Shown here: piece by piece, positions 1-64,000 of the stretch | Layout of the letters: every line of letters starts with the position of its first letter | Numbering within the stretch: the first letter of the stretch is position 1 | Assembly (NCBI RefSeq): GCF_024529955.1 | Contig: NZ_AP024854.1 | Location: 2,046,001 to 2,110,000 of the forward strand | DNA: 64,000 bases | DNA from: Photobacterium toruni | Lineage (GTDB): Bacteria > Pseudomonadota > Gammaproteobacteria > Enterobacterales > Vibrionaceae | Reading direction: 5' to 3' | The notes under the pieces: generated by a model | Seen by the model: the letters and a program-made list of their open reading frames with translations, nothing else | Database searches by the model: none | Told to the model about the DNA's origin: nothing | Made by a program: the position numbers and the translations under genes

Positions 1-2293
1 GAATCATATGATAAACTTGAGCTGGCGTTGACGGCACAACCACTTGCATATTTTGTTCAGCACATAATTGTAAATAACGTTCAAGACGTGCAGATGAGTG
101 TTCCGGCCCCTGACCTTCATAACCATGTGGTAGTAGCATGGTTAAACCACACATACGTCCCCATTTTTGCTCACCTGAACTAATAAACTGGTCAACCACA
201 ACTTGAGCACCATTGGCAAAATCACCAAATTGCGCTTCCCAAATTGTTAACCCACTAGGCTCAGCGGTTGCATAACCATATTCAAACGCTAATACCGCTT
301 CTTCAGATAACACCGAATCAATCACTTCAAATGGCCCTTGACCATTATGAATATGAGTTAACGGAATATAGGTACTTGCATCTTCTTGGTTATGTAATAC
401 CGCATGTCGGTGAAAAAACGTACCGCGACCAGAGTCTTGACCTGTAATACGAATACGATGACCATCATCAACCAATGTTGCATACGCTAAATTTTCAGCC
501 ATGCCCCAATCAAAGGCTTTTTCACCGGCAAACATAGCGACACGATCGTTATAAATTTTTTGAACGCGACTGTGTAATTGATGACTGGCTGGATATTGAC
601 ATAAGCGACTACCTAGCTCCTGCAATCGTTGCTCGTCAACTTTACTCTTCCAGTCAACAGTCCAATCGTGACCTAAATATGGTGCCCAGTCGACCGAGTG
701 CAATTTCATTGGTCGCCACTCTTTAACCACACACTCACCACGATCTAATGCATCACGGTATTCATTCACTAAGCCTGTCGCAATATCTAACCCAAATGCA
801 CCAATTTCAGTTAAATAATCGGCATATAATTTACGGGGCGTCGGATGTTTTTTGATTTTTTGATACATCAATGGCTGCGTAGCATTGGGTTCATCGGCTT
901 CGTTATGGCCATGACGACGATAACAAACCAAATCAATCACAACATCACGCTTAAACTCATGACGATAATCAAATGCTAGTCGAGTCACAAACGCAACCGC
1001 TTGTGGATCATCAGCATTTACGTGGAAAATAGGTGCCTGTACCATTTTAGCAATATCAGTACAGTATTCTGTTGAGCGAGTATCTTGAGGATTTGACGTT
1101 GTGAAACCGACTTGATTATTGATAACAATACGAACCGTACCGCCAACACTATAACCTCGTGCTTGAGACATATTAAAGGTTTCAGCAACAACACCTTGCC
1201 CAGCGATAGCGGAGTCGCCATGAATGGTAATAGGCAACACTTTATCGCCAGTATCATCACCAAGGCGATCTTGACGAGCACGCACTGAACCAACAACAAC
1301 GGGGTTTACAATTTCAAGGTGTGATGGATTAAAAGCAAGCGCAAGATGCACATCACCACCAGGTGTTGCAAAATCAGCAGAGAAACCTTGATGGTATTTC
1401 ACATCCCCCGTTCCCCAGCTCTCGCCATGTTTACCAGCGAATTCGTCAAACAAATCTTGTGGCTTTTTCCCTAATACGTTAACTAACATATTTAAGCGAC
1501 CACGGTGAGCCATACCCACTACAACTTCACGTACACCTTGTGAGCCCGCGTGACGAATCAGCTCTTTCATCATTGGAATAAGAGCATCACCACCCTCTAA
1601 TGAAAAACGTTTTGCTCCTGGGAATTTTGCGCCTAAATAACGTTCAAGACCTTCCGCTGCCGTTAATTCATCAAGAAAGCATAATTGTTCATCAGCAGTA
1701 AACGAGCCCGTACCCATTACGGATTCAAGTCGCTGCTGAATCCAACGTTTTTCTTCCGTATCAGTAATATGCATATATTCAGCACCAATAGACCCACAAT
1801 AGGTCTTTTTAAGTGCCGCATATATTTCACTGAGTTTCATGGTCTCTTGACCAATCGCAAACGAACCAACATTAAAGGTTTCATTGAAATCATCGGCGGT
1901 TAGCGAGTGAAATTCTGGATCGAGATCTGCAACATGATCTCGTTGCCATAACTCTAATGGATCAAGATTGGCATTTTGATGACCACGAAAACGATAGGCA
2001 TTGATTAGCTGCAATACTTTTACTTGCTTAGCATCAACATCAGGATCATTAACAACTGCACTTAAAAAATGTGTTTCTTTTGCTAGACGTCTAAAGTAAT
2101 CACGTACACGAGAGTGAGGCTGCTCAATAACCATTTCATCAACAACAGGTAAGTTAACAAACACCTCTTGCCATTGGGTATCAACTGATTCTGGATCGCT
2201 AAGATACAACTCGTAAAGATCTTCTATATAAGTTGCGTTGGCGCCAGCTAAATGTGAAGACTCAAGCCATGCCTTCATAACGCTATTCTGCAT
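1..2293 (-). CDS. sucA: 2-oxoglutarate dehydrogenase E1 component (partial, C-terminus missing)
   Basis: E1 of the 2-oxoglutarate dehydrogenase complex decarboxylates 2-oxoglutarate with thiamine diphosphate in the TCA cycle. The reverse strand reads open from ATG at 2293 to the left edge and gives 764 residues. The family usually has about 930-940, so roughly the last 170 are outside the window. Visible family signatures are MAHRGRLNML near residue 260 and the cofactor-binding GDSAIAGQG near residue 356, with YRRHGHNEAD after it. The start follows AAGGGAA and the product begins MQNSVMKAWLESSHL, as in other SucA proteins. It lies 107 bases downstream of sdhB on the same strand, as in the enterobacterial sdhCDAB-sucABCD order. 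A small TCGGT/ACCGA hairpin in that gap has no T-run, so read-through from sdh is likely. Confidence 0.97.
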   Translation of the reverse strand, partial: MQNSVMKAWLESSHLAGANATYIEDLYELYLSDPESVDTQWQEVFVNLPVVDEMVIEQPHSRVRDYFRRLAKETHFLSAVVNDPDVDAKQVKVLQLINAYRFRGHQNANLDPLELWQRDHVADLDPEFHSLTADDFNETFNVGSFAIGQETMKLSEIYAALKKTYCGSIGAEYMHITDTEEKRWIQQRLESVMGTGSFTADEQLCFLDELTAAEGLERYLGAKFPGAKRFSLEGGDALIPMMKELIRHAGSQGVREVVVGMAHRGRLNMLVNVLGKKPQDLFDEFAGKHGESWGTGDVKYHQGFSADFATPGGDVHLALAFNPSHLEIVNPVVVGSVRARQDRLGDDTGDKVLPITIHGDSAIAGQGVVAETFNMSQARGYSVGGTVRIVINNQVGFTTSNPQDTRSTEYCTDIAKMVQAPIFHVNADDPQAVAFVTRLAFDYRHEFKRDVVIDLVCYRRHGHNEADEPNATQPLMYQKIKKHPTPRKLYADYLTEIGAFGLDIATGLVNEYRDALDRGECVVKEWRPMKLHSVDWAPYLGHDWTVDWKSKVDEQRLQELGSRLCQYPASHQLHSRVQKIYNDRVAMFAGEKAFDWGMAENLAYATLVDDGHRIRITGQDSGRGTFFHRHAVLHNQEDASTYIPLTHIHNGQGPFEVIDSVLSEEAVLAFEYGYATAEPSGLTIWEAQFGDFANGAQVVVDQFISSGEQKWGRMCGLTMLLPHGYEGQGPEHSSARLERYLQLCAEQNMQVVVPSTPAQVYHMI

Positions 2294-2400
2294 TATTTTC
2301 CCTTAACTACTGATTTATCGCCATTGGCATCGGTCTAATACCGAGCATTTTGGTTAGTGAGCTACACAAACAATATAAACGCACTAACATATCGATATTT

Positions 2401-3114
2401 TTAAACTGCTCGTTTAAGCAGCATTGATTTTATGTGTCCAATCGCTTTTGTCGGATTTAATCCCTTAGGACAAACATTTACACAGTTCATTATGCCATGA
2501 CAACGAAAAACACTAAATGCATCATCGAGATCCGATAATCGTTCATCGGTTGCAGTATCACGGCTATCAATTAACCATCGATAGGCCGCTAGTAAGCCGG
2601 CAGGGCCAATAAACTTATCAGGATTCCACCAAAAGGATGGACACGCAGTTGAACAACAAGCACACATAATACATTCGTATAGACCATCTAATTGCGCACG
2701 ATCTTCGGGTGCTTGTAGGTTTTCGCGTGCGGGCGGTATTGTCGCATCATCAATTAAAAAAGGCTTTACTTTTGAGTAGTTACTATAGAACTGTTCCATA
2801 TCAATAATCAAATCACGTATCATGGGCAACCCAGGTAACGGACGAATAATAATCGCACTAGAATTGATTAAAGCGGATAATGGCGTAATACACGCTAAGC
2901 CATTTTTACCATTCATGTTAATGCCATCTGATCCACACACTCCTTCACGGCAAGAGCGACGAAAAGATAAACTAGCATCTTGTTCTTTAAGTAAAATTAG
3001 AGCATCAAGTACCATCATATCTGAGCCATCAGGTACATCAAGCTGATAATCTTTCATATACGGAGCATCATCAACATCTGGATTGTAACGGTAAATTGAA
3101 AAATTCAGTTTCAT
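2401..3114 (-). CDS. sdhB: Succinate dehydrogenase iron-sulfur subunit
   Basis: SdhB carries electrons from the flavoprotein SdhA to the membrane quinone site through three iron-sulfur clusters. The product is 237 residues, about the usual length. The [2Fe-2S] motif SCREGVCGSDG is at residues 54-64. The second half has the two ferredoxin-like cysteine runs CIMCACCSTACP and CHGIMNCVNVCPKGLNP for the [4Fe-4S] and [3Fe-4S] clusters. The start has a good GGGAGA ribosome binding site. sdhA ends 15 bases upstream, so the two are co-transcribed. Confidence 0.98.
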   Translation of the reverse strand: MKLNFSIYRYNPDVDDAPYMKDYQLDVPDGSDMMVLDALILLKEQDASLSFRRSCREGVCGSDGINMNGKNGLACITPLSALINSSAIIIRPLPGLPMIRDLIIDMEQFYSNYSKVKPFLIDDATIPPARENLQAPEDRAQLDGLYECIMCACCSTACPSFWWNPDKFIGPAGLLAAYRWLIDSRDTATDERLSDLDDAFSVFRCHGIMNCVNVCPKGLNPTKAIGHIKSMLLKRAV

Positions 3115-3129
3115 CGTGGTGATCTCCCG

Positions 3130-4896
3130 TTAATAAACACGTGCTTTAGGTGGAAATGCTTCACGATGAATGGGTGTCATATTAACGTCACGCTTTGTCA
3201 TCGCTTCAGTTTCTGGATTATAGATAGAGTGGCATAACCAATTTGCATCATCACGATCAGGAAAATCAAATCGAGCATGAGCACCACGGCTTTCAGTACG
3301 ATAATTAGCAGCAATTGCTGTCGCCATTGCTGTTTCCATCAAATTATCTAGTTCTAAACACTCTATACGCTGAGTATTAAACTCGGTTGAAGTATCATCT
3401 AGCCGAGCATGCTGCAAACGTTCTCTAATCGCTTTAAGCTCTTCCAGTCCAGCAGCCATTGCCTCACCTTCTCTAAACACCGAGAAGTTATTTTGCATAC
3501 ACGCTTGTAGGTCTTTACGGATTTGAACCGGATCTTCACCTTCTTGAGTATTATTCCAGCGGTTAAGCCGTGCAAGAGAGGCTTCAATATCGGCTTCTGT
3601 CGAAGGAGTTGCATCAGCTTGAGCTAATAATGTTTTACCTAAATGCAACCCTGTCGCACGCCCAAAGACCACTAAATCAAGTAAGGAATTTCCGCCTAAA
3701 CGGTTAGCACCATGTACAGATACTGATGCAATTTCACCACAGGCAAACAAACCTTGAATTTCTTCATCAACACCCGCCGCATTTTGTTTCAATGCTTGGC
3801 CTGAGACTTGCGTTGGTACTCCCCCCATCATGTAATGACAGGTTGGAATGACTGGAATAGGCTCTTTAACAGGATCAATATGGGCAAATGTCCGTGATAA
3901 TTCACAAATACCCGGTAAGCGCGATTCAAGAACATCTTTCCCTAGATGATCGAGCTTTAACTTCAAATGGGGTCCCCATGGACCATCACAGCCACGGCCT
4001 TCGCGAATTTCAACCATCATCGAACGAGCAACAACATCACGTCCGGCTAAATCTTTGGCATTGGGTGCATAACGCTCCATAAAGCGTTCACCATCTTTGT
4101 TAAGTAAATAGCCCCCTTCGCCACGGCAACCTTCGGTAACTAATACACCAGCACCTGCAATACCCGTTGGATGGAATTGCCACATTTCCATATCTTGCAT
4201 CGGTACACCAGCACGTAGTGCCATACCAACACCATCACCCGTATTAATATGGGCATTGGTGGTCGATGCATAAATACGCCCAGCCCCACCTGTTGCTAAA
4301 ATCGTCGCTTTAGCTTTGAAATAGCATACTTCTCCCGTCTCCATACATAGTGCAGTACAACCTAAAATAGCACCCTCTGAATTTTTAACGAGATCAAGGG
4401 CATACCACTCCGAAAAAATAGTAGTGTGGTGTTTAATATTTTGTTGATAAAGCGTATGTAATAACGCATGACCCGTTCGATCTGCCGCTGCTGCTGTACG
4501 GGCTGCCTGTTCACCACCAAATTCTTTTGACTGACCACCAAATGGACGCTGATAAATACTGCCGTCATCAAATCGTGAGAATGGTAGCCCCATTTTTTCA
4601 AGCTCAATCACTGACTTAGGTCCATTTTCACACATATATTCAATCGCATTCTGATCACCAATATAATCAGAACCTTTAACGGTGTCGTACATATGCCATT
4701 GCCAATCATCAGGATGTGAATTACCTAATGCAACCGTAATCCCTCCCTGTGCAGATACGGTATGAGAGCGGGTAGGAAATACTTTTGACAACAAAGCACA
4801 TTTTAAGCCTTGTTCTGATATTTGTAGTGCGGCACGCATTCCAGCGCCACCAGCACCAATAACAACCGCATCAAATTCACGAATAGCAATACCCAC
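3130..4896 (-). CDS. sdhA: Succinate dehydrogenase flavoprotein subunit
   Basis: SdhA oxidises succinate to fumarate with covalently bound FAD at the cytoplasmic face of complex II. I chose the GTG start at 4896. It overlaps the sdhD stop codon (TAGTG) and gives 588 residues, the length of E. coli SdhA, beginning [20 protein letters not shown]. The reading frame stays open 25 codons further upstream, but that stretch is the sdhD coding region read in another frame. Visible motifs are the dinucleotide fold GAGGAGM, the FAD-attachment region SHTVSAQGG, the active-site HPTGIAGAG, and [19 protein letters not shown]. The overlapping stop/start suggests translational coupling to sdhD. Confidence 0.98.
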
Positions 4897-5243
4897 TACA
4901 CACCCCACACAATAAAGAAACCTGAAAATAGGTAAATAAATAAAATGGCAACAATAACAAATTGCAAACAAGCTCTTAATGCTGCTGGTTTAATGTAATC
5001 GGTAAGTACTTGCCATAAGCCAATCCACGCATGAATTAAAATAGATCCTAATGCCAATAAGGTAAAAACTTTCGTTGAGAGCTGTCCAAAAAAGGCTTGC
5101 CAAGAAACAAACGTTATTTCGGGACCAAAAGTAAAAAAGCCCACTAAATAAAGGGTATATAACGTTAAAATAATGGCGGTAACACGCACTAAGATAAAAT
5201 CATGTATACCATTACGCCCAACAGAAGAGATATTGGTTACCAT
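4896..5243 (-). CDS. sdhD: Succinate dehydrogenase membrane anchor subunit D
   Basis: SdhD is one of two hydrophobic subunits that anchor complex II and help form the heme b and ubiquinone sites. The product is 115 residues, the same length as E. coli SdhD, with three predicted membrane segments. The segment [21 protein letters not shown] carries the conserved His and the DY motif of the quinone/heme region. It overlaps sdhC by 7 bases at its start and touches the sdhA start at its stop, typical of a tightly coupled sdhCDA row. Confidence 0.95.
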
Positions 5244-5638
5244 ACTAATACTCCCGCAAATACAGATAATATTGCCACAATGACAAAACTCACTTTGGTA
5301 CTAGAAAGGCCGGTATCCATTTCTTCAAAATACCCCATATCCATCAATAAATGACGAACACCAAGTACAATGTGATAAAACAGCGCCGTTAATATTCCCC
5401 ATAATACAAATTTCACCAACCAACTTTCAGTCATACTGACCGCAGTAGCAAAACCGTCGGGAGAAGATAAGGACAAGTGTAGGAACCATAATAAAATGGC
5501 AATAGCGACGAACGTAATTACGCCGGATATTCGATGTAGAATTGACGCTATCGCTGTTAAAGGAAAGCGTATTGTTTGTAGGTCGAGGTTGACGGGTCTA
5601 GGCTTCTTTACTTTCACATTTTGCTCACTCAGCTTCAT
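5237..5638 (-). CDS. sdhC: Succinate dehydrogenase cytochrome b556 subunit C
   Basis: SdhC is the other membrane anchor of complex II. The product is 133 residues, a few more than the usual 129 or so. Clear family motifs are [13 protein letters not shown] near the N-terminus, SILHRISGV (quinone-site Ser and Arg) and the heme-ligand region [13 protein letters not shown]. Three membrane segments are evident. The ATG at 5638 has no good ribosome binding site. A GTG seven codons later would give a start closer to the E. coli protein, so the exact N-terminus is uncertain. It is the first gene of the sdh operon and is divergent from gltA. Confidence 0.95.
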
Positions 5639-6026
5639 TAAAGCATTTTATTTTTATTAAAATCCTTGATTGTTTTTATAGTGAGCCATCAAAAAACAGT
5701 TAAAAAATGCTACGCCATCATTAAAAGCAAAGTGTTGAGCAATATAATCGCTTTGTCTTTCAACCGCATTCCTTACGCAGTCCATTAACAATATTTCATC
5801 TATATCACAACCAAATATCAACGTAACTATACCTAGCGTAACATTCAAAAACAAACTTAGTCACATGATATTACACATCAAGTTCACAAAAAACACACAA
5901 ACATAGAAAAGTTATTAACAAGCGCACATTGATGAACACAAAAATTGACAATTGGCTTACCTAGCGGTACAACAAATATACATCCGTTTCGGATTCAGGA
6001 TTCTACAAATAACAAAGGAGATTGTT
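5639..6026. promoter_or_regulatory. sdhC-gltA divergent promoter region
   Basis: This 388-base AT-rich stretch separates the divergent sdh operon and gltA and holds no convincing gene. An open frame on the minus strand at 5657-5854 has no family resemblance and I do not call it. The region must carry both promoters. In related bacteria this position integrates ArcA and CRP control of the TCA cycle, but I could not find an unambiguous copy of either site. Confidence 0.6.
5945..5973 (+). promoter_or_regulatory. Candidate sigma70 promoter of gltA
   Basis: A perfect -35 hexamer TTGACA (5945-5950) is followed after 17 bases by TACAAC (5968-5973), a 4-of-6 match to the -10 consensus. It would give a leader of about 45 bases before the gltA ATG at 6027, which has a strong AAGGAG site. 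Motif match only. Confidence 0.45.
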
Positions 6027-7316
6027 ATGGCAGATAAGAACGCTACTCTTCATATAGAAGGGAAAGCACCTATCGAACTGCCGATTATCGAGGGCTCAGA
6101 GGGCCAAGATGTAATCGATGTGCGAAAACTCGGCGCAAACGGTTTTTTTACATTTGATCCAGGTTTTCTAGCGACAGCCTCATGTGAATCTCAAATCACG
6201 TATATTGATGGCGATAAAGGAATTCTGTTACATCGTGGCTTTCCTATCGATCAATTAGCGAATAATGCTGATTACTTAGAAGTCTGTTACGTTCTGCTTT
6301 ATGGTGAAGTCCCTACACGCGCTGAGTATGAACAATTTCGTACCACCGTTACTCGTCACACCATGGTGCATGAGCAAATCGCAAGTTTCTTCCATGGTTT
6401 TCGTCGTGATGCCCACCCAATGGCAATTATGTGTGGTGTCGTCGGGGCTTTATCAGCGTTCTACCATGATTCATTAGATATCAATAATGATCTTCACCGT
6501 GAAATAACTGCATTTAGGTTGTTATCTAAAATGCCGACGTTGGCCTCAATGTGTCATAAATACACCACCGGTCAGCCTTTTATTTATCCTCGTAATGATC
6601 TTGATTACGCTGAAAACTTCCTGCATATGATGTTTGCGACACCATGTGAAGAATATGAAGTTAGCCCTGTTGTTTCACGTGCAATGGATAAAATTTTCAC
6701 CCTTCATGCTGATCACGAACAAAATGCATCAACCTCAACTGTTCGTTTAGCAGGCTCATCAGGTGCTAACCCATTTGCTTGTATTGCGGCTGGTATTGCT
6801 TCACTTTGGGGACCTGCCCACGGTGGTGCAAATGAAGCGTGCCTGAAAATGCTCGAGGAAATTGGTAGCGTAGAAAATATCCCTGAATTTATTGAACGCG
6901 CTAAAGATAAAGATGATCCATTCCGCTTAATGGGCTTTGGCCATCGGGTATATAAAAACTATGATCCACGAGCAACAGTGATGCGCGAAGCCTGCCACGA
7001 AGTGCTTGAAGAGCTGAAGATTGACGATCCATTGCTTGATGTTGCAATGGAACTTGAGCGTATTGCATTATCAGATGAATACTTTGTTAGTAAGAAGCTA
7101 TATCCAAATGTTGATTTCTACTCGGGTATTATTCTTAAAGCGATCGGTATTCCTGTCTCAATGTTTACGGTGATTTTTGCAATGTCACGTGTTATCGGCT
7201 GGATTGCACATTGGAATGAAATGCACAGCGATCCAACAAACCGAATTGGTCGTCCTCGTCAGCTTTATACCGGTTATTCACAACGAGAATTTAAACCTCT
7301 CCATGAACGTGAGTAA
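6027..7316 (+). CDS. gltA: Citrate synthase (type II)
   Basis: Condenses acetyl-CoA with oxaloacetate, the entry step of the TCA cycle. The product is 429 residues, close to the 427 of E. coli GltA, and begins [19 protein letters not shown]. The ATG at 6027 is preceded by AAGGAG at the right distance. The frame stays open upstream, but that part overlaps the inferred promoter. Active-site landmarks are visible: [11 protein letters not shown], the catalytic His in [15 protein letters not shown] near residue 305, and NVDFYSGI with the catalytic Asp. The Gram-negative type is a hexamer inhibited by NADH. It is monocistronic and followed by a short tandem repeat and a terminator. Confidence 0.98.
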
Positions 7317-7318
7317 CT

Positions 7319-7346
7319 GAGGTTCGAGGTTCGAGGTTCGAGGTTC
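7319..7346. repeat. Tandem repeat, four copies of GAGGTTC
   Basis: Four perfect head-to-tail copies of the heptamer GAGGTTC begin three bases after the gltA stop codon and run straight into the terminator. Nothing like it is seen elsewhere in the window. A perfect short repeat of this kind could vary in copy number between strains. Confidence 0.9.
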
Positions 7347-7383
7347 AAAAAAAAAGGTTGAGACTAAAGCTCAACCTTTTTTA
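7347..7383. terminator. Bidirectional terminator between gltA and the Nif3-like gene
   Basis: A hairpin with arms GGTTGAG and CTCAACC is flanked by an A-run on the left and a T-run on the right, so it can stop transcription from either side. The two flanking genes converge here. Confidence 0.85.
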
Positions 7384-7430
7384 CACTTAAAAAACAACAG
7401 TATAATTACCAATTTAATCAAGGTAATTAG

Positions 7431-8189
7431 TTACACTGGGTTATTGATATCAATAAATTCAACACTAAAACCCTGTTCTTTCGCTAGCCATTCACCAAGA
7501 GCTTTAACCCCATAACGTTCTGTCGCATGGTGCCCTGCAGCAAAATAATGAATACCTAATTCTCGCGCAATATGGGTTGTTCGTTCAGACACTTCACCAG
7601 AAATAAACGCATCACAACCTTGCGATACTGCAAGTTCAATATAGTCTTGACCACCACCAGAGCACCAACCGACTTTTTTGATTAGCGCAGGTGCATTGTC
7701 ACCAATATGTAAGGGCTCACGTTGCAATGCCATCGCAATACGTGCTGCAAATTCATCACCACTTAATGCGGTATCAAGCTCACCATAAATAGCAATCGAG
7801 CGCGGGTTATTAATTTCTAATCCCCCAATAATATCTAATCCTAACCGCTGTGCTAACTGAACGTTATTACCCACCTGCATATGAACATCAAGTGGTAGAT
7901 GATAGGCATAAAGATTAATTCCATTTTCAATCAGTGCCTTAATGCGGCGATATTTCATACCTCGAATTTCAGCCGCTTCGCCTTTCCAGAAGAAACCATG
8001 GTGAACAAGAATAGCATCTGCATGTTCTGTAATTGCACGATCAATCAATGCCTGACAAGCAGTAACACCAGTGATGACTTTAGTGATCTCAGCTTTACCT
8101 TCTACTTGTAACCCGTTAGGGCAATAATCTTTTATCAATTGTGGCGATAAAAAATCATTTAACAAGGCTTCTAATTTTAGATTATTCAT
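7431..8189 (-). CDS. ybgI: Nif3-like dinuclear metal centre hexameric protein (YbgI family)
   Basis: Member of the Nif3/YbgI family (once named GTP cyclohydrolase 1 type 2), a toroidal hexamer with a dinuclear metal site. Its exact cellular role is not settled. The product is 252 residues, near the 247 of E. coli YbgI. Metal-ligand motifs are visible: LVHHGFFWKGE near residue 62 and AGHHATERYGV near residue 217, with CSGGGQDYIE between them. It starts with ATG at 8189. It converges with gltA and sits downstream of ybfA on the same strand, separated from it by a terminator. Confidence 0.93.
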   Translation of the reverse strand: MNNLKLEALLNDFLSPQLIKDYCPNGLQVEGKAEITKVITGVTACQALIDRAITEHADAILVHHGFFWKGEAAEIRGMKYRRIKALIENGINLYAYHLPLDVHMQVGNNVQLAQRLGLDIIGGLEINNPRSIAIYGELDTALSGDEFAARIAMALQREPLHIGDNAPALIKKVGWCSGGGQDYIELAVSQGCDAFISGEVSERTTHIARELGIHYFAAGHHATERYGVKALGEWLAKEQGFSVEFIDINNPV

Positions 8190-8316
8190 TGCCCATCCTT
8201 TTTTAATAACGTTATGCTATTGGCTCAACAACATCTTATTCAAAAAATATCAGCCTTTAATGACAATCTCAATCAACAATATCAATAACTCACAGTACTT
8301 ATATTATTTAAAAGAC

Positions 8317-8343
8317 AAAAAAAGCCGCCATCGGCAGCTTTTC
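8317..8343 (-). terminator. Terminator downstream of ybfA
   Basis: On the minus strand the sequence forms a hairpin with arms close to AAAGC-GCC and GGC-GCTTTT around ATC, followed by a run of seven T. It lies 30 bases after the ybfA stop codon. Confidence 0.8.
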
Positions 8344-8373
8344 AATAACAAATCATCATACTAAATAGATTAA

Positions 8374-8577
8374 CTAACGACGTGGAATGCTATGTTCAAG
8401 TCGTGATAACCATAATGGTTTCGTGCTCGTCTGTGACCAACAACGGTACATATAACTTGTAAATCGTGTACGTTTATTAATAGGAATACAAAGCAGCACA
8501 GGAAAACAAACAAATCCTAATAAAACCGTATAAATACGACGAAAAATGATATTCGCCACTGAAAATTGAGTATACAT
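8374..8577 (-). CDS. ybfA: YbfA family small membrane protein (DUF2517)
   Basis: A 67-residue protein that aligns over its length with E. coli YbfA: FRRIYTVLLGFVCFPVLL (one membrane segment), then KRTRFTSYMYRCWSQTS and KPLWL, matching the FLRR, ARFYSYLHRVWSKTS and KPVW landmarks of the family. Function is unknown. The start has a strong AGGAG site six bases upstream. It is a stand-alone gene with its own terminator. Its conservation beside the seqA-pgm-ybfF-fldA-fur neighbourhood resembles the enterobacterial layout. Confidence 0.85.
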   Translation of the reverse strand: MYTQFSVANIIFRRIYTVLLGFVCFPVLLCIPINKRTRFTSYMYRCWSQTSTKPLWLSRLEHSIPRR

Positions 8578-8703
8578 TGCTAGCTCCTGCCTCTATAAAC
8601 CTATTGGTACTTTAATCCAATAAATGAAAGAATACTACAGAAACTAGGTCAATGATTAGTCAATAATGGTAAAGGAAACGTTTACTTGAAAGGATATGTC
8701 AAT

Positions 8704-9489
8704 ATGTTACAAAACCATGATATTAATCATCAAATAACGGCTGATTTTCATGCGTTATTAATGACACCTAATCTGGTTACCTATGGTGATTACAGTATCA
8801 GCGATCAATGGTTACAGCAATTTTCCAAAAATGCCATTATTCCGACTCATGTTAGTTATCATGGCAATGCTCGCTTAGGCTTTTATTATCAATGGTTATG
8901 GCAACAATTAATCATTCATCATCCTGATTACAGCCTTATTGGCGAGGAAATTCAGTTACAGTGGCAACATCAAACCGTTGGCGCTATTGATTTTTTAGTC
9001 CATAACCATAACAGTAATGAAATTGAACATTGGGAAGTCGCTATTAAATTTTATTTAAGCTTCCAACACCAATGGCCCGGCCCCAATGCTAATGACAATT
9101 TAGATAAAAAAATCAATCGAATGCGGGATCATCAACTCCAACTAACCACCCATCCAGCATTTGAGCCTCTCGATTATTCGCTACCAACACAGCATCGATT
9201 AATTATGCAAGGACGCTTATTTGATGCGTGGCCAGAGACTCAATCAGGCTCCTCTATGATAATAAACCCCACCAGCCTCAAAGGTCATTGGTGTTATTGT
9301 TCACAAGCATCAGCACTGACTTTACGCGCATTAGAAAAACGACAATGGATTGCGCCGCCCTCTTTTTCTCAATTAACAACAACACTTGACACCACGAATA
9401 TAATGGTTCCGACTCAAGCAGTCGATAATAATAATACCGTTTGGTTTATTGTGCCAAATCATTGGCCTCGGCATAATCGCGAGCAATAA
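8704..9489 (+). CDS. DUF1853 family protein
   Basis: A 261-residue soluble protein with the DUF1853 landmarks: RLGFYYQWLWQQL, then TVGAIDFLVH, then HWEVAIKFYLSF, WPGPNANDNLDKKINRMRDHQL, and LIMQGRLF. The spaced acidic residues with EVAIKFYL recall a nuclease-like fold, but that is inference and the biochemical role is unknown. I start it at ATG 8704, which has AAAGGA nine bases upstream. A TTG six codons earlier overlaps that site. It converges with pgm at a shared terminator. Confidence 0.85.
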   Translation: MLQNHDINHQITADFHALLMTPNLVTYGDYSISDQWLQQFSKNAIIPTHVSYHGNARLGFYYQWLWQQLIIHHPDYSLIGEEIQLQWQHQTVGAIDFLVHNHNSNEIEHWEVAIKFYLSFQHQWPGPNANDNLDKKINRMRDHQLQLTTHPAFEPLDYSLPTQHRLIMQGRLFDAWPETQSGSSMIINPTSLKGHWCYCSQASALTLRALEKRQWIAPPSFSQLTTTLDTTNIMVPTQAVDNNNTVWFIVPNHWPRHNREQ

Positions 9490-9542
9490 AAAAACGCCCT
9501 AATACTCTTTCAATAACGAAGAGAATAATTAGGGCGTTTTTT
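9488..9542. terminator. Bidirectional terminator between the DUF1853 gene and pgm
   Basis: A long hairpin with arms AAAACGCCCTAAT and ATTAGGGCGTTTT and an inner ACTCTT/GAAGAG stem. It has an A-run on the left and a T-run on the right and sits between two convergent genes. Confidence 0.9.
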
Positions 9543-9573
9543 CGAATGTATTATCTGTTATGGTGCTAAGTTA

Positions 9574-11220
9574 TTATAAACCAGCATCACTGAAGACTTT
9601 ACTTACGATATCTTGTGCTTCTTTTTCAATAAGGGCTAGATGCTCTTTACCTTTAAAGCTTTCACAATAAATTTTGTAGATATCTTCTGTGCCTGACGGA
9701 CGAGCGGCAAACCAACCGTTTTCGGTAGTTACTTTCAAGCCACCAATCGCAGCACCATTACCTGGAGCATGGGTTAGTCGCGCAAGAATAGGTTCGCCAG
9801 CCAATGTTTCAGCAGCAACCATATCTGGTGACAATTTACTTAACACTGCTTTTTGTTGTTTATTAGCAACAGCTTGTAAGCGAGCGTATTCTGAACTACC
9901 AAATTTAGCTGCAAGTTCATCATAGTATTGTTGTGGGTTCTTACCTGTTACCGCTGTAATTTCTGCAGCAAGTAGACATAAAAGAATACCGTCTTTATCG
10001 GTTGACCAAGGCGTACCATCTTTACGTAAGAAAGATGCACCCGCACTTTCTTCACCGCCAAAGCCTAATGTGCCATTGTATAGCCCATCAACAAACCACT
10101 TAAAGCCAACCGGCACTTCAACAAGTTCACGACCCAATGCTGCAACAACACGATCAATGATTGCACTTGAAACCAACGTCTTACCAACGGCTACTTGCTC
10201 ACTCCAACCACTACGGTGACGGAATAAATAATCGATACATACTGCAAGATAATGATTAGGATTCATTAAACCAGCAGGAGTAACAATGCCATGACGGTCA
10301 TAATCAGGATCATTACCAAAGGCTAAATCGTAATTATCTTTATAAGCAAGTAAACCAGCCATTGCGTAAGGTGATGAACAATCCATACGCACTACACCAT
10401 CTTTGTCTAATGACATAAAACGGAATGATGGATCGATAGATTCATTGACTAAAGTTAAGTCTAGTGCATAGTACTGCGCAATTTGACGCCAATATTCAAT
10501 ACCCGAACCACCAAGAGGATCAACACCCAGCTTTAAGTTCGCTTTTTGAATCGCATCAATATCAATAACATTAGCTAAGTCAGCAACATAAGGTGCCACT
10601 AAGTCTTGTTGAATAACAAATTCAGAAGCAAAAGCATCTGTAATTGATACACGCTTTACATCAACCATGCCATTAGCAATAATTTCATTAGCGCGCTGTT
10701 CAATAGCGGTAGTTAACTCACTTTCAGCAGGACCACCATGAACAGGGTTATATTTAATACCACCATCTTGTGGTGGATTATGTGATGGAGTAATGACAAT
10801 GCCATCAGCTTTATCTGCATGTACCTTATTGTGGCAAAGAATAGCATAAGAGATGCCAGGGGTTGGTGTGTAACCTAACCCTTCTTGAACCACGATAGTA
10901 ACGTTGTTCGCTACCAATACTTCTAATGTTGAGGTAAATGCAGGCTCTGATAAAGCATGAGTATCCTTACCTAAAAATAGCGGCCCAGTTAAACCATTAG
11001 CAAGACGAACCTCAGCGATTGCTTGAGCAATAGCCCAAATATGGTGTTGGTTAAAGGTCCCTTTATCTGCAGTACCACGATGCCCTGAAGTACCAAAGGC
11101 TACTTTTTGTAACGGATCAGTAACGTTCGGCTCGATCAGAAAATAATTCGCAACAAGCGCTGGAATGTTATGCATATCTTCTTGCTGAGCGCGTTGACCC
11201 GCACGAGGGTGGATTGCCAT
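9574..11220 (-). CDS. pgm: Phosphoglucomutase (alpha-D-glucose phosphate-specific)
   Basis: Interconverts glucose 1-phosphate and glucose 6-phosphate, linking glycogen and cell-envelope sugar metabolism to glycolysis. The product is 548 residues, near the 546 of E. coli Pgm, and starts [18 protein letters not shown] after an AAGGA site. The frame extends eight codons upstream, but the family start is the internal ATG. The phosphoserine loop [17 protein letters not shown] is near residue 145, the metal loop [10 protein letters not shown] near residue 305, and the phosphate-binding end [13 protein letters not shown] is near the C-terminus. It lies 36 bases after seqA, the conserved seqA-pgm pair. 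Confidence 0.97.
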
Positions 11221-11256
11221 TGTCTTATCCTTGTAAAAACTCAATCGTGATTATAT

Positions 11257-11799
11257 TTATATCTCACCACAAACTTTATCAATAATATCAGAACCAAAGC
11301 CCATTTTTGTCATTAATTGATCAATCATCTGACGCTTTCGATCAGTATTAGTATTTGTGATCACCCAAAATGGGGTTGTGGGAATGGCTTTTGGCTTGGT
11401 CGTTTTACCACTGGCAAGCAATGTTTCTTCATCATGGGCAAAATAAACCCGCGTACGTCCTTTAATTGCCGCCGCTTCAGCAAAACCGTCAGCATCAATA
11501 CGATAAAGAGAAGATAAGATCAGCATAAAACGACCAATGGCTTTTTCTTGTGCCGCAAATTCATCTGAAATTAACACCGTACGCATTTCTTTAACGCGAT
11601 CCATAGTGGGTTCATTGCCTGCATCTCTGCTCACAACAATACCTTTAGGACGAACCGGCATCACAACTGCAGGTTGCTGCAATTGTTCTTCTGGCACCAT
11701 AAGCAAGCGACGTAAAATATCAGAAGCGCTTTCACCAATATGTTGAGTTTGGCTAGCGATATAACGATATAGCTCTTCGTCTACCTCAATAGTCTTCAT
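11257..11799 (-). CDS. seqA: Negative modulator of initiation of replication SeqA
   Basis: SeqA binds hemimethylated GATC pairs, sequesters oriC and the dnaA promoter, and organises newly replicated DNA. The product is 180 residues from MKTIEVDEELYRYIASQTQ, close to the 181 of E. coli. The N-terminal oligomerisation motif IGESASDILRRLL and the C-terminal GATC-binding part with SGKTTKPKAIPTTPFWVITNT are visible. Two in-frame ATGs lie upstream. The one four codons earlier (11811) has the better-spaced GGA, so the N-terminus may be four residues longer. It implies a Dam-methylating host. It is divergent from ybfF and upstream of pgm. Confidence 0.96.
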   Translation of the reverse strand: MKTIEVDEELYRYIASQTQHIGESASDILRRLLMVPEEQLQQPAVVMPVRPKGIVVSRDAGNEPTMDRVKEMRTVLISDEFAAQEKAIGRFMLILSSLYRIDADGFAEAAAIKGRTRVYFAHDEETLLASGKTTKPKAIPTTPFWVITNTNTDRKRQMIDQLMTKMGFGSDIIDKVCGEI

Positions 11800-11903
11800 G
11801 GTATTATTCATTATCATTCCGTTTAAAATTCTGGGTACGATTATAGCCTGATCCGAGGTTATACTCTATGGTAAATACCACACCTAATTAGAGAAAATAG
11901 CCT

Positions 11904-12668
11904 GTGAATCTTCATTTTCGTGCTGAAGGCAAGGGTAAAACGATCGTTTTGATCCATGGTTTGTTCGGCAGCGCAGATAATCTTGGTCTTTTAGCCCGAG
12001 AATTAAAACATCATTACCACGTGATCAGCGTCGATCTTCGTAATCATGGCTTATCACCTCACAGTGATCAATTTAGCTACCAAGATCTTGCGCAAGATAT
12101 TATTGAGACGCTGGATCACTTCGCTATTGATCAATTTGATGTGGTTGGCCACTCTATGGGTGGCAAGGTTGCGATGGCACTATCAGCATTAGTGCCACAA
12201 CGCATTAAGCACTTAATTATTCTCGACATCGCGCCTGTTGCTTATCAAGAGCACCGTCACCAAAATGTATTTGCGGGTTTACGCGAAGTTAATCGTCACT
12301 TAATAACAAAACGCAGTGAAGCTGAGCAATATTTAGCTCAATATATTAACGATATCGGCGTTCGCCAATTCTTATTAAAATCACTCACTAAAATAGAAAC
12401 AGGTTATCAATGGCGGTTTAATGTTGAGGGATTAATTGCAAACTACGCTACGATTATGGAATGGCAACCAGCATCTTTGCCATTTATAGGCAAAACATTA
12501 TTTATTAAAGGTCAGCTCTCTGATTATATAGAACCTCAATATCGTGATGCGATCATGGCACAATTTCCTAATGCTAAAGCACATATCGTGGCAAATACAG
12601 GTCACTGGCTCCATGCTGAAAAACCTGAAACTGTAAATCGAATTATTGATCAATTTTTGAATCAATAA
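11904..12668 (+). CDS. ybfF: Esterase YbfF, alpha/beta hydrolase
   Basis: An acyl-CoA/short-chain esterase of the alpha/beta hydrolase fold. The 254-residue product (E. coli YbfF also has 254) shows the oxyanion loop LIHGLFGSADN, the nucleophile elbow VGHSMGGKVA near residue 88-97, the Asp region LIILDIAPV, and the catalytic His in NTGHWLHAEKP near residue 234. The start is GTG, with only a weak AGAGAAA upstream. It is divergent from seqA, as in enterobacteria. Confidence 0.93.
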   Translation: MNLHFRAEGKGKTIVLIHGLFGSADNLGLLARELKHHYHVISVDLRNHGLSPHSDQFSYQDLAQDIIETLDHFAIDQFDVVGHSMGGKVAMALSALVPQRIKHLIILDIAPVAYQEHRHQNVFAGLREVNRHLITKRSEAEQYLAQYINDIGVRQFLLKSLTKIETGYQWRFNVEGLIANYATIMEWQPASLPFIGKTLFIKGQLSDYIEPQYRDAIMAQFPNAKAHIVANTGHWLHAEKPETVNRIIDQFLNQ

Positions 12669-13020
12669 CCATAAATAACACACCAGTAGAATCAGTAATT
12701 AACTATAGTAGACGACGAGACTAACTATTAAACCCCTGACTCGACTGTGGTATAGTGCGCTAAAGTTTGATAGCAATGGAACTAGGCTTACTGCTATCTT
12801 CTGCTCTATAGTAATACGATTAAAGCAGCCTCTAGACCAGCTAACGTTATTGACTAAGAGCTATCATGCCCTTTTGATACAGGGCAACAATAACCAATGA
12901 TAATATTTGGGCGAAAAAACACCAAATCGCCATCAAAAAGTAATTATCGTTGCGTCATTTATACGGATTTCTGTAAACTGCCCAATAGCAGTTAACAATT
13001 AAATATAGGTAAGATCTACT
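12669..13020. other. Gene-free region upstream of fldA
   Basis: These 352 bases hold no convincing gene. E. coli has ybfE between ybfF and fldA, and it is absent here. Visible elements are an extended -10 match TGGTATAGT near 12751-12760, an inverted repeat GATAGCA/TGCTATC (about 12769-12800), a TGCCCT/AGGGCA hairpin (about 12867-12888), and the fldA promoter block at 12944-12965. A transcribed but untranslated segment is possible. Confidence 0.5.
12944..12965 (+). promoter_or_regulatory. Candidate fldA promoter with a 14-base block shared with fur
   Basis: TTATCGTTGCGTCA (12944-12957) is identical to a block upstream of fur, and two bases later TATACG stands where fur has TATAAT. The block ends 63 bases before the fldA ATG, versus 66 for fur. 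Neither promoter has a recognisable -35 hexamer, which fits a bound activator. Confidence 0.5.
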
Positions 13021-13548
13021 ATGGCGAGCGTTGGACTCTTCTTTGGTAGCGACACTGGTAACACCGAAGCTGTCGCTAAAATGATTCAGAAGCAACTAGG
13101 TAGCAAGCTAGTTGAAGTAAAAGATATCGCAAAAAGCAGCAAAGAAGATATCGACAACTTTGATCTGATACTACTAGGTATTCCTACTTGGTATTACGGT
13201 GAACCACAGTGTGATTGGGATGACTTTTTCCCTGAGCTTGAGCAAGTTGATTTTTCAACTAAGCTTGTCGCTATCTTTGGTTGTGGTGACCAAGAAGATT
13301 ACGCGGAATACTTTTGTGATGCGATGGGCACAGTACGTGACATCGTTGAAAGCAAAGGCGGCACAATTGTTGGCAATACCTCAACAGCAGGTTATGAGTT
13401 TGAAGCATCAAAAGCATTAGTTGATGATACAAACTTTGTTGGTTTATGTATCGATGAAGATCGTCAACCAGAGCTAACAGCACCTCGTGTTGAGCAATGG
13501 GTTAATCAAATCTTTGATGAAATGTGCCTTGCTGAACTTGCTGACTAA
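13021..13548 (+). CDS. fldA: Flavodoxin I, long-chain type
   Basis: A small FMN electron carrier that donates electrons to enzymes such as biotin synthase, methionine synthase activation and ribonucleotide reductase activation, and substitutes for ferredoxin under iron limitation. The product is 175 residues (E. coli FldA 176). The FMN phosphate loop GSDTGNTEAVAK is at residues 9-20, with the isoalloxazine loops GIPTWYYGEPQCDWDDF and FGCGDQEDYAEYFCDAMG. The insertion after the fifth strand marks the long-chain class. It is followed by a terminator and then fur on the same strand, as in many gammaproteobacteria. Confidence 0.97.
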   Translation: MASVGLFFGSDTGNTEAVAKMIQKQLGSKLVEVKDIAKSSKEDIDNFDLILLGIPTWYYGEPQCDWDDFFPELEQVDFSTKLVAIFGCGDQEDYAEYFCDAMGTVRDIVESKGGTIVGNTSTAGYEFEASKALVDDTNFVGLCIDEDRQPELTAPRVEQWVNQIFDEMCLAELAD

Positions 13549-13574
13549 GCAGTGTCCAGTTTAAAAACATTCAT

Positions 13575-13602
13575 AAAAACGCGCTTTAAAGCGCGTTTTT
13601 TA
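13575..13602 (+). terminator. Terminator of fldA
   Basis: The palindrome AACGCGCTTTAAAGCGCGTT is followed by TTTT and a TATTA tail, 27 bases after the fldA stop codon. Confidence 0.88.
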
Positions 13603-14004
13603 TTATCTATAGCATTATTATACGGACGTTTAATTTTAATATTCGTAATACTGTTATCTGAAATACGACACAATAAATAAATTATCATATTGTTTGTATA
13701 TAAAATGAATATATACATATTTCCTCTATACAGATAATCACGCAGTTAATATTTTATCCTATTGATTTAAAAATAATTTAAGATAACAATATTCATAGCG
13801 AAGAAACACAGCTTTACTCTTTAATTTAAAATAGAAACGATAAATTTACCGTTAAGTTAACGAAACAAGACTTAAAATAATAAAATAAAGCGCCCCACTC
13901 TATAAATAAATATTACCCGTTGTTTTGTTACATTAATATCACAATATTGCAAACTCAAGAAAAGTGACACTTCTGCTAGATAACTGACCTTTTAAGGTTT
14001 ATTG
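13603..14004. other. AT-rich gene-free region between fldA and fur
   Basis: About 400 bases with very high A+T content and no open reading frame I can support. It contains many A/T runs but no clear copy of the 19-base Fur box, so autoregulation of fur is not visible in the sequence. Confidence 0.5.
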
Positions 14005-14026
14005 TTATCGTTGCGTCACTTATAAT
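14005..14026 (+). promoter_or_regulatory. Candidate fur promoter with a block shared with fldA
   Basis: TTATCGTTGCGTCA (14005-14018) is followed after two bases by a perfect -10 hexamer TATAAT (14021-14026). The -10 overlaps the upstream in-frame ATG at 14025, which therefore cannot be in the message from this promoter. That supports the downstream start of fur at 14085. No -35 consensus is present. Confidence 0.6.
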
Positions 14027-14084
14027 GAATCTATATGAGAAAGACTACTGCAACATTTTTGCAGCTAGCCAACAGGAAAATCGG

Positions 14085-14531
14085 ATGTCAGATAATAATC
14101 ACGCGCTAAAGCAAGCTGGTCTTAAAGTAACACTTCCTCGTCTTAAGATTTTAGAAGTGCTTCAACAACCTGATTGCCAACACATCAGTGCTGAAGACCT
14201 GTATAAAAAGCTCATCGATATCGGTGAAGAAATTGGCCTAGCGACCGTTTACCGTGTCCTTAACCAATTTGATGATGCAGGCATTGTAACTCGTCACCAT
14301 TTTGAAGGTGGTAAATCAGTATTTGAACTTGCCACTCAACATCATCATGACCACTTAGTTTGTCTTGATTGTGGTAAAGTAATTGAATTTTCAGACGAAA
14401 TGATTGAGCAACGCCAGAAAGACATCGCGGCACGCTTTAATGTTCGCTTAACAAATCACAGTTTATACCTTTACGGTCACTGCATGGATGGCGACTGTAC
14501 AGCTGATGAAACGTTGCATGATAAAAAATAA
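14085..14531 (+). CDS. fur: Ferric uptake regulator Fur
   Basis: Iron-sensing dimeric repressor of iron uptake genes. The product is 148 residues, the same length as E. coli Fur, from MSDNNHALKQAGLKVTLPR with AGGA seven bases upstream of ATG 14085. The winged-helix recognition part EEIGLATVYRVLNQFDDAG is near residues 48-66. The metal-binding runs HHHDHLVCLDCGKVIEF and HCMDGDC are complete. It is followed by a strong terminator and converges with glnS. Confidence 0.98.
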   Translation: MSDNNHALKQAGLKVTLPRLKILEVLQQPDCQHISAEDLYKKLIDIGEEIGLATVYRVLNQFDDAGIVTRHHFEGGKSVFELATQHHHDHLVCLDCGKVIEFSDEMIEQRQKDIAARFNVRLTNHSLYLYGHCMDGDCTADETLHDKK

Positions 14532-14559
14532 CAATGACTAGTTATTTTCGCCCTAAGAG

Positions 14560-14586
14560 CCAGTGATCACTATCACTGGTTTTTTA
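14560..14586 (+). terminator. Terminator of fur
   Basis: Hairpin CCAGTGA/TCACTGG with a six-base loop, followed by a run of six T, 29 bases after the fur stop. Confidence 0.9.
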
Positions 14587-14606
14587 TTACCCCAAATACG
14601 CATTAT

Positions 14607-14647
14607 AAAAAAAGCGCCGATTCCATTACTGAAATAAGCGCTTTTTA
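14607..14647 (-). terminator. Terminator of glnS
   Basis: AAAAAAAGCGC and GCGCTTTTT arms lie just past the glnS stop codon and give a T-run on the minus strand. The loop is about 20 bases, so the hairpin is weaker than its neighbour. Confidence 0.6.
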
Positions 14648-14665
14648 ACAAAGATTAACGATTAA

Positions 14666-16330
14666 TTAGTCGCCAATTTTTGCCCAAGTATCACGTAGAC
14701 CAACCGTACGGTTAAAGACTAAGTGAGCAGCACTTGAATCTTTGTTATCAGCACAGAAATAACCCATACGCTCAAACTGGTATGCTTTTTCAGCTTCAGC
14801 AGTCACCAATGATGGTTCAACAAAGCCGTTTAATACTGTTAGAGATTCAGGATTAATTACTGATACGAAATCATCAGCAGCACCAGGATTTGGCACTGTA
14901 AATAAACGATCGTATAAGCGAATTTCTGCTGGAATACCTGCTTGTGCAGAAACCCAGTGAATAACACCTTTTACTTTACGACCGTCAGCTGGATTTTTAC
15001 CTAGCGTGTCTTTATCGTAAGTACAGTAAATAGTAGTGATATTGCCTTCAGCATCTTTTTCAATACGCTCAGCTTGAATCACGTATGCGCCACGTAAACG
15101 AACTTCTTTACCTAATACTAAACGCTTGTACTTCTTGTTCGCTTCTTCGCGGAAGTCTTCACGCTCAATGTAAAGTTCACGACTAAATGGCACTTCACGC
15201 GTACCCATTTCTGGCTTATTCGGGTGATTAGCAATCGTCAGAATTTCAGTCTCACCATCAAAGTTTTCAATCACAACTTTAACGGGATCAAGAACAGCCA
15301 TTGCACGAGGTGCATTTTCGTTCAAATCATCACGAATACAAGATTCTAGTGAGCTAATTTCAATGGTGTTATCTTGCTTAGTTACACCAATACGCTTACA
15401 GAATTCACGCATAGAACCAGGCGTAAAGCCACGACGACGTAAACCAGAAATAGTTGGCATACGTGGATCATCCCAACCATTAACTAATTTATCAGTCACA
15501 AGTTGGTTTAGCTTACGCTTAGACATCACCGTATATTCAAGGTTTAGACGACTAAACTCATACTGGTGTGGTGTACAATCAATAGTGATATTTTCAAGAA
15601 CCCAATCGTATAAACGACGGTTGTCCATGAACTCAAGCGTACAGATAGAGTGCGTAATACCTTCTAGCGCATCAGAAATACAATGCGTAAAGTCGTACAT
15701 TGGGTAAATGCACCACTTATCACCGGTTTGGTGGTGATTTACAAAACGTACGCGGTAAATAACCGGATCACGCATAACCATAAATGGTGATGCCATGTCG
15801 ATTTTGGCACGTAGACACATCTTGCCTTCTTCAACTTCGCCATTCTTCATTTTTTCAAATAAGGCTAAGTTTTCTTCAACGCTACGATCACGGTAAGGGC
15901 TGTGCTTACCCGCTTGCGTTAACGTACCGCGGTATTCGCGCATTTGCTCAGGACTTAGCTCATCAACATACGCTAAGCCTTTATTAATTAATTCAATGGC
16001 AAACCCGTAAAGCTGATCAAAGTAGTTTGATGAATAACAAATTTCACCACTCCACTCAAAGCCTAACCAGTTAACATCATTTTTAATAGACTCAACGTAT
16101 TCGATGTCTTCTTTCTCAGGGTTGGTATCATCGAAACGTAAGTTACATTGACCCTGATAGTCCTGAGCAATACCGAAGTTCAAACAAATAGATTTCGCAT
16201 GGCCGATATGCAGATAACCATTTGGTTCTGGCGGGAATCGGGTATGTATGCTTGTATGTTTGCCACTTGCTAAATCCGTATCAATAATTTGACGGATAAA
16301 GTTAGTTGGACGAGCTTCAGATTCACTCAT
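14666..16330 (-). CDS. glnS: Glutaminyl-tRNA synthetase
   Basis: Class I aminoacyl-tRNA synthetase that charges tRNA-Gln. The product is 554 residues, the same as E. coli GlnS. The HIGH-type motif is in [19 protein letters not shown] near residues 33-51, and the KMSKS-type motif is [11 protein letters not shown] near residue 270. [16 protein letters not shown] and the C-terminal anticodon-binding beta barrels are also recognisable. Presence of GlnS agrees with a gammaproteobacterial host. It is monocistronic and convergent with fur. Confidence 0.98.
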
Positions 16331-16480
16331 CTATTACACCTCGTGTACTTACAGGATTGAGAATTATATACAGTTCATCAATATGAACTATGATTTTACA
16401 CTATACCTCAATGCCGCTATGCAAAAAATCAAAAACGCAGTTATAACAAACAATAGTTGTGAATTTAATTAATAACGCGC

Positions 16481-16515
16481 AATAAAAAGCCGACGATGGT
16501 CATCCCATCGTCGGC
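16481..16515 (-). terminator. Terminator of the chitobiase gene
   Basis: Perfect 11-base arms GCCGACGATGG/CCATCGTCGGC, followed on the minus strand by TTTTTATT, about 48 bases past the stop codon. Confidence 0.92.
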
Positions 16516-16562
16516 AATAGAGCGATCATATTATGATCTTAGCTTATCTTGTTGTTAGTCGC

Positions 16563-19226
16563 TTACAGTGATGTAACACGACTGAAACGTTTACCGTTAC
16601 CACTTACTGCACGGATTTCAACGTTACCAGTTACACTTGGTTGTGCTTTCGCATCATAAGTGTTCCATGTTTTACCAGCATCTGTAGAGTACTGTAGAGT
16701 AAGACCTGGCATACTTACGTTCATCGCAAGTTTACCATTTTCAATCTTAGCGCCAGGTACTGGTACACGGTATTGAATACCGGCAGCATCTAGTTTAGCC
16801 AGTTCACGGTGACCCAGTACGTTTGCAAAACTCTGCCACTCATCATGCAGTGCTTTTTTGTTTACAAGGTTTGAATCTTGAGAGTATTCAACACCTACTT
16901 GGTATTCATTTTCCCACTCACCTTTGTGCCATGCACGCTCTGCAGCAGCTAACACACGAGGGAATACCATGTATTCATACTGCTTATCATTGCCTACTGT
17001 CTCACTCCAAAGCTGAGCAGATAGACCATGGAAACCTTTCGATTTCACCGTACCTTTACTTGTAAAGCCATTACCGTCACGGTCAAGTGATGTCTCAGCA
17101 TTTTGTGGTAAGTTCTCTGGTGCAAAACCAAACATCTTACGGGTATCTGTTGCACGTGTTGCCCAGTAGTAGCCACGCTCAGATGGGTCTACTTCGTATG
17201 GCATATCCATGTAAACATAATCAGGGTTAGAAACGACTACATCGTAGCCTTTATCAGCCCACTCGTAAGCTGATGCACCACCGCCCCAGTATAGAACGTC
17301 CCAGAAGTTGACACGCACGTTATCAGTATTAAATGCTTTTGAATCTTTAGAGTACTTCAAGCCATCTTGCCATGCTTGGAAGTTCTCAATACCTTTACCG
17401 TTAACAATCTCACTAACACGCTCTGCAAAGTGACTTGGTAGATGATCGTAATCAGCAACAACACCATCAGCGATCAATTTTTGACACATTGGTGATTTCT
17501 GGTAAGGCTTATCTTGCTTAGATTGGTCAATAGAACCTGTCCAAGCTGTTTTATCAGCAGCGTTAATATCTTGGAAACCCGCATTTAGCTTGATATTTTT
17601 CGCTTCATCGCCACCGAAGTGCCAAGTATTTAGCGGCATACCCGCTTCTTTGTGCATCGCTTGAATTTCAGTAATTACTTTATCTACAAACTTTGCAGAA
17701 GAATCCATACATGGGTTAATGAAACTACGCTTATCGTAAAACTGAACAGTAGTAACATTTGATGTATCTTGTGGATCCATTAAGCGATATTCGTTCGCTT
17801 CATCCATTTTGCCTTCAGCAGCTAGACGCTTATAACGCGCTTCCATCGCTACCACTGCTGCACGTGCGTGAGCTGGCATATCGATTTCAGGAATAACTTC
17901 GATACCACGTGCTTTCGCATATTTTAGAATATCTAAGTAATCTTGCTTGCTGTAGTAACCAGAACCATCGTTATCAGATGTTGGACCTGAGCCTAGTTGA
18001 GGCAGTAGACATGAAGTCTCAGACAAATCATGACAACGCTTGCCACCAATGTCTGTTAGCTCTGGTAAACCAGGGATCTCTACACGCCAACCTTCATCAT
18101 CAGATAAATGGAAGTGGAATTTGTTCATCTTGTACGCTGCCATTTGGTCTAGCGTACGTAAAATAACTTCTTTTGAGTGGAAGTTACGACCCACATCAAC
18201 CATCACACCACGGTAATCAAAACGCGGTGCATCAGTTACTTCTAACGTAGGAATGCTGTTTTTAGCACCAGTGCTCATTAGCGAGATAAGTGACTGCATA
18301 CCATAGAATGCACCTTGGTCATCAAAACCAATAACCGTTGCACCTGTTGGGGTTACATCTAACTTGTAAGCGCCAGCAATTTGTTGATCTTTAGCAAATG
18401 AACCAGGTAGTAGACTCACCTTGACAGGGTATTGACCTTGAGTATTAACACCTAATACATCAAGACGCTCATTCACTGCTGCCATCATATCGGCAGGTAG
18501 CGTAAAATTGCTGATTTTAATACCGTTTGCTAGTGAAACAGTATTACCTGTTAACTTCGTACTTAATGGCGTAGGAACAATTGTTGCTGCCACTTCTTCT
18601 GTCGCTAACACGTTAATATCTTGGTTCTTTTCAAAACGTGTTTCAGCGGTCGCCAGTATATTATTATCAGCTTTAACACGCTTGAATTGATCACCTTTTA
18701 AAGGAACAAGATAATCAGCAGGGTTTACTGAGTCAGTACTTTTGATTGTTTGCGCTGCGGCATCACCAGAAGTCACGTATGCACGAGGCATATAATCGTT
18801 TTCGAAAAGCGTCCAATATTCACCGATGTAAGGAATAACAACCTTTTCACCTTCTGCAAAACCATCAAACTTATCTGTTGGCTCTAGCGTATGAAGATCA
18901 CCCGTTACGTGTGTAACTTTAAATTGTTCATTTTGAACTTCAAGAATTTGGCGAATGCTGCTGAAATAAATTTTCCAATCAGTACCAGTAACCGCTGGAC
19001 CATTATTTTCTAGCGTCAAATTAATTAGATCACAAGATGCCCATTCTGCGCCTAGCGTCTTACACTGTAGGCCCTCTTCTGCACCATGTTGAGTAACAAT
19101 TTCATAAGTAACATCAAGGTTGTTAGCTAAATTTTTAACAACCTTTTCATCATCATTTCCTTGTGTTGCACAACCAGTTACTGCAAGTGCAATGAAAGAT
19201 GCTAACGCTGTAAGTTTAATAGTCAT
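16563..19226 (-). CDS. chb: Chitobiase / beta-N-acetylhexosaminidase lipoprotein (GH20)
   Basis: Cleaves chitobiose and other GlcNAc oligomers to GlcNAc. The 887-residue product begins with a lipoprotein signal with lipobox VTGC (Cys19), so it should be anchored in the outer membrane or periplasm. Family order is visible: an N-terminal carbohydrate-binding domain, a GH20 cap domain, the catalytic barrel with FHFHLSDDEGWRVEI and the acid/assist pair in WHFGGDEAKN near residues 535-545, then a C-terminal immunoglobulin-like domain. Length matches Vibrio and Serratia chitobiases (about 885). It lies downstream of nagE on the same strand with a hairpin in the gap, so co-expression with GlcNAc uptake is likely. 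Confidence 0.95.
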   Translation of the reverse strand: MTIKLTALASFIALAVTGCATQGNDDEKVVKNLANNLDVTYEIVTQHGAEEGLQCKTLGAEWASCDLINLTLENNGPAVTGTDWKIYFSSIRQILEVQNEQFKVTHVTGDLHTLEPTDKFDGFAEGEKVVIPYIGEYWTLFENDYMPRAYVTSGDAAAQTIKSTDSVNPADYLVPLKGDQFKRVKADNNILATAETRFEKNQDINVLATEEVAATIVPTPLSTKLTGNTVSLANGIKISNFTLPADMMAAVNERLDVLGVNTQGQYPVKVSLLPGSFAKDQQIAGAYKLDVTPTGATVIGFDDQGAFYGMQSLISLMSTGAKNSIPTLEVTDAPRFDYRGVMVDVGRNFHSKEVILRTLDQMAAYKMNKFHFHLSDDEGWRVEIPGLPELTDIGGKRCHDLSETSCLLPQLGSGPTSDNDGSGYYSKQDYLDILKYAKARGIEVIPEIDMPAHARAAVVAMEARYKRLAAEGKMDEANEYRLMDPQDTSNVTTVQFYDKRSFINPCMDSSAKFVDKVITEIQAMHKEAGMPLNTWHFGGDEAKNIKLNAGFQDINAADKTAWTGSIDQSKQDKPYQKSPMCQKLIADGVVADYDHLPSHFAERVSEIVNGKGIENFQAWQDGLKYSKDSKAFNTDNVRVNFWDVLYWGGGASAYEWADKGYDVVVSNPDYVYMDMPYEVDPSERGYYWATRATDTRKMFGFAPENLPQNAETSLDRDGNGFTSKGTVKSKGFHGLSAQLWSETVGNDKQYEYMVFPRVLAAAERAWHKGEWENEYQVGVEYSQDSNLVNKKALHDEWQSFANVLGHRELAKLDAAGIQYRVPVPGAKIENGKLAMNVSMPGLTLQYSTDAGKTWNTYDAKAQPSVTGNVEIRAVSGNGKRFSRVTSL

Positions 19227-19303
19227 GAAATATTCCTTTCTCCCGATATCCCTTTAAATGAAGGGAAAATCTATATAGAGCCCAAAAGTTGGGTACTCAA
19301 AAT

Positions 19304-19343
19304 GCCGGCCTTGATATCTTACAATTAAAATATCAGGACCGGT
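19304..19343. other. Stable hairpin in the nagE-chb gap
   Basis: Imperfect 14-base arms (GCCGGCCTTGATAT and ATATCAGGACCGGT) enclose 12 bases, between the nagE stop and the chb start. On the minus strand it is followed by ATTTTG rather than a long T-run. It could be a partial terminator or an mRNA-processing or stability element that sets different levels of nagE and chb. Confidence 0.55.
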
Positions 19344-19402
19344 CTAATTAAAAAGTGTTGCGGTATTTCGTGTGTTACTTAATTACTTAAGAATTTAGGT
19401 AA

Positions 19403-20872
19403 TTATGGAAGCTTTACTGCTGATAGGTCTTCTGAAGCTGGGATTTTTTTCATCTCGCCAGCAACGATTTCAGCTAGAGGGCCAAGGATAACTTGTAAGT
19501 TATTTGAACCTAATTTAACTACACCCATCGCACCTAACGCTTTTAATGTCTTTTCATTAGCAAGGCTACTGTCTTTTAGAGTAAGACGTAGACGAGTAAT
19601 ACAAGCATCAATATTTTCTAGGTTACCGTGACCACCAAGTGCTTTTAAGTATTGCTTCGCTAGCTCACCAGTTTCAGCTGAGCCACGAACAGATGAAGTT
19701 TCTTCTTCGTCATCTTCACGACCAGGCGTCTTAAGGTTGAACTTAAGAATAACGGTACGGAAGATAAAGTAGTATAGACCGAAGAATACAACACCTTGAA
19801 GCAACAACATGTACCATTGAACAGCGAGTGGGTTACGGGTTGACAAGAATAAGTCAACTAAACCTGCTGAGAAACCGAAACCTGCAATCCAGTGCATTGA
19901 TGCTGCGATGTATACAGAGATACCCGTCAGTGCTGCGTGGATAACATATAGAGGCGGAGCAAGGAACATGAATGCAAATTCTAGCGGCTCTGTAACACCT
20001 GTAAAGAATGATGCAAAACCAGCAGCGATAAATAGTGAAGCTACACGCTCTTTGTTCTTCGCTTTAGCCGTTTGGTACATAGCAAGTGCTGCACCTGGTA
20101 GACCAAACATCATGATTGGGAAGAAACCAGCCTGGTACATACCAGTAACACCTGGAGTACCTTTACCGCTCAAGAAGTTAGGAATATCGTTAATACCTGC
20201 AACATCAAACCAGAATACTGAGTTCAGTGCATGGTGAAGACCAACAGGAATCAATAAACGGTTAAAGAATGCATAGATACCAGCGCCGGCAGCGCCTAAA
20301 CCTTGGATACTTTCACCAAAGTGTACTAGACCGTTGTAAATTGATGGCCAAACATACATCAGTACGCCTGCGATAACGATACCAGCAACAGAAGTTAAAA
20401 TTGGGATCAAACGCTTACCACTGAAGAATGCTAATGCTTTATGCAATTCTACGTGAGAGAAACGGTTGTAAATTTCTGCTGATACGATACCAACTAGGAT
20501 ACCAACAAATTGGTTATTGATTTTTGCAAATGCTGCAGGAACTGCGTTTGCATCAATACCTTGAATTTGTGCTACTGCGCCAGGTGCAAGTAATGTTGTT
20601 ACAACGAGAAAGCCTACGAAACCAGAAAGTGCAGCCGCACCATCTTTATCTTTAGACATACCGTAAGCAACACCAATAGCGAACAACACTGACATGTTGT
20701 CGATAATTGCTGAGCCAGCCTTGATTAAGAATGCCGCCAACGCAGAGTTTGCACCCCAACCCGTTGGATCAATCCAGTAACCAATACCCATTAAAATTGC
20801 TGCTGCAGGAAGTACTGCAACTGGCACCATTAGTGCTTTACCTACTTTTTGAAAATATCCAAGAATATTCAC
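19403..20872 (-). CDS. nagE: PTS N-acetylglucosamine transporter, EIICB (no EIIA domain)
   Basis: Imports and phosphorylates GlcNAc through the phosphotransferase system. The 489-residue product has an N-terminal IIC membrane domain (MNILGYFQKVGKALMVPVAV, several membrane segments, GVTEPLEFAFMFLAP near residue 295) and a C-terminal IIB domain with the phosphorylated Cys in NIDACITRLRLTLKD near residue 424. E. coli NagE has about 650 residues because it carries a fused IIA domain, which is absent here. A separate IIA, such as EIIA-Glc, would have to supply phosphate (inference). It is divergent from nagB, with a CRP-like and a NagC-like site between them. Confidence 0.95.
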   Translation of the reverse strand: MNILGYFQKVGKALMVPVAVLPAAAILMGIGYWIDPTGWGANSALAAFLIKAGSAIIDNMSVLFAIGVAYGMSKDKDGAAALSGFVGFLVVTTLLAPGAVAQIQGIDANAVPAAFAKINNQFVGILVGIVSAEIYNRFSHVELHKALAFFSGKRLIPILTSVAGIVIAGVLMYVWPSIYNGLVHFGESIQGLGAAGAGIYAFFNRLLIPVGLHHALNSVFWFDVAGINDIPNFLSGKGTPGVTGMYQAGFFPIMMFGLPGAALAMYQTAKAKNKERVASLFIAAGFASFFTGVTEPLEFAFMFLAPPLYVIHAALTGISVYIAASMHWIAGFGFSAGLVDLFLSTRNPLAVQWYMLLLQGVVFFGLYYFIFRTVILKFNLKTPGREDDEEETSSVRGSAETGELAKQYLKALGGHGNLENIDACITRLRLTLKDSSLANEKTLKALGAMGVVKLGSNNLQVILGPLAEIVAGEMKKIPASEDLSAVKLP

Positions 20873-20957
20873 CCTTAGTTCCCCCTATGGTTTTCTTAGA
20901 TGTAATAGTGATAGTTTTTTGTACCATCTCTTTTTTGTCCTTTGCAGTTTATGAATT

Positions 20958-20978
20958 TTATTTCGCTCCGCAAATTAA
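20958..20978. promoter_or_regulatory. Candidate NagC operator
   Basis: TTATTTCGC-TCC-GCAAATTAA is an imperfect palindrome with AT-rich arms and a CG-GC centre, like the operators of NagC/Mlc-type ROK repressors. It lies between the divergent nagE and nagB, where NagC operators are found in E. coli, and nagC itself is nearby. Motif match only. Confidence 0.5.
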
Positions 20979-20990
20979 AACATCATCATT

Positions 20991-21006
20991 TGTGATCTCA
21001 ATCACC
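20991..21006. promoter_or_regulatory. Candidate CRP site
   Basis: TGTGA-TCTCAA-TCACC matches the CRP consensus TGTGA-N6-TCACA at 9 of 10 positions. It lies in the nagE-nagB divergent region, 122 bases before the nagB start and 119 bases before the nagE start, next to the NagC-like palindrome. Confidence 0.65.
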
Positions 21007-21128
21007 GACCGAAGATAGAACTGAGTGATTTTGCTAGCTCGATCATAAAACTTATTTTATCATTCGAAACAAAGGCGATATGCCGCTAAGATTTTTCCTG
21101 TTTTAACTATCTTCAACGAGGTGTCAAC

Positions 21129-21929
21129 GTGAGACTAATCCCGCTTAATAACGCTAAAGATGTTGGTTTATGGTCTGCTCGCTACATTGCTGACCGCATT
21201 AATAAGTTTCAACCAACAGCTGAGCGTCCATTTGTGCTAGGTCTACCTACAGGTGGTACACCACTTGCGACATACCAGCGTTTGATTGAACTATACCAAG
21301 CTGGCGAAGTAAGCTTTAAGAACGTCGTGACTTTCAACATGGATGAATATGTTGGTATGGCGTCTGATCACCCTGAGTCATACCGTAACTTCATGTACAA
21401 CAACTTCTTTAACCATGTTGATATGCAAGAACAAAATATCAACTTGCTTGATGGTAATACCACCGATCACGAAGCTGAGTGTCAACGTTACGAAGACAAA
21501 ATTAAAACCTACGGTCGCATTAACTTATTCATGGGTGGCGTGGGTAATGATGGTCATATTGCATTCAACGAACCAGCATCATCATTGGCTTCTCGTACAC
21601 GTATCAAGACATTAACGCACGAAACACGCATTGCGAATTCTCGTTTCTTTGATGGTGATATTAACCAAGTACCTAAGTACTCATTAACTATTGGTGTGGG
21701 TACACTGTTAGATTCTGAAGAAGTTATGATTCTGATCACAGGTCACAACAAGGCACAAGCATTACAAGCTGCTGTTGAAGGTTGTGTTAACCACCTATGG
21801 ACAGTATCTGCATTGCAGCTTCACCCTAAATCAATGATCATTTGTGATGAACCATCAACTCAAGAGCTTAAAGTAAAAACTGTTAAGTATTTCCAAGAGT
21901 TAGAAGCAGAAAACATCACTCACATCTAA
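21129..21929 (+). CDS. nagB: Glucosamine-6-phosphate deaminase
   Basis: Converts glucosamine 6-phosphate to fructose 6-phosphate and ammonia, the step that brings GlcNAc-derived sugar into glycolysis. The product is 266 residues, the same as E. coli NagB. The start is GTG, nine bases after GAGG. Visible motifs are [18 protein letters not shown], the catalytic Asp region FNMDEYVG near residue 72, the ring-opening [14 protein letters not shown] near residues 136-149, and the allosteric part with [13 protein letters not shown]. It is divergent from nagE and upstream of nagC, without nagA between. Confidence 0.97.
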
Positions 21930-21991
21930 ATAATAACCTCTGTCTTTTTACGAAAAGCCAGCTTTATTGGTAACCGTTTCAAGACATTGAA

Positions 21992-22022
21992 TAAACGCCG
22001 CCTTATTGACGGCGTTTAATTT
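21992..22022 (+). terminator. Terminator of nagB
   Basis: Arms TAAACGCCG and CGGCGTTTA followed by ATTTTC, about 65 bases after the nagB stop. It separates nagB from nagC. Confidence 0.8.
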
Positions 22023-22028
22023 TCATCT

Positions 22029-22298
22029 TTAAAAGATGACATATAAAGCATAATCATCACTATTGACAATACAGTCATAGTTTATAATTTGATACTTAGC
22101 GATACTTTCCTTCTTAATAGCTCTTATTACGTATTTTACGTGACCAACACCACAGCCCCAGCAAGCACCAACAACGATTACTTTATTTTTATTTATAAGA
22201 AAGTATATTACGGTGATAAATAGTGTATTGATAACCGCAATACATAAAATAATTCGACACCAATATTCATCAAATTCAATTAGACCAGTGTCGTACAC
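22029..22298 (-). CDS. Doubtful small membrane protein
   Basis: An 89-codon frame on the minus strand between nagB and nagC, starting with GTG and lacking a clear ribosome binding site. It has one strong hydrophobic segment (residues 16-34) and a Cys/Gly-rich GACWGCGVGH. I recognise no family. It may be chance coding in a 466-base gap where many relatives carry nagA. Only moderate length and the membrane segment speak for it. Confidence 0.25.
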   Translation of the reverse strand: MYDTGLIEFDEYWCRIILCIAVINTLFITVIYFLINKNKVIVVGACWGCGVGHVKYVIRAIKKESIAKYQIINYDCIVNSDDYALYVIF

Positions 22299-22395
22299 AT
22301 TAGGTAGCGCTTTGATAAAAAAGATAATGAAAACAAAAAATTATTATCATTTTAAGGCGATAATTATTAACACTAATTACGAGCAGAATTAAACT

Positions 22396-23610
22396 ATGAC
22401 AGGCGGACAAATTGGTAACGTTGATCTGGTCAAGCAGCTAAATAGTGCTGCTGTATACCGACTTATCGACTTGCAAGGCCCTATCTCTCGCATTCAGGTT
22501 GCTGATATTAGTCACCTCGCTCCTGCAAGTGTCACTAAAATCACGCGCCAACTGCTAGAACGCGGCTTAATAAAAGAAGTTGCTCAGCAGGCTTCAACGG
22601 GAGGAAGAAGAGCGATATCACTGACCACTGAGTCGGTTGATTTCCACTCAATCGCAATACGTATTGGTCGTAATAATATTGAAATAACCCTTTATGACCT
22701 CAGTGGTAAGCATATTACTGGTGCGGCCTACCCCTTTTTATATTCTGACCAAGATGTTCTCGCAGAAGGTCTTATCAAGTGTATTCAAGAGTTTATTGAT
22801 AATAACCAGAACGTAATGAAAGAGCTGGTCGCATTTGGTATTATTTTGCCAGGACTTATTAATCCAGAAAATGGCACTGTAACTTACATGCCAAATATCA
22901 ACGTTCATAACTTTGAACTTGCCAATATCATTCAAGAAACCTTTAACATTATTACTTTTGTTGGTAATGATATCAGGGGCTTAGCGTTAGCTGAACACTT
23001 CTTTGGCGCTAGCCGTGATTGTAACGATTCTATTTTAGTCAGCATGCATAACGGTACTGGTGCAGGTATTATTGTTAATGGCCAAGTCTTTCTCGGACAA
23101 AACCGAAATGTTGGTGAAATTGGTCATATTCAAATCGACCCATTAGGTGATAAATGTCAGTGTGGTAATTTTGGTTGCTTAGAAACTATCGCATCAGATC
23201 CTGCCGTCATTGAGCATGTGCAACAACTACTTAATCAAGGTTATCCAAGCAGCTTACAAGCTCTTGATGAACTAACCATGCCTGCAATTTGTGATGCAGC
23301 CAATAATGGCGATGAACTGGCTACTCAAATTTTACTCAAAGTAGGTCATCACCTCGGCAAAGCATTAGCGATGACAATCAATTTATTCAATCCACAAAAA
23401 ATCATTCTCGCGGGTAATATTACTCAAGCGCAGGCAATTGTGTTACCCGCAATACGTCGTTGTGTTGAAAACCAATCCTTATCCGCATTTAATAGTGACT
23501 TACCGATTGTCGCATCAGAACTCTATAACCAACCCACGATTGGCGCATTTTCGATGATCAAACGAGCTATGCTTAATGGCGTATTATTACAACGATTACT
23601 TGAAGATTAA
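22396..23610 (+). CDS. nagC: N-acetylglucosamine repressor NagC (ROK family)
   Basis: ROK-family repressor whose inducer is GlcNAc 6-phosphate. The 404-residue product follows E. coli NagC (406) closely from QIGNVDLVKQLNSAAVYRL onward. The N-terminal winged helix includes HLAPASVTKITRQLLERGL. The sugar-kinase-like part has NGTGAGIIVNGQVFLG, GEIGHIQ and the zinc motif CQCGNFGCLETIA near residues 253-265. It should control nagE, nagB and probably chb. It has its own 466-base upstream region after the nagB terminator. Confidence 0.96.
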   Translation: MTGGQIGNVDLVKQLNSAAVYRLIDLQGPISRIQVADISHLAPASVTKITRQLLERGLIKEVAQQASTGGRRAISLTTESVDFHSIAIRIGRNNIEITLYDLSGKHITGAAYPFLYSDQDVLAEGLIKCIQEFIDNNQNVMKELVAFGIILPGLINPENGTVTYMPNINVHNFELANIIQETFNIITFVGNDIRGLALAEHFFGASRDCNDSILVSMHNGTGAGIIVNGQVFLGQNRNVGEIGHIQIDPLGDKCQCGNFGCLETIASDPAVIEHVQQLLNQGYPSSLQALDELTMPAICDAANNGDELATQILLKVGHHLGKALAMTINLFNPQKIILAGNITQAQAIVLPAIRRCVENQSLSAFNSDLPIVASELYNQPTIGAFSMIKRAMLNGVLLQRLLED

Positions 23611-23660
23611 TCACCCGTCTGATTTAAATTAGTCTTTAACACTAATAATACCACCATCAT

Positions 23661-23696
23661 AAAAAAGGGGGATTAATCTCAAATGATTAATCCCCC
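23661..23696 (-). terminator. Strong hairpin with a minus-strand T-run
   Basis: Perfect 12-base arms GGGGGATTAATC/GATTAATCCCCC around TCAAAT. The A-run lies on the left, so it reads as a terminator for minus-strand transcripts, although both flanking genes are on the plus strand. It may still act as a weak stop for nagC. Confidence 0.6.
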
Positions 23697-23759
23697 TAAT
23701 GCTATTATTGTTATCAATTATATTCCCCCACTCTATCTTACAAGGATGTAGTCTAAGAT

Positions 23760-25355
23760 ATGGAGCTACTGTATATTAGCGCGGCTTTTCTGGCCGGTTT
23801 CATTGCCCTTCGTTGTAAATTACCCCCGCTAGTTGGCTTTTTAGTCGCTGGCTTTATGCTCAATAGTTTTGGCTTTCAATCGACCCCAGCCTTAACGACC
23901 TTAGCCGATCTTGGCGTAACGTTATTATTATTTACCATCGGGCTAAAACTTGACATAAAAACCTTACTTAACAAGGAAATATGGGGTGGTGCTACCATAC
24001 ACAACCTATTATCAACCACTATTTTCACCCTTTTTCTACTCATACTAAAGCAATTAGGGCTAACCATGTTTGCCGAAATGGCACTCAGTCAATTAGTACT
24101 CATTGGATTTGCATTATCATTTTCTAGTACCGTTTTTGCCGTAAAATTACTTCAAGAAAAAGGGGAATTAAATACCAAATATGGCACGGTCGCGATTGGT
24201 ATTCTGGTTATGCAGGATATTTTCGCCGTGTTATTTCTTACTATTTCTAGTGGGAAGGTACCGGATATTACTGCTATTGGTTTATTTGCTCTGCCCTTAT
24301 TACGCCCATTATTATATAGAATTCTCGACAAAGCAGGCCACGGAGAAATATTAGTTCTTTATGCTGTTATGCTAGCACTTGTTGCAGGAGCTGGCTTATT
24401 TGACATTGTCGGCATGAAGCCTGATTTAGGCGCATTAATATTAGGCATGTTAATGGCAGGGCACCCTAAAGCTTCAGAAATGGCAAAATCCCTGTTTAAT
24501 TTTAAAGAGTTACTGCTCGTCTGTTTCTTTTTAAATATTGGTCTTGCAGAATCTCCAACCTTAAACGGCATGTTGATGGCACTGGTATTAATGCTACTAC
24601 TGCCTATCAAAGGTATCCTTTATTACGCCGTATTCCACTTATGCCGCTACCGAGTTCGCACCTCAATGTTAGCAACCCTAACCTTATTCAATTATAGTGA
24701 ATTTGGACTCATTGTCGGTGGGGTGGCTTATAAAATGGGGCTATTACCGGGCACATTTTTAGTCGCGATGGCAATCGCAGTATCATTATCGTTTTTATTA
24801 GCCGCTCCCCTTAATAGCATAAGCCACAAACTGTATACAGAAGCAGCTAAACGCTTAAAAGAATTTGATCCTGAGCGATTGAATTGTAACGATAAATTAA
24901 TTGATTTTGGTAATGCCACTATTCTTATTCTTGGTATGGGCCGTATCGGTTCAGGCGCTTATGACGAATTAGAAAGTCGATATGGAAAACAAATTATTGG
25001 TGTAGAAAATCGCCGAGAGTCTGTAGAACTTCACCGCCATCAACAGCGTAATGTCATTCATGGTGATGCTACTGATCCCGACTTTTGGGAGCGAGTAATT
25101 AACAATCACCATATTGAACTTATTTTATTAGCTATGCCAAATGGTTCAGCCAATATCTATGCATTAGATCAACTTAAAAATCGGCATTTTCAAGGAAAAA
25201 TTGCAGCTATAGCCAAGTATAGTGATGAAGAAACTCAATTACATCAACAAGGTATTGATGCTGCATTCAATATTTATAATGAAGCAGGCAGCGGTTTTGC
25301 TCGTGATGTTTGTGACCACCTTCAACCACAGATAACCCCTCTGAAACAACATTAA
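23760..25355 (+). CDS. Monovalent cation:proton antiporter, CPA2 family, with TrkA-N domain
   Basis: A 531-residue KefB/YbaL-like transporter that exchanges a monovalent cation, probably K+ or Na+, for protons. The first 370 residues have about 12 membrane segments with LPPLVGFLVAGFML and LADLGVTLLLFTIGLKLD, the GFALSFSSTVFAVKLL helix, and VMQDIFAVLFL. A cytoplasmic RCK/TrkA-N nucleotide-binding domain follows with ILILGMGRIGSGAYDEL near residues 388-402 and GDATDPDFWERV. It occupies the position of ybaL near gsk in E. coli, but the N-terminus differs enough that I do not give that symbol. It ends at a clear terminator. Confidence 0.88.
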   Translation: MELLYISAAFLAGFIALRCKLPPLVGFLVAGFMLNSFGFQSTPALTTLADLGVTLLLFTIGLKLDIKTLLNKEIWGGATIHNLLSTTIFTLFLLILKQLGLTMFAEMALSQLVLIGFALSFSSTVFAVKLLQEKGELNTKYGTVAIGILVMQDIFAVLFLTISSGKVPDITAIGLFALPLLRPLLYRILDKAGHGEILVLYAVMLALVAGAGLFDIVGMKPDLGALILGMLMAGHPKASEMAKSLFNFKELLLVCFFLNIGLAESPTLNGMLMALVLMLLLPIKGILYYAVFHLCRYRVRTSMLATLTLFNYSEFGLIVGGVAYKMGLLPGTFLVAMAIAVSLSFLLAAPLNSISHKLYTEAAKRLKEFDPERLNCNDKLIDFGNATILILGMGRIGSGAYDELESRYGKQIIGVENRRESVELHRHQQRNVIHGDATDPDFWERVINNHHIELILLAMPNGSANIYALDQLKNRHFQGKIAAIAKYSDEETQLHQQGIDAAFNIYNEAGSGFARDVCDHLQPQITPLKQH

Positions 25356-25387
25356 GTTACACTTCAAAAGTTAGATATTTCGCAGTG

Positions 25388-25422
25388 AAAAATAAACAGT
25401 AGCGCTGTTACTGTTTATTTTT
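25388..25422 (+). terminator. Terminator of the CPA2 antiporter gene
   Basis: Arms AAATAAACAGTA/TACTGTTTATTT around GCGCTGT, with T-run TTTTTT. The rest of the 321-base gap before asnB is AT-rich and must hold the asnB promoter, which I could not define. Confidence 0.85.
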
Positions 25423-25676
25423 TCAATTAAAAAACTCCTCATAAATAGAAAATATTCGGAAAAATCCACTTTAAATGAATGATATTCACCGATAGTGGTT
25501 TATTTAAATATTTTACCAATAAAGTATTGTAATTGATTAACGAATGCGTAATTTTAAAAGCCAAGATAAAAACATAAAAAGTATAAACATTAATTACCAT
25601 AATGATAACTTATTAGTTACATGATACATTTTCATCAATTATGGATAATAAATAAAACGTTTGGAGTAATATTATT

Positions 25677-27347
25677 ATGTGTTCAATATTCGGTATTCTT
25701 GACATTAAGAGCGACGCTTCAGTACTTCGTACAACAGCTCTTGAACTATCAAAAAAAATGCGCCACCGCGGTCCTGATTGGTCAGGTATTTATGCTTCAG
25801 ACAACGCAATTCTTGTCCATGAGCGTTTAGCCATCGTTGACCTTAATAGTGGTGAACAACCGTTATATAACACTGATAAAAGCCATGTGCTTGCCGTAAA
25901 TGGAGAGATCTACAACCACAAGGAATTACGTGCAGAATTTGCACCTGACTACCCTTTCCAAACTGAATCTGACTGCGAAATTATTTTAGCGCTTTATAAA
26001 GAGAAAGGTCCTGAGCTATTGGATTACCTTAACGGTATCTTTGCCTTTATTCTTTACGATGAGAAAGAAGACGCTTACTTGATTGGCCGAGACCACATTG
26101 GCATCATTCCGCTTTATCAAGGTTATGACGAGCATGGTAACTTTTATATCGCTTCTGAAATGAAAGCATTGGTTCCCGTCTGTAAAACCATCAGTGAATT
26201 TCCTCCAGGTACTTACCTTTGGAGTAAAAAAGGTGAACCGGTTCGTTACTACAAGCGCGATTGGATGGAATTTGATGCTGTTAAAGAGGCTAAAACAGAC
26301 AAAGTGGCATTAACCGACGCACTTGAAAGTGCCGTTAAACGCCAACTAATGACTGATGTACCTTATGGTGTTTTATTGTCAGGTGGTCTTGATTCATCAG
26401 TTATTTCTGCAATCACTAAGAAATTTGCCGCTAAACGTATTGAAGATGATGAAAAATCACAAGCATGGTGGCCAACACTGCACTCATTTGCGATCGGTCT
26501 TGAAGATGCTCCTGATTTAAAAGCGGCGAAAATTGTAGCAGATGCGATTGGAACCGTTCACCACGAGTTAACTTATACCGTTCAAGAAGGTTTAGATGCT
26601 ATTCGTGATGTTATTTATCATATTGAAACTTATGATGTCACCACCATTCGAGCATCAACACCAATGTACTTAATGTCACGTAAAATCCGTGCTATGGGTA
26701 TTAAAATGGTGCTATCAGGTGAAGGTGCTGATGAAATCTTTGGTGGTTATTTATACTTCCATAAAGCACCTAATGCTAAAGAGTTCCATGAAGAAACCGT
26801 GCGTAAACTATTAGCGCTTAACATGTTTGACTGTGCACGAGCAAACAAATCTATGGCTGCATGGGGTATTGAAGCGCGCGTGCCGTTCTTAGATAAAGAA
26901 TTTTTAGATGTGGCAATGCGTATTAACCCTCAAGATAAAATGTGTGGTAACGGTAAAATGGAAAAACACATTATTCGAGAGTGTTTTGAACATTATCTGC
27001 CTGAATCTGTCGCATGGCGTCAAAAAGAGCAGTTCTCTGATGGCGTAGGCTATAGCTGGATTGATAGCTTAAAAGAAGTTGCAGAAGCAAAAGTCACTGA
27101 TCAGCAATTAGCAACAGCCGCGTTCCGCTTCCCGTATAACACGCCAACAACGAAAGAAGGCTATGTTTACCGTGAAATTTTTGAAGAGCTATTCCCATTA
27201 GAAAGTGCTGCTAAATGTGTTCCTGGTGGCCCTTCTATTGCTTGTTCTAGTGCAAAAGCAATTGAGTGGGATGAGAGCTTCAAAAATGCTGCTGACCCAT
27301 CAGGTCGTGCAATTGCTGCGGTTCATAACCAAGCTTATACCAAATAG
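25677..27347 (+). CDS. asnB: Asparagine synthase (glutamine-hydrolysing)
   Basis: Makes asparagine from aspartate, ATP and glutamine. The 556-residue product (E. coli AsnB 554) begins MCSIFGILDIK, so Cys2 becomes the N-terminal nucleophile of the glutaminase domain. Glutaminase landmarks are MRHRGPDWSG, ERLAIVD and AVNGEIYNH. The synthetase domain carries the PP-loop VLLSGGLDSSVIS near residues 231-243, and LSGEGADEIFGGYLYF follows. The start has GGAG upstream. It is monocistronic with a strong terminator. Confidence 0.97.
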   Translation: MCSIFGILDIKSDASVLRTTALELSKKMRHRGPDWSGIYASDNAILVHERLAIVDLNSGEQPLYNTDKSHVLAVNGEIYNHKELRAEFAPDYPFQTESDCEIILALYKEKGPELLDYLNGIFAFILYDEKEDAYLIGRDHIGIIPLYQGYDEHGNFYIASEMKALVPVCKTISEFPPGTYLWSKKGEPVRYYKRDWMEFDAVKEAKTDKVALTDALESAVKRQLMTDVPYGVLLSGGLDSSVISAITKKFAAKRIEDDEKSQAWWPTLHSFAIGLEDAPDLKAAKIVADAIGTVHHELTYTVQEGLDAIRDVIYHIETYDVTTIRASTPMYLMSRKIRAMGIKMVLSGEGADEIFGGYLYFHKAPNAKEFHEETVRKLLALNMFDCARANKSMAAWGIEARVPFLDKEFLDVAMRINPQDKMCGNGKMEKHIIRECFEHYLPESVAWRQKEQFSDGVGYSWIDSLKEVAEAKVTDQQLATAAFRFPYNTPTTKEGYVYREIFEELFPLESAAKCVPGGPSIACSSAKAIEWDESFKNAADPSGRAIAAVHNQAYTK

Positions 27348-27362
27348 ATAAACTGAAGCCAT

Positions 27363-27396
27363 AAAAAAACCGCCACGAATAATGGCGGTTTTTTTT
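27363..27396. terminator. Bidirectional terminator between asnB and gsk
   Basis: Arms AAAAAACCGCC/GGCGGTTTTTT around ACGAATAAT between two convergent genes. Confidence 0.93.
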
Positions 27397-27414
27397 ATTA
27401 ACGGCAATATGCCA

Positions 27415-28719
27415 TTAACGCTCCCAGTAAGCTTCTTCTAGGCTATCTTCACGCTCAGGTAAGCCGCGAGAAAGACGAGGAGAATACTGAGCTAATACTT
27501 CATAACTCACGCGGTTTGCATATAAACAAACTTGTGAAAATGATGAGTATGTAAGGAAAGAATACTGGTGCTTACTTGAATTTGGCACATTTTCTTTATG
27601 GTAACGGTTAGCAGACATATCGTGTAATAACGCAGATAATGCACCATCACCCGCACCGTTAGTATTTTTAATACGCTCAGGGCCACCCATGTAAGGGGCA
27701 ATATGTGAATAAACCTTAGTTGGGTTTTCGCACGTTGCTTTAATCATCGGACGACTAAATTCAAAACGGTTAAATTCAGCAATTTCGCCAGGTAATAATG
27801 GCAACGCCGTTTCGCGTTTTGCTGAATCTTCAGTGTAACCCGCAGTGTATAGACCAACAGGACCAGCAGTACACAAAACAAGATCAACCCACTCTAGTGT
27901 TTTATCTGCTGCGACTAATGGATCAGACTCACCCGTTAATGCTTCACCTTCGTCTTCATTCATTGCAACCACGGTAACATGATCACGTAGGAAATCACGC
28001 CACCACTGTGGATCATCTTGAATCACGAATTTAGTACCCAGAGTTAATACTACTGGTACATCATATTTCTTAGCGTACTCAATCGCTTTCATTGTTGCTG
28101 CTGGCATCGGATCACCAGGCTTACAACGAACAAGATAAGCTGTCAGTACTAAAGCAGATGCGTTTTCAAATACGCACTCAGGAATACTATCTGGCTTTAG
28201 TTGGTTCATGTTACCTTCGTTAATTGCGAAGGTACGCTCACCATCTTTAGAGATTAGCGCAAAACAACGGCCAATTGGACCATTAACAGGCTGCAGATAA
28301 TTCATATCCATGCGGCTTGAAGTATTACAAAGATAACGGTAAGCATAGCTACCAATTTCAATGTCTTTACTCATTACACCAAGTAATACAGATTTATCAT
28401 CAGCTAATACTGAGTAATTATGTAAAGTATTACCAATAGTACCGCCAGCAAATTCATGAGTGACAAGATTATTTTCTTTTAACTCATTGTAAAGTGCTTC
28501 TGCTTTTTCATCAGTAATAACTAATGAATGGCCTTTACTCAGCTCATAACGTTCCAGAAATTCATCATCAACGTAGGCTTCAATATCAACCAATGTTTGA
28601 TCAATACCCACAACATGAGTACGTGTTAAACGCTTCTCTATCTTCGTTTGACTTAGAAGTGGATCGCGAGCATGTACAGGGAAATAATGCTTAGATTTTC
28701 GTTGGCCTGGAAATTTCAT
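27415..28719 (-). CDS. gsk: Inosine-guanosine kinase
   Basis: PfkB-family kinase that phosphorylates guanosine and inosine in purine salvage. The 434-residue product equals the E. coli Gsk length and begins MKFPGQRKSKHYFPVHARDP. The family GIDQTLVDIEAYVDDEFLE is near residue 39, the N-terminal PfkB region has FAGGTIGNTLHNYSVL, and the catalytic region has NTNGAGDGALSALLHDM near residue 353. It lies 151 bases downstream of hemH on the same strand, as in the enterobacterial adk-hemH-gsk order (without aes). Confidence 0.95.
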   Translation of the reverse strand: MKFPGQRKSKHYFPVHARDPLLSQTKIEKRLTRTHVVGIDQTLVDIEAYVDDEFLERYELSKGHSLVITDEKAEALYNELKENNLVTHEFAGGTIGNTLHNYSVLADDKSVLLGVMSKDIEIGSYAYRYLCNTSSRMDMNYLQPVNGPIGRCFALISKDGERTFAINEGNMNQLKPDSIPECVFENASALVLTAYLVRCKPGDPMPAATMKAIEYAKKYDVPVVLTLGTKFVIQDDPQWWRDFLRDHVTVVAMNEDEGEALTGESDPLVAADKTLEWVDLVLCTAGPVGLYTAGYTEDSAKRETALPLLPGEIAEFNRFEFSRPMIKATCENPTKVYSHIAPYMGGPERIKNTNGAGDGALSALLHDMSANRYHKENVPNSSKHQYSFLTYSSFSQVCLYANRVSYEVLAQYSPRLSRGLPEREDSLEEAYWER

Positions 28720-28870
28720 GTCAATGGGCTGTCAAGTTGTAAATTTTGCGAATTCTATCACAGAATTTGGCACATAAAAGCAAAAGCTATCATTGGTTTT
28801 AAGAATAATAGCCACAAACACCAACGCAATCGTTACCGTAAAGGAAATAGTTTTCCTGTTACTATCGCTA

Positions 28871-29842
28871 TTACCATCCTTGCGTATGCTGCTTAATCAA
28901 GTTTTCCATCATCAATATATGAGCAGGACTGTCATTTAGGCAGGGGATCAAATTAAACGTTTTACCACCAGCTGCAATAAAAACGTCTTTACACTGTTCT
29001 GCAATTTCTTCTAACGTTTCGAGGCAATCAACCGAAAAAGCCGGACACATTACATCTAACCGTTGAATACCTTTTTCTGCTAATGATCGAATCGTCGCTT
29101 CCGTATACGGTTTGAGCCATTCTTCACGTCCAAAAATAGATTGATAACTCATGCTCATTTTTTCTCGCGGCATATCAAGAGACTGAGCAAGTAATACGGT
29201 TGTTTGATGACAATGATCTGGATATGGATCGCCATTATCTGCATAGCGTTGAGGAATACCATGATATGAGCACAATAAATAATCGGGCCGTCCCTTTTCA
29301 GCCCAAAAGGTCTCAACAGATTGAGATAACGCTGCAATATAATCAGGGTGATCATAATAATGATTTACAAACCGTAACTCGGGTAATTCAGGTACTGTTT
29401 TTAACGTTTTAGCAATACGATCAAAAACCGCAGCTGTTGTTGTCGCTGAATATTGTGGATATAACGGCAACACCAGTATGCGCTTACACCCCTGCTGTTT
29501 TAAGTGCTGTAAGCCTGATTGAATACTTGGCTCGCCATAAGTCATACCTAATTCAACCGGAGCATTGAGGGTGTGTTGTAATGCCTGTTGCTGATGACGC
29601 GAATATACCATTAAGGGCGATCCATCATCCATCCATACAGACTGATATAACTTAGCCACTTTTGGCGAGCGAATGGGTAAAATAATACCATGCAAAATAG
29701 GACACCATAGCCAACGTGTCATATCCACCACTCGTTTATCATGCAAAAATTCAGCTAAAAACTGTTTCACACCAGCGGTTGTTGGCGCGTCAGGAGTACC
29801 AAGATTAACCAGTAATACCCCATAGTTATTATTTATTGTCAT
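28871..29842 (-). CDS. hemH: Ferrochelatase
   Basis: Inserts ferrous iron into protoporphyrin IX, the last step of heme synthesis, at the inner membrane. The 323-residue product (E. coli 320) has [15 protein letters not shown] at the N-terminus, [16 protein letters not shown] near residues 125-141, the catalytic His in [18 protein letters not shown] near residue 195, and [17 protein letters not shown] near residue 262 with the conserved Glu residues. It lies downstream of adk on the same strand, separated by a terminator-like hairpin. Confidence 0.96.
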
Positions 29843-29968
29843 CGGTATTTATCCTTTATCTTTACTCGTTGCTGAAAATGGCTTATTTCCAGCCTCACAC
29901 TTACCCATTTAAATAACAAAAATACGCAATTTCGTTACAACATCTTATAACACCATTATATTAAAACC

Positions 29969-30006
29969 AAAAAAAACGAGCATTACCAATTGGTAAGCCC
30001 GTTTAT
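29969..30006 (-). terminator. Terminator of adk
   Basis: On the minus strand AAACGGGC-TTACCAATTGGTAA-TGCTCGTTT forms a hairpin followed by eight T, about 50 bases past the adk stop and upstream of hemH. Confidence 0.82.
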
Positions 30007-30056
30007 TTACATTGTTCTTAGCTATGAATAAAACATTAGCTAATTCATAATGCTAA

Positions 30057-30755
<699 letters not shown>

Positions 30756-30843
30756 TTAGCCTTCAGTCGCAAGCTTGGCACTATGACCAAGCCGCGATTG
30801 AATGATTTATCAGAAGAGTCTGCGGTTTTAATTAATAAATTGA

Positions 30844-32745
30844 TTATTTAACCAACAACTTGTTTACTGCGGCTAGGAACTGCGAAGGATCATCCATAGT
30901 GCCACGTTCAGCAAGCATTGCTTCACCAAATAAGAACTCAACCCAGCGACCAAATATTTCTTCATCTGCTTCATCAGCCATTTGCTTCACTAAGCTATGT
31001 TCTGGGTTTAATTCAAAGATATACTGAACTTCTGGCGCATCATGACCTGCTGCTGCAAGCAATTTAGCCATTTGCGTCCCCATTTCATTTTCATCGGTAA
31101 CCATTACCGCAGGGGTATCGTTCAATTTAAACGTTGGGCGTACTTCTTTAACACGCTCACCTAAGTAAGTTTTAGTACGCTCAATAACTGATGTGAATTC
31201 TTTCTCTGTTTCTTTCTGCTTTTCTTTTTCTTCTGCATTATCAAACGAAGACAGATCAAGATCAGATTTAGTGATCGCTTGGAACTTCTTACCTTCAAAT
31301 TCAGGTAAATGACCCATTAGGTATTCATCAATACGATCGTACATCAAAATAACTTCTAAGCCTTTAGCACGGAATTGCTCAAGGTGTGGGCTGTGTTTAG
31401 CTGCATTAAAGTTATCAGCCGTTAGGTAGTAAATTTTATCCTGACCTTCTTTCATACGGCTAACATAATCAGCTAAAGAAACCGTTTGATCGAGTGAATC
31501 ATTTTCTGTTGATGAGAAACGTAGTAATGCTGCAATTTTTTCACGGTTACTAAAATCTTCGGCTAAACCTTCTTTTAGTACCTGACCAAACTCTTTCCAG
31601 AATGTTTGGTATTGCTCTGGCTCGTTTTTCGCCATGCGCTCAAGCATTTGTAATACACGCTTAGTACATGCTTTACGCAGTGCTTGAGTCACTTTGTTAT
31701 CTTGTAATATTTCACGTGAAACATTTAGTGGTAGATCATTTGAATCAATCAAACCGCGAACAAAACGTAAGTAAGTTGGCATGAATTGCTGTGCATCATC
31801 CATAACAAACACACGCTGTACATACAGTTTTAGACCATGCTGACCATCGCGATTATTTAAATCCCACGGTGCTTTTGATGGAATGTATAACAAGCTAGTG
31901 TAATCTTGCTTACCTTCAACACGGTTATGACTCCATGCTAATGGCTCAGCGTAATCATGGGCAACATGGTTATAAAACTCTTTGTACTCTTCATCGCTGA
32001 TATCGGACTTATTACGTGTCCATAATGCTTGTGCTTTGTTGATTTGATCCCACTTAGTACCAGTAACCTTGCCTTCTTCATCTTTTTCTTCTGTTTGAAT
32101 AAAGACAGGAATACCAATATGGTCAGAATATTTACCAACGATTTCACGTAGACGATGTTCATCTAAGAACTCTTGCTCGTCAGTACGTAAGTGTAAAATA
32201 ATATCAGTACCACGGGTTGCTTTAGTGATAGTTTCGATGCTGTAATCACCTTCACCCGCTGATGTCCAACATACACCTTCTTCAGCAGTCACTTCTGCAC
32301 TACGAGTATTAACCGTTACACTATCAGCCACGATAAATGCAGAGTAAAAACCCACACCAAACTGACCAATCAGTTGCGAGTCTTTAGTCTCGTCTTCATT
32401 TAACTGGGCAAAGAATTCTTTAGTGCCAGATTTAGCAATTGTACCTAAATGCTCAATCGCTTGTTCACGTGTCATACCAATACCATTATCACTAATGGTT
32501 AGAGTGCCAGCGTCTTTGTTAACGGATAGTTTTACACATAACTCTGCATCATTGCCGTATAAGTCAGTTTTTGATAATGCTTTAAAACGTAATTTATCCG
32601 CAGCATCTGACGCATTAGAAATCAGTTCACGTAAAAAAATCTCTTTATTAGAGTAAAGAGAATGAATCATTAAATGCAGTAGTTGTTTTACTTCTGATTG
32701 GAAACCACGTGTTTCCTTTTGGTTATCAACTGTTTGCTCGCTCAT
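30844..32745 (-). CDS. htpG: Chaperone HtpG (Hsp90 family)
   Basis: ATP-dependent chaperone, active as a dimer with DnaK partners. The 633-residue product (E. coli 624) has the GHKL ATP-binding motifs [14 protein letters not shown] near residue 40, [12 protein letters not shown] near residue 79 and [18 protein letters not shown] near residue 120. The middle-domain catalytic Arg is in [11 protein letters not shown] near residue 340. It is divergent from toxR. A sigma32-like promoter lies 40 bases upstream. It is 143 bases upstream of adk on the same strand. Confidence 0.98.
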
Positions 32746-32784
32746 TTCGACTCCAAGAAAATTATGAGTAATATCTAAAGATAA

Positions 32785-32810
32785 ATATGGTCAAACTGTA
32801 TGATTTCAAC
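32785..32810 (-). promoter_or_regulatory. Candidate sigma32 heat-shock promoter of htpG
   Basis: Read on the minus strand, GTTGAAA (32804-32810) is followed after 11 bases by GACCATAT (32785-32792). The heat-shock consensus is CTTGAAA and CCCCATNT. The transcript start would fall about 30 bases before the ATG. Heat induction of htpG is established in related bacteria. Confidence 0.6.
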
Positions 32811-32936
32811 CTAAAATGACATGTTTTTTATTTTTATATTTTTTGAGTAACGGTTTTATATTTTTAGATTCAGACAGTATTCAGATAAAACAGATAATAA
32901 TACTGTTTATATAAAACCCTTGGCAAGGCTAAACAA

Positions 32937-33818
32937 ATGACAACAAATGCAAGTAAGTATTTGATTGGAAATCGTTTTATTTTCGATCCTAATGATAACA
33001 GCTTAATAGATAAATGTGATAATAATGAATTAACTCGACTTGGTAGTAATGAAAGTCGAGCATTAAGTTTGCTCATTGAAGATCCTAGCCTAATTATTAC
33101 TCGCCAACGTATTCATGATTATGTTTGGCGAGAACAAGGTTTTGAGGTTGATGATTCGAGCCTAACACAGGCGATTTCAACCTTACGTAAGGCATTAAAA
33201 GATTCTACAAAATCACCTGAATTTGTTAAAACAGTCCCTAAACGTGGCTATCAAATGATTGCCAGCGTAGAAAGCTATATCTGTCAAAAAAAGCAACCAG
33301 AGCCTAATACTAACCTCGATAACCCAGCGATTCTTTCAACCCCCCCTGAGTTTGAACCAATGCTTTCTTCGCCAAGGAAAGAGGTGTTTATTAATACTGC
33401 GACGCCGGTTTATTACTCTCAAGATGATAAAGAAACGACGGAAAATAAATCAACGTTGATCTCATGGAAAGGCTGGCTAGCACTTACAGTTGCTTTTGTA
33501 TTACCGATTATTGTTAACATCAGTATGCCACCGAAATCGGCAGCATTTACCCCCTTATTTAAGGTCGATGATGTTATGATTTATGAGCCAAAAGATAATC
33601 CAAAGATAAAAGAATGGCATAAGATGATCCAAATGTGTGTCAGTAATTACATCCAATATCACAAGAATTCAGGGATGAAACCATCAGAAGTGATTGTAAC
33701 AGGCGGTCAAAATAACCAATTGTATTTAAACTATTTACATGACAGTAAAGTGCCAGCAGAAAACGTAACTGTACGTTTACTTACTAGTGATAAGGATAAT
33801 ATAAACTTATGTCGCTAA
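32937..33818 (+). CDS. toxR: Transmembrane transcriptional regulator ToxR
   Basis: Membrane-bound regulator of outer-membrane porins and, in pathogens, virulence genes. The 293-residue product (V. cholerae 294) has a cytoplasmic OmpR-type winged helix (ESRALSLLIEDPSLIITRQR, VDDSSLTQAISTLRKAL, FVKTVPKRGYQM, residues 40-112), a Pro/Ser-rich linker, one membrane segment at about residues 182-198, and a periplasmic domain. Two periplasmic cysteines, in KMIQMC and the terminal INLCR, match the disulfide pair known in ToxR. It overlaps toxS by 10 bases and is divergent from htpG, the typical Vibrionaceae arrangement. Confidence 0.94.
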   Translation: MTTNASKYLIGNRFIFDPNDNSLIDKCDNNELTRLGSNESRALSLLIEDPSLIITRQRIHDYVWREQGFEVDDSSLTQAISTLRKALKDSTKSPEFVKTVPKRGYQMIASVESYICQKKQPEPNTNLDNPAILSTPPEFEPMLSSPRKEVFINTATPVYYSQDDKETTENKSTLISWKGWLALTVAFVLPIIVNISMPPKSAAFTPLFKVDDVMIYEPKDNPKIKEWHKMIQMCVSNYIQYHKNSGMKPSEVIVTGGQNNQLYLNYLHDSKVPAENVTVRLLTSDKDNINLCR

Positions 33819-34357
33819 CGGCCTCTAACCAAATAACACGCCTATTACACCGATACTGGCCATTTTTGATTTTAATTAGCTCTATTGTATTGTGCTCATG
33901 GGTCTATTTTTCAACTGATTACAAACAGCAACAATTACTGATGTCGCGTGAATGGCAAAGTACGACTATTAGCCAAATAGAGTCATTACCACAAAATTCA
34001 CTGCAAGAGTTACGGCAAGTAAAACAAAATAGCAATATGGTGTTTTTACCTAATCACACTTACTCACGGATCACGATCCTTGAGTTACACAGTGATAAAC
34101 CACAGCCCTTAATGGTTCATATTTCTGAGTCAGGTCGCTGGGATGTCAGTGGCGGCTATTTACTTACAGAACCATTAGAGTTTAAAGATATTACCTCAGG
34201 TTCAAACCATGATTTTGATAGTGAGCAATTAAAAATGATCAGAGATATATTTAGAATGAATGCTCAAGAAAGTCGTCGTATTGACATAATTAATGAGCAT
34301 ACGTTACTGCTAACGAGCCTGACTCATGGTTCTAAAGTATTATTCTCAACCAAGTAA
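33809..34357 (+). CDS. toxS: Transmembrane regulatory protein ToxS
   Basis: Periplasmic-facing partner that stabilises and activates ToxR. The 182-residue product (V. cholerae ToxS 173) has a single N-terminal membrane segment (about residues 16-35, WPFLILISSIVLCSWVYF) and a periplasmic domain. WDVSGGYLLTEPLEFKDI matches a conserved ToxS region. The start overlaps the toxR end, so translation is coupled. A bidirectional terminator separates it from recR. Confidence 0.92.
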   Translation: MSLTASNQITRLLHRYWPFLILISSIVLCSWVYFSTDYKQQQLLMSREWQSTTISQIESLPQNSLQELRQVKQNSNMVFLPNHTYSRITILELHSDKPQPLMVHISESGRWDVSGGYLLTEPLEFKDITSGSNHDFDSEQLKMIRDIFRMNAQESRRIDIINEHTLLLTSLTHGSKVLFSTK

Positions 34358-34396
34358 TATAACGAATATAGCCGTTATTCTTAACAGATAACCAAT

Positions 34397-34427
34397 AAAA
34401 AACCGCGTCCAAAGAACGCGGTTTTTT
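34397..34427. terminator. Bidirectional terminator between toxS and recR
   Basis: Arms AAAAAACCGCGT/ACGCGGTTTTTT around CCAAAGA between convergent genes. Confidence 0.93.
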
Positions 34428-34446
34428 CATTAAATAATAACTATTT

Positions 34447-35046
34447 TTATAATCGCTGTCGTCCAGCAATAGAATGCGATAGCGTTGTACCATCGACCAA
34501 TTCTAATTCACCGCCAACAGGCACGCCATGAGCAATTCTACTCGCAGGCACATTATATTCATGACAAAGTTCTGCAATATAATGCGCTGTTGCTTCACCT
34601 TCAACCGTAGGGTTAGTGGCTAAAATCAATTCATTAATTGCTTCTTTTTGCAAACGAAACTCTAGTGTATCAAGACCAATATCAGCTGGGCCAATACCAT
34701 CAAGTGGAGATAAATGCCCCATTAATACAAAGTAACGTCCTGAAAATTGCCCTGTTGCTTCTACTGCTACAATATCTGCCGGACTTTCGACCACACAAAT
34801 AATACCGTTCTCTTTACGTCGCGGATTATCACAAATAGCGCAAACATCATCTTCAGTAAATGTACGGCAATCACGACAATGACCTATTTCAGTCATTGCT
34901 TGATTTAATGCATCAGCGAGTTGCAAACCACCCTGACGATTTCGTTGTAGCAAATTAAAAGCCATACGCTGTGCTGACTTAGGACCAACCCCTGGCAAAC
35001 AGCGTAAAGCTTCCATCAAATGCTCCAGTAACTGACTGGTTCGCAT
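34447..35046 (-). CDS. recR: Recombination protein RecR
   Basis: Works with RecF and RecO to load RecA at single-strand gaps. The 199-residue product (E. coli 201) has a helix-hairpin-helix ([17 protein letters not shown] near residue 18), a C4 zinc finger with CRDC and CAIC pairs near residues 57-72, and a Toprim domain starting [15 protein letters not shown] near residue 81. It starts 3 bases after the ybaB stop codon, the conserved dnaX-ybaB-recR operon. Confidence 0.97.
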
Positions 35047-35049
35047 TGA

Positions 35050-35379
35050 TTAAAATGGTAGCTTAAAGCCAGCAGGTAAATTCATACCGCCGGTAACACC
35101 TGCCATTTTCTCTTTTTGTGTTTCTTCGATACGACGCGCTGCATCATTAAATGCGGCTGCAATTAAATCTTCAAGCATGTCTTTATCATCTTCCATTAGG
35201 CTATCATCGATTTCAACACGACGTACACTATGGCTACCAGTAATCGTTACTTTAACAAGGCCAGCACCAGATTCACCAGTAACTTCCATGCTTGCAACTT
35301 CTTCTTGCATCTTTTGCATGCGCTCTTGCATTTGCTGCGCTTGCTTCATCATGTTGCCCATACCGCCTTTACCAAACAT
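35050..35379 (-). CDS. ybaB: Nucleoid-associated protein YbaB/EbfC
   Basis: Small dimeric DNA-binding protein of the nucleoid. The 109-residue product equals E. coli YbaB. It shows [21 protein letters not shown] with the long N-terminal helix, [20 protein letters not shown], and the Met/Gly-rich tail [12 protein letters not shown]. It lies between dnaX and recR on the same strand. Confidence 0.96.
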
Positions 35380-35415
35380 AACTCTTCTCTCTCTATCTGG
35401 TCTGGTTAAAAATTT

Positions 35416-37632
35416 TTAAACAGGTCTAATACTGTCTTCATCCAGTTGTGCAGCAAAACGCTGACAAATGAAGTTAACATTAGGATCATTTGCTAAACTA
35501 TCACGAGCTTGTAACAATTTTTGTTGATACAAACTTTCGCGTAATTCCAATGGTGTTTGACCTTGCTCGCCCAATACAATTGATAATTGTACTGATGTTT
35601 GCAATATATCATTCAAGGCACTGTTTAATTGTGCCGTCGCACGATCTGCTTGTAAGTGCTTTTGGGATGATCGTAAATACAATGTAATATGATCATCTTT
35701 TCGCTCAAAAGCAGAGTTCAATGCTAATTGTTGAATTAACTTTGGCACATCAAGCTGAGTCACTAATTGTGACCAACTATCCTGATTTGCTGCTTCATTG
35801 ACAAGTAATTTCGCCATCTCCGGTGTTTTTTCATGTTCTAAAGCGCGCTTTAATACTCGCGGAGTTAACTCAGGCTTAATCACCGTTTCAGCTGCGGGTT
35901 TCGCCATTGGCTTCCAACGATATTCATCATCTTCCGCAACCTGATTAGAAGCTGCCGACGCCGGCATCGCATGAGATTTCATTGTTGGCATCGTCGTTTG
36001 CTTATTCGCAATCCGATCCATCACTGAGGTTGCGACTTTTTTAGCTGGCGTCGTTAAAGGCTTTTTTGACGATATTGCTGTTGTTTGTCCATCTTGACCA
36101 CGTTTAGTTTGACTACGTAGCTGATTACGAGCCGCTAATAACCCAGAAGCCGCTGATGGTCGTGGTGACGCCGCTGGCACAGGTGATGTAACAACTGTGC
36201 TATCAACCACGGGCTGATTTGGCATGACTGTCGCCTGCGACGGTGTTAATGGCGCGGGCTGCAATGCGACGGGTTCAGGTTGTGTCAATGGTTGTGATGG
36301 TTGTAATGATGGTACTGGCGGAACAGGCTGCGGCTCAGAAACTGGCATTGCAACAACAGACGGTGTTGGCTGTGGTTCTGAGATTGGCATCACTGCTGGC
36401 GGTACGCTATTCGTTACAGGCGTTTGTATTTGTGCTTTTAATGCTTGCACCCGTGAGACACCGCTTACAGGTGGATGAGTAGGTGCAGCTAACGATGTTG
36501 GTTGACTGCTTGGCACCACAATCGCTTGTGGTGTAATGCTACCGCCACTGACTGGACGGAAAGCAAGCATACGCAATAACACCATTTCTAAACCAGTACG
36601 GCCATCAGGTGCAAACGAGAGATCTTGACGTCCTTGTAAGCAAATTTGATAACATAATTGTACATCTTGTGGTGTCATCAATTGGCTTAAAAGATTAATT
36701 CTCTCTGCATCAGGTAAGCTGTCATCTAAGCTTGCAGGTAATGCTTGGAACATGGCAACACGGTGTAATTGTGCTGACAATTCACGCAGTAAACTATCCC
36801 ATTCAATACCAATCGATGCTAACTGCTGCAAACTTGCCATCGCAGTATTTGCATCAGCTGTTGCCACCGCTTCAAGTAATGCCAAAGCCTGATCGGTATC
36901 TAATGTACCTAGCATTGCCGCAACAGTTTCAGCACTTACATTACCGTTACCTAATGCAATAGCTTGATCGGTCAAACTTAATGCATCACGCATACTGCCT
37001 TCTGCTGCACGCGCTAATAACGCCAGAGCACGCGCCTCATACTCAACTTTTTCTTCCGTTAAAACTTTATCTAGTTGAGCATGAATTTGTTGATGATCAA
37101 GATGTTTTAAATGAAACTGTAAACAACGAGATAAAATCGTCACGGGTAATTTTTGCGGATCAGTCGTCGCCAAAATAAATTTCACATATTCAGGCGGCTC
37201 TTCTAATGTTTTTAATAATGCATTAAAACTGTGACGCGAAAGCATGTGTACTTCGTCAATCAGATAAACTTTAAAGCGACCACGAGCAGGCTTATATTGC
37301 ACGTTGTCCAATAATTCGCGTGTATCTTCAACTTTAGTACGTGATGCAGCATCAATTTCGAGCAGATCAACAAACCGTCCTTCATCGATTTCACGGCAAG
37401 TTGTACATTTACCACAAGGTGTCGATGTGATCCCTTGCTCACAATTTAACCCTTTAGCAAAAATACGGGCAATTGTCGTCTTACCCACACCTCGTGTACC
37501 ACTAAAAAGATAAGCATGGTGAAGCCGATTTTGCTCTAAGGCATTACCTAGTGCAGTTAATACATGTGATTGTCCAACCACATCTGCAAACTGGTAAGGA
37601 CGCCATTTTCGGGCCAGAACCTGATAACTCAT
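35416..37632 (-). CDS. dnaX: DNA polymerase III subunits tau and gamma
   Basis: Clamp-loader ATPase and organiser of the replisome. The 738-residue tau has the Walker A motif SGTRGVGKTTIARIFAK near residue 45, four zinc cysteines (CEQGITSTPCGKCTTC), Walker B LIDEVHML near residue 125, and SRC sensor motif near 170. A Pro/Gln-rich linker (about residues 370-480) is longer than in E. coli, where tau has 643 residues. The C-terminal 200 residues carry the DnaE and DnaB contacts. An A-AAA-AAG slippery heptamer lies in frame at codons 522-524, 214 codons before the end. E. coli has almost the same distance (213), so gamma is probably made by frameshifting here too. Confidence 0.97.
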   Translation of the reverse strand: MSYQVLARKWRPYQFADVVGQSHVLTALGNALEQNRLHHAYLFSGTRGVGKTTIARIFAKGLNCEQGITSTPCGKCTTCREIDEGRFVDLLEIDAASRTKVEDTRELLDNVQYKPARGRFKVYLIDEVHMLSRHSFNALLKTLEEPPEYVKFILATTDPQKLPVTILSRCLQFHLKHLDHQQIHAQLDKVLTEEKVEYEARALALLARAAEGSMRDALSLTDQAIALGNGNVSAETVAAMLGTLDTDQALALLEAVATADANTAMASLQQLASIGIEWDSLLRELSAQLHRVAMFQALPASLDDSLPDAERINLLSQLMTPQDVQLCYQICLQGRQDLSFAPDGRTGLEMVLLRMLAFRPVSGGSITPQAIVVPSSQPTSLAAPTHPPVSGVSRVQALKAQIQTPVTNSVPPAVMPISEPQPTPSVVAMPVSEPQPVPPVPSLQPSQPLTQPEPVALQPAPLTPSQATVMPNQPVVDSTVVTSPVPAASPRPSAASGLLAARNQLRSQTKRGQDGQTTAISSKKPLTTPAKKVATSVMDRIANKQTTMPTMKSHAMPASAASNQVAEDDEYRWKPMAKPAAETVIKPELTPRVLKRALEHEKTPEMAKLLVNEAANQDSWSQLVTQLDVPKLIQQLALNSAFERKDDHITLYLRSSQKHLQADRATAQLNSALNDILQTSVQLSIVLGEQGQTPLELRESLYQQKLLQARDSLANDPNVNFICQRFAAQLDEDSIRPV
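36041..36067 (-). other. Programmed -1 frameshift site in dnaX (candidate)
   Basis: On the minus strand the dnaX frame reads TCA AAA AAG, the same heptamer A-AAA-AAG as in E. coli. After a -1 slip the ribosome would add six residues (A-F-N-D-A-S) and stop at TAA (36043-36041), giving a gamma subunit of about 530 residues. I see only a weak Shine-Dalgarno-like stretch upstream and no obvious strong hairpin downstream. Confidence 0.65.
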
Positions 37633-37916
37633 TTATAAATAACCTTAATCAATCTGGACTGCATCTGGTGTAACGAAACTCGCCACTCTTTCTTTTATTC
37701 TCGCTATCATAGCTATAATGATAATAACCGATATTAATCATTATAAAACAAAGAAAATAAACGAAATAGTAATGAGGTATGTAACACATTGAATTTAACA
37801 TCAATGCTAACATAGTGCAGTTTAGTGAGCGAGAGGGCGCTAGAGTAAGCGCCCAATGATTAGCCAACTATCACCTTTATTTATATGATAATAAGGTGTT
37901 ATTGCTAATTAAAATT

Positions 37917-38462
37917 TTAGTGACCAGGGAAATCACAAATAGAGTAAACGTTAAGTCCCAAACCTTGCAGACGCGCTTCACCACCAATATCAGGCAAATT
38001 AATAACGAACGCAGCATCGTTAACATCACCACCTAAACGACGGACTAAATTCGTGGTTGCTTCAATAGTGCCACCAGTTGCTAATAAATCATCAACTAAT
38101 AGCACTTTATCACCAGCAACAATCGCATCTTTATGAATTTCTAAAGTATCTTTGCCATACTCAAGCTCATAACTTTCAGCAATCACTTCACGTGGTAATT
38201 TACCCGGCTTACGAACAGGGACAAATGCAACCCCTAATGCTAAGGCTAAAGGTGCGCCAAATAAGAAACCACGAGCCTCTGTACCAATAACTTTTGTGAT
38301 ACCTTGATCTTGATACTTCTCAGCCAAAAGCGCAATTGTAGCGCGGTACGCTTCAGGCACTTCCATAAGGCTCGTCACATCACGAAATAAAATACCTGGC
38401 TTAGGATAATCTTGAATGGATTTAATGCTATTGGTGATTAAATTTAATGTTTCTTGATTCAT
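37917..38462 (-). CDS. apt: Adenine phosphoribosyltransferase
   Basis: Salvages adenine to AMP with PRPP. The 181-residue product (E. coli 183) has [33 protein letters not shown] near residue 61, and the PRPP loop [17 protein letters not shown] near residues 120-136. It sits upstream of dnaX on the same strand, in the conserved ybaN-apt-dnaX order. The 284 bases between apt and dnaX hold no gene I can support. A 72-codon frame at 37649-37867 has no recognisable features. Confidence 0.97.
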
Positions 38463-38533
38463 TGTTCTTTCCGTACTTACTCTAACTGCAAACAGAGTAA
38501 CCTTAAGTTAACGCCTGCTAATTGCAGACAAAG

Positions 38534-38572
38534 CATAAAAATAGAGCCGTAAATAACAGCCATATTTTTATG
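38534..38572. terminator. AT-rich inverted repeat between ybaN and apt
   Basis: Perfect 10-base arms CATAAAAATA/TATTTTTATG enclose 19 bases, just downstream of ybaN and upstream of apt. It could stop ybaN transcripts, but the arms have little GC. Confidence 0.45.
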
Positions 38573-38587
38573 TGACAATTAGACATT

Positions 38588-39022
38588 TTATGGCTTTTCT
38601 TCAGGTTCGGCAACTGACGAAGAATCAGGTTGAATATCTACAACAGGTAAGCGGTTAAAACAATATAATAAAATCACTAAACCACCCAATAACATCAGCT
38701 TATGCCACCACAATGGCACCATGGCAATGGAAAAAGTAAAACTTAACACAATCATGATCAACCCACGCCGTTTTACAACTGACGTCACAGCACCATGCTG
38801 ATGCCAATTCACTAAAATAGGCCCCAACTGTGGGTGTTGATATAACCATTGATTTAACCGAGGAGAGCCCCGCATAAAACAGCCACTCGCCAATAATAAA
38901 AAAGGTGTCGTTGGTAATAACGGTAAGAAAATTCCCAATACACCTAAGACAACAGCAATCCAACCGATAGCCACTAAAACATAGCGGGCTATTCGGCTCT
39001 TCACCATCACTTCTTCATTCAA
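38588..39022 (-). CDS. ybaN: YbaN family inner membrane protein (DUF454)
   Basis: A small inner membrane protein of unknown function. The 144-residue product (E. coli YbaN 125) has IGWIAVVLGVLGIFLPLLPTTPF, then LLASGCFMRGSPRLNQWL, the family signature, and two more hydrophobic segments near the C-terminus. The first codon read is TTG at 39022 with GAGG nine bases upstream. An ATG five codons later is the alternative start. It lies upstream of apt, as in E. coli. Confidence 0.88.
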   Translation of the reverse strand: MNEEVMVKSRIARYVLVAIGWIAVVLGVLGIFLPLLPTTPFLLLASGCFMRGSPRLNQWLYQHPQLGPILVNWHQHGAVTSVVKRRGLIMIVLSFTFSIAMVPLWWHKLMLLGGLVILLYCFNRLPVVDIQPDSSSVAEPEEKP

Positions 39023-39359
39023 GGTTTACCACCTCAATTAATATATTTAACAACCTAATATGCTCTTTTTCTTGCGCAACACTCACCTTGTAACAATAAT
39101 TCGTTCTAATTGTTAGTATTTATTATCACGCAGTGATGGGTACTGTATTACAACAAAAAATACCCCATATTTATTAAATTCGTTTAAAGAATTGATTCAA
39201 ATCACAACGGTACATTAAATCTCGATTAGACTAATAACACTTAGAGGTACTGCATTAGATTTTATTTAGCCGCAGTATAACAACACTCAATCAAAGCTCC
39301 GCTTATTATCTTTTTTTGCCGGCTTTCCTATTGAATATCATCACTATGGCTATCACGAT
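39023..39359. other. Gene-free divergent region between ybaN and the DksA-like gene
   Basis: About 337 AT-rich bases between divergent genes. It must contain both promoters. I see no operator, hairpin or small gene I can support. Confidence 0.5.
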
Positions 39360-39707
39360 ATGAATTATAAAAATTTTCAGTATCCGCTAGAAACTGAATA
39401 CTTATCTCTAGCAGAAAAATTAAAAAATGAAATGTTAATCAATCATTTAAAAAACAATACCGCCGAAATAAATAATACGGATCTCAATGATCTTATCGTT
39501 ATGGCCAAATCATCTTTTATTCCTACTCTTTTTGATATGGCAATACGATTAGAAAAAGTAGATGCTGCTGTATGCTCCTTTAAATTGGGTATGTATGGTT
39601 TATGTACTGATTGTGAGGAAGAAATAGAATATAGCGATCTTGAACAAGACCCTGCTCAGCCTCGGTGTAAAGCATGTCGTGAGCATAGCCGTTATCATCA
39701 CGATTAA
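39360..39707 (+). CDS. DksA/TraR-type C4 zinc-finger protein
   Basis: A 115-residue protein with a C-terminal C4 zinc finger: GLCTDCEEEIEY and RCKACREH supply the four cysteines. The N-terminal half is helical and acidic/charged, shorter than in DksA (151). The family binds the RNA polymerase secondary channel, and some members work without ppGpp. The start has no strong ribosome binding site. It is monocistronic and ends at a good terminator. Confidence 0.85.
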   Translation: MNYKNFQYPLETEYLSLAEKLKNEMLINHLKNNTAEINNTDLNDLIVMAKSSFIPTLFDMAIRLEKVDAAVCSFKLGMYGLCTDCEEEIEYSDLEQDPAQPRCKACREHSRYHHD

Positions 39708-39754
39708 TTATCGCTAAAAGTCATACTTTTAATATCAATAAATTCAAAAAATAG

Positions 39755-39782
39755 AAGGCAACATGGTTGCCTTTTACTTTTT
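39755..39782 (+). terminator. Terminator of the DksA-like gene
   Basis: Arms AAGGCAAC/GTTGCCTT around ATG, followed by TTACTTTTT. Confidence 0.88.
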
Positions 39783-39831
39783 AGATACAATCTAGCAGCA
39801 TTCGCATCGCGCGGTTGATCTAACCAATGAT

Positions 39832-40473
39832 CTAGTTAAACTCTTTTTCTGCCATCCAAATTTTAAAGGCTTTTTTATCATTATTTGATGCTTTGCTATA
39901 CCACATTTTAAGTTGTGTTAATGCATCACCAGTAATTTCAACCTTACCTGTTTTATTATCAACATTAACAGCAACTTGTTGTAAATCTACTGCATTACCT
40001 TTTTCTATCACAATGCCGTTATCACTGTTATAAGCGTTAACAAGTGCCTCAATGTCACTGTAGGCTGCAAACCCCTCACCTTGTAACTCTGTCACGACTA
40101 AGGGCTTTACAGAACCATCAGCCATGGCTAACTGCCATTGGGCTCCACGCTCAAAAAATGCTTTCGCTTGAGATTCTGTTGTTAAACGAGGCAAAATAAT
40201 TTCAGCATTGGTATTTGCTAAATCAATCTCAAATAAATAAGGTCGAGTCGTATAAATTGTTGATTTTGAGCCCCGCTTAACTTCACCATCAAAACGTACT
40301 ACGACTTGGTGTTTACCCTCAGATAACTCAACACTATCGACCGCACTCCAACCTTGGCTTTTCACTTCTTTACCGTCAACCGCCAATAATTGTATGTTAT
40401 CCGCCACAGCTAATGTTGCTGCTTGAGTAGAGGCTGAAAACAAAGCCGCTAATAACCATAATTTGTTGTTCAT
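39832..40473 (-). CDS. DUF2057 family exported protein (YccT/CsgI-like)
   Basis: A 213-residue periplasmic protein with an 18-residue signal peptide ending STQA. DUF2057 landmarks are visible: [27 protein letters not shown], and [20 protein letters not shown]. coli YccT (CsgI) of this family inhibits curli assembly. No curli genes are seen here, so that role cannot be carried over. It stands between the DksA-like gene and a porin with its own promoter region. Confidence 0.82.
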
Positions 40474-40571
40474 ACTTGATCCTTCATTTCTATTTATCGG
40501 CTGCTCATTGGTATCACCACCGCAATATATTCGTGTGATAACAATAACTATCGATATAAATAAAAATTAGC

Positions 40572-40596
40572 AAAAAGCCGCCAAAAGGCGGCTTTA
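40572..40596 (-). terminator. Terminator of the porin gene
   Basis: Perfect arms AAGCCGCC/GGCGGCTT around a four-base loop, with a T-run on the minus strand, 25 bases past the stop codon. Confidence 0.92.
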
Positions 40597-40620
40597 TATA
40601 ACAATTCTTATCTCAACGGA

Positions 40621-41616
40621 TTAGAATGTTACTTCGATACCAGCTACGTAACCGAAATCAGAGTTACGTGATTCACCATTCTCAAGGAATTTAGCATCAG
40701 TAGTACCAATTTCACCGTATACTTTAACGTTGTTGTGTAGTTTTTGCGTTACGTTAGCGTAAACTGCGTAAGTATCACCTTTTTGATCACGACGGTCGTA
40801 ATTGTTGTAACCAATAGCAAACGTTGTTTTGTCCATCGTGTAATCAGCAGCGATTTGGTAAACATTGCCACGTAGTTTCTCTACGCCAAATGAATTTTTA
40901 TATTCAAGTTGACCGAAAGATGCCGCTAAACCAAATTGACCAAATGCATATTCTGCTTCAAGGTTATAACCTTCAACATCAATAACACCTGCAGGCTTAA
41001 ATGTTGTGCCAGGAATATTATCTGCAGTGTAGTAATAAACGCGAGCATCAAGACCGCCAATACGGTAACCAAGACGGGCATCAGTAACGTACGTGTTAAC
41101 ATCACGAGAAATATCGCCGCTACCGTCAGAAATTAGACCGTTGTCTTTCATATCATGAGAAGCACCAAAGTAGAAAGTACCGTTATCGTAAACATACTTA
41201 ACTACGTTGTTACCATTTGTTTGTACGAAGTCAATACCTTCAGAACCAAGCTCGTAATCTTTACCAATACCTGAATCATCAGATACTAAGTATTGACGAC
41301 CAAATGTTAACGTACCGAAGTCACCAGAGAAACCAGCCCATAACTCATCACTAGTTACATTGCCATCTTCGAATTCAAAAGCCATACCAGCAACAGTTGT
41401 TAACTGCTCTGAAATTTTGATGCTTGTTGTTAACGCAAGATCTGCGTCATCAATGCGGAATTTAGCATCATTTTGTGGCTCGTAATCTTCGCGGAATTGC
41501 ACTTCAGCTGCACCAGAAAGATCAACTTTAACGCCATTTGCGTCATAAAGGTTGATGCCAGCATTTGCAGAACCAGCTGCAGTTAGAACTGCTAGCGCTA
41601 ATAGAGTTTTTTTCAT
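40621..41616 (-). CDS. Outer membrane porin (OmpL/OmpH-like general porin)
   Basis: A 331-residue porin with a 19-residue signal peptide cleaved after SANA. The mature protein starts GINLYDANGVKVDLSGAAEVQF and ends in Phe (GIEVTF), the beta-barrel assembly signal. TLTFGRQYLVSDDSG is a typical Gram-negative porin loop-3 region. It resembles the Photobacterium OmpL group, which ToxR controls in P. profundum. A ToxR-box-like direct repeat lies about 180 bases upstream of the start, and toxRS is in this window. Confidence 0.9.
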   Translation of the reverse strand: MKKTLLALAVLTAAGSANAGINLYDANGVKVDLSGAAEVQFREDYEPQNDAKFRIDDADLALTTSIKISEQLTTVAGMAFEFEDGNVTSDELWAGFSGDFGTLTFGRQYLVSDDSGIGKDYELGSEGIDFVQTNGNNVVKYVYDNGTFYFGASHDMKDNGLISDGSGDISRDVNTYVTDARLGYRIGGLDARVYYYTADNIPGTTFKPAGVIDVEGYNLEAEYAFGQFGLAASFGQLEYKNSFGVEKLRGNVYQIAADYTMDKTTFAIGYNNYDRRDQKGDTYAVYANVTQKLHNNVKVYGEIGTTDAKFLENGESRNSDFGYVAGIEVTF

Positions 41617-41786
41617 GATATGTCCACTGCCTTTCTTATTGTTGTAAATCTCAATCCTGAGATTCCCTGTCCTTATATTCCCCTGTCACGCACTCTGTTT
41701 AGAAAACAAAACACTGAATCAACAAGGAAAGTAATTTATGGCTCACATCCTGCCAGAAGTTCAATATTTTTGTCAAATAATCTAAA

Positions 41787-41808
41787 TTAAACATAAAAAA
41801 ACATAAAA
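41787..41808. promoter_or_regulatory. Candidate ToxR binding site
   Basis: TAAAA (41794-41798), five bases, then TAAAA (41804-41808) fits the published ToxR box TNAAA-N5-TNAAA exactly. A third TTAAA lies at 41787-41791. It is 171-192 bases upstream of the porin start, in the range of ToxR sites at ompU. In such AT-rich DNA a chance match is possible. Confidence 0.4.
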
Positions 41809-42111
41809 CATATCACAAAAACAAACAGTTAAGATTATAGCTTGAGATATTTATCACAAAAAAATAAGTAAAAAAATGCAATTAACATTAAATTAATAAC
41901 TATGAACAACGCTTAATTACATAACTAATCCACCTTTAATAATGAAATAAACAGCATAAAAAACTATTAAGCCACTTAGTATGCAGTGTTTAAATTTGCA
42001 AGAAGACAAGCCATATTTTGCAAATGTAACAGGAATAAAAAACCGTGAGCGATCCCTCACTTTAAAATATAAATAGCCTGAATTTTGTTACCGCTCACAT
42101 TTAACGCTTCA

Positions 42112-42120
42112 TGCTATAAT
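42112..42120 (+). promoter_or_regulatory. Candidate extended -10 promoter of dinG
   Basis: TGC-TATAAT is a perfect -10 with the TG extension. It lies downstream of the first in-frame ATG (42085), so the message would start after that codon, which supports the dinG start at 42151. No LexA-type CTGT-N8-ACAG palindrome is seen here. Confidence 0.55.
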
Positions 42121-42150
42121 GCATTTCCCGGTCCTGATGAAGTTTCAACC

Positions 42151-44235
42151 ATGCTGCACAACACCATAAAAAGCGATATCAAACAGTGTTACACCAACCT
42201 TGGTCATCAACTTGATAACTTTATTCCTCGTCGCGCACAAAACTATTTAGTCGCAGAAATAGCCAAGACGCTCGCGGGTGAATACCACAAAAAAAATCGC
42301 GTTCTGGTTGCTGAAGCTGGAACGGGGATCGGTAAATCTCTTGCCTATTTAATTGGAGGGATCCCTTTTGCCTTATTCAATAATAAAAAGCTGCTGATCT
42401 CTACCGCAACAGTGGCACTTCAAGAGCAATTAATTACCAAAGATCTACCGCTGTTCAATCAAATTTTTCCGCGTGAATTTAGCTTTATTTTGGCTAAAGG
42501 GCGTCAACGGTACTGTTGTAACCATAAATTAGAAGCCAGTTGTTCAACCGATAGCGAATTACAACTGGGCATGTGGGAAGAAAAGCCAAGAAAATCCGAT
42601 CTTGATTTACTCAAGCGGATGCTAAAAGCTACCGAACAAAATAAATGGGATGGTGATCGCGATAGCTGGCCAACAACTATTCCTGATAAAGTGTGGCAAC
42701 AAATTATGGCAGACAAACACAGTTGCCATGCGGGTATGCCTAAACATCGTAGTTGCCCCTTTGCTAAGGCGCGTGAACATCTCGATAAAGCAGATGTTAT
42801 TGTTGCTAACCATGCATTGCTAATGGCAGACATTGAATTAGGTGGCGGTGTCATTCTGCCAGAGCCAGAACAAACTATTTATGTGATTGATGAAGCTCAC
42901 CATTTACCTCAAGTTGCTCGTGATTTTTCATCGGCTGCTTCAAGTTTAAAAGGGGCTGCTACATGGCTTGAAAAGCTTAATCAAATTGTGGCTAAATTTG
43001 CAGAATTAGCGGACTATCAAAAAGCCAATCGATTCCAAAACGCGATTCAAGATAGCATTCAACACTTAGTTCCAACCTTAAACCAAATTGCCAACAATAT
43101 TGATTCAAGCAAATTTAATAAAGACGGCGTTTATCGTTTTGAACATGGTGAATTACCCCAATGGCTTGAAGAAGAAGCAAAAGGTTGTAAAGAAGCCAGT
43201 AAAAAAGCACTACAATCACTGGGTAAAATTCAAGATCTTATCGCCGAACGTACCAAGGAAAATATCATTATTCCACGTTTAGGTGAGCAAGCACTTACTG
43301 AAATTGGTTTTTACTTACAACGCCTTGAAAATTTGGAGAAAGTTTGGGCATTAATGGCACAGCCAAACCATAAAAAAGGCGCACCACTGGCACGTTGGAT
43401 AGAAAAAAGCCCTGAACGTGAGAATGATTACATTATTGAAGTATCACCATTAGAAGTTGGCTATCGACTTGATCAACTTCTATGGAGCCGCGCAGCTGGT
43501 GCGATTTTAGTGTCTGCAACATTACGAGCATTAAATCAATTTAGCTTCTTTTGTCGTCAAGCGGGGATCTCTGATGCAGAAACAGAAGGTACACGTTTTC
43601 TTGCATTAGCATCGCCGTTTGATTATCAAAACAATGCTCGGTTAGTTATTCCAGCGTTAAAATTAGAGCCACAAGCAGAACAATTTACCGACCTATTAAT
43701 TGAAGTATTACCTGAATATCTCGAAGGTGAAACCGCCAGTTTAGTGTTATTTTCATCTTACTGGCAAATGAATAAAGTTGCAGAAGCTCTGCGTCCATTA
43801 GCCAAGAAAAATAAATGGCAATTGCTGGTTCAGGGTGAAGAATCGCGTAATGAAACCCTAAAAAAACATAAAGAAAATTGTAAAAAAGGTGTACCTAGTA
43901 TTTTATTTGGTACCGGAAGTTTTTCAGAAGGACTTGATTTACCTGGCGATTTATTAAAAAACCTAATTATTACAAAAATTCCATTTGCAGTACCCACCTC
44001 TCCTGTGGAAGAAGCACATGCAGAATACATTGAAAGTAAAGGCGGTAACCCTTTCTTACAAATTTCAGTTCCAGAAGCCAGTAAAAAACTGATTCAATCA
44101 GTAGGTCGTTTGCTGCGTAAAGAACTCGACTCTGGTAGAGTGGTTATTTTAGATCGTCGTATTATTAATCGTCGTTATGGCAAGGCACTACTTGATTCTC
44201 TGCCACCATTTAAACGCGTTATTGAATACAGCTAA
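42151..44235 (+). CDS. dinG: ATP-dependent DNA helicase DinG
   Basis: XPD-like superfamily 2 helicase with 5'-3' polarity that unwinds R-loops and D-loops and helps forks pass transcription complexes. From MLHNTIKSDIKQCYTNL the product is 694 residues, the E. coli size. Walker A is in VAEAGTGIGKSLAYL near residue 55, and the DEAH box is IDEAHHLPQ near residue 249. Four cysteines spaced as for the [4Fe-4S] cluster lie between them. The C-terminal motor has GSFSEGLDLPGD and QSVGRLLRKE with the arginine finger. It is the first gene of a plus-strand row with yfcA, priC and rsmS. Confidence 0.95.
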   Translation: MLHNTIKSDIKQCYTNLGHQLDNFIPRRAQNYLVAEIAKTLAGEYHKKNRVLVAEAGTGIGKSLAYLIGGIPFALFNNKKLLISTATVALQEQLITKDLPLFNQIFPREFSFILAKGRQRYCCNHKLEASCSTDSELQLGMWEEKPRKSDLDLLKRMLKATEQNKWDGDRDSWPTTIPDKVWQQIMADKHSCHAGMPKHRSCPFAKAREHLDKADVIVANHALLMADIELGGGVILPEPEQTIYVIDEAHHLPQVARDFSSAASSLKGAATWLEKLNQIVAKFAELADYQKANRFQNAIQDSIQHLVPTLNQIANNIDSSKFNKDGVYRFEHGELPQWLEEEAKGCKEASKKALQSLGKIQDLIAERTKENIIIPRLGEQALTEIGFYLQRLENLEKVWALMAQPNHKKGAPLARWIEKSPERENDYIIEVSPLEVGYRLDQLLWSRAAGAILVSATLRALNQFSFFCRQAGISDAETEGTRFLALASPFDYQNNARLVIPALKLEPQAEQFTDLLIEVLPEYLEGETASLVLFSSYWQMNKVAEALRPLAKKNKWQLLVQGEESRNETLKKHKENCKKGVPSILFGTGSFSEGLDLPGDLLKNLIITKIPFAVPTSPVEEAHAEYIESKGGNPFLQISVPEASKKLIQSVGRLLRKELDSGRVVILDRRIINRRYGKALLDSLPPFKRVIEYS

Positions 44236-44264
44236 TCATTTTAACCATAATACAAAGCATTTAA

Positions 44265-45038
44265 ATGATTGATATGATTGAACCAAGTACATTATTAATA
44301 CTTGGTATTGTTGCATTAGCCGCTGGCTTTATTGATGCCGTAGCCGGTGGAGGTGGAATGTTAACGGTTCCTGCGTTGCTTTCTCTTGGCCTTCCACCGC
44401 ATATTGCACTTGGCACCAATAAGCTGGCAGCAAGTTTTGCTTCTTCAACGGCAGCATGGACATATTACAAGAAACAGTTATTTAATCCGCAATTTTGGAA
44501 AGCGTCTTTTATTGCGACTTTCATTGGTGCAATTATTGGCACGCTAACGGTAAACCTCATCAGTGGTGTATGGTTGGAAAAAACACTGCCTTTAGTGATT
44601 TTTGCCGTTGCGATTTATAGTTTATGGCATCCGCACCCTAATCCAGATCAAACTCAATTACCTGAAGTAACAGCAATGTTTAAACGTAAACAATGGCTGC
44701 AAGGTTGTGGTTTAGGATTTTATGATGGACTAGCAGGCCCTGGAACTGGCGCATTTTGGACGGTTTCAAGTTTGGTTTTATATCGATTAGATATGCTACG
44801 GGCTTGTGGTCTAGCAAAAGCCATGAACTTTACCAGTAATATTACTTCACTTATTACATTCATTATTTTAGGTCATGTAAATATTGCACTAGGTTTAATT
44901 ATGGGGCTGTGTTTAATGATTGGTGCCTATTTAGGCGCACACTCTGCGATTCATTTTGGTGCTAAATTTATTCGACCTGTTTTTATTACGGTAGTGTTTA
45001 TTCTTGCGGCTAAATTAGCGTGGCAAGCTTGGTTTTAA
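44265..45038 (+). CDS. yfcA: TSUP family transporter (YfcA/TauE/SafE-like)
   Basis: A 257-residue membrane protein of the sulfite exporter TauE/SafE family with about 8 membrane segments. The signature GFIDAVAGGGGMLTVPALL is near residues 20-38, repeated in weaker form at LGFYDGLAGPGTGAFW near residue 150. This double motif is the internal duplication of the family. The substrate is unknown. It lies 29 bases after dinG and 23 bases before priC, so it is probably in the same operon. Confidence 0.9.
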   Translation: MIDMIEPSTLLILGIVALAAGFIDAVAGGGGMLTVPALLSLGLPPHIALGTNKLAASFASSTAAWTYYKKQLFNPQFWKASFIATFIGAIIGTLTVNLISGVWLEKTLPLVIFAVAIYSLWHPHPNPDQTQLPEVTAMFKRKQWLQGCGLGFYDGLAGPGTGAFWTVSSLVLYRLDMLRACGLAKAMNFTSNITSLITFIILGHVNIALGLIMGLCLMIGAYLGAHSAIHFGAKFIRPVFITVVFILAAKLAWQAWF

Positions 45039-45061
45039 CCATTCCGTTTATAGGTATAACT

Positions 45062-45613
45062 ATGATTGATCTTTCTCGATTACAAACACTTATTGAACAA
45101 CTACAACATCAAGCAGCAGAAGCAGATCGCTTACGTGGTGAAGCACCCCGTCCCTTATTTGATCAACAGTTATTTCGTCATCGTAGTAAGTTACTCGCGC
45201 CTTGCGTAACTGAAATAGCCCAAGAGCTAACTACGCTACAAAAAGAGCAACAAGCGGGTCGATTATTACCCGAACGTACTCAGCACTTATGTGAGAAACT
45301 AATTGCTCAAATCAATGCCATTCAACGTGAACTAGCCACTCAAAATATCCGTAAAAATGAGCCCCAGCAAGCGGTTAAATGGCAACGTTCAATCAATGAT
45401 ATGTACCAAGATCTTGCGAAGCATAAAGATTGGGAACGCCGATTAAAATTAATGTTACGGGATAAAGAGTTACTGGTTAATCGTTGCGGCTCTCAATTTG
45501 AACAACAACAGGCTCAAAAAGAAGTCCTAGCTCTTGAAGGGCGTATCAGTCGTTGCCAAGCAGCATTAGTAACACTTGAAAATGAGATTAATCGCCGCGA
45601 AAGAAAAGGCTAA
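45062..45613 (+). CDS. priC: Primosomal replication protein PriC (N'')
   Basis: Helps reload DnaB at stalled forks in the PriC-Rep restart pathway. From MIDLSRLQTLIEQLQHQA the product is 183 residues (E. coli 175), all helical. Landmarks are FDQQLFRHRSKLLAPCVTEI and an Arg/Lys-rich C-terminal half with RYGSQFE-like and KEVLALEGRISRCQAAL. The frame extends 14 codons back into yfcA, but the internal ATG has AGG upstream and fits the family. Confidence 0.88.
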   Translation: MIDLSRLQTLIEQLQHQAAEADRLRGEAPRPLFDQQLFRHRSKLLAPCVTEIAQELTTLQKEQQAGRLLPERTQHLCEKLIAQINAIQRELATQNIRKNEPQQAVKWQRSINDMYQDLAKHKDWERRLKLMLRDKELLVNRCGSQFEQQQAQKEVLALEGRISRCQAALVTLENEINRRERKG

Positions 45614-45684
45614 TCTCATTAATAATACAATCATACTGATAGCATGATAAATAGTTATATATACCTAATAAAAGAGATTCATAA

Positions 45685-45855
45685 ATGAGTAATGCACCAA
45701 CCACATCATTAGAAAATGCCCCTGCTGATATTAAACTCGCTGTTGATTTAATCTGCCTATTAGAAGACAACGACATTGCACCTCAAACAGTATTATCTGC
45801 ATTAGATATTGTTCGACATGATTTTGAAAAGAAACTCCAATCACAACCGTTATAA
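45685..45855 (+). CDS. rsmS: Pleiotropic regulatory protein RsmS (YbaM, DUF2496)
   Basis: A 56-residue protein. [19 protein letters not shown] and [16 protein letters not shown] align over the whole length with E. coli YbaM/RsmS (SLENAPDDVKLAVDLI, VLRALDIVKRDYEKKL). In Pectobacterium RsmS affects secreted virulence factors. The mechanism is not known. It has AAAGAGA upstream of the ATG. It follows priC by 71 bases, the conserved priC-ybaM pair, and ends at a terminator. Confidence 0.9.
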
Positions 45856-45872
45856 TCATAAATAATGGGTAT

Positions 45873-45901
45873 AAAAAAAGGCTGAATAAATCAGCCCTTT
45901 A
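45873..45901. terminator. Bidirectional terminator after rsmS
   Basis: Arms AAAGGCTGA/TCAGCCCTTT around ATAAA. The longer T-run is on the minus strand, serving the convergent gene at 45928-46422. Confidence 0.85.
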
Positions 45902-45927
45902 TAATATCTATTTATCTTAAATATAAA

Positions 45928-46422
45928 TTAGTTAATACCTGCACGCTTTAACAAACCAGCCATCAATGCTGAACTTGATTTCACTTGCTTTGATTTGTTT
46001 TTTAAATCTTTAGCAAGCGCAGTATCGTTAACATCATTAGCAATGAAGATCATTGATTGGTACATATCACGTGGCGTTTTAATACGCTCTTTATCGTTCA
46101 ATGGCTTAAGCAATGTCACTACATCTGAGCCTTTCTTTTTATTTTCAGTTGTGTAACGTAAAATAGAATCTAATAAACGATCCATATCAACCATGAATTC
46201 AGAGTTTTCAGTACCCTGTTTTTTCATTTCTTTAAGGTTTTTCTTACGAACCTGATTAATAACAAATGCTGGTTGATTTATTTTACGATAAGCGAAGATA
46301 CCCGCAAGCACCAATAACGCTACACTACCCGCTGCAACATAACCCCAGATAGAACCTGAAGATTCAGCGACAGGTTGAGCAACAGCGGCAATATTTGCAA
46401 CAGACTCTGGAACATCAGACAT
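45928..46422 (-). CDS. Uncharacterised membrane-anchored protein
   Basis: A 164-residue protein I do not recognise. It has a short N-terminal stretch rich in Ala, Val and Ser, one membrane segment (about residues 26-44, IWGYVAAGSVALLVLAGIFAY), then a basic stretch RKKNLKEMKKQG and a charged helical domain with DMDRLLDSILRYTTENKKKG and TPRDMYQSMIFIANDVND. This suggests an inner membrane anchor with a cytoplasmic or periplasmic helical domain. It has its own promoter region and a terminator shared with rsmS. Codon use is like its neighbours. Confidence 0.75.
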   Translation of the reverse strand: MSDVPESVANIAAVAQPVAESSGSIWGYVAAGSVALLVLAGIFAYRKINQPAFVINQVRKKNLKEMKKQGTENSEFMVDMDRLLDSILRYTTENKKKGSDVVTLLKPLNDKERIKTPRDMYQSMIFIANDVNDTALAKDLKNKSKQVKSSSALMAGLLKRAGIN

Positions 46423-47164
46423 ATTTGTAACCTTTTACTTTAAGAATTCGGAATGCGATGAGACCTTACCACCTACTCGATAAACTGCTATATGTTTTAT
46501 CAAAAATTAGTTCAAATAGGAGACAGAGCTCAAATGTACGCTCATTTTGCCGTTTTCAACAACAAAAATAAAGCACTGCTAGATTGATTTTCAACCAACA
46601 GATTGTAACTATTTGTCTAGCAATATAAAAACGTTAATTTTCATCGCAGTCTATTTTATTACTAACTACAAAACCGCTACCTAAACCACACATTAAGGTT
46701 TTACTTAGCCAAGGCTAATCATTACCACTAAACCGACTCACTCTTTATATATTTACGCTTAAAGTTTAGTCGTTTTTTCATACAATGATAGTATTATCAT
46801 TTGCTGATTAGCGTCTAGATATTGTTTAGCGCTATCAGTATAACTATAACGCGCATTAAGTAGCATAAGCATCGGTAACATGAAATTTAACACATTGATT
46901 CCTCAGCCCCTGACCGACACCATCAGCTAATCAAATCGATCATAACGTCGATGTTGCACAATCTTATTAATTAAGAAAACGCAATCATAATTGATTTTTA
47001 ATACTGATCAATTTAGGTAATGGAACCACCCTTAGATTGAACATGAGCAAAGATAAACCAGCGCAATGTATCTATGAGAAATACAACTCCCCAAGGCTGA
47101 TTCTTTATAATACATCATTACACACGAACTTTACGCTGATTTACATTAACTAATACCATATTAA
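46423..47164. other. Long gene-free region
   Basis: These 742 bases carry no open reading frame of useful length on either strand and no tRNA-like structure. They are AT-rich but not simple repeats. Small inverted repeats such as ATGATAGTATTATCAT (about 46784-46799) are visible. It sits at the boundary between the dinG-rsmS block and the nitrate locus, so a decayed gene or an unrecognised small RNA is possible. Confidence 0.6.
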
Positions 47165-48916
47165 CTAAGACGAAAAGAGCAGCAATACTACTACCAACAA
47201 TAATACGGCGCTGATAAGTTGCCACAATAATAACGGATCACGTTCAATTAATGGTCGTGACAATAACGGGGAGGAAGACGGCGGTGTTTTAAGCCCATTG
47301 ATGAGCTCTGAAAGAGCTTGATAACGGTATTGCGCATGAGGATGGCACATTTTCTTAACGTTCATCTCTAACCATCGCGGTAAATCTTGTCGATAGGAGG
47401 ATATCGCAGTGTAATTCATTTTCATTGCAACAGGCGCTTGTGAGTGGGAACTTAAACGTTGATACGGTAGTGATCCCGTCAGCATTTCATAGATCATCAC
47501 TCCTAATGAAAATTGCTCACTCAATATTGAAGGTTGTCCACCAGCATAACATTCTGGCGCTAAATAATTCAAATCACCCTGAGGATAATAGTCAATCGTT
47601 GCAGGCTTTAACTCTTGATAACCATTGACCCACGCACTGCCAAAATCAATGAATGTTACGCTTAAATTTTCACAGACGAGAATATTTTCGGGTTTAATAT
47701 CCGCATGATAAATCCCTTGGCGCTGCAAAGTGCGTACAATTGTTACAATGTCCGTCACTATCATTCGTACCGTAGCTAATGGTGGGTGAGGGTTATCAAT
47801 GATCCATTGTCGTAACGTCAGCCCATCAACAAATTCACAGACATGATAAAGAAAGGCAGAATTCATATTATGGTTAAAAATTTTCATCATCCCCGTCAAC
47901 TGACACTGTTGCCCTAGCCAACCTTCACGCATAAAACAATGTAAGTAACTACTATCGCTAATCATATTTTGAGATGGCATTTTTAATACATACAACTTTT
48001 TATCATCATCACTTTGAGCCAAATAAATATAACTACGACACCCAGCATCAAGCACTCGACAAATAACAAATTGATCTATTCGTTGCCCCGCTTTTAATGA
48101 TTGCGGAATAATTTTCGCCCCCTCTTTGATGAGTGCTTCACTTAGCGCTAATACAGGAAGAACATCAATTTCAACGATCACACAACTGGCATTATCTTGT
48201 GATCCGCACAGATGTGCATCAGTCACTAATTGTTGTGCCTGTTGTTCTAAATACTCACGTCTTGATTGCGTTGATAATTGTGGCGACACGGTATTGATAC
48301 TGAAAGTTTGCTCAATACATTGCACGACATTGATTTCATCATGAATACCATCCGTCGTCATAACGAACTTATCACCAACATCTAGTGGTATTGCCTGATA
48401 ATCGACGTGTAATTGAGAGTCAGCACCTAAAGCCCGAGTCAGATAATGTTGTCCATCATGATGCCGACGGCGATGATCGTTAGTTAAACAATAACAATGC
48501 TGCTCACGCCATAAATATACACGGCAATCTCCAATATGAAAGATATGCGCAGTATTTGATTTAATAATCACAACCGATAATGCAGTCAATGGTGCATCTT
48601 GCGGTAAACTCGCTTGCTGCCCATAATGAAACAGCCATAAATTAAGCGTATTAAGCACTAAAGAGGCCGCTTCTTTTACAGATAAGGTGGTTGCCGTTGC
48701 TAAATAATCTTCAATAAAATTTATCACGCTCAATTGACTGGCAATATAACTACGATCACTGCAACTGACACCATCAGCAATACATGCAATCACCCCTTTA
48801 TGCTGTAATTCAACCGTTTTTGATGGCGATAACACTGCAAAAGCATCCTGATTACACTGCTTTTTCCCCGTATCAGAATAACCGCCATAGCGTACAACCA
48901 AATTTGATACCGTCAT
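47165..48916 (-). CDS. Bifunctional PP2C-type phosphatase / Ser-Thr protein kinase, membrane-tailed
   Basis: A 583-residue fusion. Residues 1-240 are a PP2C phosphatase: CIADGVS (ADG 47-49), HIGDCRVYLW, TTDGIHDE near 213 and SQDNASCVIVEI give the metal-binding Asp residues. Residues 265-540 are an eukaryotic-type kinase: Lys in YVLKMP, the catalytic loop YHADIKPENILV near 403, DFG in FIDFGSAW near 423, and APE in YLAPECYAG. The last 20 residues are one membrane segment. The start is ATG 48916, after AGGA. It is the last gene of the cobA-nirBD-narK operon. Pseudomonas nitrate-assimilation loci have a similar gene, so a role in nitrate uptake control is likely, but the targets are unknown. Confidence 0.92.
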   Translation of the reverse strand: MTVSNLVVRYGGYSDTGKKQCNQDAFAVLSPSKTVELQHKGVIACIADGVSCSDRSYIASQLSVINFIEDYLATATTLSVKEAASLVLNTLNLWLFHYGQQASLPQDAPLTALSVVIIKSNTAHIFHIGDCRVYLWREQHCYCLTNDHRRRHHDGQHYLTRALGADSQLHVDYQAIPLDVGDKFVMTTDGIHDEINVVQCIEQTFSINTVSPQLSTQSRREYLEQQAQQLVTDAHLCGSQDNASCVIVEIDVLPVLALSEALIKEGAKIIPQSLKAGQRIDQFVICRVLDAGCRSYIYLAQSDDDKKLYVLKMPSQNMISDSSYLHCFMREGWLGQQCQLTGMMKIFNHNMNSAFLYHVCEFVDGLTLRQWIIDNPHPPLATVRMIVTDIVTIVRTLQRQGIYHADIKPENILVCENLSVTFIDFGSAWVNGYQELKPATIDYYPQGDLNYLAPECYAGGQPSILSEQFSLGVMIYEMLTGSLPYQRLSSHSQAPVAMKMNYTAISSYRQDLPRWLEMNVKKMCHPHAQYRYQALSELINGLKTPPSSSPLLSRPLIERDPLLLWQLISAVLLLVVVLLLFSS

Positions 48917-48966
48917 GATATTCCTCATTTAGTTACATCATTAATCCATACTACAAGTTCATACCA

Positions 48967-50436
48967 CTACCCGACATCAATTAAAGTTACGCTACCATCA
49001 TCATTAATTTCAGCCATTTTTCCTGATGGCTCTTTGAGTGCCAACAACGTTATAAAACCAACAACCGCCGTTAATGCAATAATGATAAAAAAGGTACTGT
49101 ACTCAACCATCGATAAAACGGTGAGATAGCACACCGCACCAACATTGCCATATGCTCCAGTCATTCCTGCAATTTGGCCTGTCATACGACGTTTAATTAA
49201 CGGCACTACAGCAAATACAGCACCTTCACTTGCCTGAACAAAGAACGAGCAAATCATCGCCGCTAATATTGCACTCCATAATGGCCACCCCACATTAATA
49301 TTCGCCATTAACACATACCCCATAGCTAAACCCGCAGTTAAGATCAATAAGGTTGCTTTACGCCCAAATCTATCGGATAACCAGCCACCACCGGGGCGCG
49401 AGATTAAATTCATAAATGCATACGAAGAGGCCACTATCCCCGCCATCACGGGTGTTAATGTAAAGATGTCAGCAAAAAATAACGGTAACATTGATACCAC
49501 CGCTAATTCAGATCCAAAGGTGGTAAAATAAAGCACATTAAGCACCGCAACCTGACGAAAAGAATACCGATGAAGTGTTGGCACTGGTTGCGATAACATC
49601 TTACGGTTAACTCGCCACAACTGTTTAATATCAACCAAATAAAGCCCAATTAACCCCACATAAATAACGTAACTTATCTTGGTATCTAATAGTCCAATCG
49701 TTGCTGATGAGAGCTTCCATACTAATAACCCCATTGCCGCATACATGGGTAGTTTCATGATGATTAACAACCATAGATCTCCTCGAGAGGTCACTTCCAT
49801 TGCGCCAATGTGGTGAGATTTATAATATGTCGCTCCTTGCGGAGTATCTGTTACCGTAAAATAAAATAGAGCGGCAAAAATAATGCTTAATCCCCCTGTC
49901 ACAGCCATGGCATAGCGCCAACCATCCTCACCACCAAACCATAACGCTAATGAAGGTAATGTAAACGCGGCGGCGGCAGAACCAAAATTGCCCCAGCCAC
50001 CATAAACACCTTCTGCTGTACCAAGTTCATGATGTGGAAACCATTCCGACACCAACCGAATTCCAATAACAAACCCCGCCCCAATGAATCCCAGCGCAAA
50101 ACGGGCTAACGCGGCTTGCATAAAGGAGGTTGAAAACGCAAACACAAAACAAGGAATAGCGCAGATCGCCAATAACAAACTATATACAATACGAGGGCCA
50201 TATCGGTCAGTCAGCATTCCAACAACCACTCGCGCAGGAATGGTTAACGCAACATTTAAAATTAATAGCGTTTTGATTTGTTCAGTAGTTAACCCTAATG
50301 ACGTTTTTACTGCTTGAAGTAAAGGTGCAAAGTTAAACCACACCATAAAAGTAATAAAAAAAGCCAACCAACTTATGTGGAGTATTTTCATTTTGCCGCG
50401 GAAAGAGAGCAGATTAAATTGAGTATAAGTCGCCAT
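48967..50436 (-). CDS. narK: Nitrate/nitrite transporter (NarK/NasA family, MFS)
   Basis: A 489-residue major facilitator with 12 predicted membrane segments, of the nitrate/nitrite porter group. Family signatures are VWFNFAPLLQAVK, the conserved loop GMLTDRYGPRIVYS near residue 75, GFIGAGFVIGIRLVSEWFP near residue 118, GVYGGWGNFGSAAAAF near residue 143, and the second-half ISRPGGGWLSDRFGRKATLL. GAGGGAA precedes the start. Position between nirD and the kinase gene points to uptake of nitrate for assimilation. Confidence 0.93.
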   Translation of the reverse strand: MATYTQFNLLSFRGKMKILHISWLAFFITFMVWFNFAPLLQAVKTSLGLTTEQIKTLLILNVALTIPARVVVGMLTDRYGPRIVYSLLLAICAIPCFVFAFSTSFMQAALARFALGFIGAGFVIGIRLVSEWFPHHELGTAEGVYGGWGNFGSAAAAFTLPSLALWFGGEDGWRYAMAVTGGLSIIFAALFYFTVTDTPQGATYYKSHHIGAMEVTSRGDLWLLIIMKLPMYAAMGLLVWKLSSATIGLLDTKISYVIYVGLIGLYLVDIKQLWRVNRKMLSQPVPTLHRYSFRQVAVLNVLYFTTFGSELAVVSMLPLFFADIFTLTPVMAGIVASSYAFMNLISRPGGGWLSDRFGRKATLLILTAGLAMGYVLMANINVGWPLWSAILAAMICSFFVQASEGAVFAVVPLIKRRMTGQIAGMTGAYGNVGAVCYLTVLSMVEYSTFFIIIALTAVVGFITLLALKEPSGKMAEINDDGSVTLIDVG

Positions 50437-50448
50437 GATTATTCCCTC

Positions 50449-50796
50449 TTAACGCATTAAAGAATCGAGCAGTTGCACTTGAACACAGCCATTAATGCGC
50501 CTTACAGGATAAGTTGGCACTAACATTTCAGCCGACTCTATACACTGACCACTATCAAGACAAAAATGCTGTTTATAGAGAGGAGAAGCCACCACAACGG
50601 TTCCCTTTAATGAACCAATAATGCCACGTGACAATACATTCGCTTTTCCTATTGGATCATAATTATTAATCGCATACAGAGTATTATTATGCCCACATAG
50701 AAACAGCGCTATCTGATGCCCGCCCACCAAAGCACAGACACCCATATCAATATGCAAATCGTCTTCATCACAAACAGTAATCCATTGATTAATCAT
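50449..50796 (-). CDS. nirD: Nitrite reductase (NADH) small subunit NirD
   Basis: Small partner of NirB, with a Rieske-like fold that normally lacks the cluster ligands. The 115-residue product begins MINQWITVCDEDDLHIDMG and has GSLKGTVVVASPLYKQHFCLD and YPVRRINGCVQVQL in the usual order. It follows nirB by only 3 bases and precedes narK by 12. Confidence 0.94.
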   Translation of the reverse strand: MINQWITVCDEDDLHIDMGVCALVGGHQIALFLCGHNNTLYAINNYDPIGKANVLSRGIIGSLKGTVVVASPLYKQHFCLDSGQCIESAEMLVPTYPVRRINGCVQVQLLDSLMR

Positions 50797-50799
50797 TAC

Positions 50800-53346
50800 T
50801 TATTCCTCATCGGTAATATTAACAACAGCAATAGATTCAGCCGCTTGTAACCACATTAGAGGCGTACGTTGTTCACGAACAGTTTTATAAGCTAATCCCA
50901 AATCAGGTTGATGACTATTAATAAAATGTTGAAACCGACGCAGCTTTTGCGGTGATTCAAGCGTAGTTTTCCATTCACATTGATAAAGGCTCAGACTTTG
51001 TGCCATTTCTTGCTCAAGCTCCGAGGTAATATTGAGTGCATCCTCAATCACTACTTGTCGTAAATATTCGATCCCCCCCTCCAGATTTTCAAGCCATACG
51101 GAAGTACGCTGTAACCGGTCTGCGGTACGAATATAAAACATCAATATTCTATCGATATATTGAATCAGAGTGTCATTATCGAGATCGGCAGCAAACAAAT
51201 CCCCATGGCGAGGGCGCATACCACCATTACCTGCAATATATAAATTCCAGCCTTTTTCAGTTGCAATTACACCAATATCTTTTGACTGCGCCTCAGCACA
51301 TTCACGAGTACAACCAGAAACAGCAAATTTGAGTTTATGAGGGGAACGCAAGCCTTTGTAACGATTTTCAAGAACAATCGCAAATGCCATACTGTCAGCC
51401 ATTCCATAACGACACCACATCGAGCCCACACATGATTTTACAGTACGAACGGATTTACCATACGCATGCCCGGTCTCAAATCCCGCATCAACAAGTAAAC
51501 GCCAGATCTGAGGTAACTGATGCAATTGCGCGCCAAATAAATCAATCCGTTGCCCACCCGTAATTTTGGTATAGAGCTTAAATTGTTGTGCTACTTGCCC
51601 TAAGATAATCAGTTTTTCAGGGGTGATCTCTCCGGCTGGAATACGAGGTACCACTGAATACGTACCGTCTTTTTGCATATTACCGAGATAAACATCATTC
51701 GTGTCTTGTAAGCCAATATGTTGTGGTTCAAGAATATAGTCATTCCAAAATGATGTGAGGATTGAACTAATGGTAGGCTTACAAATATCACACCCTAGTC
51801 CTGAGCCGTATTCAGTTAATAATGCACTAAAGGTTTTGACCTTCTTAACACGAATAATATCGGCTAATTGTTGGCGACTATAACTAAAATGTTCACATAG
51901 AGAATGATTGATCTCATGTCCTTTTGCTACTAATGCTACTTCCATGATTTGTTTTGCAAAAGAAGCACACCCGCCACATCCCGTACTGGCTTTAGTCATT
52001 GTTTTAAGCTGTGTCATATCAACACACCCCTCAGCAACGGCTTGGCAAATCTGTCCCTTATTAACATCAAAACATGAACACACTTGCGCGGTGTCACTCA
52101 AGCTATCTTCTGTTGCTGGTGTTATCGCAGCTAAGGCTTGAGGCATTAATAATAGCGATGGTGGACTAGGTAATGGTGATTGATTCAGTGTGAGTTGCAA
52201 TAGTTGAGAATATTGCTCAACATTGCCAACTAACACTGCCCCAAGTAATTTATCACCTTGCTCTGAAACAATAATCCGTTGATAACTTTGCTCAGCATCA
52301 TTGGATAAAGTGAACACTTGCGCAGCATCAATCGTAGTATGAACATCACCAATACTGCCGACATCTACCCCTAAAAGCTTTAACTTAGTACTCATATCGG
52401 CACCAGTAAACACCGCATCAATACCACAGACTATCGATGCTGCAACTCGTGCCATTTTATAACCCGGTGCCACTAAACCAAAAATACGATTATTCCATAG
52501 TGCGCACTCACCAATAGCGTAAATATCACGGTCACTGGTTTGACAATGATCGTTAACCACGATTCCACCACGCTCACCAATAGCTAAACCGGCTTGTTTC
52601 GCTAAGGCATCTTGAGGACGAATGCCAGCAGAAAATACCACCATATCCGCTTCTAATTCTGTGCCATCAGCAAAAATTAATTTATAGCGACACTGATCAC
52701 CCGCTACAATTTTTTCAGTGGCTTTGCTAGTATGAATATTGACCCCTAAGGCTGTTATTTTTTGACGTAATAGCTCACCACCGCCCTCATCAAGTTGAAC
52801 CGCCATTAACTGAGAGGCAAACTCAACCACATGGGTTTCTAACGCCATATTTTGCAATGCATTTGCAGCTTCAAGTCCAAGTAATCCACCACCAATCACA
52901 ACCCCAACTTGGCTTTTTTTACCTGATGCCGCGATGGCTTTTAAATCATTAATGGTTCGATAAACATGACAATGTTCAGCATCATTACCCTCAATAGGAG
53001 GCACAAAAGGATATGATCCAGTAGCTAAAATCAAACGATCATAAGCAACCTCTTCACCGCCATCAGTTACAATAGTTTTATGTACACGATCAATATTTAC
53101 CACCCGTTGATTAATGTGATAACTAACTCCCGCCTGTTGGTAATCACACTCATGAGCAAGGGTTAAATCGCTCGCCGTTTTCCCGTTAAAATAATTGCTT
53201 AATTGAACACGATCATAGGCTAAACGATCTTCTTCTGAAAATGTGATTAACGCTATGTTTTGCTCATTATCTTGCGCTAAAACTTGTTCAATAAAATGAT
53301 GTCCAACCATGCCATTACCAATAATAACTATCCGTGTTCTGCTCAT
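50800..53346 (-). CDS. nirB: Nitrite reductase (NADH) large subunit NirB
   Basis: Reduces nitrite to ammonia with NADH, using FAD, iron-sulfur clusters and siroheme. From MSRTRIVIIGNGMVGHH, after a clear AAGGAG, the product is 848 residues. Order: FAD/NAD oxidoreductase (GGGLLGLEAANALQ near 150), BFD-like [2Fe-2S] domains (CSCFDVNKGQ and CGGC, then CDICKP), a ferredoxin-type half-domain, and the siroheme/[4Fe-4S] motif CVGSMWCRYG with SGCTRECAEAQ. An in-frame ATG eight codons upstream overlaps the end of cobA. It is second in the operon, 14 bases after cobA. Confidence 0.97.
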   Translation of the reverse strand: MSRTRIVIIGNGMVGHHFIEQVLAQDNEQNIALITFSEEDRLAYDRVQLSNYFNGKTASDLTLAHECDYQQAGVSYHINQRVVNIDRVHKTIVTDGGEEVAYDRLILATGSYPFVPPIEGNDAEHCHVYRTINDLKAIAASGKKSQVGVVIGGGLLGLEAANALQNMALETHVVEFASQLMAVQLDEGGGELLRQKITALGVNIHTSKATEKIVAGDQCRYKLIFADGTELEADMVVFSAGIRPQDALAKQAGLAIGERGGIVVNDHCQTSDRDIYAIGECALWNNRIFGLVAPGYKMARVAASIVCGIDAVFTGADMSTKLKLLGVDVGSIGDVHTTIDAAQVFTLSNDAEQSYQRIIVSEQGDKLLGAVLVGNVEQYSQLLQLTLNQSPLPSPPSLLLMPQALAAITPATEDSLSDTAQVCSCFDVNKGQICQAVAEGCVDMTQLKTMTKASTGCGGCASFAKQIMEVALVAKGHEINHSLCEHFSYSRQQLADIIRVKKVKTFSALLTEYGSGLGCDICKPTISSILTSFWNDYILEPQHIGLQDTNDVYLGNMQKDGTYSVVPRIPAGEITPEKLIILGQVAQQFKLYTKITGGQRIDLFGAQLHQLPQIWRLLVDAGFETGHAYGKSVRTVKSCVGSMWCRYGMADSMAFAIVLENRYKGLRSPHKLKFAVSGCTRECAEAQSKDIGVIATEKGWNLYIAGNGGMRPRHGDLFAADLDNDTLIQYIDRILMFYIRTADRLQRTSVWLENLEGGIEYLRQVVIEDALNITSELEQEMAQSLSLYQCEWKTTLESPQKLRRFQHFINSHQPDLGLAYKTVREQRTPLMWLQAAESIAVVNITDEE

Positions 53347-53360
53347 TTTGATCTCCTTAT

Positions 53361-54236
53361 CTATGCCCATTCTTGAGGTTTATTGTATGAGGTTAAACTT
53401 TCTATTTTTAATGAAGGCCAAGCTAAGCTCTCACTTAACTTCACCACCTCACCAATAATAATTAACGCTGGCGATACAATGTGTTGCTGTCTAACCCGTT
53501 GAGGGAGTGTTGCCAACGTAGCGTTAATAACACGTTGCTCATCGGTGCAGCCTCTTTCAATAATTGCCGCTGGTGTTGTTGCGATTAATCCTGCATTAGT
53601 CAATTGTTGACAAATTAAATCAACTTTAGATAACCCCATATAAAACACTAAGGTATGGTTAAGATCTACCAAAGCTTGCCATGCAATAACCGTCTCTTTT
53701 TCAGTATGGACGGTGACAAAAGTACACCCCTGAGACACGCCACGATGAGTTAATGGAATGCCAGCATAAGCACTACAACCACTCGCAGCGGTAATCCCTG
53801 GCACTAAATCAACCTTAATGCCATGCTGACGCAAAAACTGAATTTCTTCACCGCCGCGACCAAAGATAAACGCATCACCACCTTTTAAACGGCACACTTG
53901 CTTTCCTTGTTGTGCTAAATGCACTAACAACTGATTAATCGCCATTTGAGGCAAGCTTTGCTGCCCCTTTTCTTTACCGACAAAAATGGTTTGGCAGCCA
54001 GATCGTACTAACGCCATAATTGCATCACTGACTAAGCGGTCATAAACTACAACATCAGCACTCTCTAATGTTTTTAATGCTTTCAAGGTCAACAAGTCGG
54101 GATCACCAGGACCCGCTCCGACTAATGTCACTCTACCTTGGTTATTATTAGCATCGACGGTTTGTGTTATCTGACACCATCGAGTATTAATGTCATCAGT
54201 AAGAGAAGAATATTGTTGTGACTTCAATGACTTCAT
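53361..54236 (-). CDS. cobA: Uroporphyrinogen-III C-methyltransferase
   Basis: Uses two S-adenosylmethionine to make precorrin-2, the precursor of the siroheme needed by NirB. The 291-residue product has a short extra N-terminus, then VTLVGAGPGDPDLLTLKALK near residues 36-55, VVYDRLVS, VCRLKGGDAFIFGRGGEE near residue 118, and GVSQGCTFVTVH. There is no fused CysG-like dehydrogenase/chelatase domain, so another enzyme finishes siroheme. GAGGTG precedes the ATG. It is first in the minus-strand operon, 58 bases downstream of a predicted sigma54 start point. Confidence 0.94.
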   Translation of the reverse strand: MKSLKSQQYSSLTDDINTRWCQITQTVDANNNQGRVTLVGAGPGDPDLLTLKALKTLESADVVVYDRLVSDAIMALVRSGCQTIFVGKEKGQQSLPQMAINQLLVHLAQQGKQVCRLKGGDAFIFGRGGEEIQFLRQHGIKVDLVPGITAASGCSAYAGIPLTHRGVSQGCTFVTVHTEKETVIAWQALVDLNHTLVFYMGLSKVDLICQQLTNAGLIATTPAAIIERGCTDEQRVINATLATLPQRVRQQHIVSPALIIIGEVVKLSESLAWPSLKIESLTSYNKPQEWA

Positions 54237-54304
54237 GGTTCACCTCGATATTATATGGATGAAGATTGACTTATTTGGATTTATATTTATGTCTTATTTA
54301 CTAA

Positions 54305-54320
54305 AGCAAACTTAATGCCA
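54305..54320 (-). promoter_or_regulatory. Candidate sigma54 promoter of the cobA-nirBD-narK operon
   Basis: On the minus strand TGGCATTAAGTTTGCT matches the sigma54 -24/-12 consensus TGGCACRNNNNTTGCW at all invariant positions (GG-N10-GC). The start point would be near 54294, giving a leader of about 58 bases. Confidence 0.75.
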
Positions 54321-54430
54321 GCCACTAATTAACCATATATTTATCCTTGCCAATTCGTTGAATTTAAATAAATTAAAAATAAAACCGACAAATAGACCAC
54401 TTACAATAAAAACATTAAAACCAATAATAA

Positions 54431-54445
54431 GCACCTTTATAGTGC
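54431..54445. promoter_or_regulatory. Candidate NtrC enhancer site
   Basis: GCAC-CTTTATA-GTGC has the GCAC-N7-GTGC spacing of NtrC sites. It lies about 144 and 183 bases from the two predicted sigma54 start points, a normal enhancer distance. A half-site TGCACCA follows at 54461-54467. Confidence 0.65.
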
Positions 54446-54594
54446 ATTGTTTATTATCGTTGCACCAAAATAATTAAATCTTGGTATTGTTAATTAATAA
54501 ATAATTATAAATAAAGTACGCAAACAAACCTAACCCATTAATAAAAAACAAATAATTATCAAAAGTAGACAAAAGAATAACGCAACTACAGCTC

Positions 54595-54610
54595 TGGTAT
54601 ATATATTGCT
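54595..54610 (+). promoter_or_regulatory. Candidate sigma54 promoter of nasA
   Basis: TGGTATATATATTGCT has GG and GC separated by 10 bases and ends TTGCT, as in the sigma54 consensus. It would start transcription near 54621, 39 bases before the nasA ATG, which follows AAAGGAG. The leader is too short for an attenuator of the Klebsiella NasR type. Confidence 0.7.
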
Positions 54611-54659
54611 AATTATTAATACAGTTTAAATCTTATTATTTATAAAGGAGAAACAACCA

Positions 54660-57314
54660 ATGGATAATAAAAAAACATCATGGGTAAAATCAACCTGTGC
54701 TTATTGTGGTGTTGGTTGTGGTATAGAAGCAAGAATAAACAATAAAGGTCAACTTGATATAAGAGGTGATTCACACCATCCAGCTAATAAAGGACGGTTA
54801 TGTTCAAAAGCATTAAATTTAGTAGAAACACTGGTTAGCGATAATAAAATGTTAACTCCTCAAATATTACATCAACCCGTAAGTTGGAATGAAGCATTAA
54901 ATCAAACCGCTTTGCAGTTACAAGAAACAATTACAAAATATGGTACTGATGCGGTCGCTTTTTATGTATCAGGGCAATTACTCACAGAAGATTATTATGT
55001 CATTAATAAATTAGCAAAAGGCTTCATTGGAACAGCAAATATTGATACCAATTCACGCTTATGTATGTCATCAGCAGTTGCAGGTCATCAACGGGCTTTT
55101 GGTGAAGATTGTGTTGCAGGCTGTTATGATGATTTAGACGCTGCAGCAGTGGTAATACTAACCGGTTCCAACCTTGCTTGGTGCCACCCAGTCCTTTTTC
55201 AACGCTTAAAACTAGCACAAAAAAAACATCACACTAAAATCGTGGTCATCGATCCCCGTCATACTGCAAGCTGCGATATTGCAGACTTACACCTTGCGAT
55301 TACACCTGACAGTGATGTGGCATTATTTACGGGTTTATTAAATTATTTAAACAATAATAACGGTTTTGATCATGATTATATTAATGCTCATACTCATAAT
55401 ATTCAGTCTGCTTTAGTAACCGCAATAGCTTTAGAACAAACGGCTGACATCAGTCAATTAACAGGCATTAGCAAACAACAACTCAATGAATTTTATCAAC
55501 TCTTTACTGATAATCCACGTACTGTCACCGTCTATTCTCAAGGTGTGAATCAATCGCTATCAGGTACAGATAAAGTCAATGCTATCATTAACTGTCATTT
55601 AGCTACTGGACGTATAGGAAAACCGGGAGCAACCCCTTTTTCTATTACCGGCCAACCTAATGCAATGGGGGGACGAGAAGTTGGAGGATTAGCAACAACC
55701 TTGGCGGCTCACCTTGATTTTCAGCATCCAGAACATTGGCAACTATTGCGTGATTTTTGGCAAACAGATAACCTTGTCACCCACCCCGGTTTAAAAGCCG
55801 TAGATATGTTTGATGCAGTTGCCCAAGGGAAAATAAAAGCTATTTGGATCATCGCGACCAACCCTGCAGCCAGCTTACCCAATAGCCATAAAGTTCATCA
55901 AGCGTTAGCGCAATGTCCATGTGTTATCGTGTCAGATTGTGTCGATAATAATGATACTTTACGCCATGCAACGATTAAGCTCCCGGCTCAAGGTTGGAGT
56001 GAAAAATCAGGCACAGTTACCAATTCAGAACGTTGCATTTCTCGTCAACGTCGCTTAATACCAACTCAAGGTGAAGCTAAACCTGATTGGTGGATTATCA
56101 CTCAAGTAGCTCAACGAATGGGATTTAAAGAAAGTTTTCATTACATCAATGAAGCTGAAATATTTGCTGAGCATGTCGCTTTAACAGCCCAAAATAATCA
56201 CCCACACCAAACGCCACGTTTGCTTAATTTAAGTGGGTTAAGTGAGCTTACTGCACACGAATACGATACTTTATTACCGCAGCAATGGCCGTTAAATAGT
56301 GATGGTCTACACCAGCCACGCTTATTCAGTGATGGCATTTTCCCCACTCAAGATGGTCGCGCTCGTTTTGTTGAAACAGACTATAAGCCACTGATTAAAA
56401 ATATATCAACTACATATCCATTACTATTAAATACAGGTCGAGTGCGTGATCAATGGCACACCATGACACGGACGGGGCTTTCGGCCACCCTTGCTCATCA
56501 CACCCAAGAACCACTGATCGCAATTCATCCCTCAAATGCTAAACAATATCAGATCAAGAATAACCATCTTGTCAATGTAAAGAGTCAACATGGCCATGCT
56601 ATTTTTCGAGCACATATAAGTAATGATGTTCAGCCTAACAATGCGTTTATTCCGATTCACTGGACACAGCAAACATCATCATCAGGCAGTGTATGTTCAT
56701 TAATTGGAGAGCAACAAGATCCTATTTCAGGGCAACCGCAGTATAAAGCGACCCCAATTAAATTAACGCCAATTCCTTTCACCACTGAAGCTATTTTAAC
56801 CACTACCACAGCACTGACATTGGCAAACTTACCGCCACAAACTACACTTTATTGGGTATCTAAAAAAGTCACAGCAGGCTATCAATATCATATTAATTCA
56901 GCCTTAAACCTCAACGCATTAGAACAAATATTAGTTCATTATTTTATGCCAACATCTGCGATCCATTTAAGAGCAATTGGCGCTCAACATCGTCGAATCA
57001 TCATGCTTAACAATAACCGATGTGTCCGTTCACTACTGATTCAAGAAAATGACAATAAACCAATGATTAACCCACCAGTGAATATTCTTACCTGTAGCAG
57101 TGATGAATTAGCATTACATCAATTTCTCAATTGCAAAGATAATATTACAGCACCTAAAATTATTTGTGCTTGTAAGCAAATAACCAAACAACAATTAGTG
57201 TCAACTATCACTGAAAAACACATACAAAATGTAGAAGCATTAAGTCAAGCCACAACCGCAGGTACAGGCTGTGGTGGTTGCTGGGCTGAATTAGAAGCAT
57301 TACTCAACCAATAG
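54660..57314 (+). CDS. nasA: Assimilatory nitrate reductase, large subunit
   Basis: Cytoplasmic molybdenum enzyme that reduces nitrate to nitrite for assimilation. The 884-residue product has the N-terminal [4Fe-4S] cysteines STCAYCGVGCGIEA near residue 13 and a fourth Cys in GRLCSKALN. The molybdopterin oxidoreductase body has SRLCMSSAVAGHQRAFGED, NPAASLPNS and QPNAMGGREVGGLA, and the C-terminal domain has LLNTGRVRDQWHTMTRTG. A BFD-like [2Fe-2S] domain ends the protein (ICACKQITKQQLV, GTGCGGCWAEL), as in Klebsiella NasA. No NasC-like NADH reductase subunit or nasR regulator lies beside it. Confidence 0.95.
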   Translation: MDNKKTSWVKSTCAYCGVGCGIEARINNKGQLDIRGDSHHPANKGRLCSKALNLVETLVSDNKMLTPQILHQPVSWNEALNQTALQLQETITKYGTDAVAFYVSGQLLTEDYYVINKLAKGFIGTANIDTNSRLCMSSAVAGHQRAFGEDCVAGCYDDLDAAAVVILTGSNLAWCHPVLFQRLKLAQKKHHTKIVVIDPRHTASCDIADLHLAITPDSDVALFTGLLNYLNNNNGFDHDYINAHTHNIQSALVTAIALEQTADISQLTGISKQQLNEFYQLFTDNPRTVTVYSQGVNQSLSGTDKVNAIINCHLATGRIGKPGATPFSITGQPNAMGGREVGGLATTLAAHLDFQHPEHWQLLRDFWQTDNLVTHPGLKAVDMFDAVAQGKIKAIWIIATNPAASLPNSHKVHQALAQCPCVIVSDCVDNNDTLRHATIKLPAQGWSEKSGTVTNSERCISRQRRLIPTQGEAKPDWWIITQVAQRMGFKESFHYINEAEIFAEHVALTAQNNHPHQTPRLLNLSGLSELTAHEYDTLLPQQWPLNSDGLHQPRLFSDGIFPTQDGRARFVETDYKPLIKNISTTYPLLLNTGRVRDQWHTMTRTGLSATLAHHTQEPLIAIHPSNAKQYQIKNNHLVNVKSQHGHAIFRAHISNDVQPNNAFIPIHWTQQTSSSGSVCSLIGEQQDPISGQPQYKATPIKLTPIPFTTEAILTTTTALTLANLPPQTTLYWVSKKVTAGYQYHINSALNLNALEQILVHYFMPTSAIHLRAIGAQHRRIIMLNNNRCVRSLLIQENDNKPMINPPVNILTCSSDELALHQFLNCKDNITAPKIICACKQITKQQLVSTITEKHIQNVEALSQATTAGTGCGGCWAELEALLNQ

Positions 57315-57370
57315 TAGATCACGACTATTGAAGATATATTCAATACGCTGATTAAATGTGGTGCAAAATC

Positions 57371-57417
57371 ACCACCGATACTAGAGAGATTATTAACCTT
57401 GGCTGAGTCTCGGTGGT
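57371..57417. other. Hairpin downstream of nasA
   Basis: Arms ACCACCGA-T-ACT and AGT-C-TCGGTGGT (11 pairs, one mismatch) with a loop of about 23 bases, between nasA and the convergent MarC gene. There is no T-run, so termination is uncertain. Confidence 0.5.
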
Positions 57418-57469
57418 AATTAGATAATTTAAAAACGATACTATTTATATTCGAAAGAATAGACGTAAA

Positions 57470-58093
57470 CTAAATATAAAAATCTTTAATCCCTTGTAAT
57501 AAATTATTCACTGCAACCGCCGCTAATATCAACCCCATCACACGGCTAATAATCGCAGCACCAATATTTCCAATCCATTTTTGAATCGTCGTAGCACTCA
57601 GGAGTAATAACAAGCTCACAAACAATATCGCCAGCATTACTCCTGCCGTTATTGCTTGATCAATCACAGAGTAACGGTGATTATCCGTTAGCATCACTAC
57701 AGCCATCATCGCACCAGGAGAAGCAATAGATGGAATAGCTAAAGGATAAACGGCGAGATCAGCAAGTTCTGAACGGCTCACATCTTGGGTTAATTTTTGT
57801 TCTTGCTCAGGCTTACTTTCACCAAAAATCATGGTTAACGCAAACAGTAGTAACACTAAACCACCAGCAGCCTGAAATGCAGGTAATGGAATTTGCATTG
57901 CTTCGAGCAATAATTGCCCCGCAACTAAGAAAAAGATTAATACGCCACTTGCAATAGCAACAGCTTTTAATGCAACTTTACGCCGCTGCTTTGGTGTCAA
58001 ATGTTGAGTCTGTGATAAATAAACAGGAACCGATCCAATCGGATCAATCACAGCCCAAAGTACAACAAACTGAGTAATTATAATACCAAGCAA
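57470..58093 (-). CDS. MarC/YhgN family integral membrane protein
   Basis: A 207-residue membrane protein with about six segments. The family signature is FVVLWAVIDPIGSVPVYLS at the N-terminus, with LAIPSIASPGAMMAVVML near residue 118 and GLILAAVAVNNLLQGI at the C-terminus. Function is unknown (an early link of MarC with multidrug resistance did not hold). The start appears to be TTG at 58093 with GAGGTG seven bases upstream. The next in-frame ATG would remove the conserved first helix. Confidence 0.85.
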   Translation of the reverse strand: MLGIIITQFVVLWAVIDPIGSVPVYLSQTQHLTPKQRRKVALKAVAIASGVLIFFLVAGQLLLEAMQIPLPAFQAAGGLVLLLFALTMIFGESKPEQEQKLTQDVSRSELADLAVYPLAIPSIASPGAMMAVVMLTDNHRYSVIDQAITAGVMLAILFVSLLLLLSATTIQKWIGNIGAAIISRVMGLILAAVAVNNLLQGIKDFYI

Positions 58094-58269
58094 AAATCAC
58101 CTCTCCAATAATGACTAATAATTCCATTTACTAATAAGCTGTTATCTTATTCAGCTAAAGGTTTACGTGTTGGTTGTAACCGTAGCCTGACAATATTGAA
58201 ATGTATATTATAATTTTAATTTGTTGATATTCTATTGAAAAATATCAACAAAAAGATAATAACTCGATT

Positions 58270-58743
58270 TTATAATGCCTCGATTGCTGTCGTAAATCCA
58301 TTTGCAGATAGATTAAATCCAGCAATATCAACATATTCTTTCTTTTGAAAAAACGTTAATACTTTATCCATATTATCGGCATTATTACCCGCATAAGCAT
58401 GTGCAGTGCAATTATGCGTCGTAGGATCATAACGGGTATTTACTCGTAGTACTATTTCATCAGCAACATTCAAATTACTAAATACGGGAACATATAACCA
58501 ATTTTGACATGCCGTTGCTTGTGTTTCCATATGATCAAAAAAATCAATACTTGATAAACGTTGACCACGATTAGTGAAATGAAAAATATACGTCTGATTA
58601 CCAAAATCGGTTTTGGTCATGATTTCATTTTGAGCAGGAAGAGCTTGATAACTATTATGTTGAGTTGTACCAGCAAAGGCTGTTGGTGCGGCTAAACATA
58701 ATGAAAGTAAAAATGAAGAAAGAACGGTGTTTCGGTTAAGCAC
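58270..58743 (-). CDS. Uncharacterised exported protein
   Basis: A 157-residue protein I do not recognise. The GTG start at 58743 has GGAG upstream and gives a clear 24-residue signal peptide (MLNRNTVLSSFLLSLCLAAP, cut after AFA). A longer frame begins with TTG five codons earlier. The mature part is beta-rich with two cysteines (TACQNW and THNCTAH), which could form a disulfide in the periplasm. It is monocistronic, between the MarC gene and the glutathione-synthetase-like gene. Confidence 0.75.
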   Translation of the reverse strand: MLNRNTVLSSFLLSLCLAAPTAFAGTTQHNSYQALPAQNEIMTKTDFGNQTYIFHFTNRGQRLSSIDFFDHMETQATACQNWLYVPVFSNLNVADEIVLRVNTRYDPTTHNCTAHAYAGNNADNMDKVLTFFQKKEYVDIAGFNLSANGFTTAIEAL

Positions 58744-58874
58744 TACGATGCACTCCAATGGCTAAAATCGCTAACAGCCATCCAATATGACTATTAGCGA
58801 TAATAACACAATAGCTTTTACGGCAATTTTATTTTTAACAGCCATCTTTTATATCGATTTTTATACGACAGCGG

Positions 58875-60335
58875 TTAATCAATCAATACTAAAGAGTCTA
58901 AAATGCCTTTACCACTATGGATCCCACCTTCATTTTCACTTGCAGGCTTACTACGAATTAAATAGCCAACATAACCATCAAAATCAGTAACAGGTACCCC
59001 ATTAAAATAAGCACTAAATAAGCCTATTTCACTTACAAGATCATCAATTATAGTTGTTTTTGCATCACGCACTGCAATGGTTGCTACGTCTCGTTCATGC
59101 GGGTATAAGCGTTGCATTAAGGCCCAAGCATCATATTCAGCAACCGTTAATTTTGCCAATGTTGCGCTAATATCATCACCAAAAACGCAATGACCACCAC
59201 CCTCACCTTGATTTTTTAACACCCATTCTGTTTTGATTGCTTTTGTATTGAACCAATTAATCGTAGTGGCATTAATAGGTTTCATCTCAGCTAATACACT
59301 TTTAACTGATTCTGCTTCTGCAAGTGTAAGCCCCCAACGTATATACTCAGATGCGGGCATCATGGTGAGTAACATCTGCATCGTTTTACTGGTGGCTAGT
59401 TGCTGTCCAACAGTGGCATTAAGCGCAATATGATGCTGTTCAATAAAAACCCGCATCTGGCTCAGAGTATAACAACACACAGCTTCATTCAGATCAGGCG
59501 CACAATAGTCAGAATATTGATACCCCGCTCGTAAATAAACGACATCTACGGCGCCAACTCCGTCCAATATCAATCGCTGATTATCGCCCGTTAATAATTG
59601 CGCACTTAATTGTTCAAAGGTACGCCTTACGGTACGTACGCCCTGTTGCTGTAAGGCTATTTCTAACAGGTGCTGATCATAAACATTATCTTCATTTTTC
59701 TGCACCACCATTAAAAAAACAGGTGATCCTTGTTCGTTAAAATCCGCTTTTATTTGAAAAGCAGCCGTCACAATGCTATTTGCTAATTGTGTTAAAGCTT
59801 GATTATCAGCTGGCGTTGCTGACGTATCTTCTAACCATGATTGATAAATCTCTGGCCATTGACGTTGCATAAAGGCATGAAGTTCAGTTGCACGTTGTCC
59901 AAAAGGAGCCATACCAGCCGCAATACCATTAAATTCAATCACTTTTGCGCCATATTGACGATCATCCATAAAATCAGTACGCATTAACAATAATGGCTGA
60001 CGAGCAGGATCGAGTGGCTGAATCTCATTACCATGGATCTGCTGGTGAAGCGCCATTAAGCGTCCAAAGAAAGGATCGGCTTTTGCCATATCACTCAATG
60101 ATGATTGTAAAAATACATAATCTTCAGCAACATTACTGATCAATTTAGTAAGTAACGGAACAACTTGACGTAAGTGAGTATACACTTTTCTCTCAATCGT
60201 CATTGGCGCTATACTAAATGGGCAGTGTCGTGCACTATTGTCAGCTTGACGAAAAGCGACACCATTCATAATTGCCCACTCACAAATATCTTCAATAACC
60301 TGTGGTGCAATCACCGCTTTTTTATTGGTATTCAT
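58875..60335 (-). CDS. Glutathione synthetase, eukaryotic type
   Basis: A 486-residue ATP-grasp protein that resembles eukaryotic glutathione synthetase (about 474 residues) and not bacterial GshB (about 315). Landmarks in order: metal-binding KVIEFNGIAAG near residues 128-138 (EIN in animals), the substrate domain QKNEDNVYDQHLLEIALQQ with GVRTVRRTF, VVYLRAGYQYSDYCAPD, and the Gly-rich ATP lid VLKNQGEGGGHCVFGDD near residues 372-388, then MQRLYPHERD. It would join gamma-glutamylcysteine to glycine. I chose ATG 60335. GTG eight codons earlier is possible. It is monocistronic, beside nfsA. Lateral origin is inference. Confidence 0.85.
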   Translation of the reverse strand: MNTNKKAVIAPQVIEDICEWAIMNGVAFRQADNSARHCPFSIAPMTIERKVYTHLRQVVPLLTKLISNVAEDYVFLQSSLSDMAKADPFFGRLMALHQQIHGNEIQPLDPARQPLLLMRTDFMDDRQYGAKVIEFNGIAAGMAPFGQRATELHAFMQRQWPEIYQSWLEDTSATPADNQALTQLANSIVTAAFQIKADFNEQGSPVFLMVVQKNEDNVYDQHLLEIALQQQGVRTVRRTFEQLSAQLLTGDNQRLILDGVGAVDVVYLRAGYQYSDYCAPDLNEAVCCYTLSQMRVFIEQHHIALNATVGQQLATSKTMQMLLTMMPASEYIRWGLTLAEAESVKSVLAEMKPINATTINWFNTKAIKTEWVLKNQGEGGGHCVFGDDISATLAKLTVAEYDAWALMQRLYPHERDVATIAVRDAKTTIIDDLVSEIGLFSAYFNGVPVTDFDGYVGYLIRSKPASENEGGIHSGKGILDSLVLID

Positions 60336-60442
60336 ACTTTCATCACTCTTCAATAGCACTACATTTCCATAATACTAGAAATATAATAATAGTAATATAC
60401 TTAGCTTATAAAATTCAATATCATGATATCTATTCTACTGTG

Positions 60443-61165
60443 CTACTTTTCCATTAAACCTTTACTGTGAAAATATTCGGCAATAAATGGACGCGATTCT
60501 TTTGATAACGTGGCTGTTACTGCGCTCGACCAATCTTGTTGTTTATTATGCGTCGAACGCTGCTGATAATAGTTAATCGTCTGTTGGTCATATTCAGCTA
60601 ACCGTCGTGTGTTTAAAGGCTGATATTCATTCTCATGCAAAATCATATCCATCGGTAAACGTGGCTTTTGTTGTGGATCTTGCGCTGGCACACCTAAACA
60701 CATACCAAATAATATGGCGCTATACGGTGGTAAATTTAGTAGCGCATCCACCTCTCGAGGATTATTACGCAACCCGCCAATATAAACCCCTCCAAGCCCC
60801 ATTGATTCTGCGGCTAATAAACAATTTTGCGCCATGATACCGCTATCGATAGCGCCAATTAAGGCAAGCTCGGTATATTCAGGTTTGATCTCAGCACTAA
60901 TAGAATAATGACGTTGATAATCAATACAGAACACTAAAAATTCAGCGGCTTGTTTCACATAAGCTTGATCACCAGCAAGGTGTGCTAATGCGGTCCGTTT
61001 CTCAGGATCAGTAATACGAATAATCGATGTCGCTTGAATCATGCTTGAACTAGAAGCGGCAATACCTGCTGCAACAATCGCCTTTAACTGCTCAGCAGAA
61101 ATCGCATCATCGGTAAATTGACGAATAGAGCGATGACCAAGCATCGTTTGAATCGTAGTATTCAT
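60443..61165 (-). CDS. nfsA: Oxygen-insensitive NADPH nitroreductase NfsA
   Basis: FMN enzyme that reduces nitroaromatics, quinones and chromate with NADPH. From MNTTIQTMLGHRSIRQFTDD the product is 240 residues, the length of E. coli NfsA. The FMN-binding HRSIRQFTDD, then SSSMIQATSIIRITD, QAAEFLVFCID, ESMGLGGVYIGGLRNNP, FGMCLGVPAQDPQQKPRLP and the end KESRPFIAEYFHSKG all match. GGAC precedes the ATG. It is divergent from the AhpD-like gene and 107 bases upstream of the glutathione-synthetase-like gene on the same strand. Confidence 0.95.
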   Translation of the reverse strand: MNTTIQTMLGHRSIRQFTDDAISAEQLKAIVAAGIAASSSSMIQATSIIRITDPEKRTALAHLAGDQAYVKQAAEFLVFCIDYQRHYSISAEIKPEYTELALIGAIDSGIMAQNCLLAAESMGLGGVYIGGLRNNPREVDALLNLPPYSAILFGMCLGVPAQDPQQKPRLPMDMILHENEYQPLNTRRLAEYDQQTINYYQQRSTHNKQQDWSSAVTATLSKESRPFIAEYFHSKGLMEK

Positions 61166-61449
61166 AAGTAGTAAGTCCATAAAATATTTTATTCACCATA
61201 ATACTAACCTAAAAAGCTGCAATCTCTTTTTCCGTAACCTATTTTATCATTAGCTTTATTTGAGAAGACTAAACAGCAACGTCAAGCACTCGGCTTAATC
61301 TTGTATATATAATCAGAATCATCCTAATATCTGGTTATATCTTTGCGTTTTATGCAAAACTGTTACGCTTATATATCGATTACATCGCTTAAAAATAATT
61401 AATATACTCTTTTCAACAAATCATCAACGATAAAACGAAAGGTATTATT

Positions 61450-61890
61450 ATGAATAAGCGTATTGATATTGCACAGGTTCAACCAAAAGCATTAAGCTCA
61501 ATGTTAACGATTGAAAATTATTTAGCTGAAACTGAATTATCAAATAAACTAAAAGAAATAATTAAAATTCGTTCATCGATGATTAATAAGTGTGCCTACT
61601 GTATTCAAATGCATACTATAGCAGCATTAAAATTAGGATTTGATCAACAAAAATTATTTGCTATTGCGGCATGGTCAGAATCACCATTATTTGATGACAC
61701 AGAAAGAGCATTATTAAAATTAACTGATGAAATGACATTAATTTCACATAATGCAGTCAATGATGAAACTTATGCTGAATGTTTTAGTCTATTAGGTGAA
61801 ACTCAATTAGCAGAAGCGATGATGCAGATCATCATGATCAATTCATGGAATCGCTTTGCATTAGCAACCAAAATGAAACACTCATTATAA
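61450..61890 (+). CDS. AhpD-like carboxymuconolactone decarboxylase family protein
   Basis: A 146-residue helical protein of the AhpD/CMD family. The redox motif CAYCIQMH is at residues 48-55, the CxxCxxxH pattern of AhpD-type peroxidases. SSMIN before it and FAIAAWSESPLFDDTERALL after it match the family fold. It has GAAAGG upstream and ends at a terminator. It is divergent from nfsA and followed by a LysR regulator, so it may belong to a stress-response module. Confidence 0.88.
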   Translation: MNKRIDIAQVQPKALSSMLTIENYLAETELSNKLKEIIKIRSSMINKCAYCIQMHTIAALKLGFDQQKLFAIAAWSESPLFDDTERALLKLTDEMTLISHNAVNDETYAECFSLLGETQLAEAMMQIIMINSWNRFALATKMKHSL

Positions 61891-61897
61891 TGACTAT

Positions 61898-61933
61898 CCC
61901 CTAATGTTTATTTTAAATATTGGGGGTTTTTAT
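61898..61933 (+). terminator. Terminator of the AhpD-like gene
   Basis: Arms CCCCTAATGTTT/AAATATTGGGG with one bulge, followed by GTTTTTATTT. Confidence 0.8.
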
Positions 61934-61988
61934 TTATAATTTTTAAGCCCTATATGATAGATTACTTCTAATAACAAAGGATATTAGT

Positions 61989-62879
61989 ATGCTAGATTTA
62001 CTAGGCGTATTTGAGCAAGTTGTTGTTTCTGGAAGTTTTTCACAAGCAGCAAAAGCATTAAACATGGCTCCATCATCCGTAACACGAAACATTGATAAGC
62101 TTGAAAGCAAGATCAAAACGACCCTGTTTAAACGCAGCACGCGCCAATTAATATTAACGGAAGATGGTCAATATTTTTATCAGCAGTCAATTAAAATACT
62201 TGAGCAATCTCGAAATCTATTATCAGAAATGCAAGGAAATAATAATACGCCAGAAGGTACTTTACGTATTTCGGTATTTGAAACCTTTGGTAATATTTAC
62301 CTTACGAAACTAATACCTGATTTTTTAAAACGTTACCCTAAAATAAATATTGAATTAGAATTAGATAATAATCTGGTTGATTTAAACAGTGATAATATAG
62401 ATATTGCTATTCGTATCGGTACACCTATTGATAGTAATCTTAAAGCGCGACACCTTCTTACCAATACCACCTCTTTAGTTGCGACACCTGAATATATTAA
62501 AAATCACCCTCAAATTAATACACCACAAGATCTAAAGGATCATAACTGTCTAATTATCAGTCATGAACGTCAACGAACGAATTGGTATTTTAATTCAAAT
62601 AATACCCTCGCTAAAATATCAGTAACAGGTAATTTAGCATCTAAAGGTGGCTCACCGTTATTAAATGCCGCATTGCAACATCTTGGCGTATTATTATTAT
62701 CTGATTGGATGATTAGGCCCTATATTGACAGCAAAGAATTAGAGATCTTATTACCTAAATGGACCGTGACACATAATGAAAACACCAGTGGTGAAATTTA
62801 TGCGGTGTACAAGAGCGCCCAATATCTAAAACCACAGATTAGAGCGTTTCTTGATTATTTAGCCGAACAGTTACGATAA
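61989..62879 (+). CDS. LysR-family transcriptional regulator
   Basis: A 296-residue LysR regulator. The N-terminal winged helix is clear: LLGVFEQVVVSGSFSQAAKAL, then MAPSSVTRNIDKLESKI and TLFKRSTRQLILTEDG. The effector domain follows with LRISVFETFGNIYLTKLIPDFL and DIAIRIG near residue 138. It is on the same strand as the AhpD-like gene upstream, and its stop is 7 bases from the stop of the convergent PACE gene. Either neighbour could be its target. The effector is unknown. Confidence 0.93.
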   Translation: MLDLLGVFEQVVVSGSFSQAAKALNMAPSSVTRNIDKLESKIKTTLFKRSTRQLILTEDGQYFYQQSIKILEQSRNLLSEMQGNNNTPEGTLRISVFETFGNIYLTKLIPDFLKRYPKINIELELDNNLVDLNSDNIDIAIRIGTPIDSNLKARHLLTNTTSLVATPEYIKNHPQINTPQDLKDHNCLIISHERQRTNWYFNSNNTLAKISVTGNLASKGGSPLLNAALQHLGVLLLSDWMIRPYIDSKELEILLPKWTVTHNENTSGEIYAVYKSAQYLKPQIRAFLDYLAEQLR

Positions 62880-62886
62880 CTAACCA

Positions 62887-63336
62887 TTACTCATGTCCAG
62901 CGGCTGCGGTAGTCATCGCATTGTTAGTTTGAAAGACTAAATCAAACAATAAGGTAAATATAAACGTATAGATTAAGAAGAAGACTAATATTGCCATTTC
63001 CATACTAATGGCTTTAATCAAACTAACATCATACCACCACATATAAAGTGGGATCGTAAATAAAAATAGACCAAGCTCAAACAAAATAGAATGAGCTAAT
63101 CGAACGTAGAGTGTTCGTTTTTTAATATGCAGTTTAGTTTCAATTAATTCAAAGCAAGAGTTAAAGGCGTAATTCCAAAGCAATGCTATTGTTGACACCA
63201 TAAAGGCAACAGGCAGTGAATTGGACGATTCACCATGGTTGAGCATCGCTAATAAGAAAGTACTTAATATGATCGCAAGTATTTCAAAAGAGACAGCATA
63301 AACAAGCTTTCGTGAACGAGGTGCGAGAACAATCAT
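62887..63336 (-). CDS. PACE family efflux transporter (AceI-like)
   Basis: A 149-residue membrane protein with four segments and two bacterial transmembrane pair domains, typical of the PACE family that exports biocides such as chlorhexidine and, probably, short diamines. RSRKLVYAVSFEILAI has the conserved acidic residue (Glu18) in helix 1. WNYAFNSCFE in helix 2, RLAHSILFELGLFLFTIPLYMWW in helix 3 and the C-terminal FDLVFQTNN complete the pattern. It is convergent with the LysR gene, unlike the divergent aceR-aceI arrangement of Acinetobacter. Substrate is unknown. Confidence 0.88.
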   Translation of the reverse strand: MIVLAPRSRKLVYAVSFEILAIILSTFLLAMLNHGESSNSLPVAFMVSTIALLWNYAFNSCFELIETKLHIKKRTLYVRLAHSILFELGLFLFTIPLYMWWYDVSLIKAISMEMAILVFFLIYTFIFTLLFDLVFQTNNAMTTAAAGHE

Positions 63337-63548
63337 TAAACATACCTTATGCTTAAATCCGGTCCGCCCCGGGAATTATTCTGGCAATGTAAGCTACGGT
63401 TTCTGCTTAGAATTTAATTCTAATTAAGTCGTATAAAAAAGCAAACATATTTACTCATTTAATTGAAAAATATCATTTTTTATAAAATACACGATCTAAT
63501 GATACATTCATTATTATTAATGTGATCACGATCGTAGTCGCCTGAAAT

Positions 63549-63740
63549 CTATATGTTGGTTATTTTTCGGCGTGATAATATTTTATGGAATAGATCAATT
63601 TGTTTATTTGATAACTCACCATAATTAATGAGTGTTTGATTAAGACTACTCACATAATCACGTTCCCAATGAGTTAAACATTCAGAATGTAATAATAACA
63701 CGGTATTAATTTTATTTATTAACGCTATATTCCTTTTCAT
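63549..63740 (-). CDS. Small uncharacterised protein
   Basis: A 63-residue charged helical protein from MKRNIALINKINTVLLLHS, with GGAT upstream of the ATG. The pattern ECLTHWERDYVSSLN followed by ELSNKQIDLFHKIL resembles a short motif found in several small or phage-related proteins, but I cannot name a family. The frame extends 19 codons upstream without a better start. The 212 bases between it and the PACE gene hold no gene. Confidence 0.5.
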   Translation of the reverse strand: MKRNIALINKINTVLLLHSECLTHWERDYVSSLNQTLINYGELSNKQIDLFHKILSRRKITNI

Positions 63741-63826
63741 ATTATATCCAACGTATATACCTATAATGAATTTTATTTCCTTGAAGAATATTAACATAAA
63801 ATTGCTATCATTAATCTGTTAATATT

Positions 63827-64000
63827 TTATATAAATACAAACAAAAATAATGACGCAATCACGATAACACATAAAAATGAGATTTTTGTTTGCACAAATG
63901 CCATTGCATTTTTAGCTGGTAAGCGCATATTAAACGCAGGTGATATCAAGTGAATATCACTATTTAACATGTCGTTGGCCAAACTGACCAACCTCAACAA
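63827..64000 (-). CDS. Partial gene cut by the right edge (C-terminus only)
   Basis: The minus strand is open from the right edge to TAA at 63827-63829, giving the last 57 residues of a protein. It contains NDMLNSDIHLISPAFN, then LPAKNAMAFVQTKI, and ends in a hydrophobic membrane segment (about the last 17 residues). I do not recognise it. The uninterrupted frame and the natural-looking membrane tail suggest a real gene. Confidence 0.45.
   Translation of the reverse strand: MLRLVSLANDMLNSDIHLISPAFNMRLPAKNAMAFVQTKISFLCVIVIASLFLFVFI

Follow-up and report, generated by a model that had tools for sequence, protein, structure and literature searches.

The nitrate-assimilation genes of the Photobacterium window (the whole 64,000-nt stretch of DNA that was analysed) form two back-to-back sets around a 423-bp spacer at positions 54237-54659, which is bounded by the cobA start codon at 54236 on the minus strand and the nasA start at 54660 on the plus strand. 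This layout raises the question of how two gene sets that are read away from each other are switched on. The answer argued for here, which we consider very probable on the basis of conserved motifs, is that the spacer is a bidirectional sigma54 region in which a shared NtrC enhancer co-activates nasA and cobA-nirBD-narK.

Gene assignment and predicted promoter elements

The predicted features are collected in Table 1. The gene for the phosphatase/kinase fusion is the final gene of the apparent cobA-nirBD-narK operon; a match to this fusion protein was also found after narK in the locus L075. The nasA product matched, in addition to the model given in Table 1, a NasA model below its cut-off, and its top-scoring model, that of formate dehydrogenase, was likewise below the cut-off. 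Because every matching model stayed below its curated cut-off, the name nasA rests partly on the gene context.

Table 1. Positions of genes and predicted control features in the window
Feature	Position	Strand	Remarks
PP2C phosphatase / Ser-Thr kinase fusion	47165..48928	-	both domain types match, below equivalog cut-offs
narK-family nitrate/nitrite transporter	48967..50436	-	TIGR00886, 332.8 bits (cut-off 311.7)
nirD, nitrite reductase small subunit	50449..50796	-	TIGR02378, 111 bits (cut-off 74.65)
nirB, nitrite reductase large subunit	50800..53370	-	TIGR02374, 1058.9 bits (cut-off 578.35)
cobA-type uroporphyrinogen-III C-methyltransferase (siroheme for NirB)	53361..54236	-	TIGR01469, 300.7 bits (cut-off 185)
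Predicted cobA leader, about 58 nt	54237..54294	-	no fold better than shuffles; no Rfam match
Sigma54-type -24/-12 element for cobA-nirBD-narK(-kinase)	54305..54320	-	TGGCATTAAGTTTGCT, 13.9 bits
NtrC-type site 1	54430..54446		palindrome GCAC-N7-GTGC at 54431-54445; 16.9 bits, approximate matrix
NtrC-type site 2	54461..54477		core TTGCACCAAAAT; 5.7 bits, weak as full dyad
IHF-like site between enhancer and nasA promoter	54546..54558		one mismatch, found by eye; weak, putative
Sigma54-type -24/-12 element for nasA	54595..54610	+	TGGTATATATATTGCT, 11.7 bits
Predicted nasA leader, about 39 nt	54621..54659	+	weak hairpin, z -2.24; no Rfam match
nasA, assimilatory nitrate reductase catalytic subunit	54660..57314	+	NasC model NF047855, E 2.3e-129, below cut-off

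The sigma54 -24/-12 consensus is TGGCACGNNNNTTGCW. Two elements of this type, both with GG-N10-GC, point outward from the spacer and were found exactly where the original prediction had placed them, as was the GCAC-N7-GTGC palindrome; they have two (minus strand) and three (plus strand) mismatches to this consensus. The sigma54 and NtrC scoring matrices are approximate. The transcript starts, assigned 12 bases past the GC of each -12 part, are predicted at about 54294 (cobA side) and about 54621 (nasA side). Among 2,000 dinucleotide shuffles of the 423-bp spacer, an equally good plus element was obtained in 16, an equally good minus element in four, the NtrC palindrome in one and the divergent pair in none. 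Across the 64-kb window, 22 sites (the two promoter elements included) scored at least as high as the weaker element, and a strict sigma54 pattern had eight matches in the whole genome (control, one), neither spacer element being among the eight. By the sequence alone, the single motifs are unremarkable and the case that they make is moderate.

Conservation of the divergent element pair

The nasA protein was searched against 296 genomes of the family (Vibrionaceae), and a relative was found in 202. The genomes were sorted into nasA types by the E-value of the best match, with cuts at 1e-231 and 1e-170. The 30 best nasA loci (window included) were supplemented with 42 further stretches from the family (two from repeat genomes) and 20 from elsewhere in the order. 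Loci were scored when an intact divergent cobA or nirB was present, which gave 71 loci: 62 from the 125 family genomes with the nasA type of the window (29 among the 30 top-scoring loci and 33 hand-picked), and nine of the 20 outside-family loci, all of which were hand-picked. L102 and L103 were dropped as the same genomes as L017 and L020, respectively. Also outside the scored set are seven loci with another nasA layout (L076-L079, L081, L100, L101), the 11 outside-family loci that lack a divergent cobA or nirB, and genome G021 (L020/L103), which was excluded because its cobA is fragmentary and its elements are 1,977 bp apart. Note that this genome, of 2.6 Mb, has about 2 kb between the two sigma54 elements and a mere fragment as cobA match (L103).

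A divergent cobA was present within the examined stretch in 28 of the 30 best loci, and both elements were present in 28 of these 28. Both facing elements reached at least 9 bits in 71 of the 71 scored loci (expected, 0.83) and at least 11 bits in 67 (expected, 0.22); these expectations, from 60 dinucleotide shuffles of each locus, are not independent tests because the loci are related. The spacing between the elements was 254-334 bp (median, 300; SD, 13.4) in the 71 loci, and the distances from element to gene were more variable (SD, 42.8 on the cob side and 24.1 on the nasA side), the cob-side SD being inflated because the ends of BLAST matches stood in for the gene ends. Wider spacing was seen outside Vibrionaceae (387 bp in L147 and 415 bp in L149).

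A scan of named genomes, covering the best 80 loci of at least 595 matching stretches, gave 11 loci with a divergent cobA or nirB, of which 10 had the element pair; at least four of the 11 apparently repeat genomes already counted. The pair-bearing genomes include Photobacterium piscicola, P. marinum, P. pectinilyticum, Shewanella surugensis, Vibrio splendidus and V. chagasii. In Marinomonas spartinae (L150), which has a divergent nirB, the element pair was looked for and not found.

Because both elements are kept in all of the scored divergent loci, the observation is real, and the divergent sigma54-type pair is confirmed as a conserved arrangement. The original prediction had named conservation of the three motifs in orthologous loci as a check: it was borne out for the two elements in 71 of 71 loci, and for the exact NtrC palindrome in 19 of 71 only (expected, 0.35).

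NtrC-type sites between the promoters

Beside the palindrome, a half-site had been proposed. The sequence is there, but it is better read as a second, weaker and conserved NtrC site (54461-54477), the core of which, TTGCACCAAAAT, is identical in eight of eight clade loci (the window and seven close relatives). The left half of site 1 is ACAC in the other seven clade loci, versus GCAC in the window. The two sites are centred 31 bp apart, and each centre is some 144-183 bp away from the predicted starts, a distance that agrees with the suggested action by looping, as judged by motif only and with the second site being weak.

At least one NtrC-type site was located between the promoters in 70 of the 71 loci (expected, 12.8) and at least two in 56 (expected, 1.7; single-base shuffles in both cases); in L083, no site was detected at 5 bits. 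The middle fifth of the inter-promoter stretch holds 114 of the 135 NtrC-type sites. Genome-wide, the exact GCAC-N7-GTGC pattern occurs in 19 places (the spacer site included), versus 18 for the reversed control pattern. The motifs in the spacers and their conservation support the proposal that a single enhancer area lies between two divergent sigma54 promoters. It is also conceivable that the promoters are driven separately, cobA from site 1 and nasA from site 2, in which case no enhancer would strictly be shared; the two sites in 56 of 71 loci would fit such separate drive, as would the sites of the window, each of which is nearer one promoter. In 48 of the 56 two-site loci, however, the two sites are 18-33 bp apart (51-140 bp in the other eight), as is generally known of a cooperative NtrC enhancer, and we regard separate drive as unlikely.

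As for the protein that would act on the shared enhancer, the window genome encodes one NtrC above the curated cut-off (at C1:2861834) and one RpoN above the curated cut-off. The half GCACCAA also occurs in two exact palindromes upstream of ntrC, one about 3.6 kb away (C1:2858283) and the other about 1.2 kb away (C1:2860655). NtrC-like control, as originally proposed, is supported by these findings, and NtrC is likely to be the activator at the spacer sites, with binding predicted from the motifs. Several more activators encoded by the genome match the NtrC model, below the cut-off, and one of these might bind the spacer centre instead; but the spacer sites share GCACCA/TGGTGC halves with the palindromes upstream of ntrC, and no such activator was recognised by eye among the 17 open reading frames listed for 44000-64000, so that we see hardly any likelihood in another member of the NtrC family.

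Helical phasing between enhancer and promoter was examined in two ways. A hand-grouped test with 67 of the 71 loci gave p values of about 1e-5 to 2e-4 (distinct values), and an automated test with 70 loci, also on distinct values, gave p values of 0.005-0.19 for the cob side and 0.13-0.63 for the nasA side. No claim of phasing is made because the automated test weakened or failed.

Three loci of another family (L134, L135 and L136), in which nasA has no divergent nirBD, have NtrC-type sites (exact in L135 and L136, with one mismatch in L134). All three also have a one-mismatch NarP-type palindrome, and a sigma54 element of at least 12 bits is present in L135 and L136 only.

Leaders and ANTAR proteins

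A long leader with paired hairpins and a terminator was looked for at both promoters and not found; the predicted leaders are about 58 and 39 nt, and the Rfam search was empty. In a weak predicted hairpin (54633-54670), the nasA leader pairs with the beginning of the coding sequence; this hairpin may be due to chance in AT-rich DNA.

The ANTAR domain occurs in NasR and NasT. In a search of the 296 family genomes, 78 were positive and the window genome had no ANTAR protein. Searches of the own genome only, for ANTAR and NIT (PF08376), were set aside because the controls gave no signal. An ANTAR match was present in nine of the 125 Vibrionaceae genomes with the nasA type of the window versus 68 of the 70 with the other type (exceptions, G051 and G084), in one of the seven with a weaker nasA match, and in none of the 94 without a nasA match. 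Fisher's exact test of ANTAR against nasA type gave p of about 1e-39, kinship being ignored. The layout was seen in 63 of the 125 genomes of the first type (62 divergent, and G021 disrupted) and in seven of the 70 of the second type, none of which was divergent.

In loci of the second type (L076-L079, L081, L100, L101, L115, L116), nasA and cobA are co-directional and the nasA product is about 40-45% identical to that of the window. The ANTAR match in L115 and L116 is a short open reading frame between cobA and ABC-transporter-like genes, near nasA; gene names in these two loci were assigned by reading the translations.

Stretches from six of the nine ANTAR-bearing exceptions of the first type were inspected. 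In L122, a second nasA, belonging to the other type, lies close to the ANTAR match, and in L120 a cobA-type gene is present; in L117, L119 and L121, the nas queries matched nothing. In L118, an ABC-transporter-like cluster without nasA contains an ANTAR-type gene together with one that by eye resembles nasS, the nasA of that genome being of the divergent type. Two of the remaining three exceptions are weak ANTAR matches (G175, E 1.8e-5; G071, E 9.1e-10).

The expectation that the short leaders leave no room for a NasR-type attenuator was thus upheld by the leader lengths, the empty Rfam search and the lack of an ANTAR protein in the genome, and the absence of such an attenuator is well supported.

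NarP-, FNR- and IHF-type sites

The NarL/NarP-type motif is a 7-2-7 heptamer palindrome. A palindrome of this kind, typically TACCACTTTAGTGGTA, was exact in 24 of the 71 spacers (expected, 0.05) and present with at most one mismatch in 41 (expected, 0.8). In 19 of these 24 loci, the distance from the exact palindrome to the nasA element downstream of it is 78-101 bp, and in L065 it is 129 bp; the palindrome is on the cob side in L080, L096, L097 and L098, and also occurs in another family (L128-L130). The spacer of the window has no such palindrome at zero or one mismatch, and one weak match at two mismatches; the eight loci of its clade have none at zero or one mismatch. NarP itself is encoded in the window genome (G000:C1:2219517-2220137; 56% identity to E. 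coli NarP) and, the window genome counted, in seven of the eight clade genomes, the exception being G079. The window genome also has a 7-2-7 palindrome between napF-like and narQ-like genes (named by reading the translations).

The original prediction had suggested control by nitrogen status alone. Because 24 of the 71 loci hold an exact NarP-type palindrome in the same spacer, this cannot be generalised: such control is a reasonable guess for the clade of the window, and doubtful for the system at large. Nitrate input through NarP in the relatives is probable, as far as the motifs indicate. In its full form this reading makes the spacer a region of two signals, NtrC acting through sigma54 and NarP through the 7-2-7 palindrome, the clade of the window being without NarP input. 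The excess of palindromes over expectation, their concentration at 78-101 bp upstream of the nasA element and their presence in another family all speak for it, and the genomes of all 21 Vibrionaceae loci with an exact site have a NarP match (E 1e-45 or better). Moreover, Table 1 of Ravcheev 2007 (PMC1805755) gives NarP as a predicted regulator of nirBDC-cysG in V. vulnificus, V. parahaemolyticus and V. fischeri, so that the NarP prediction for these genes is not new. Against it stands the weak co-occurrence: the exact site was found in none of five NarP-less versus 21 of 57 NarP-bearing Vibrionaceae loci (p 0.16; 36 NarP-bearing loci are without the site), a test that is weak because NarP is nearly universal. 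In addition, the NarP-less L029 has a one-mismatch palindrome, the NarP match of the site-bearing genome G149 has an internal stop, the window genome has NarP without the site, and the 7-2-7 pattern is not enriched genome-wide (12 places versus 16 for the control). On balance, we find the two-signal reading plausible, while stopping just short of calling it probable.

FNR, together with NarP, is listed for nirBDC-cysG of the same three Vibrio species in Table 1 of PMC1805755, and sigma70 promoters under FNR and NarP might dominate, with the sigma54 elements being minor or vestigial. FNR-like sites (at most two mismatches) were found in 39 of the 71 loci (expected, 21.6), which would agree with this; however, the sigma54 elements are kept in 71 of 71 loci and the FNR-like match of the window has two mismatches, and we hold dominance of sigma70 promoters to be very improbable.

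The exact IHF consensus was present in 15 of the 71 loci, versus 2.6 expected, at scattered positions; it is absent from the window.

Proposed mechanism

Under the shared-enhancer reading, nitrogen shortage would lead to binding of phosphorylated NtrC to the central sites (54430-54446 and 54461-54477), where it would assemble into an active oligomer. By DNA looping, the oligomer would open sigma54-RNA polymerase at both outward promoters, so that nasA, for the step from nitrate to nitrite, would be switched on together with cobA-nirBD-narK, for siroheme, the step from nitrite to ammonium, and nitrate uptake. No RNA antitermination step would follow initiation, because the leaders are short and an ANTAR protein is absent. 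In many relatives, a nitrate signal is probably added by the NarP-type palindrome, and the clade of the window would do without it. We infer from the sequences that NtrC binds, that the promoters depend on sigma54 and fire at the same time, and that NarP plays its part.

As a tentative generalisation, in which we have more doubt than confidence, marine Gammaproteobacteria may share a deeply conserved sigma54 module, bidirectional and about 300 bp long, with one NtrC enhancer for the two gene sets, in which nitrate is read through NarP at the DNA and not through NasR or NasT at the RNA. If so, NarP would act on sigma54 promoters, which would be unusual for NarP, and the clade of the window would be a nitrate-blind derivative.

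Two control designs that rarely occur together are present in one family: a nas operon read in one direction and accompanied by an ANTAR gene, and a divergent sigma54 module that in most cases has no such gene beside it in the genome. Lineages that are related but differ in whether they have the NarP-type site form a natural experiment. The coordination of two promoters by one enhancer becomes open to testing, as does a shift of nitrate sensing from RNA to DNA. According to PMC4899447, marine heterotrophic bacteria may be competitors of phytoplankton for nitrate.

Comparison with known systems

In the literature on these bacteria, NarP of Vibrionaceae or Vibrionales is treated in Rodionov 2005 (PMC1274295) and Ravcheev 2007, and an NtrC regulon for Shewanella is listed in PMC3223726. 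The NarP-regulated nirBDC-cysG of Vibrio in PMC1805755 probably concerns the same region as ours, and presumably the same site; the terms sigma54 and nasA occur zero times each in the main text of that article. Among the papers listed by searches of an open-access library, none was seen to describe sigma54 promoters paired divergently between nasA and nirBD. The pair may be known from subscription journals, supplements or RegPrecise.

Control of nas genes by sigma54 and NtrC is textbook knowledge from Klebsiella, in which the nasF operon has a sigma54/NtrC promoter followed by NasR antitermination. The window is similar to nasF in placing genes of assimilatory nitrate and nitrite reductases under a putative NtrC-activated sigma54 promoter. 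It differs in that two divergent promoters apparently share an enhancer, the predicted leaders measure about 39 and 58 nt, and the search for an ANTAR protein in the genome was negative. NasS-NasT controlled nas operons are known from Paracoccus and Azotobacter, and the second locus type of Vibrionaceae is presumably of this kind. The enzymes are common to both, whereas loci of the NasS-NasT type are arranged one-way from nasA to cobA with ABC-transporter and ANTAR genes nearby (two loci listed). The module described here arranges known parts divergently over a length that varies little, is seldom accompanied by an ANTAR protein, and has the NarP-type site as an optional part.
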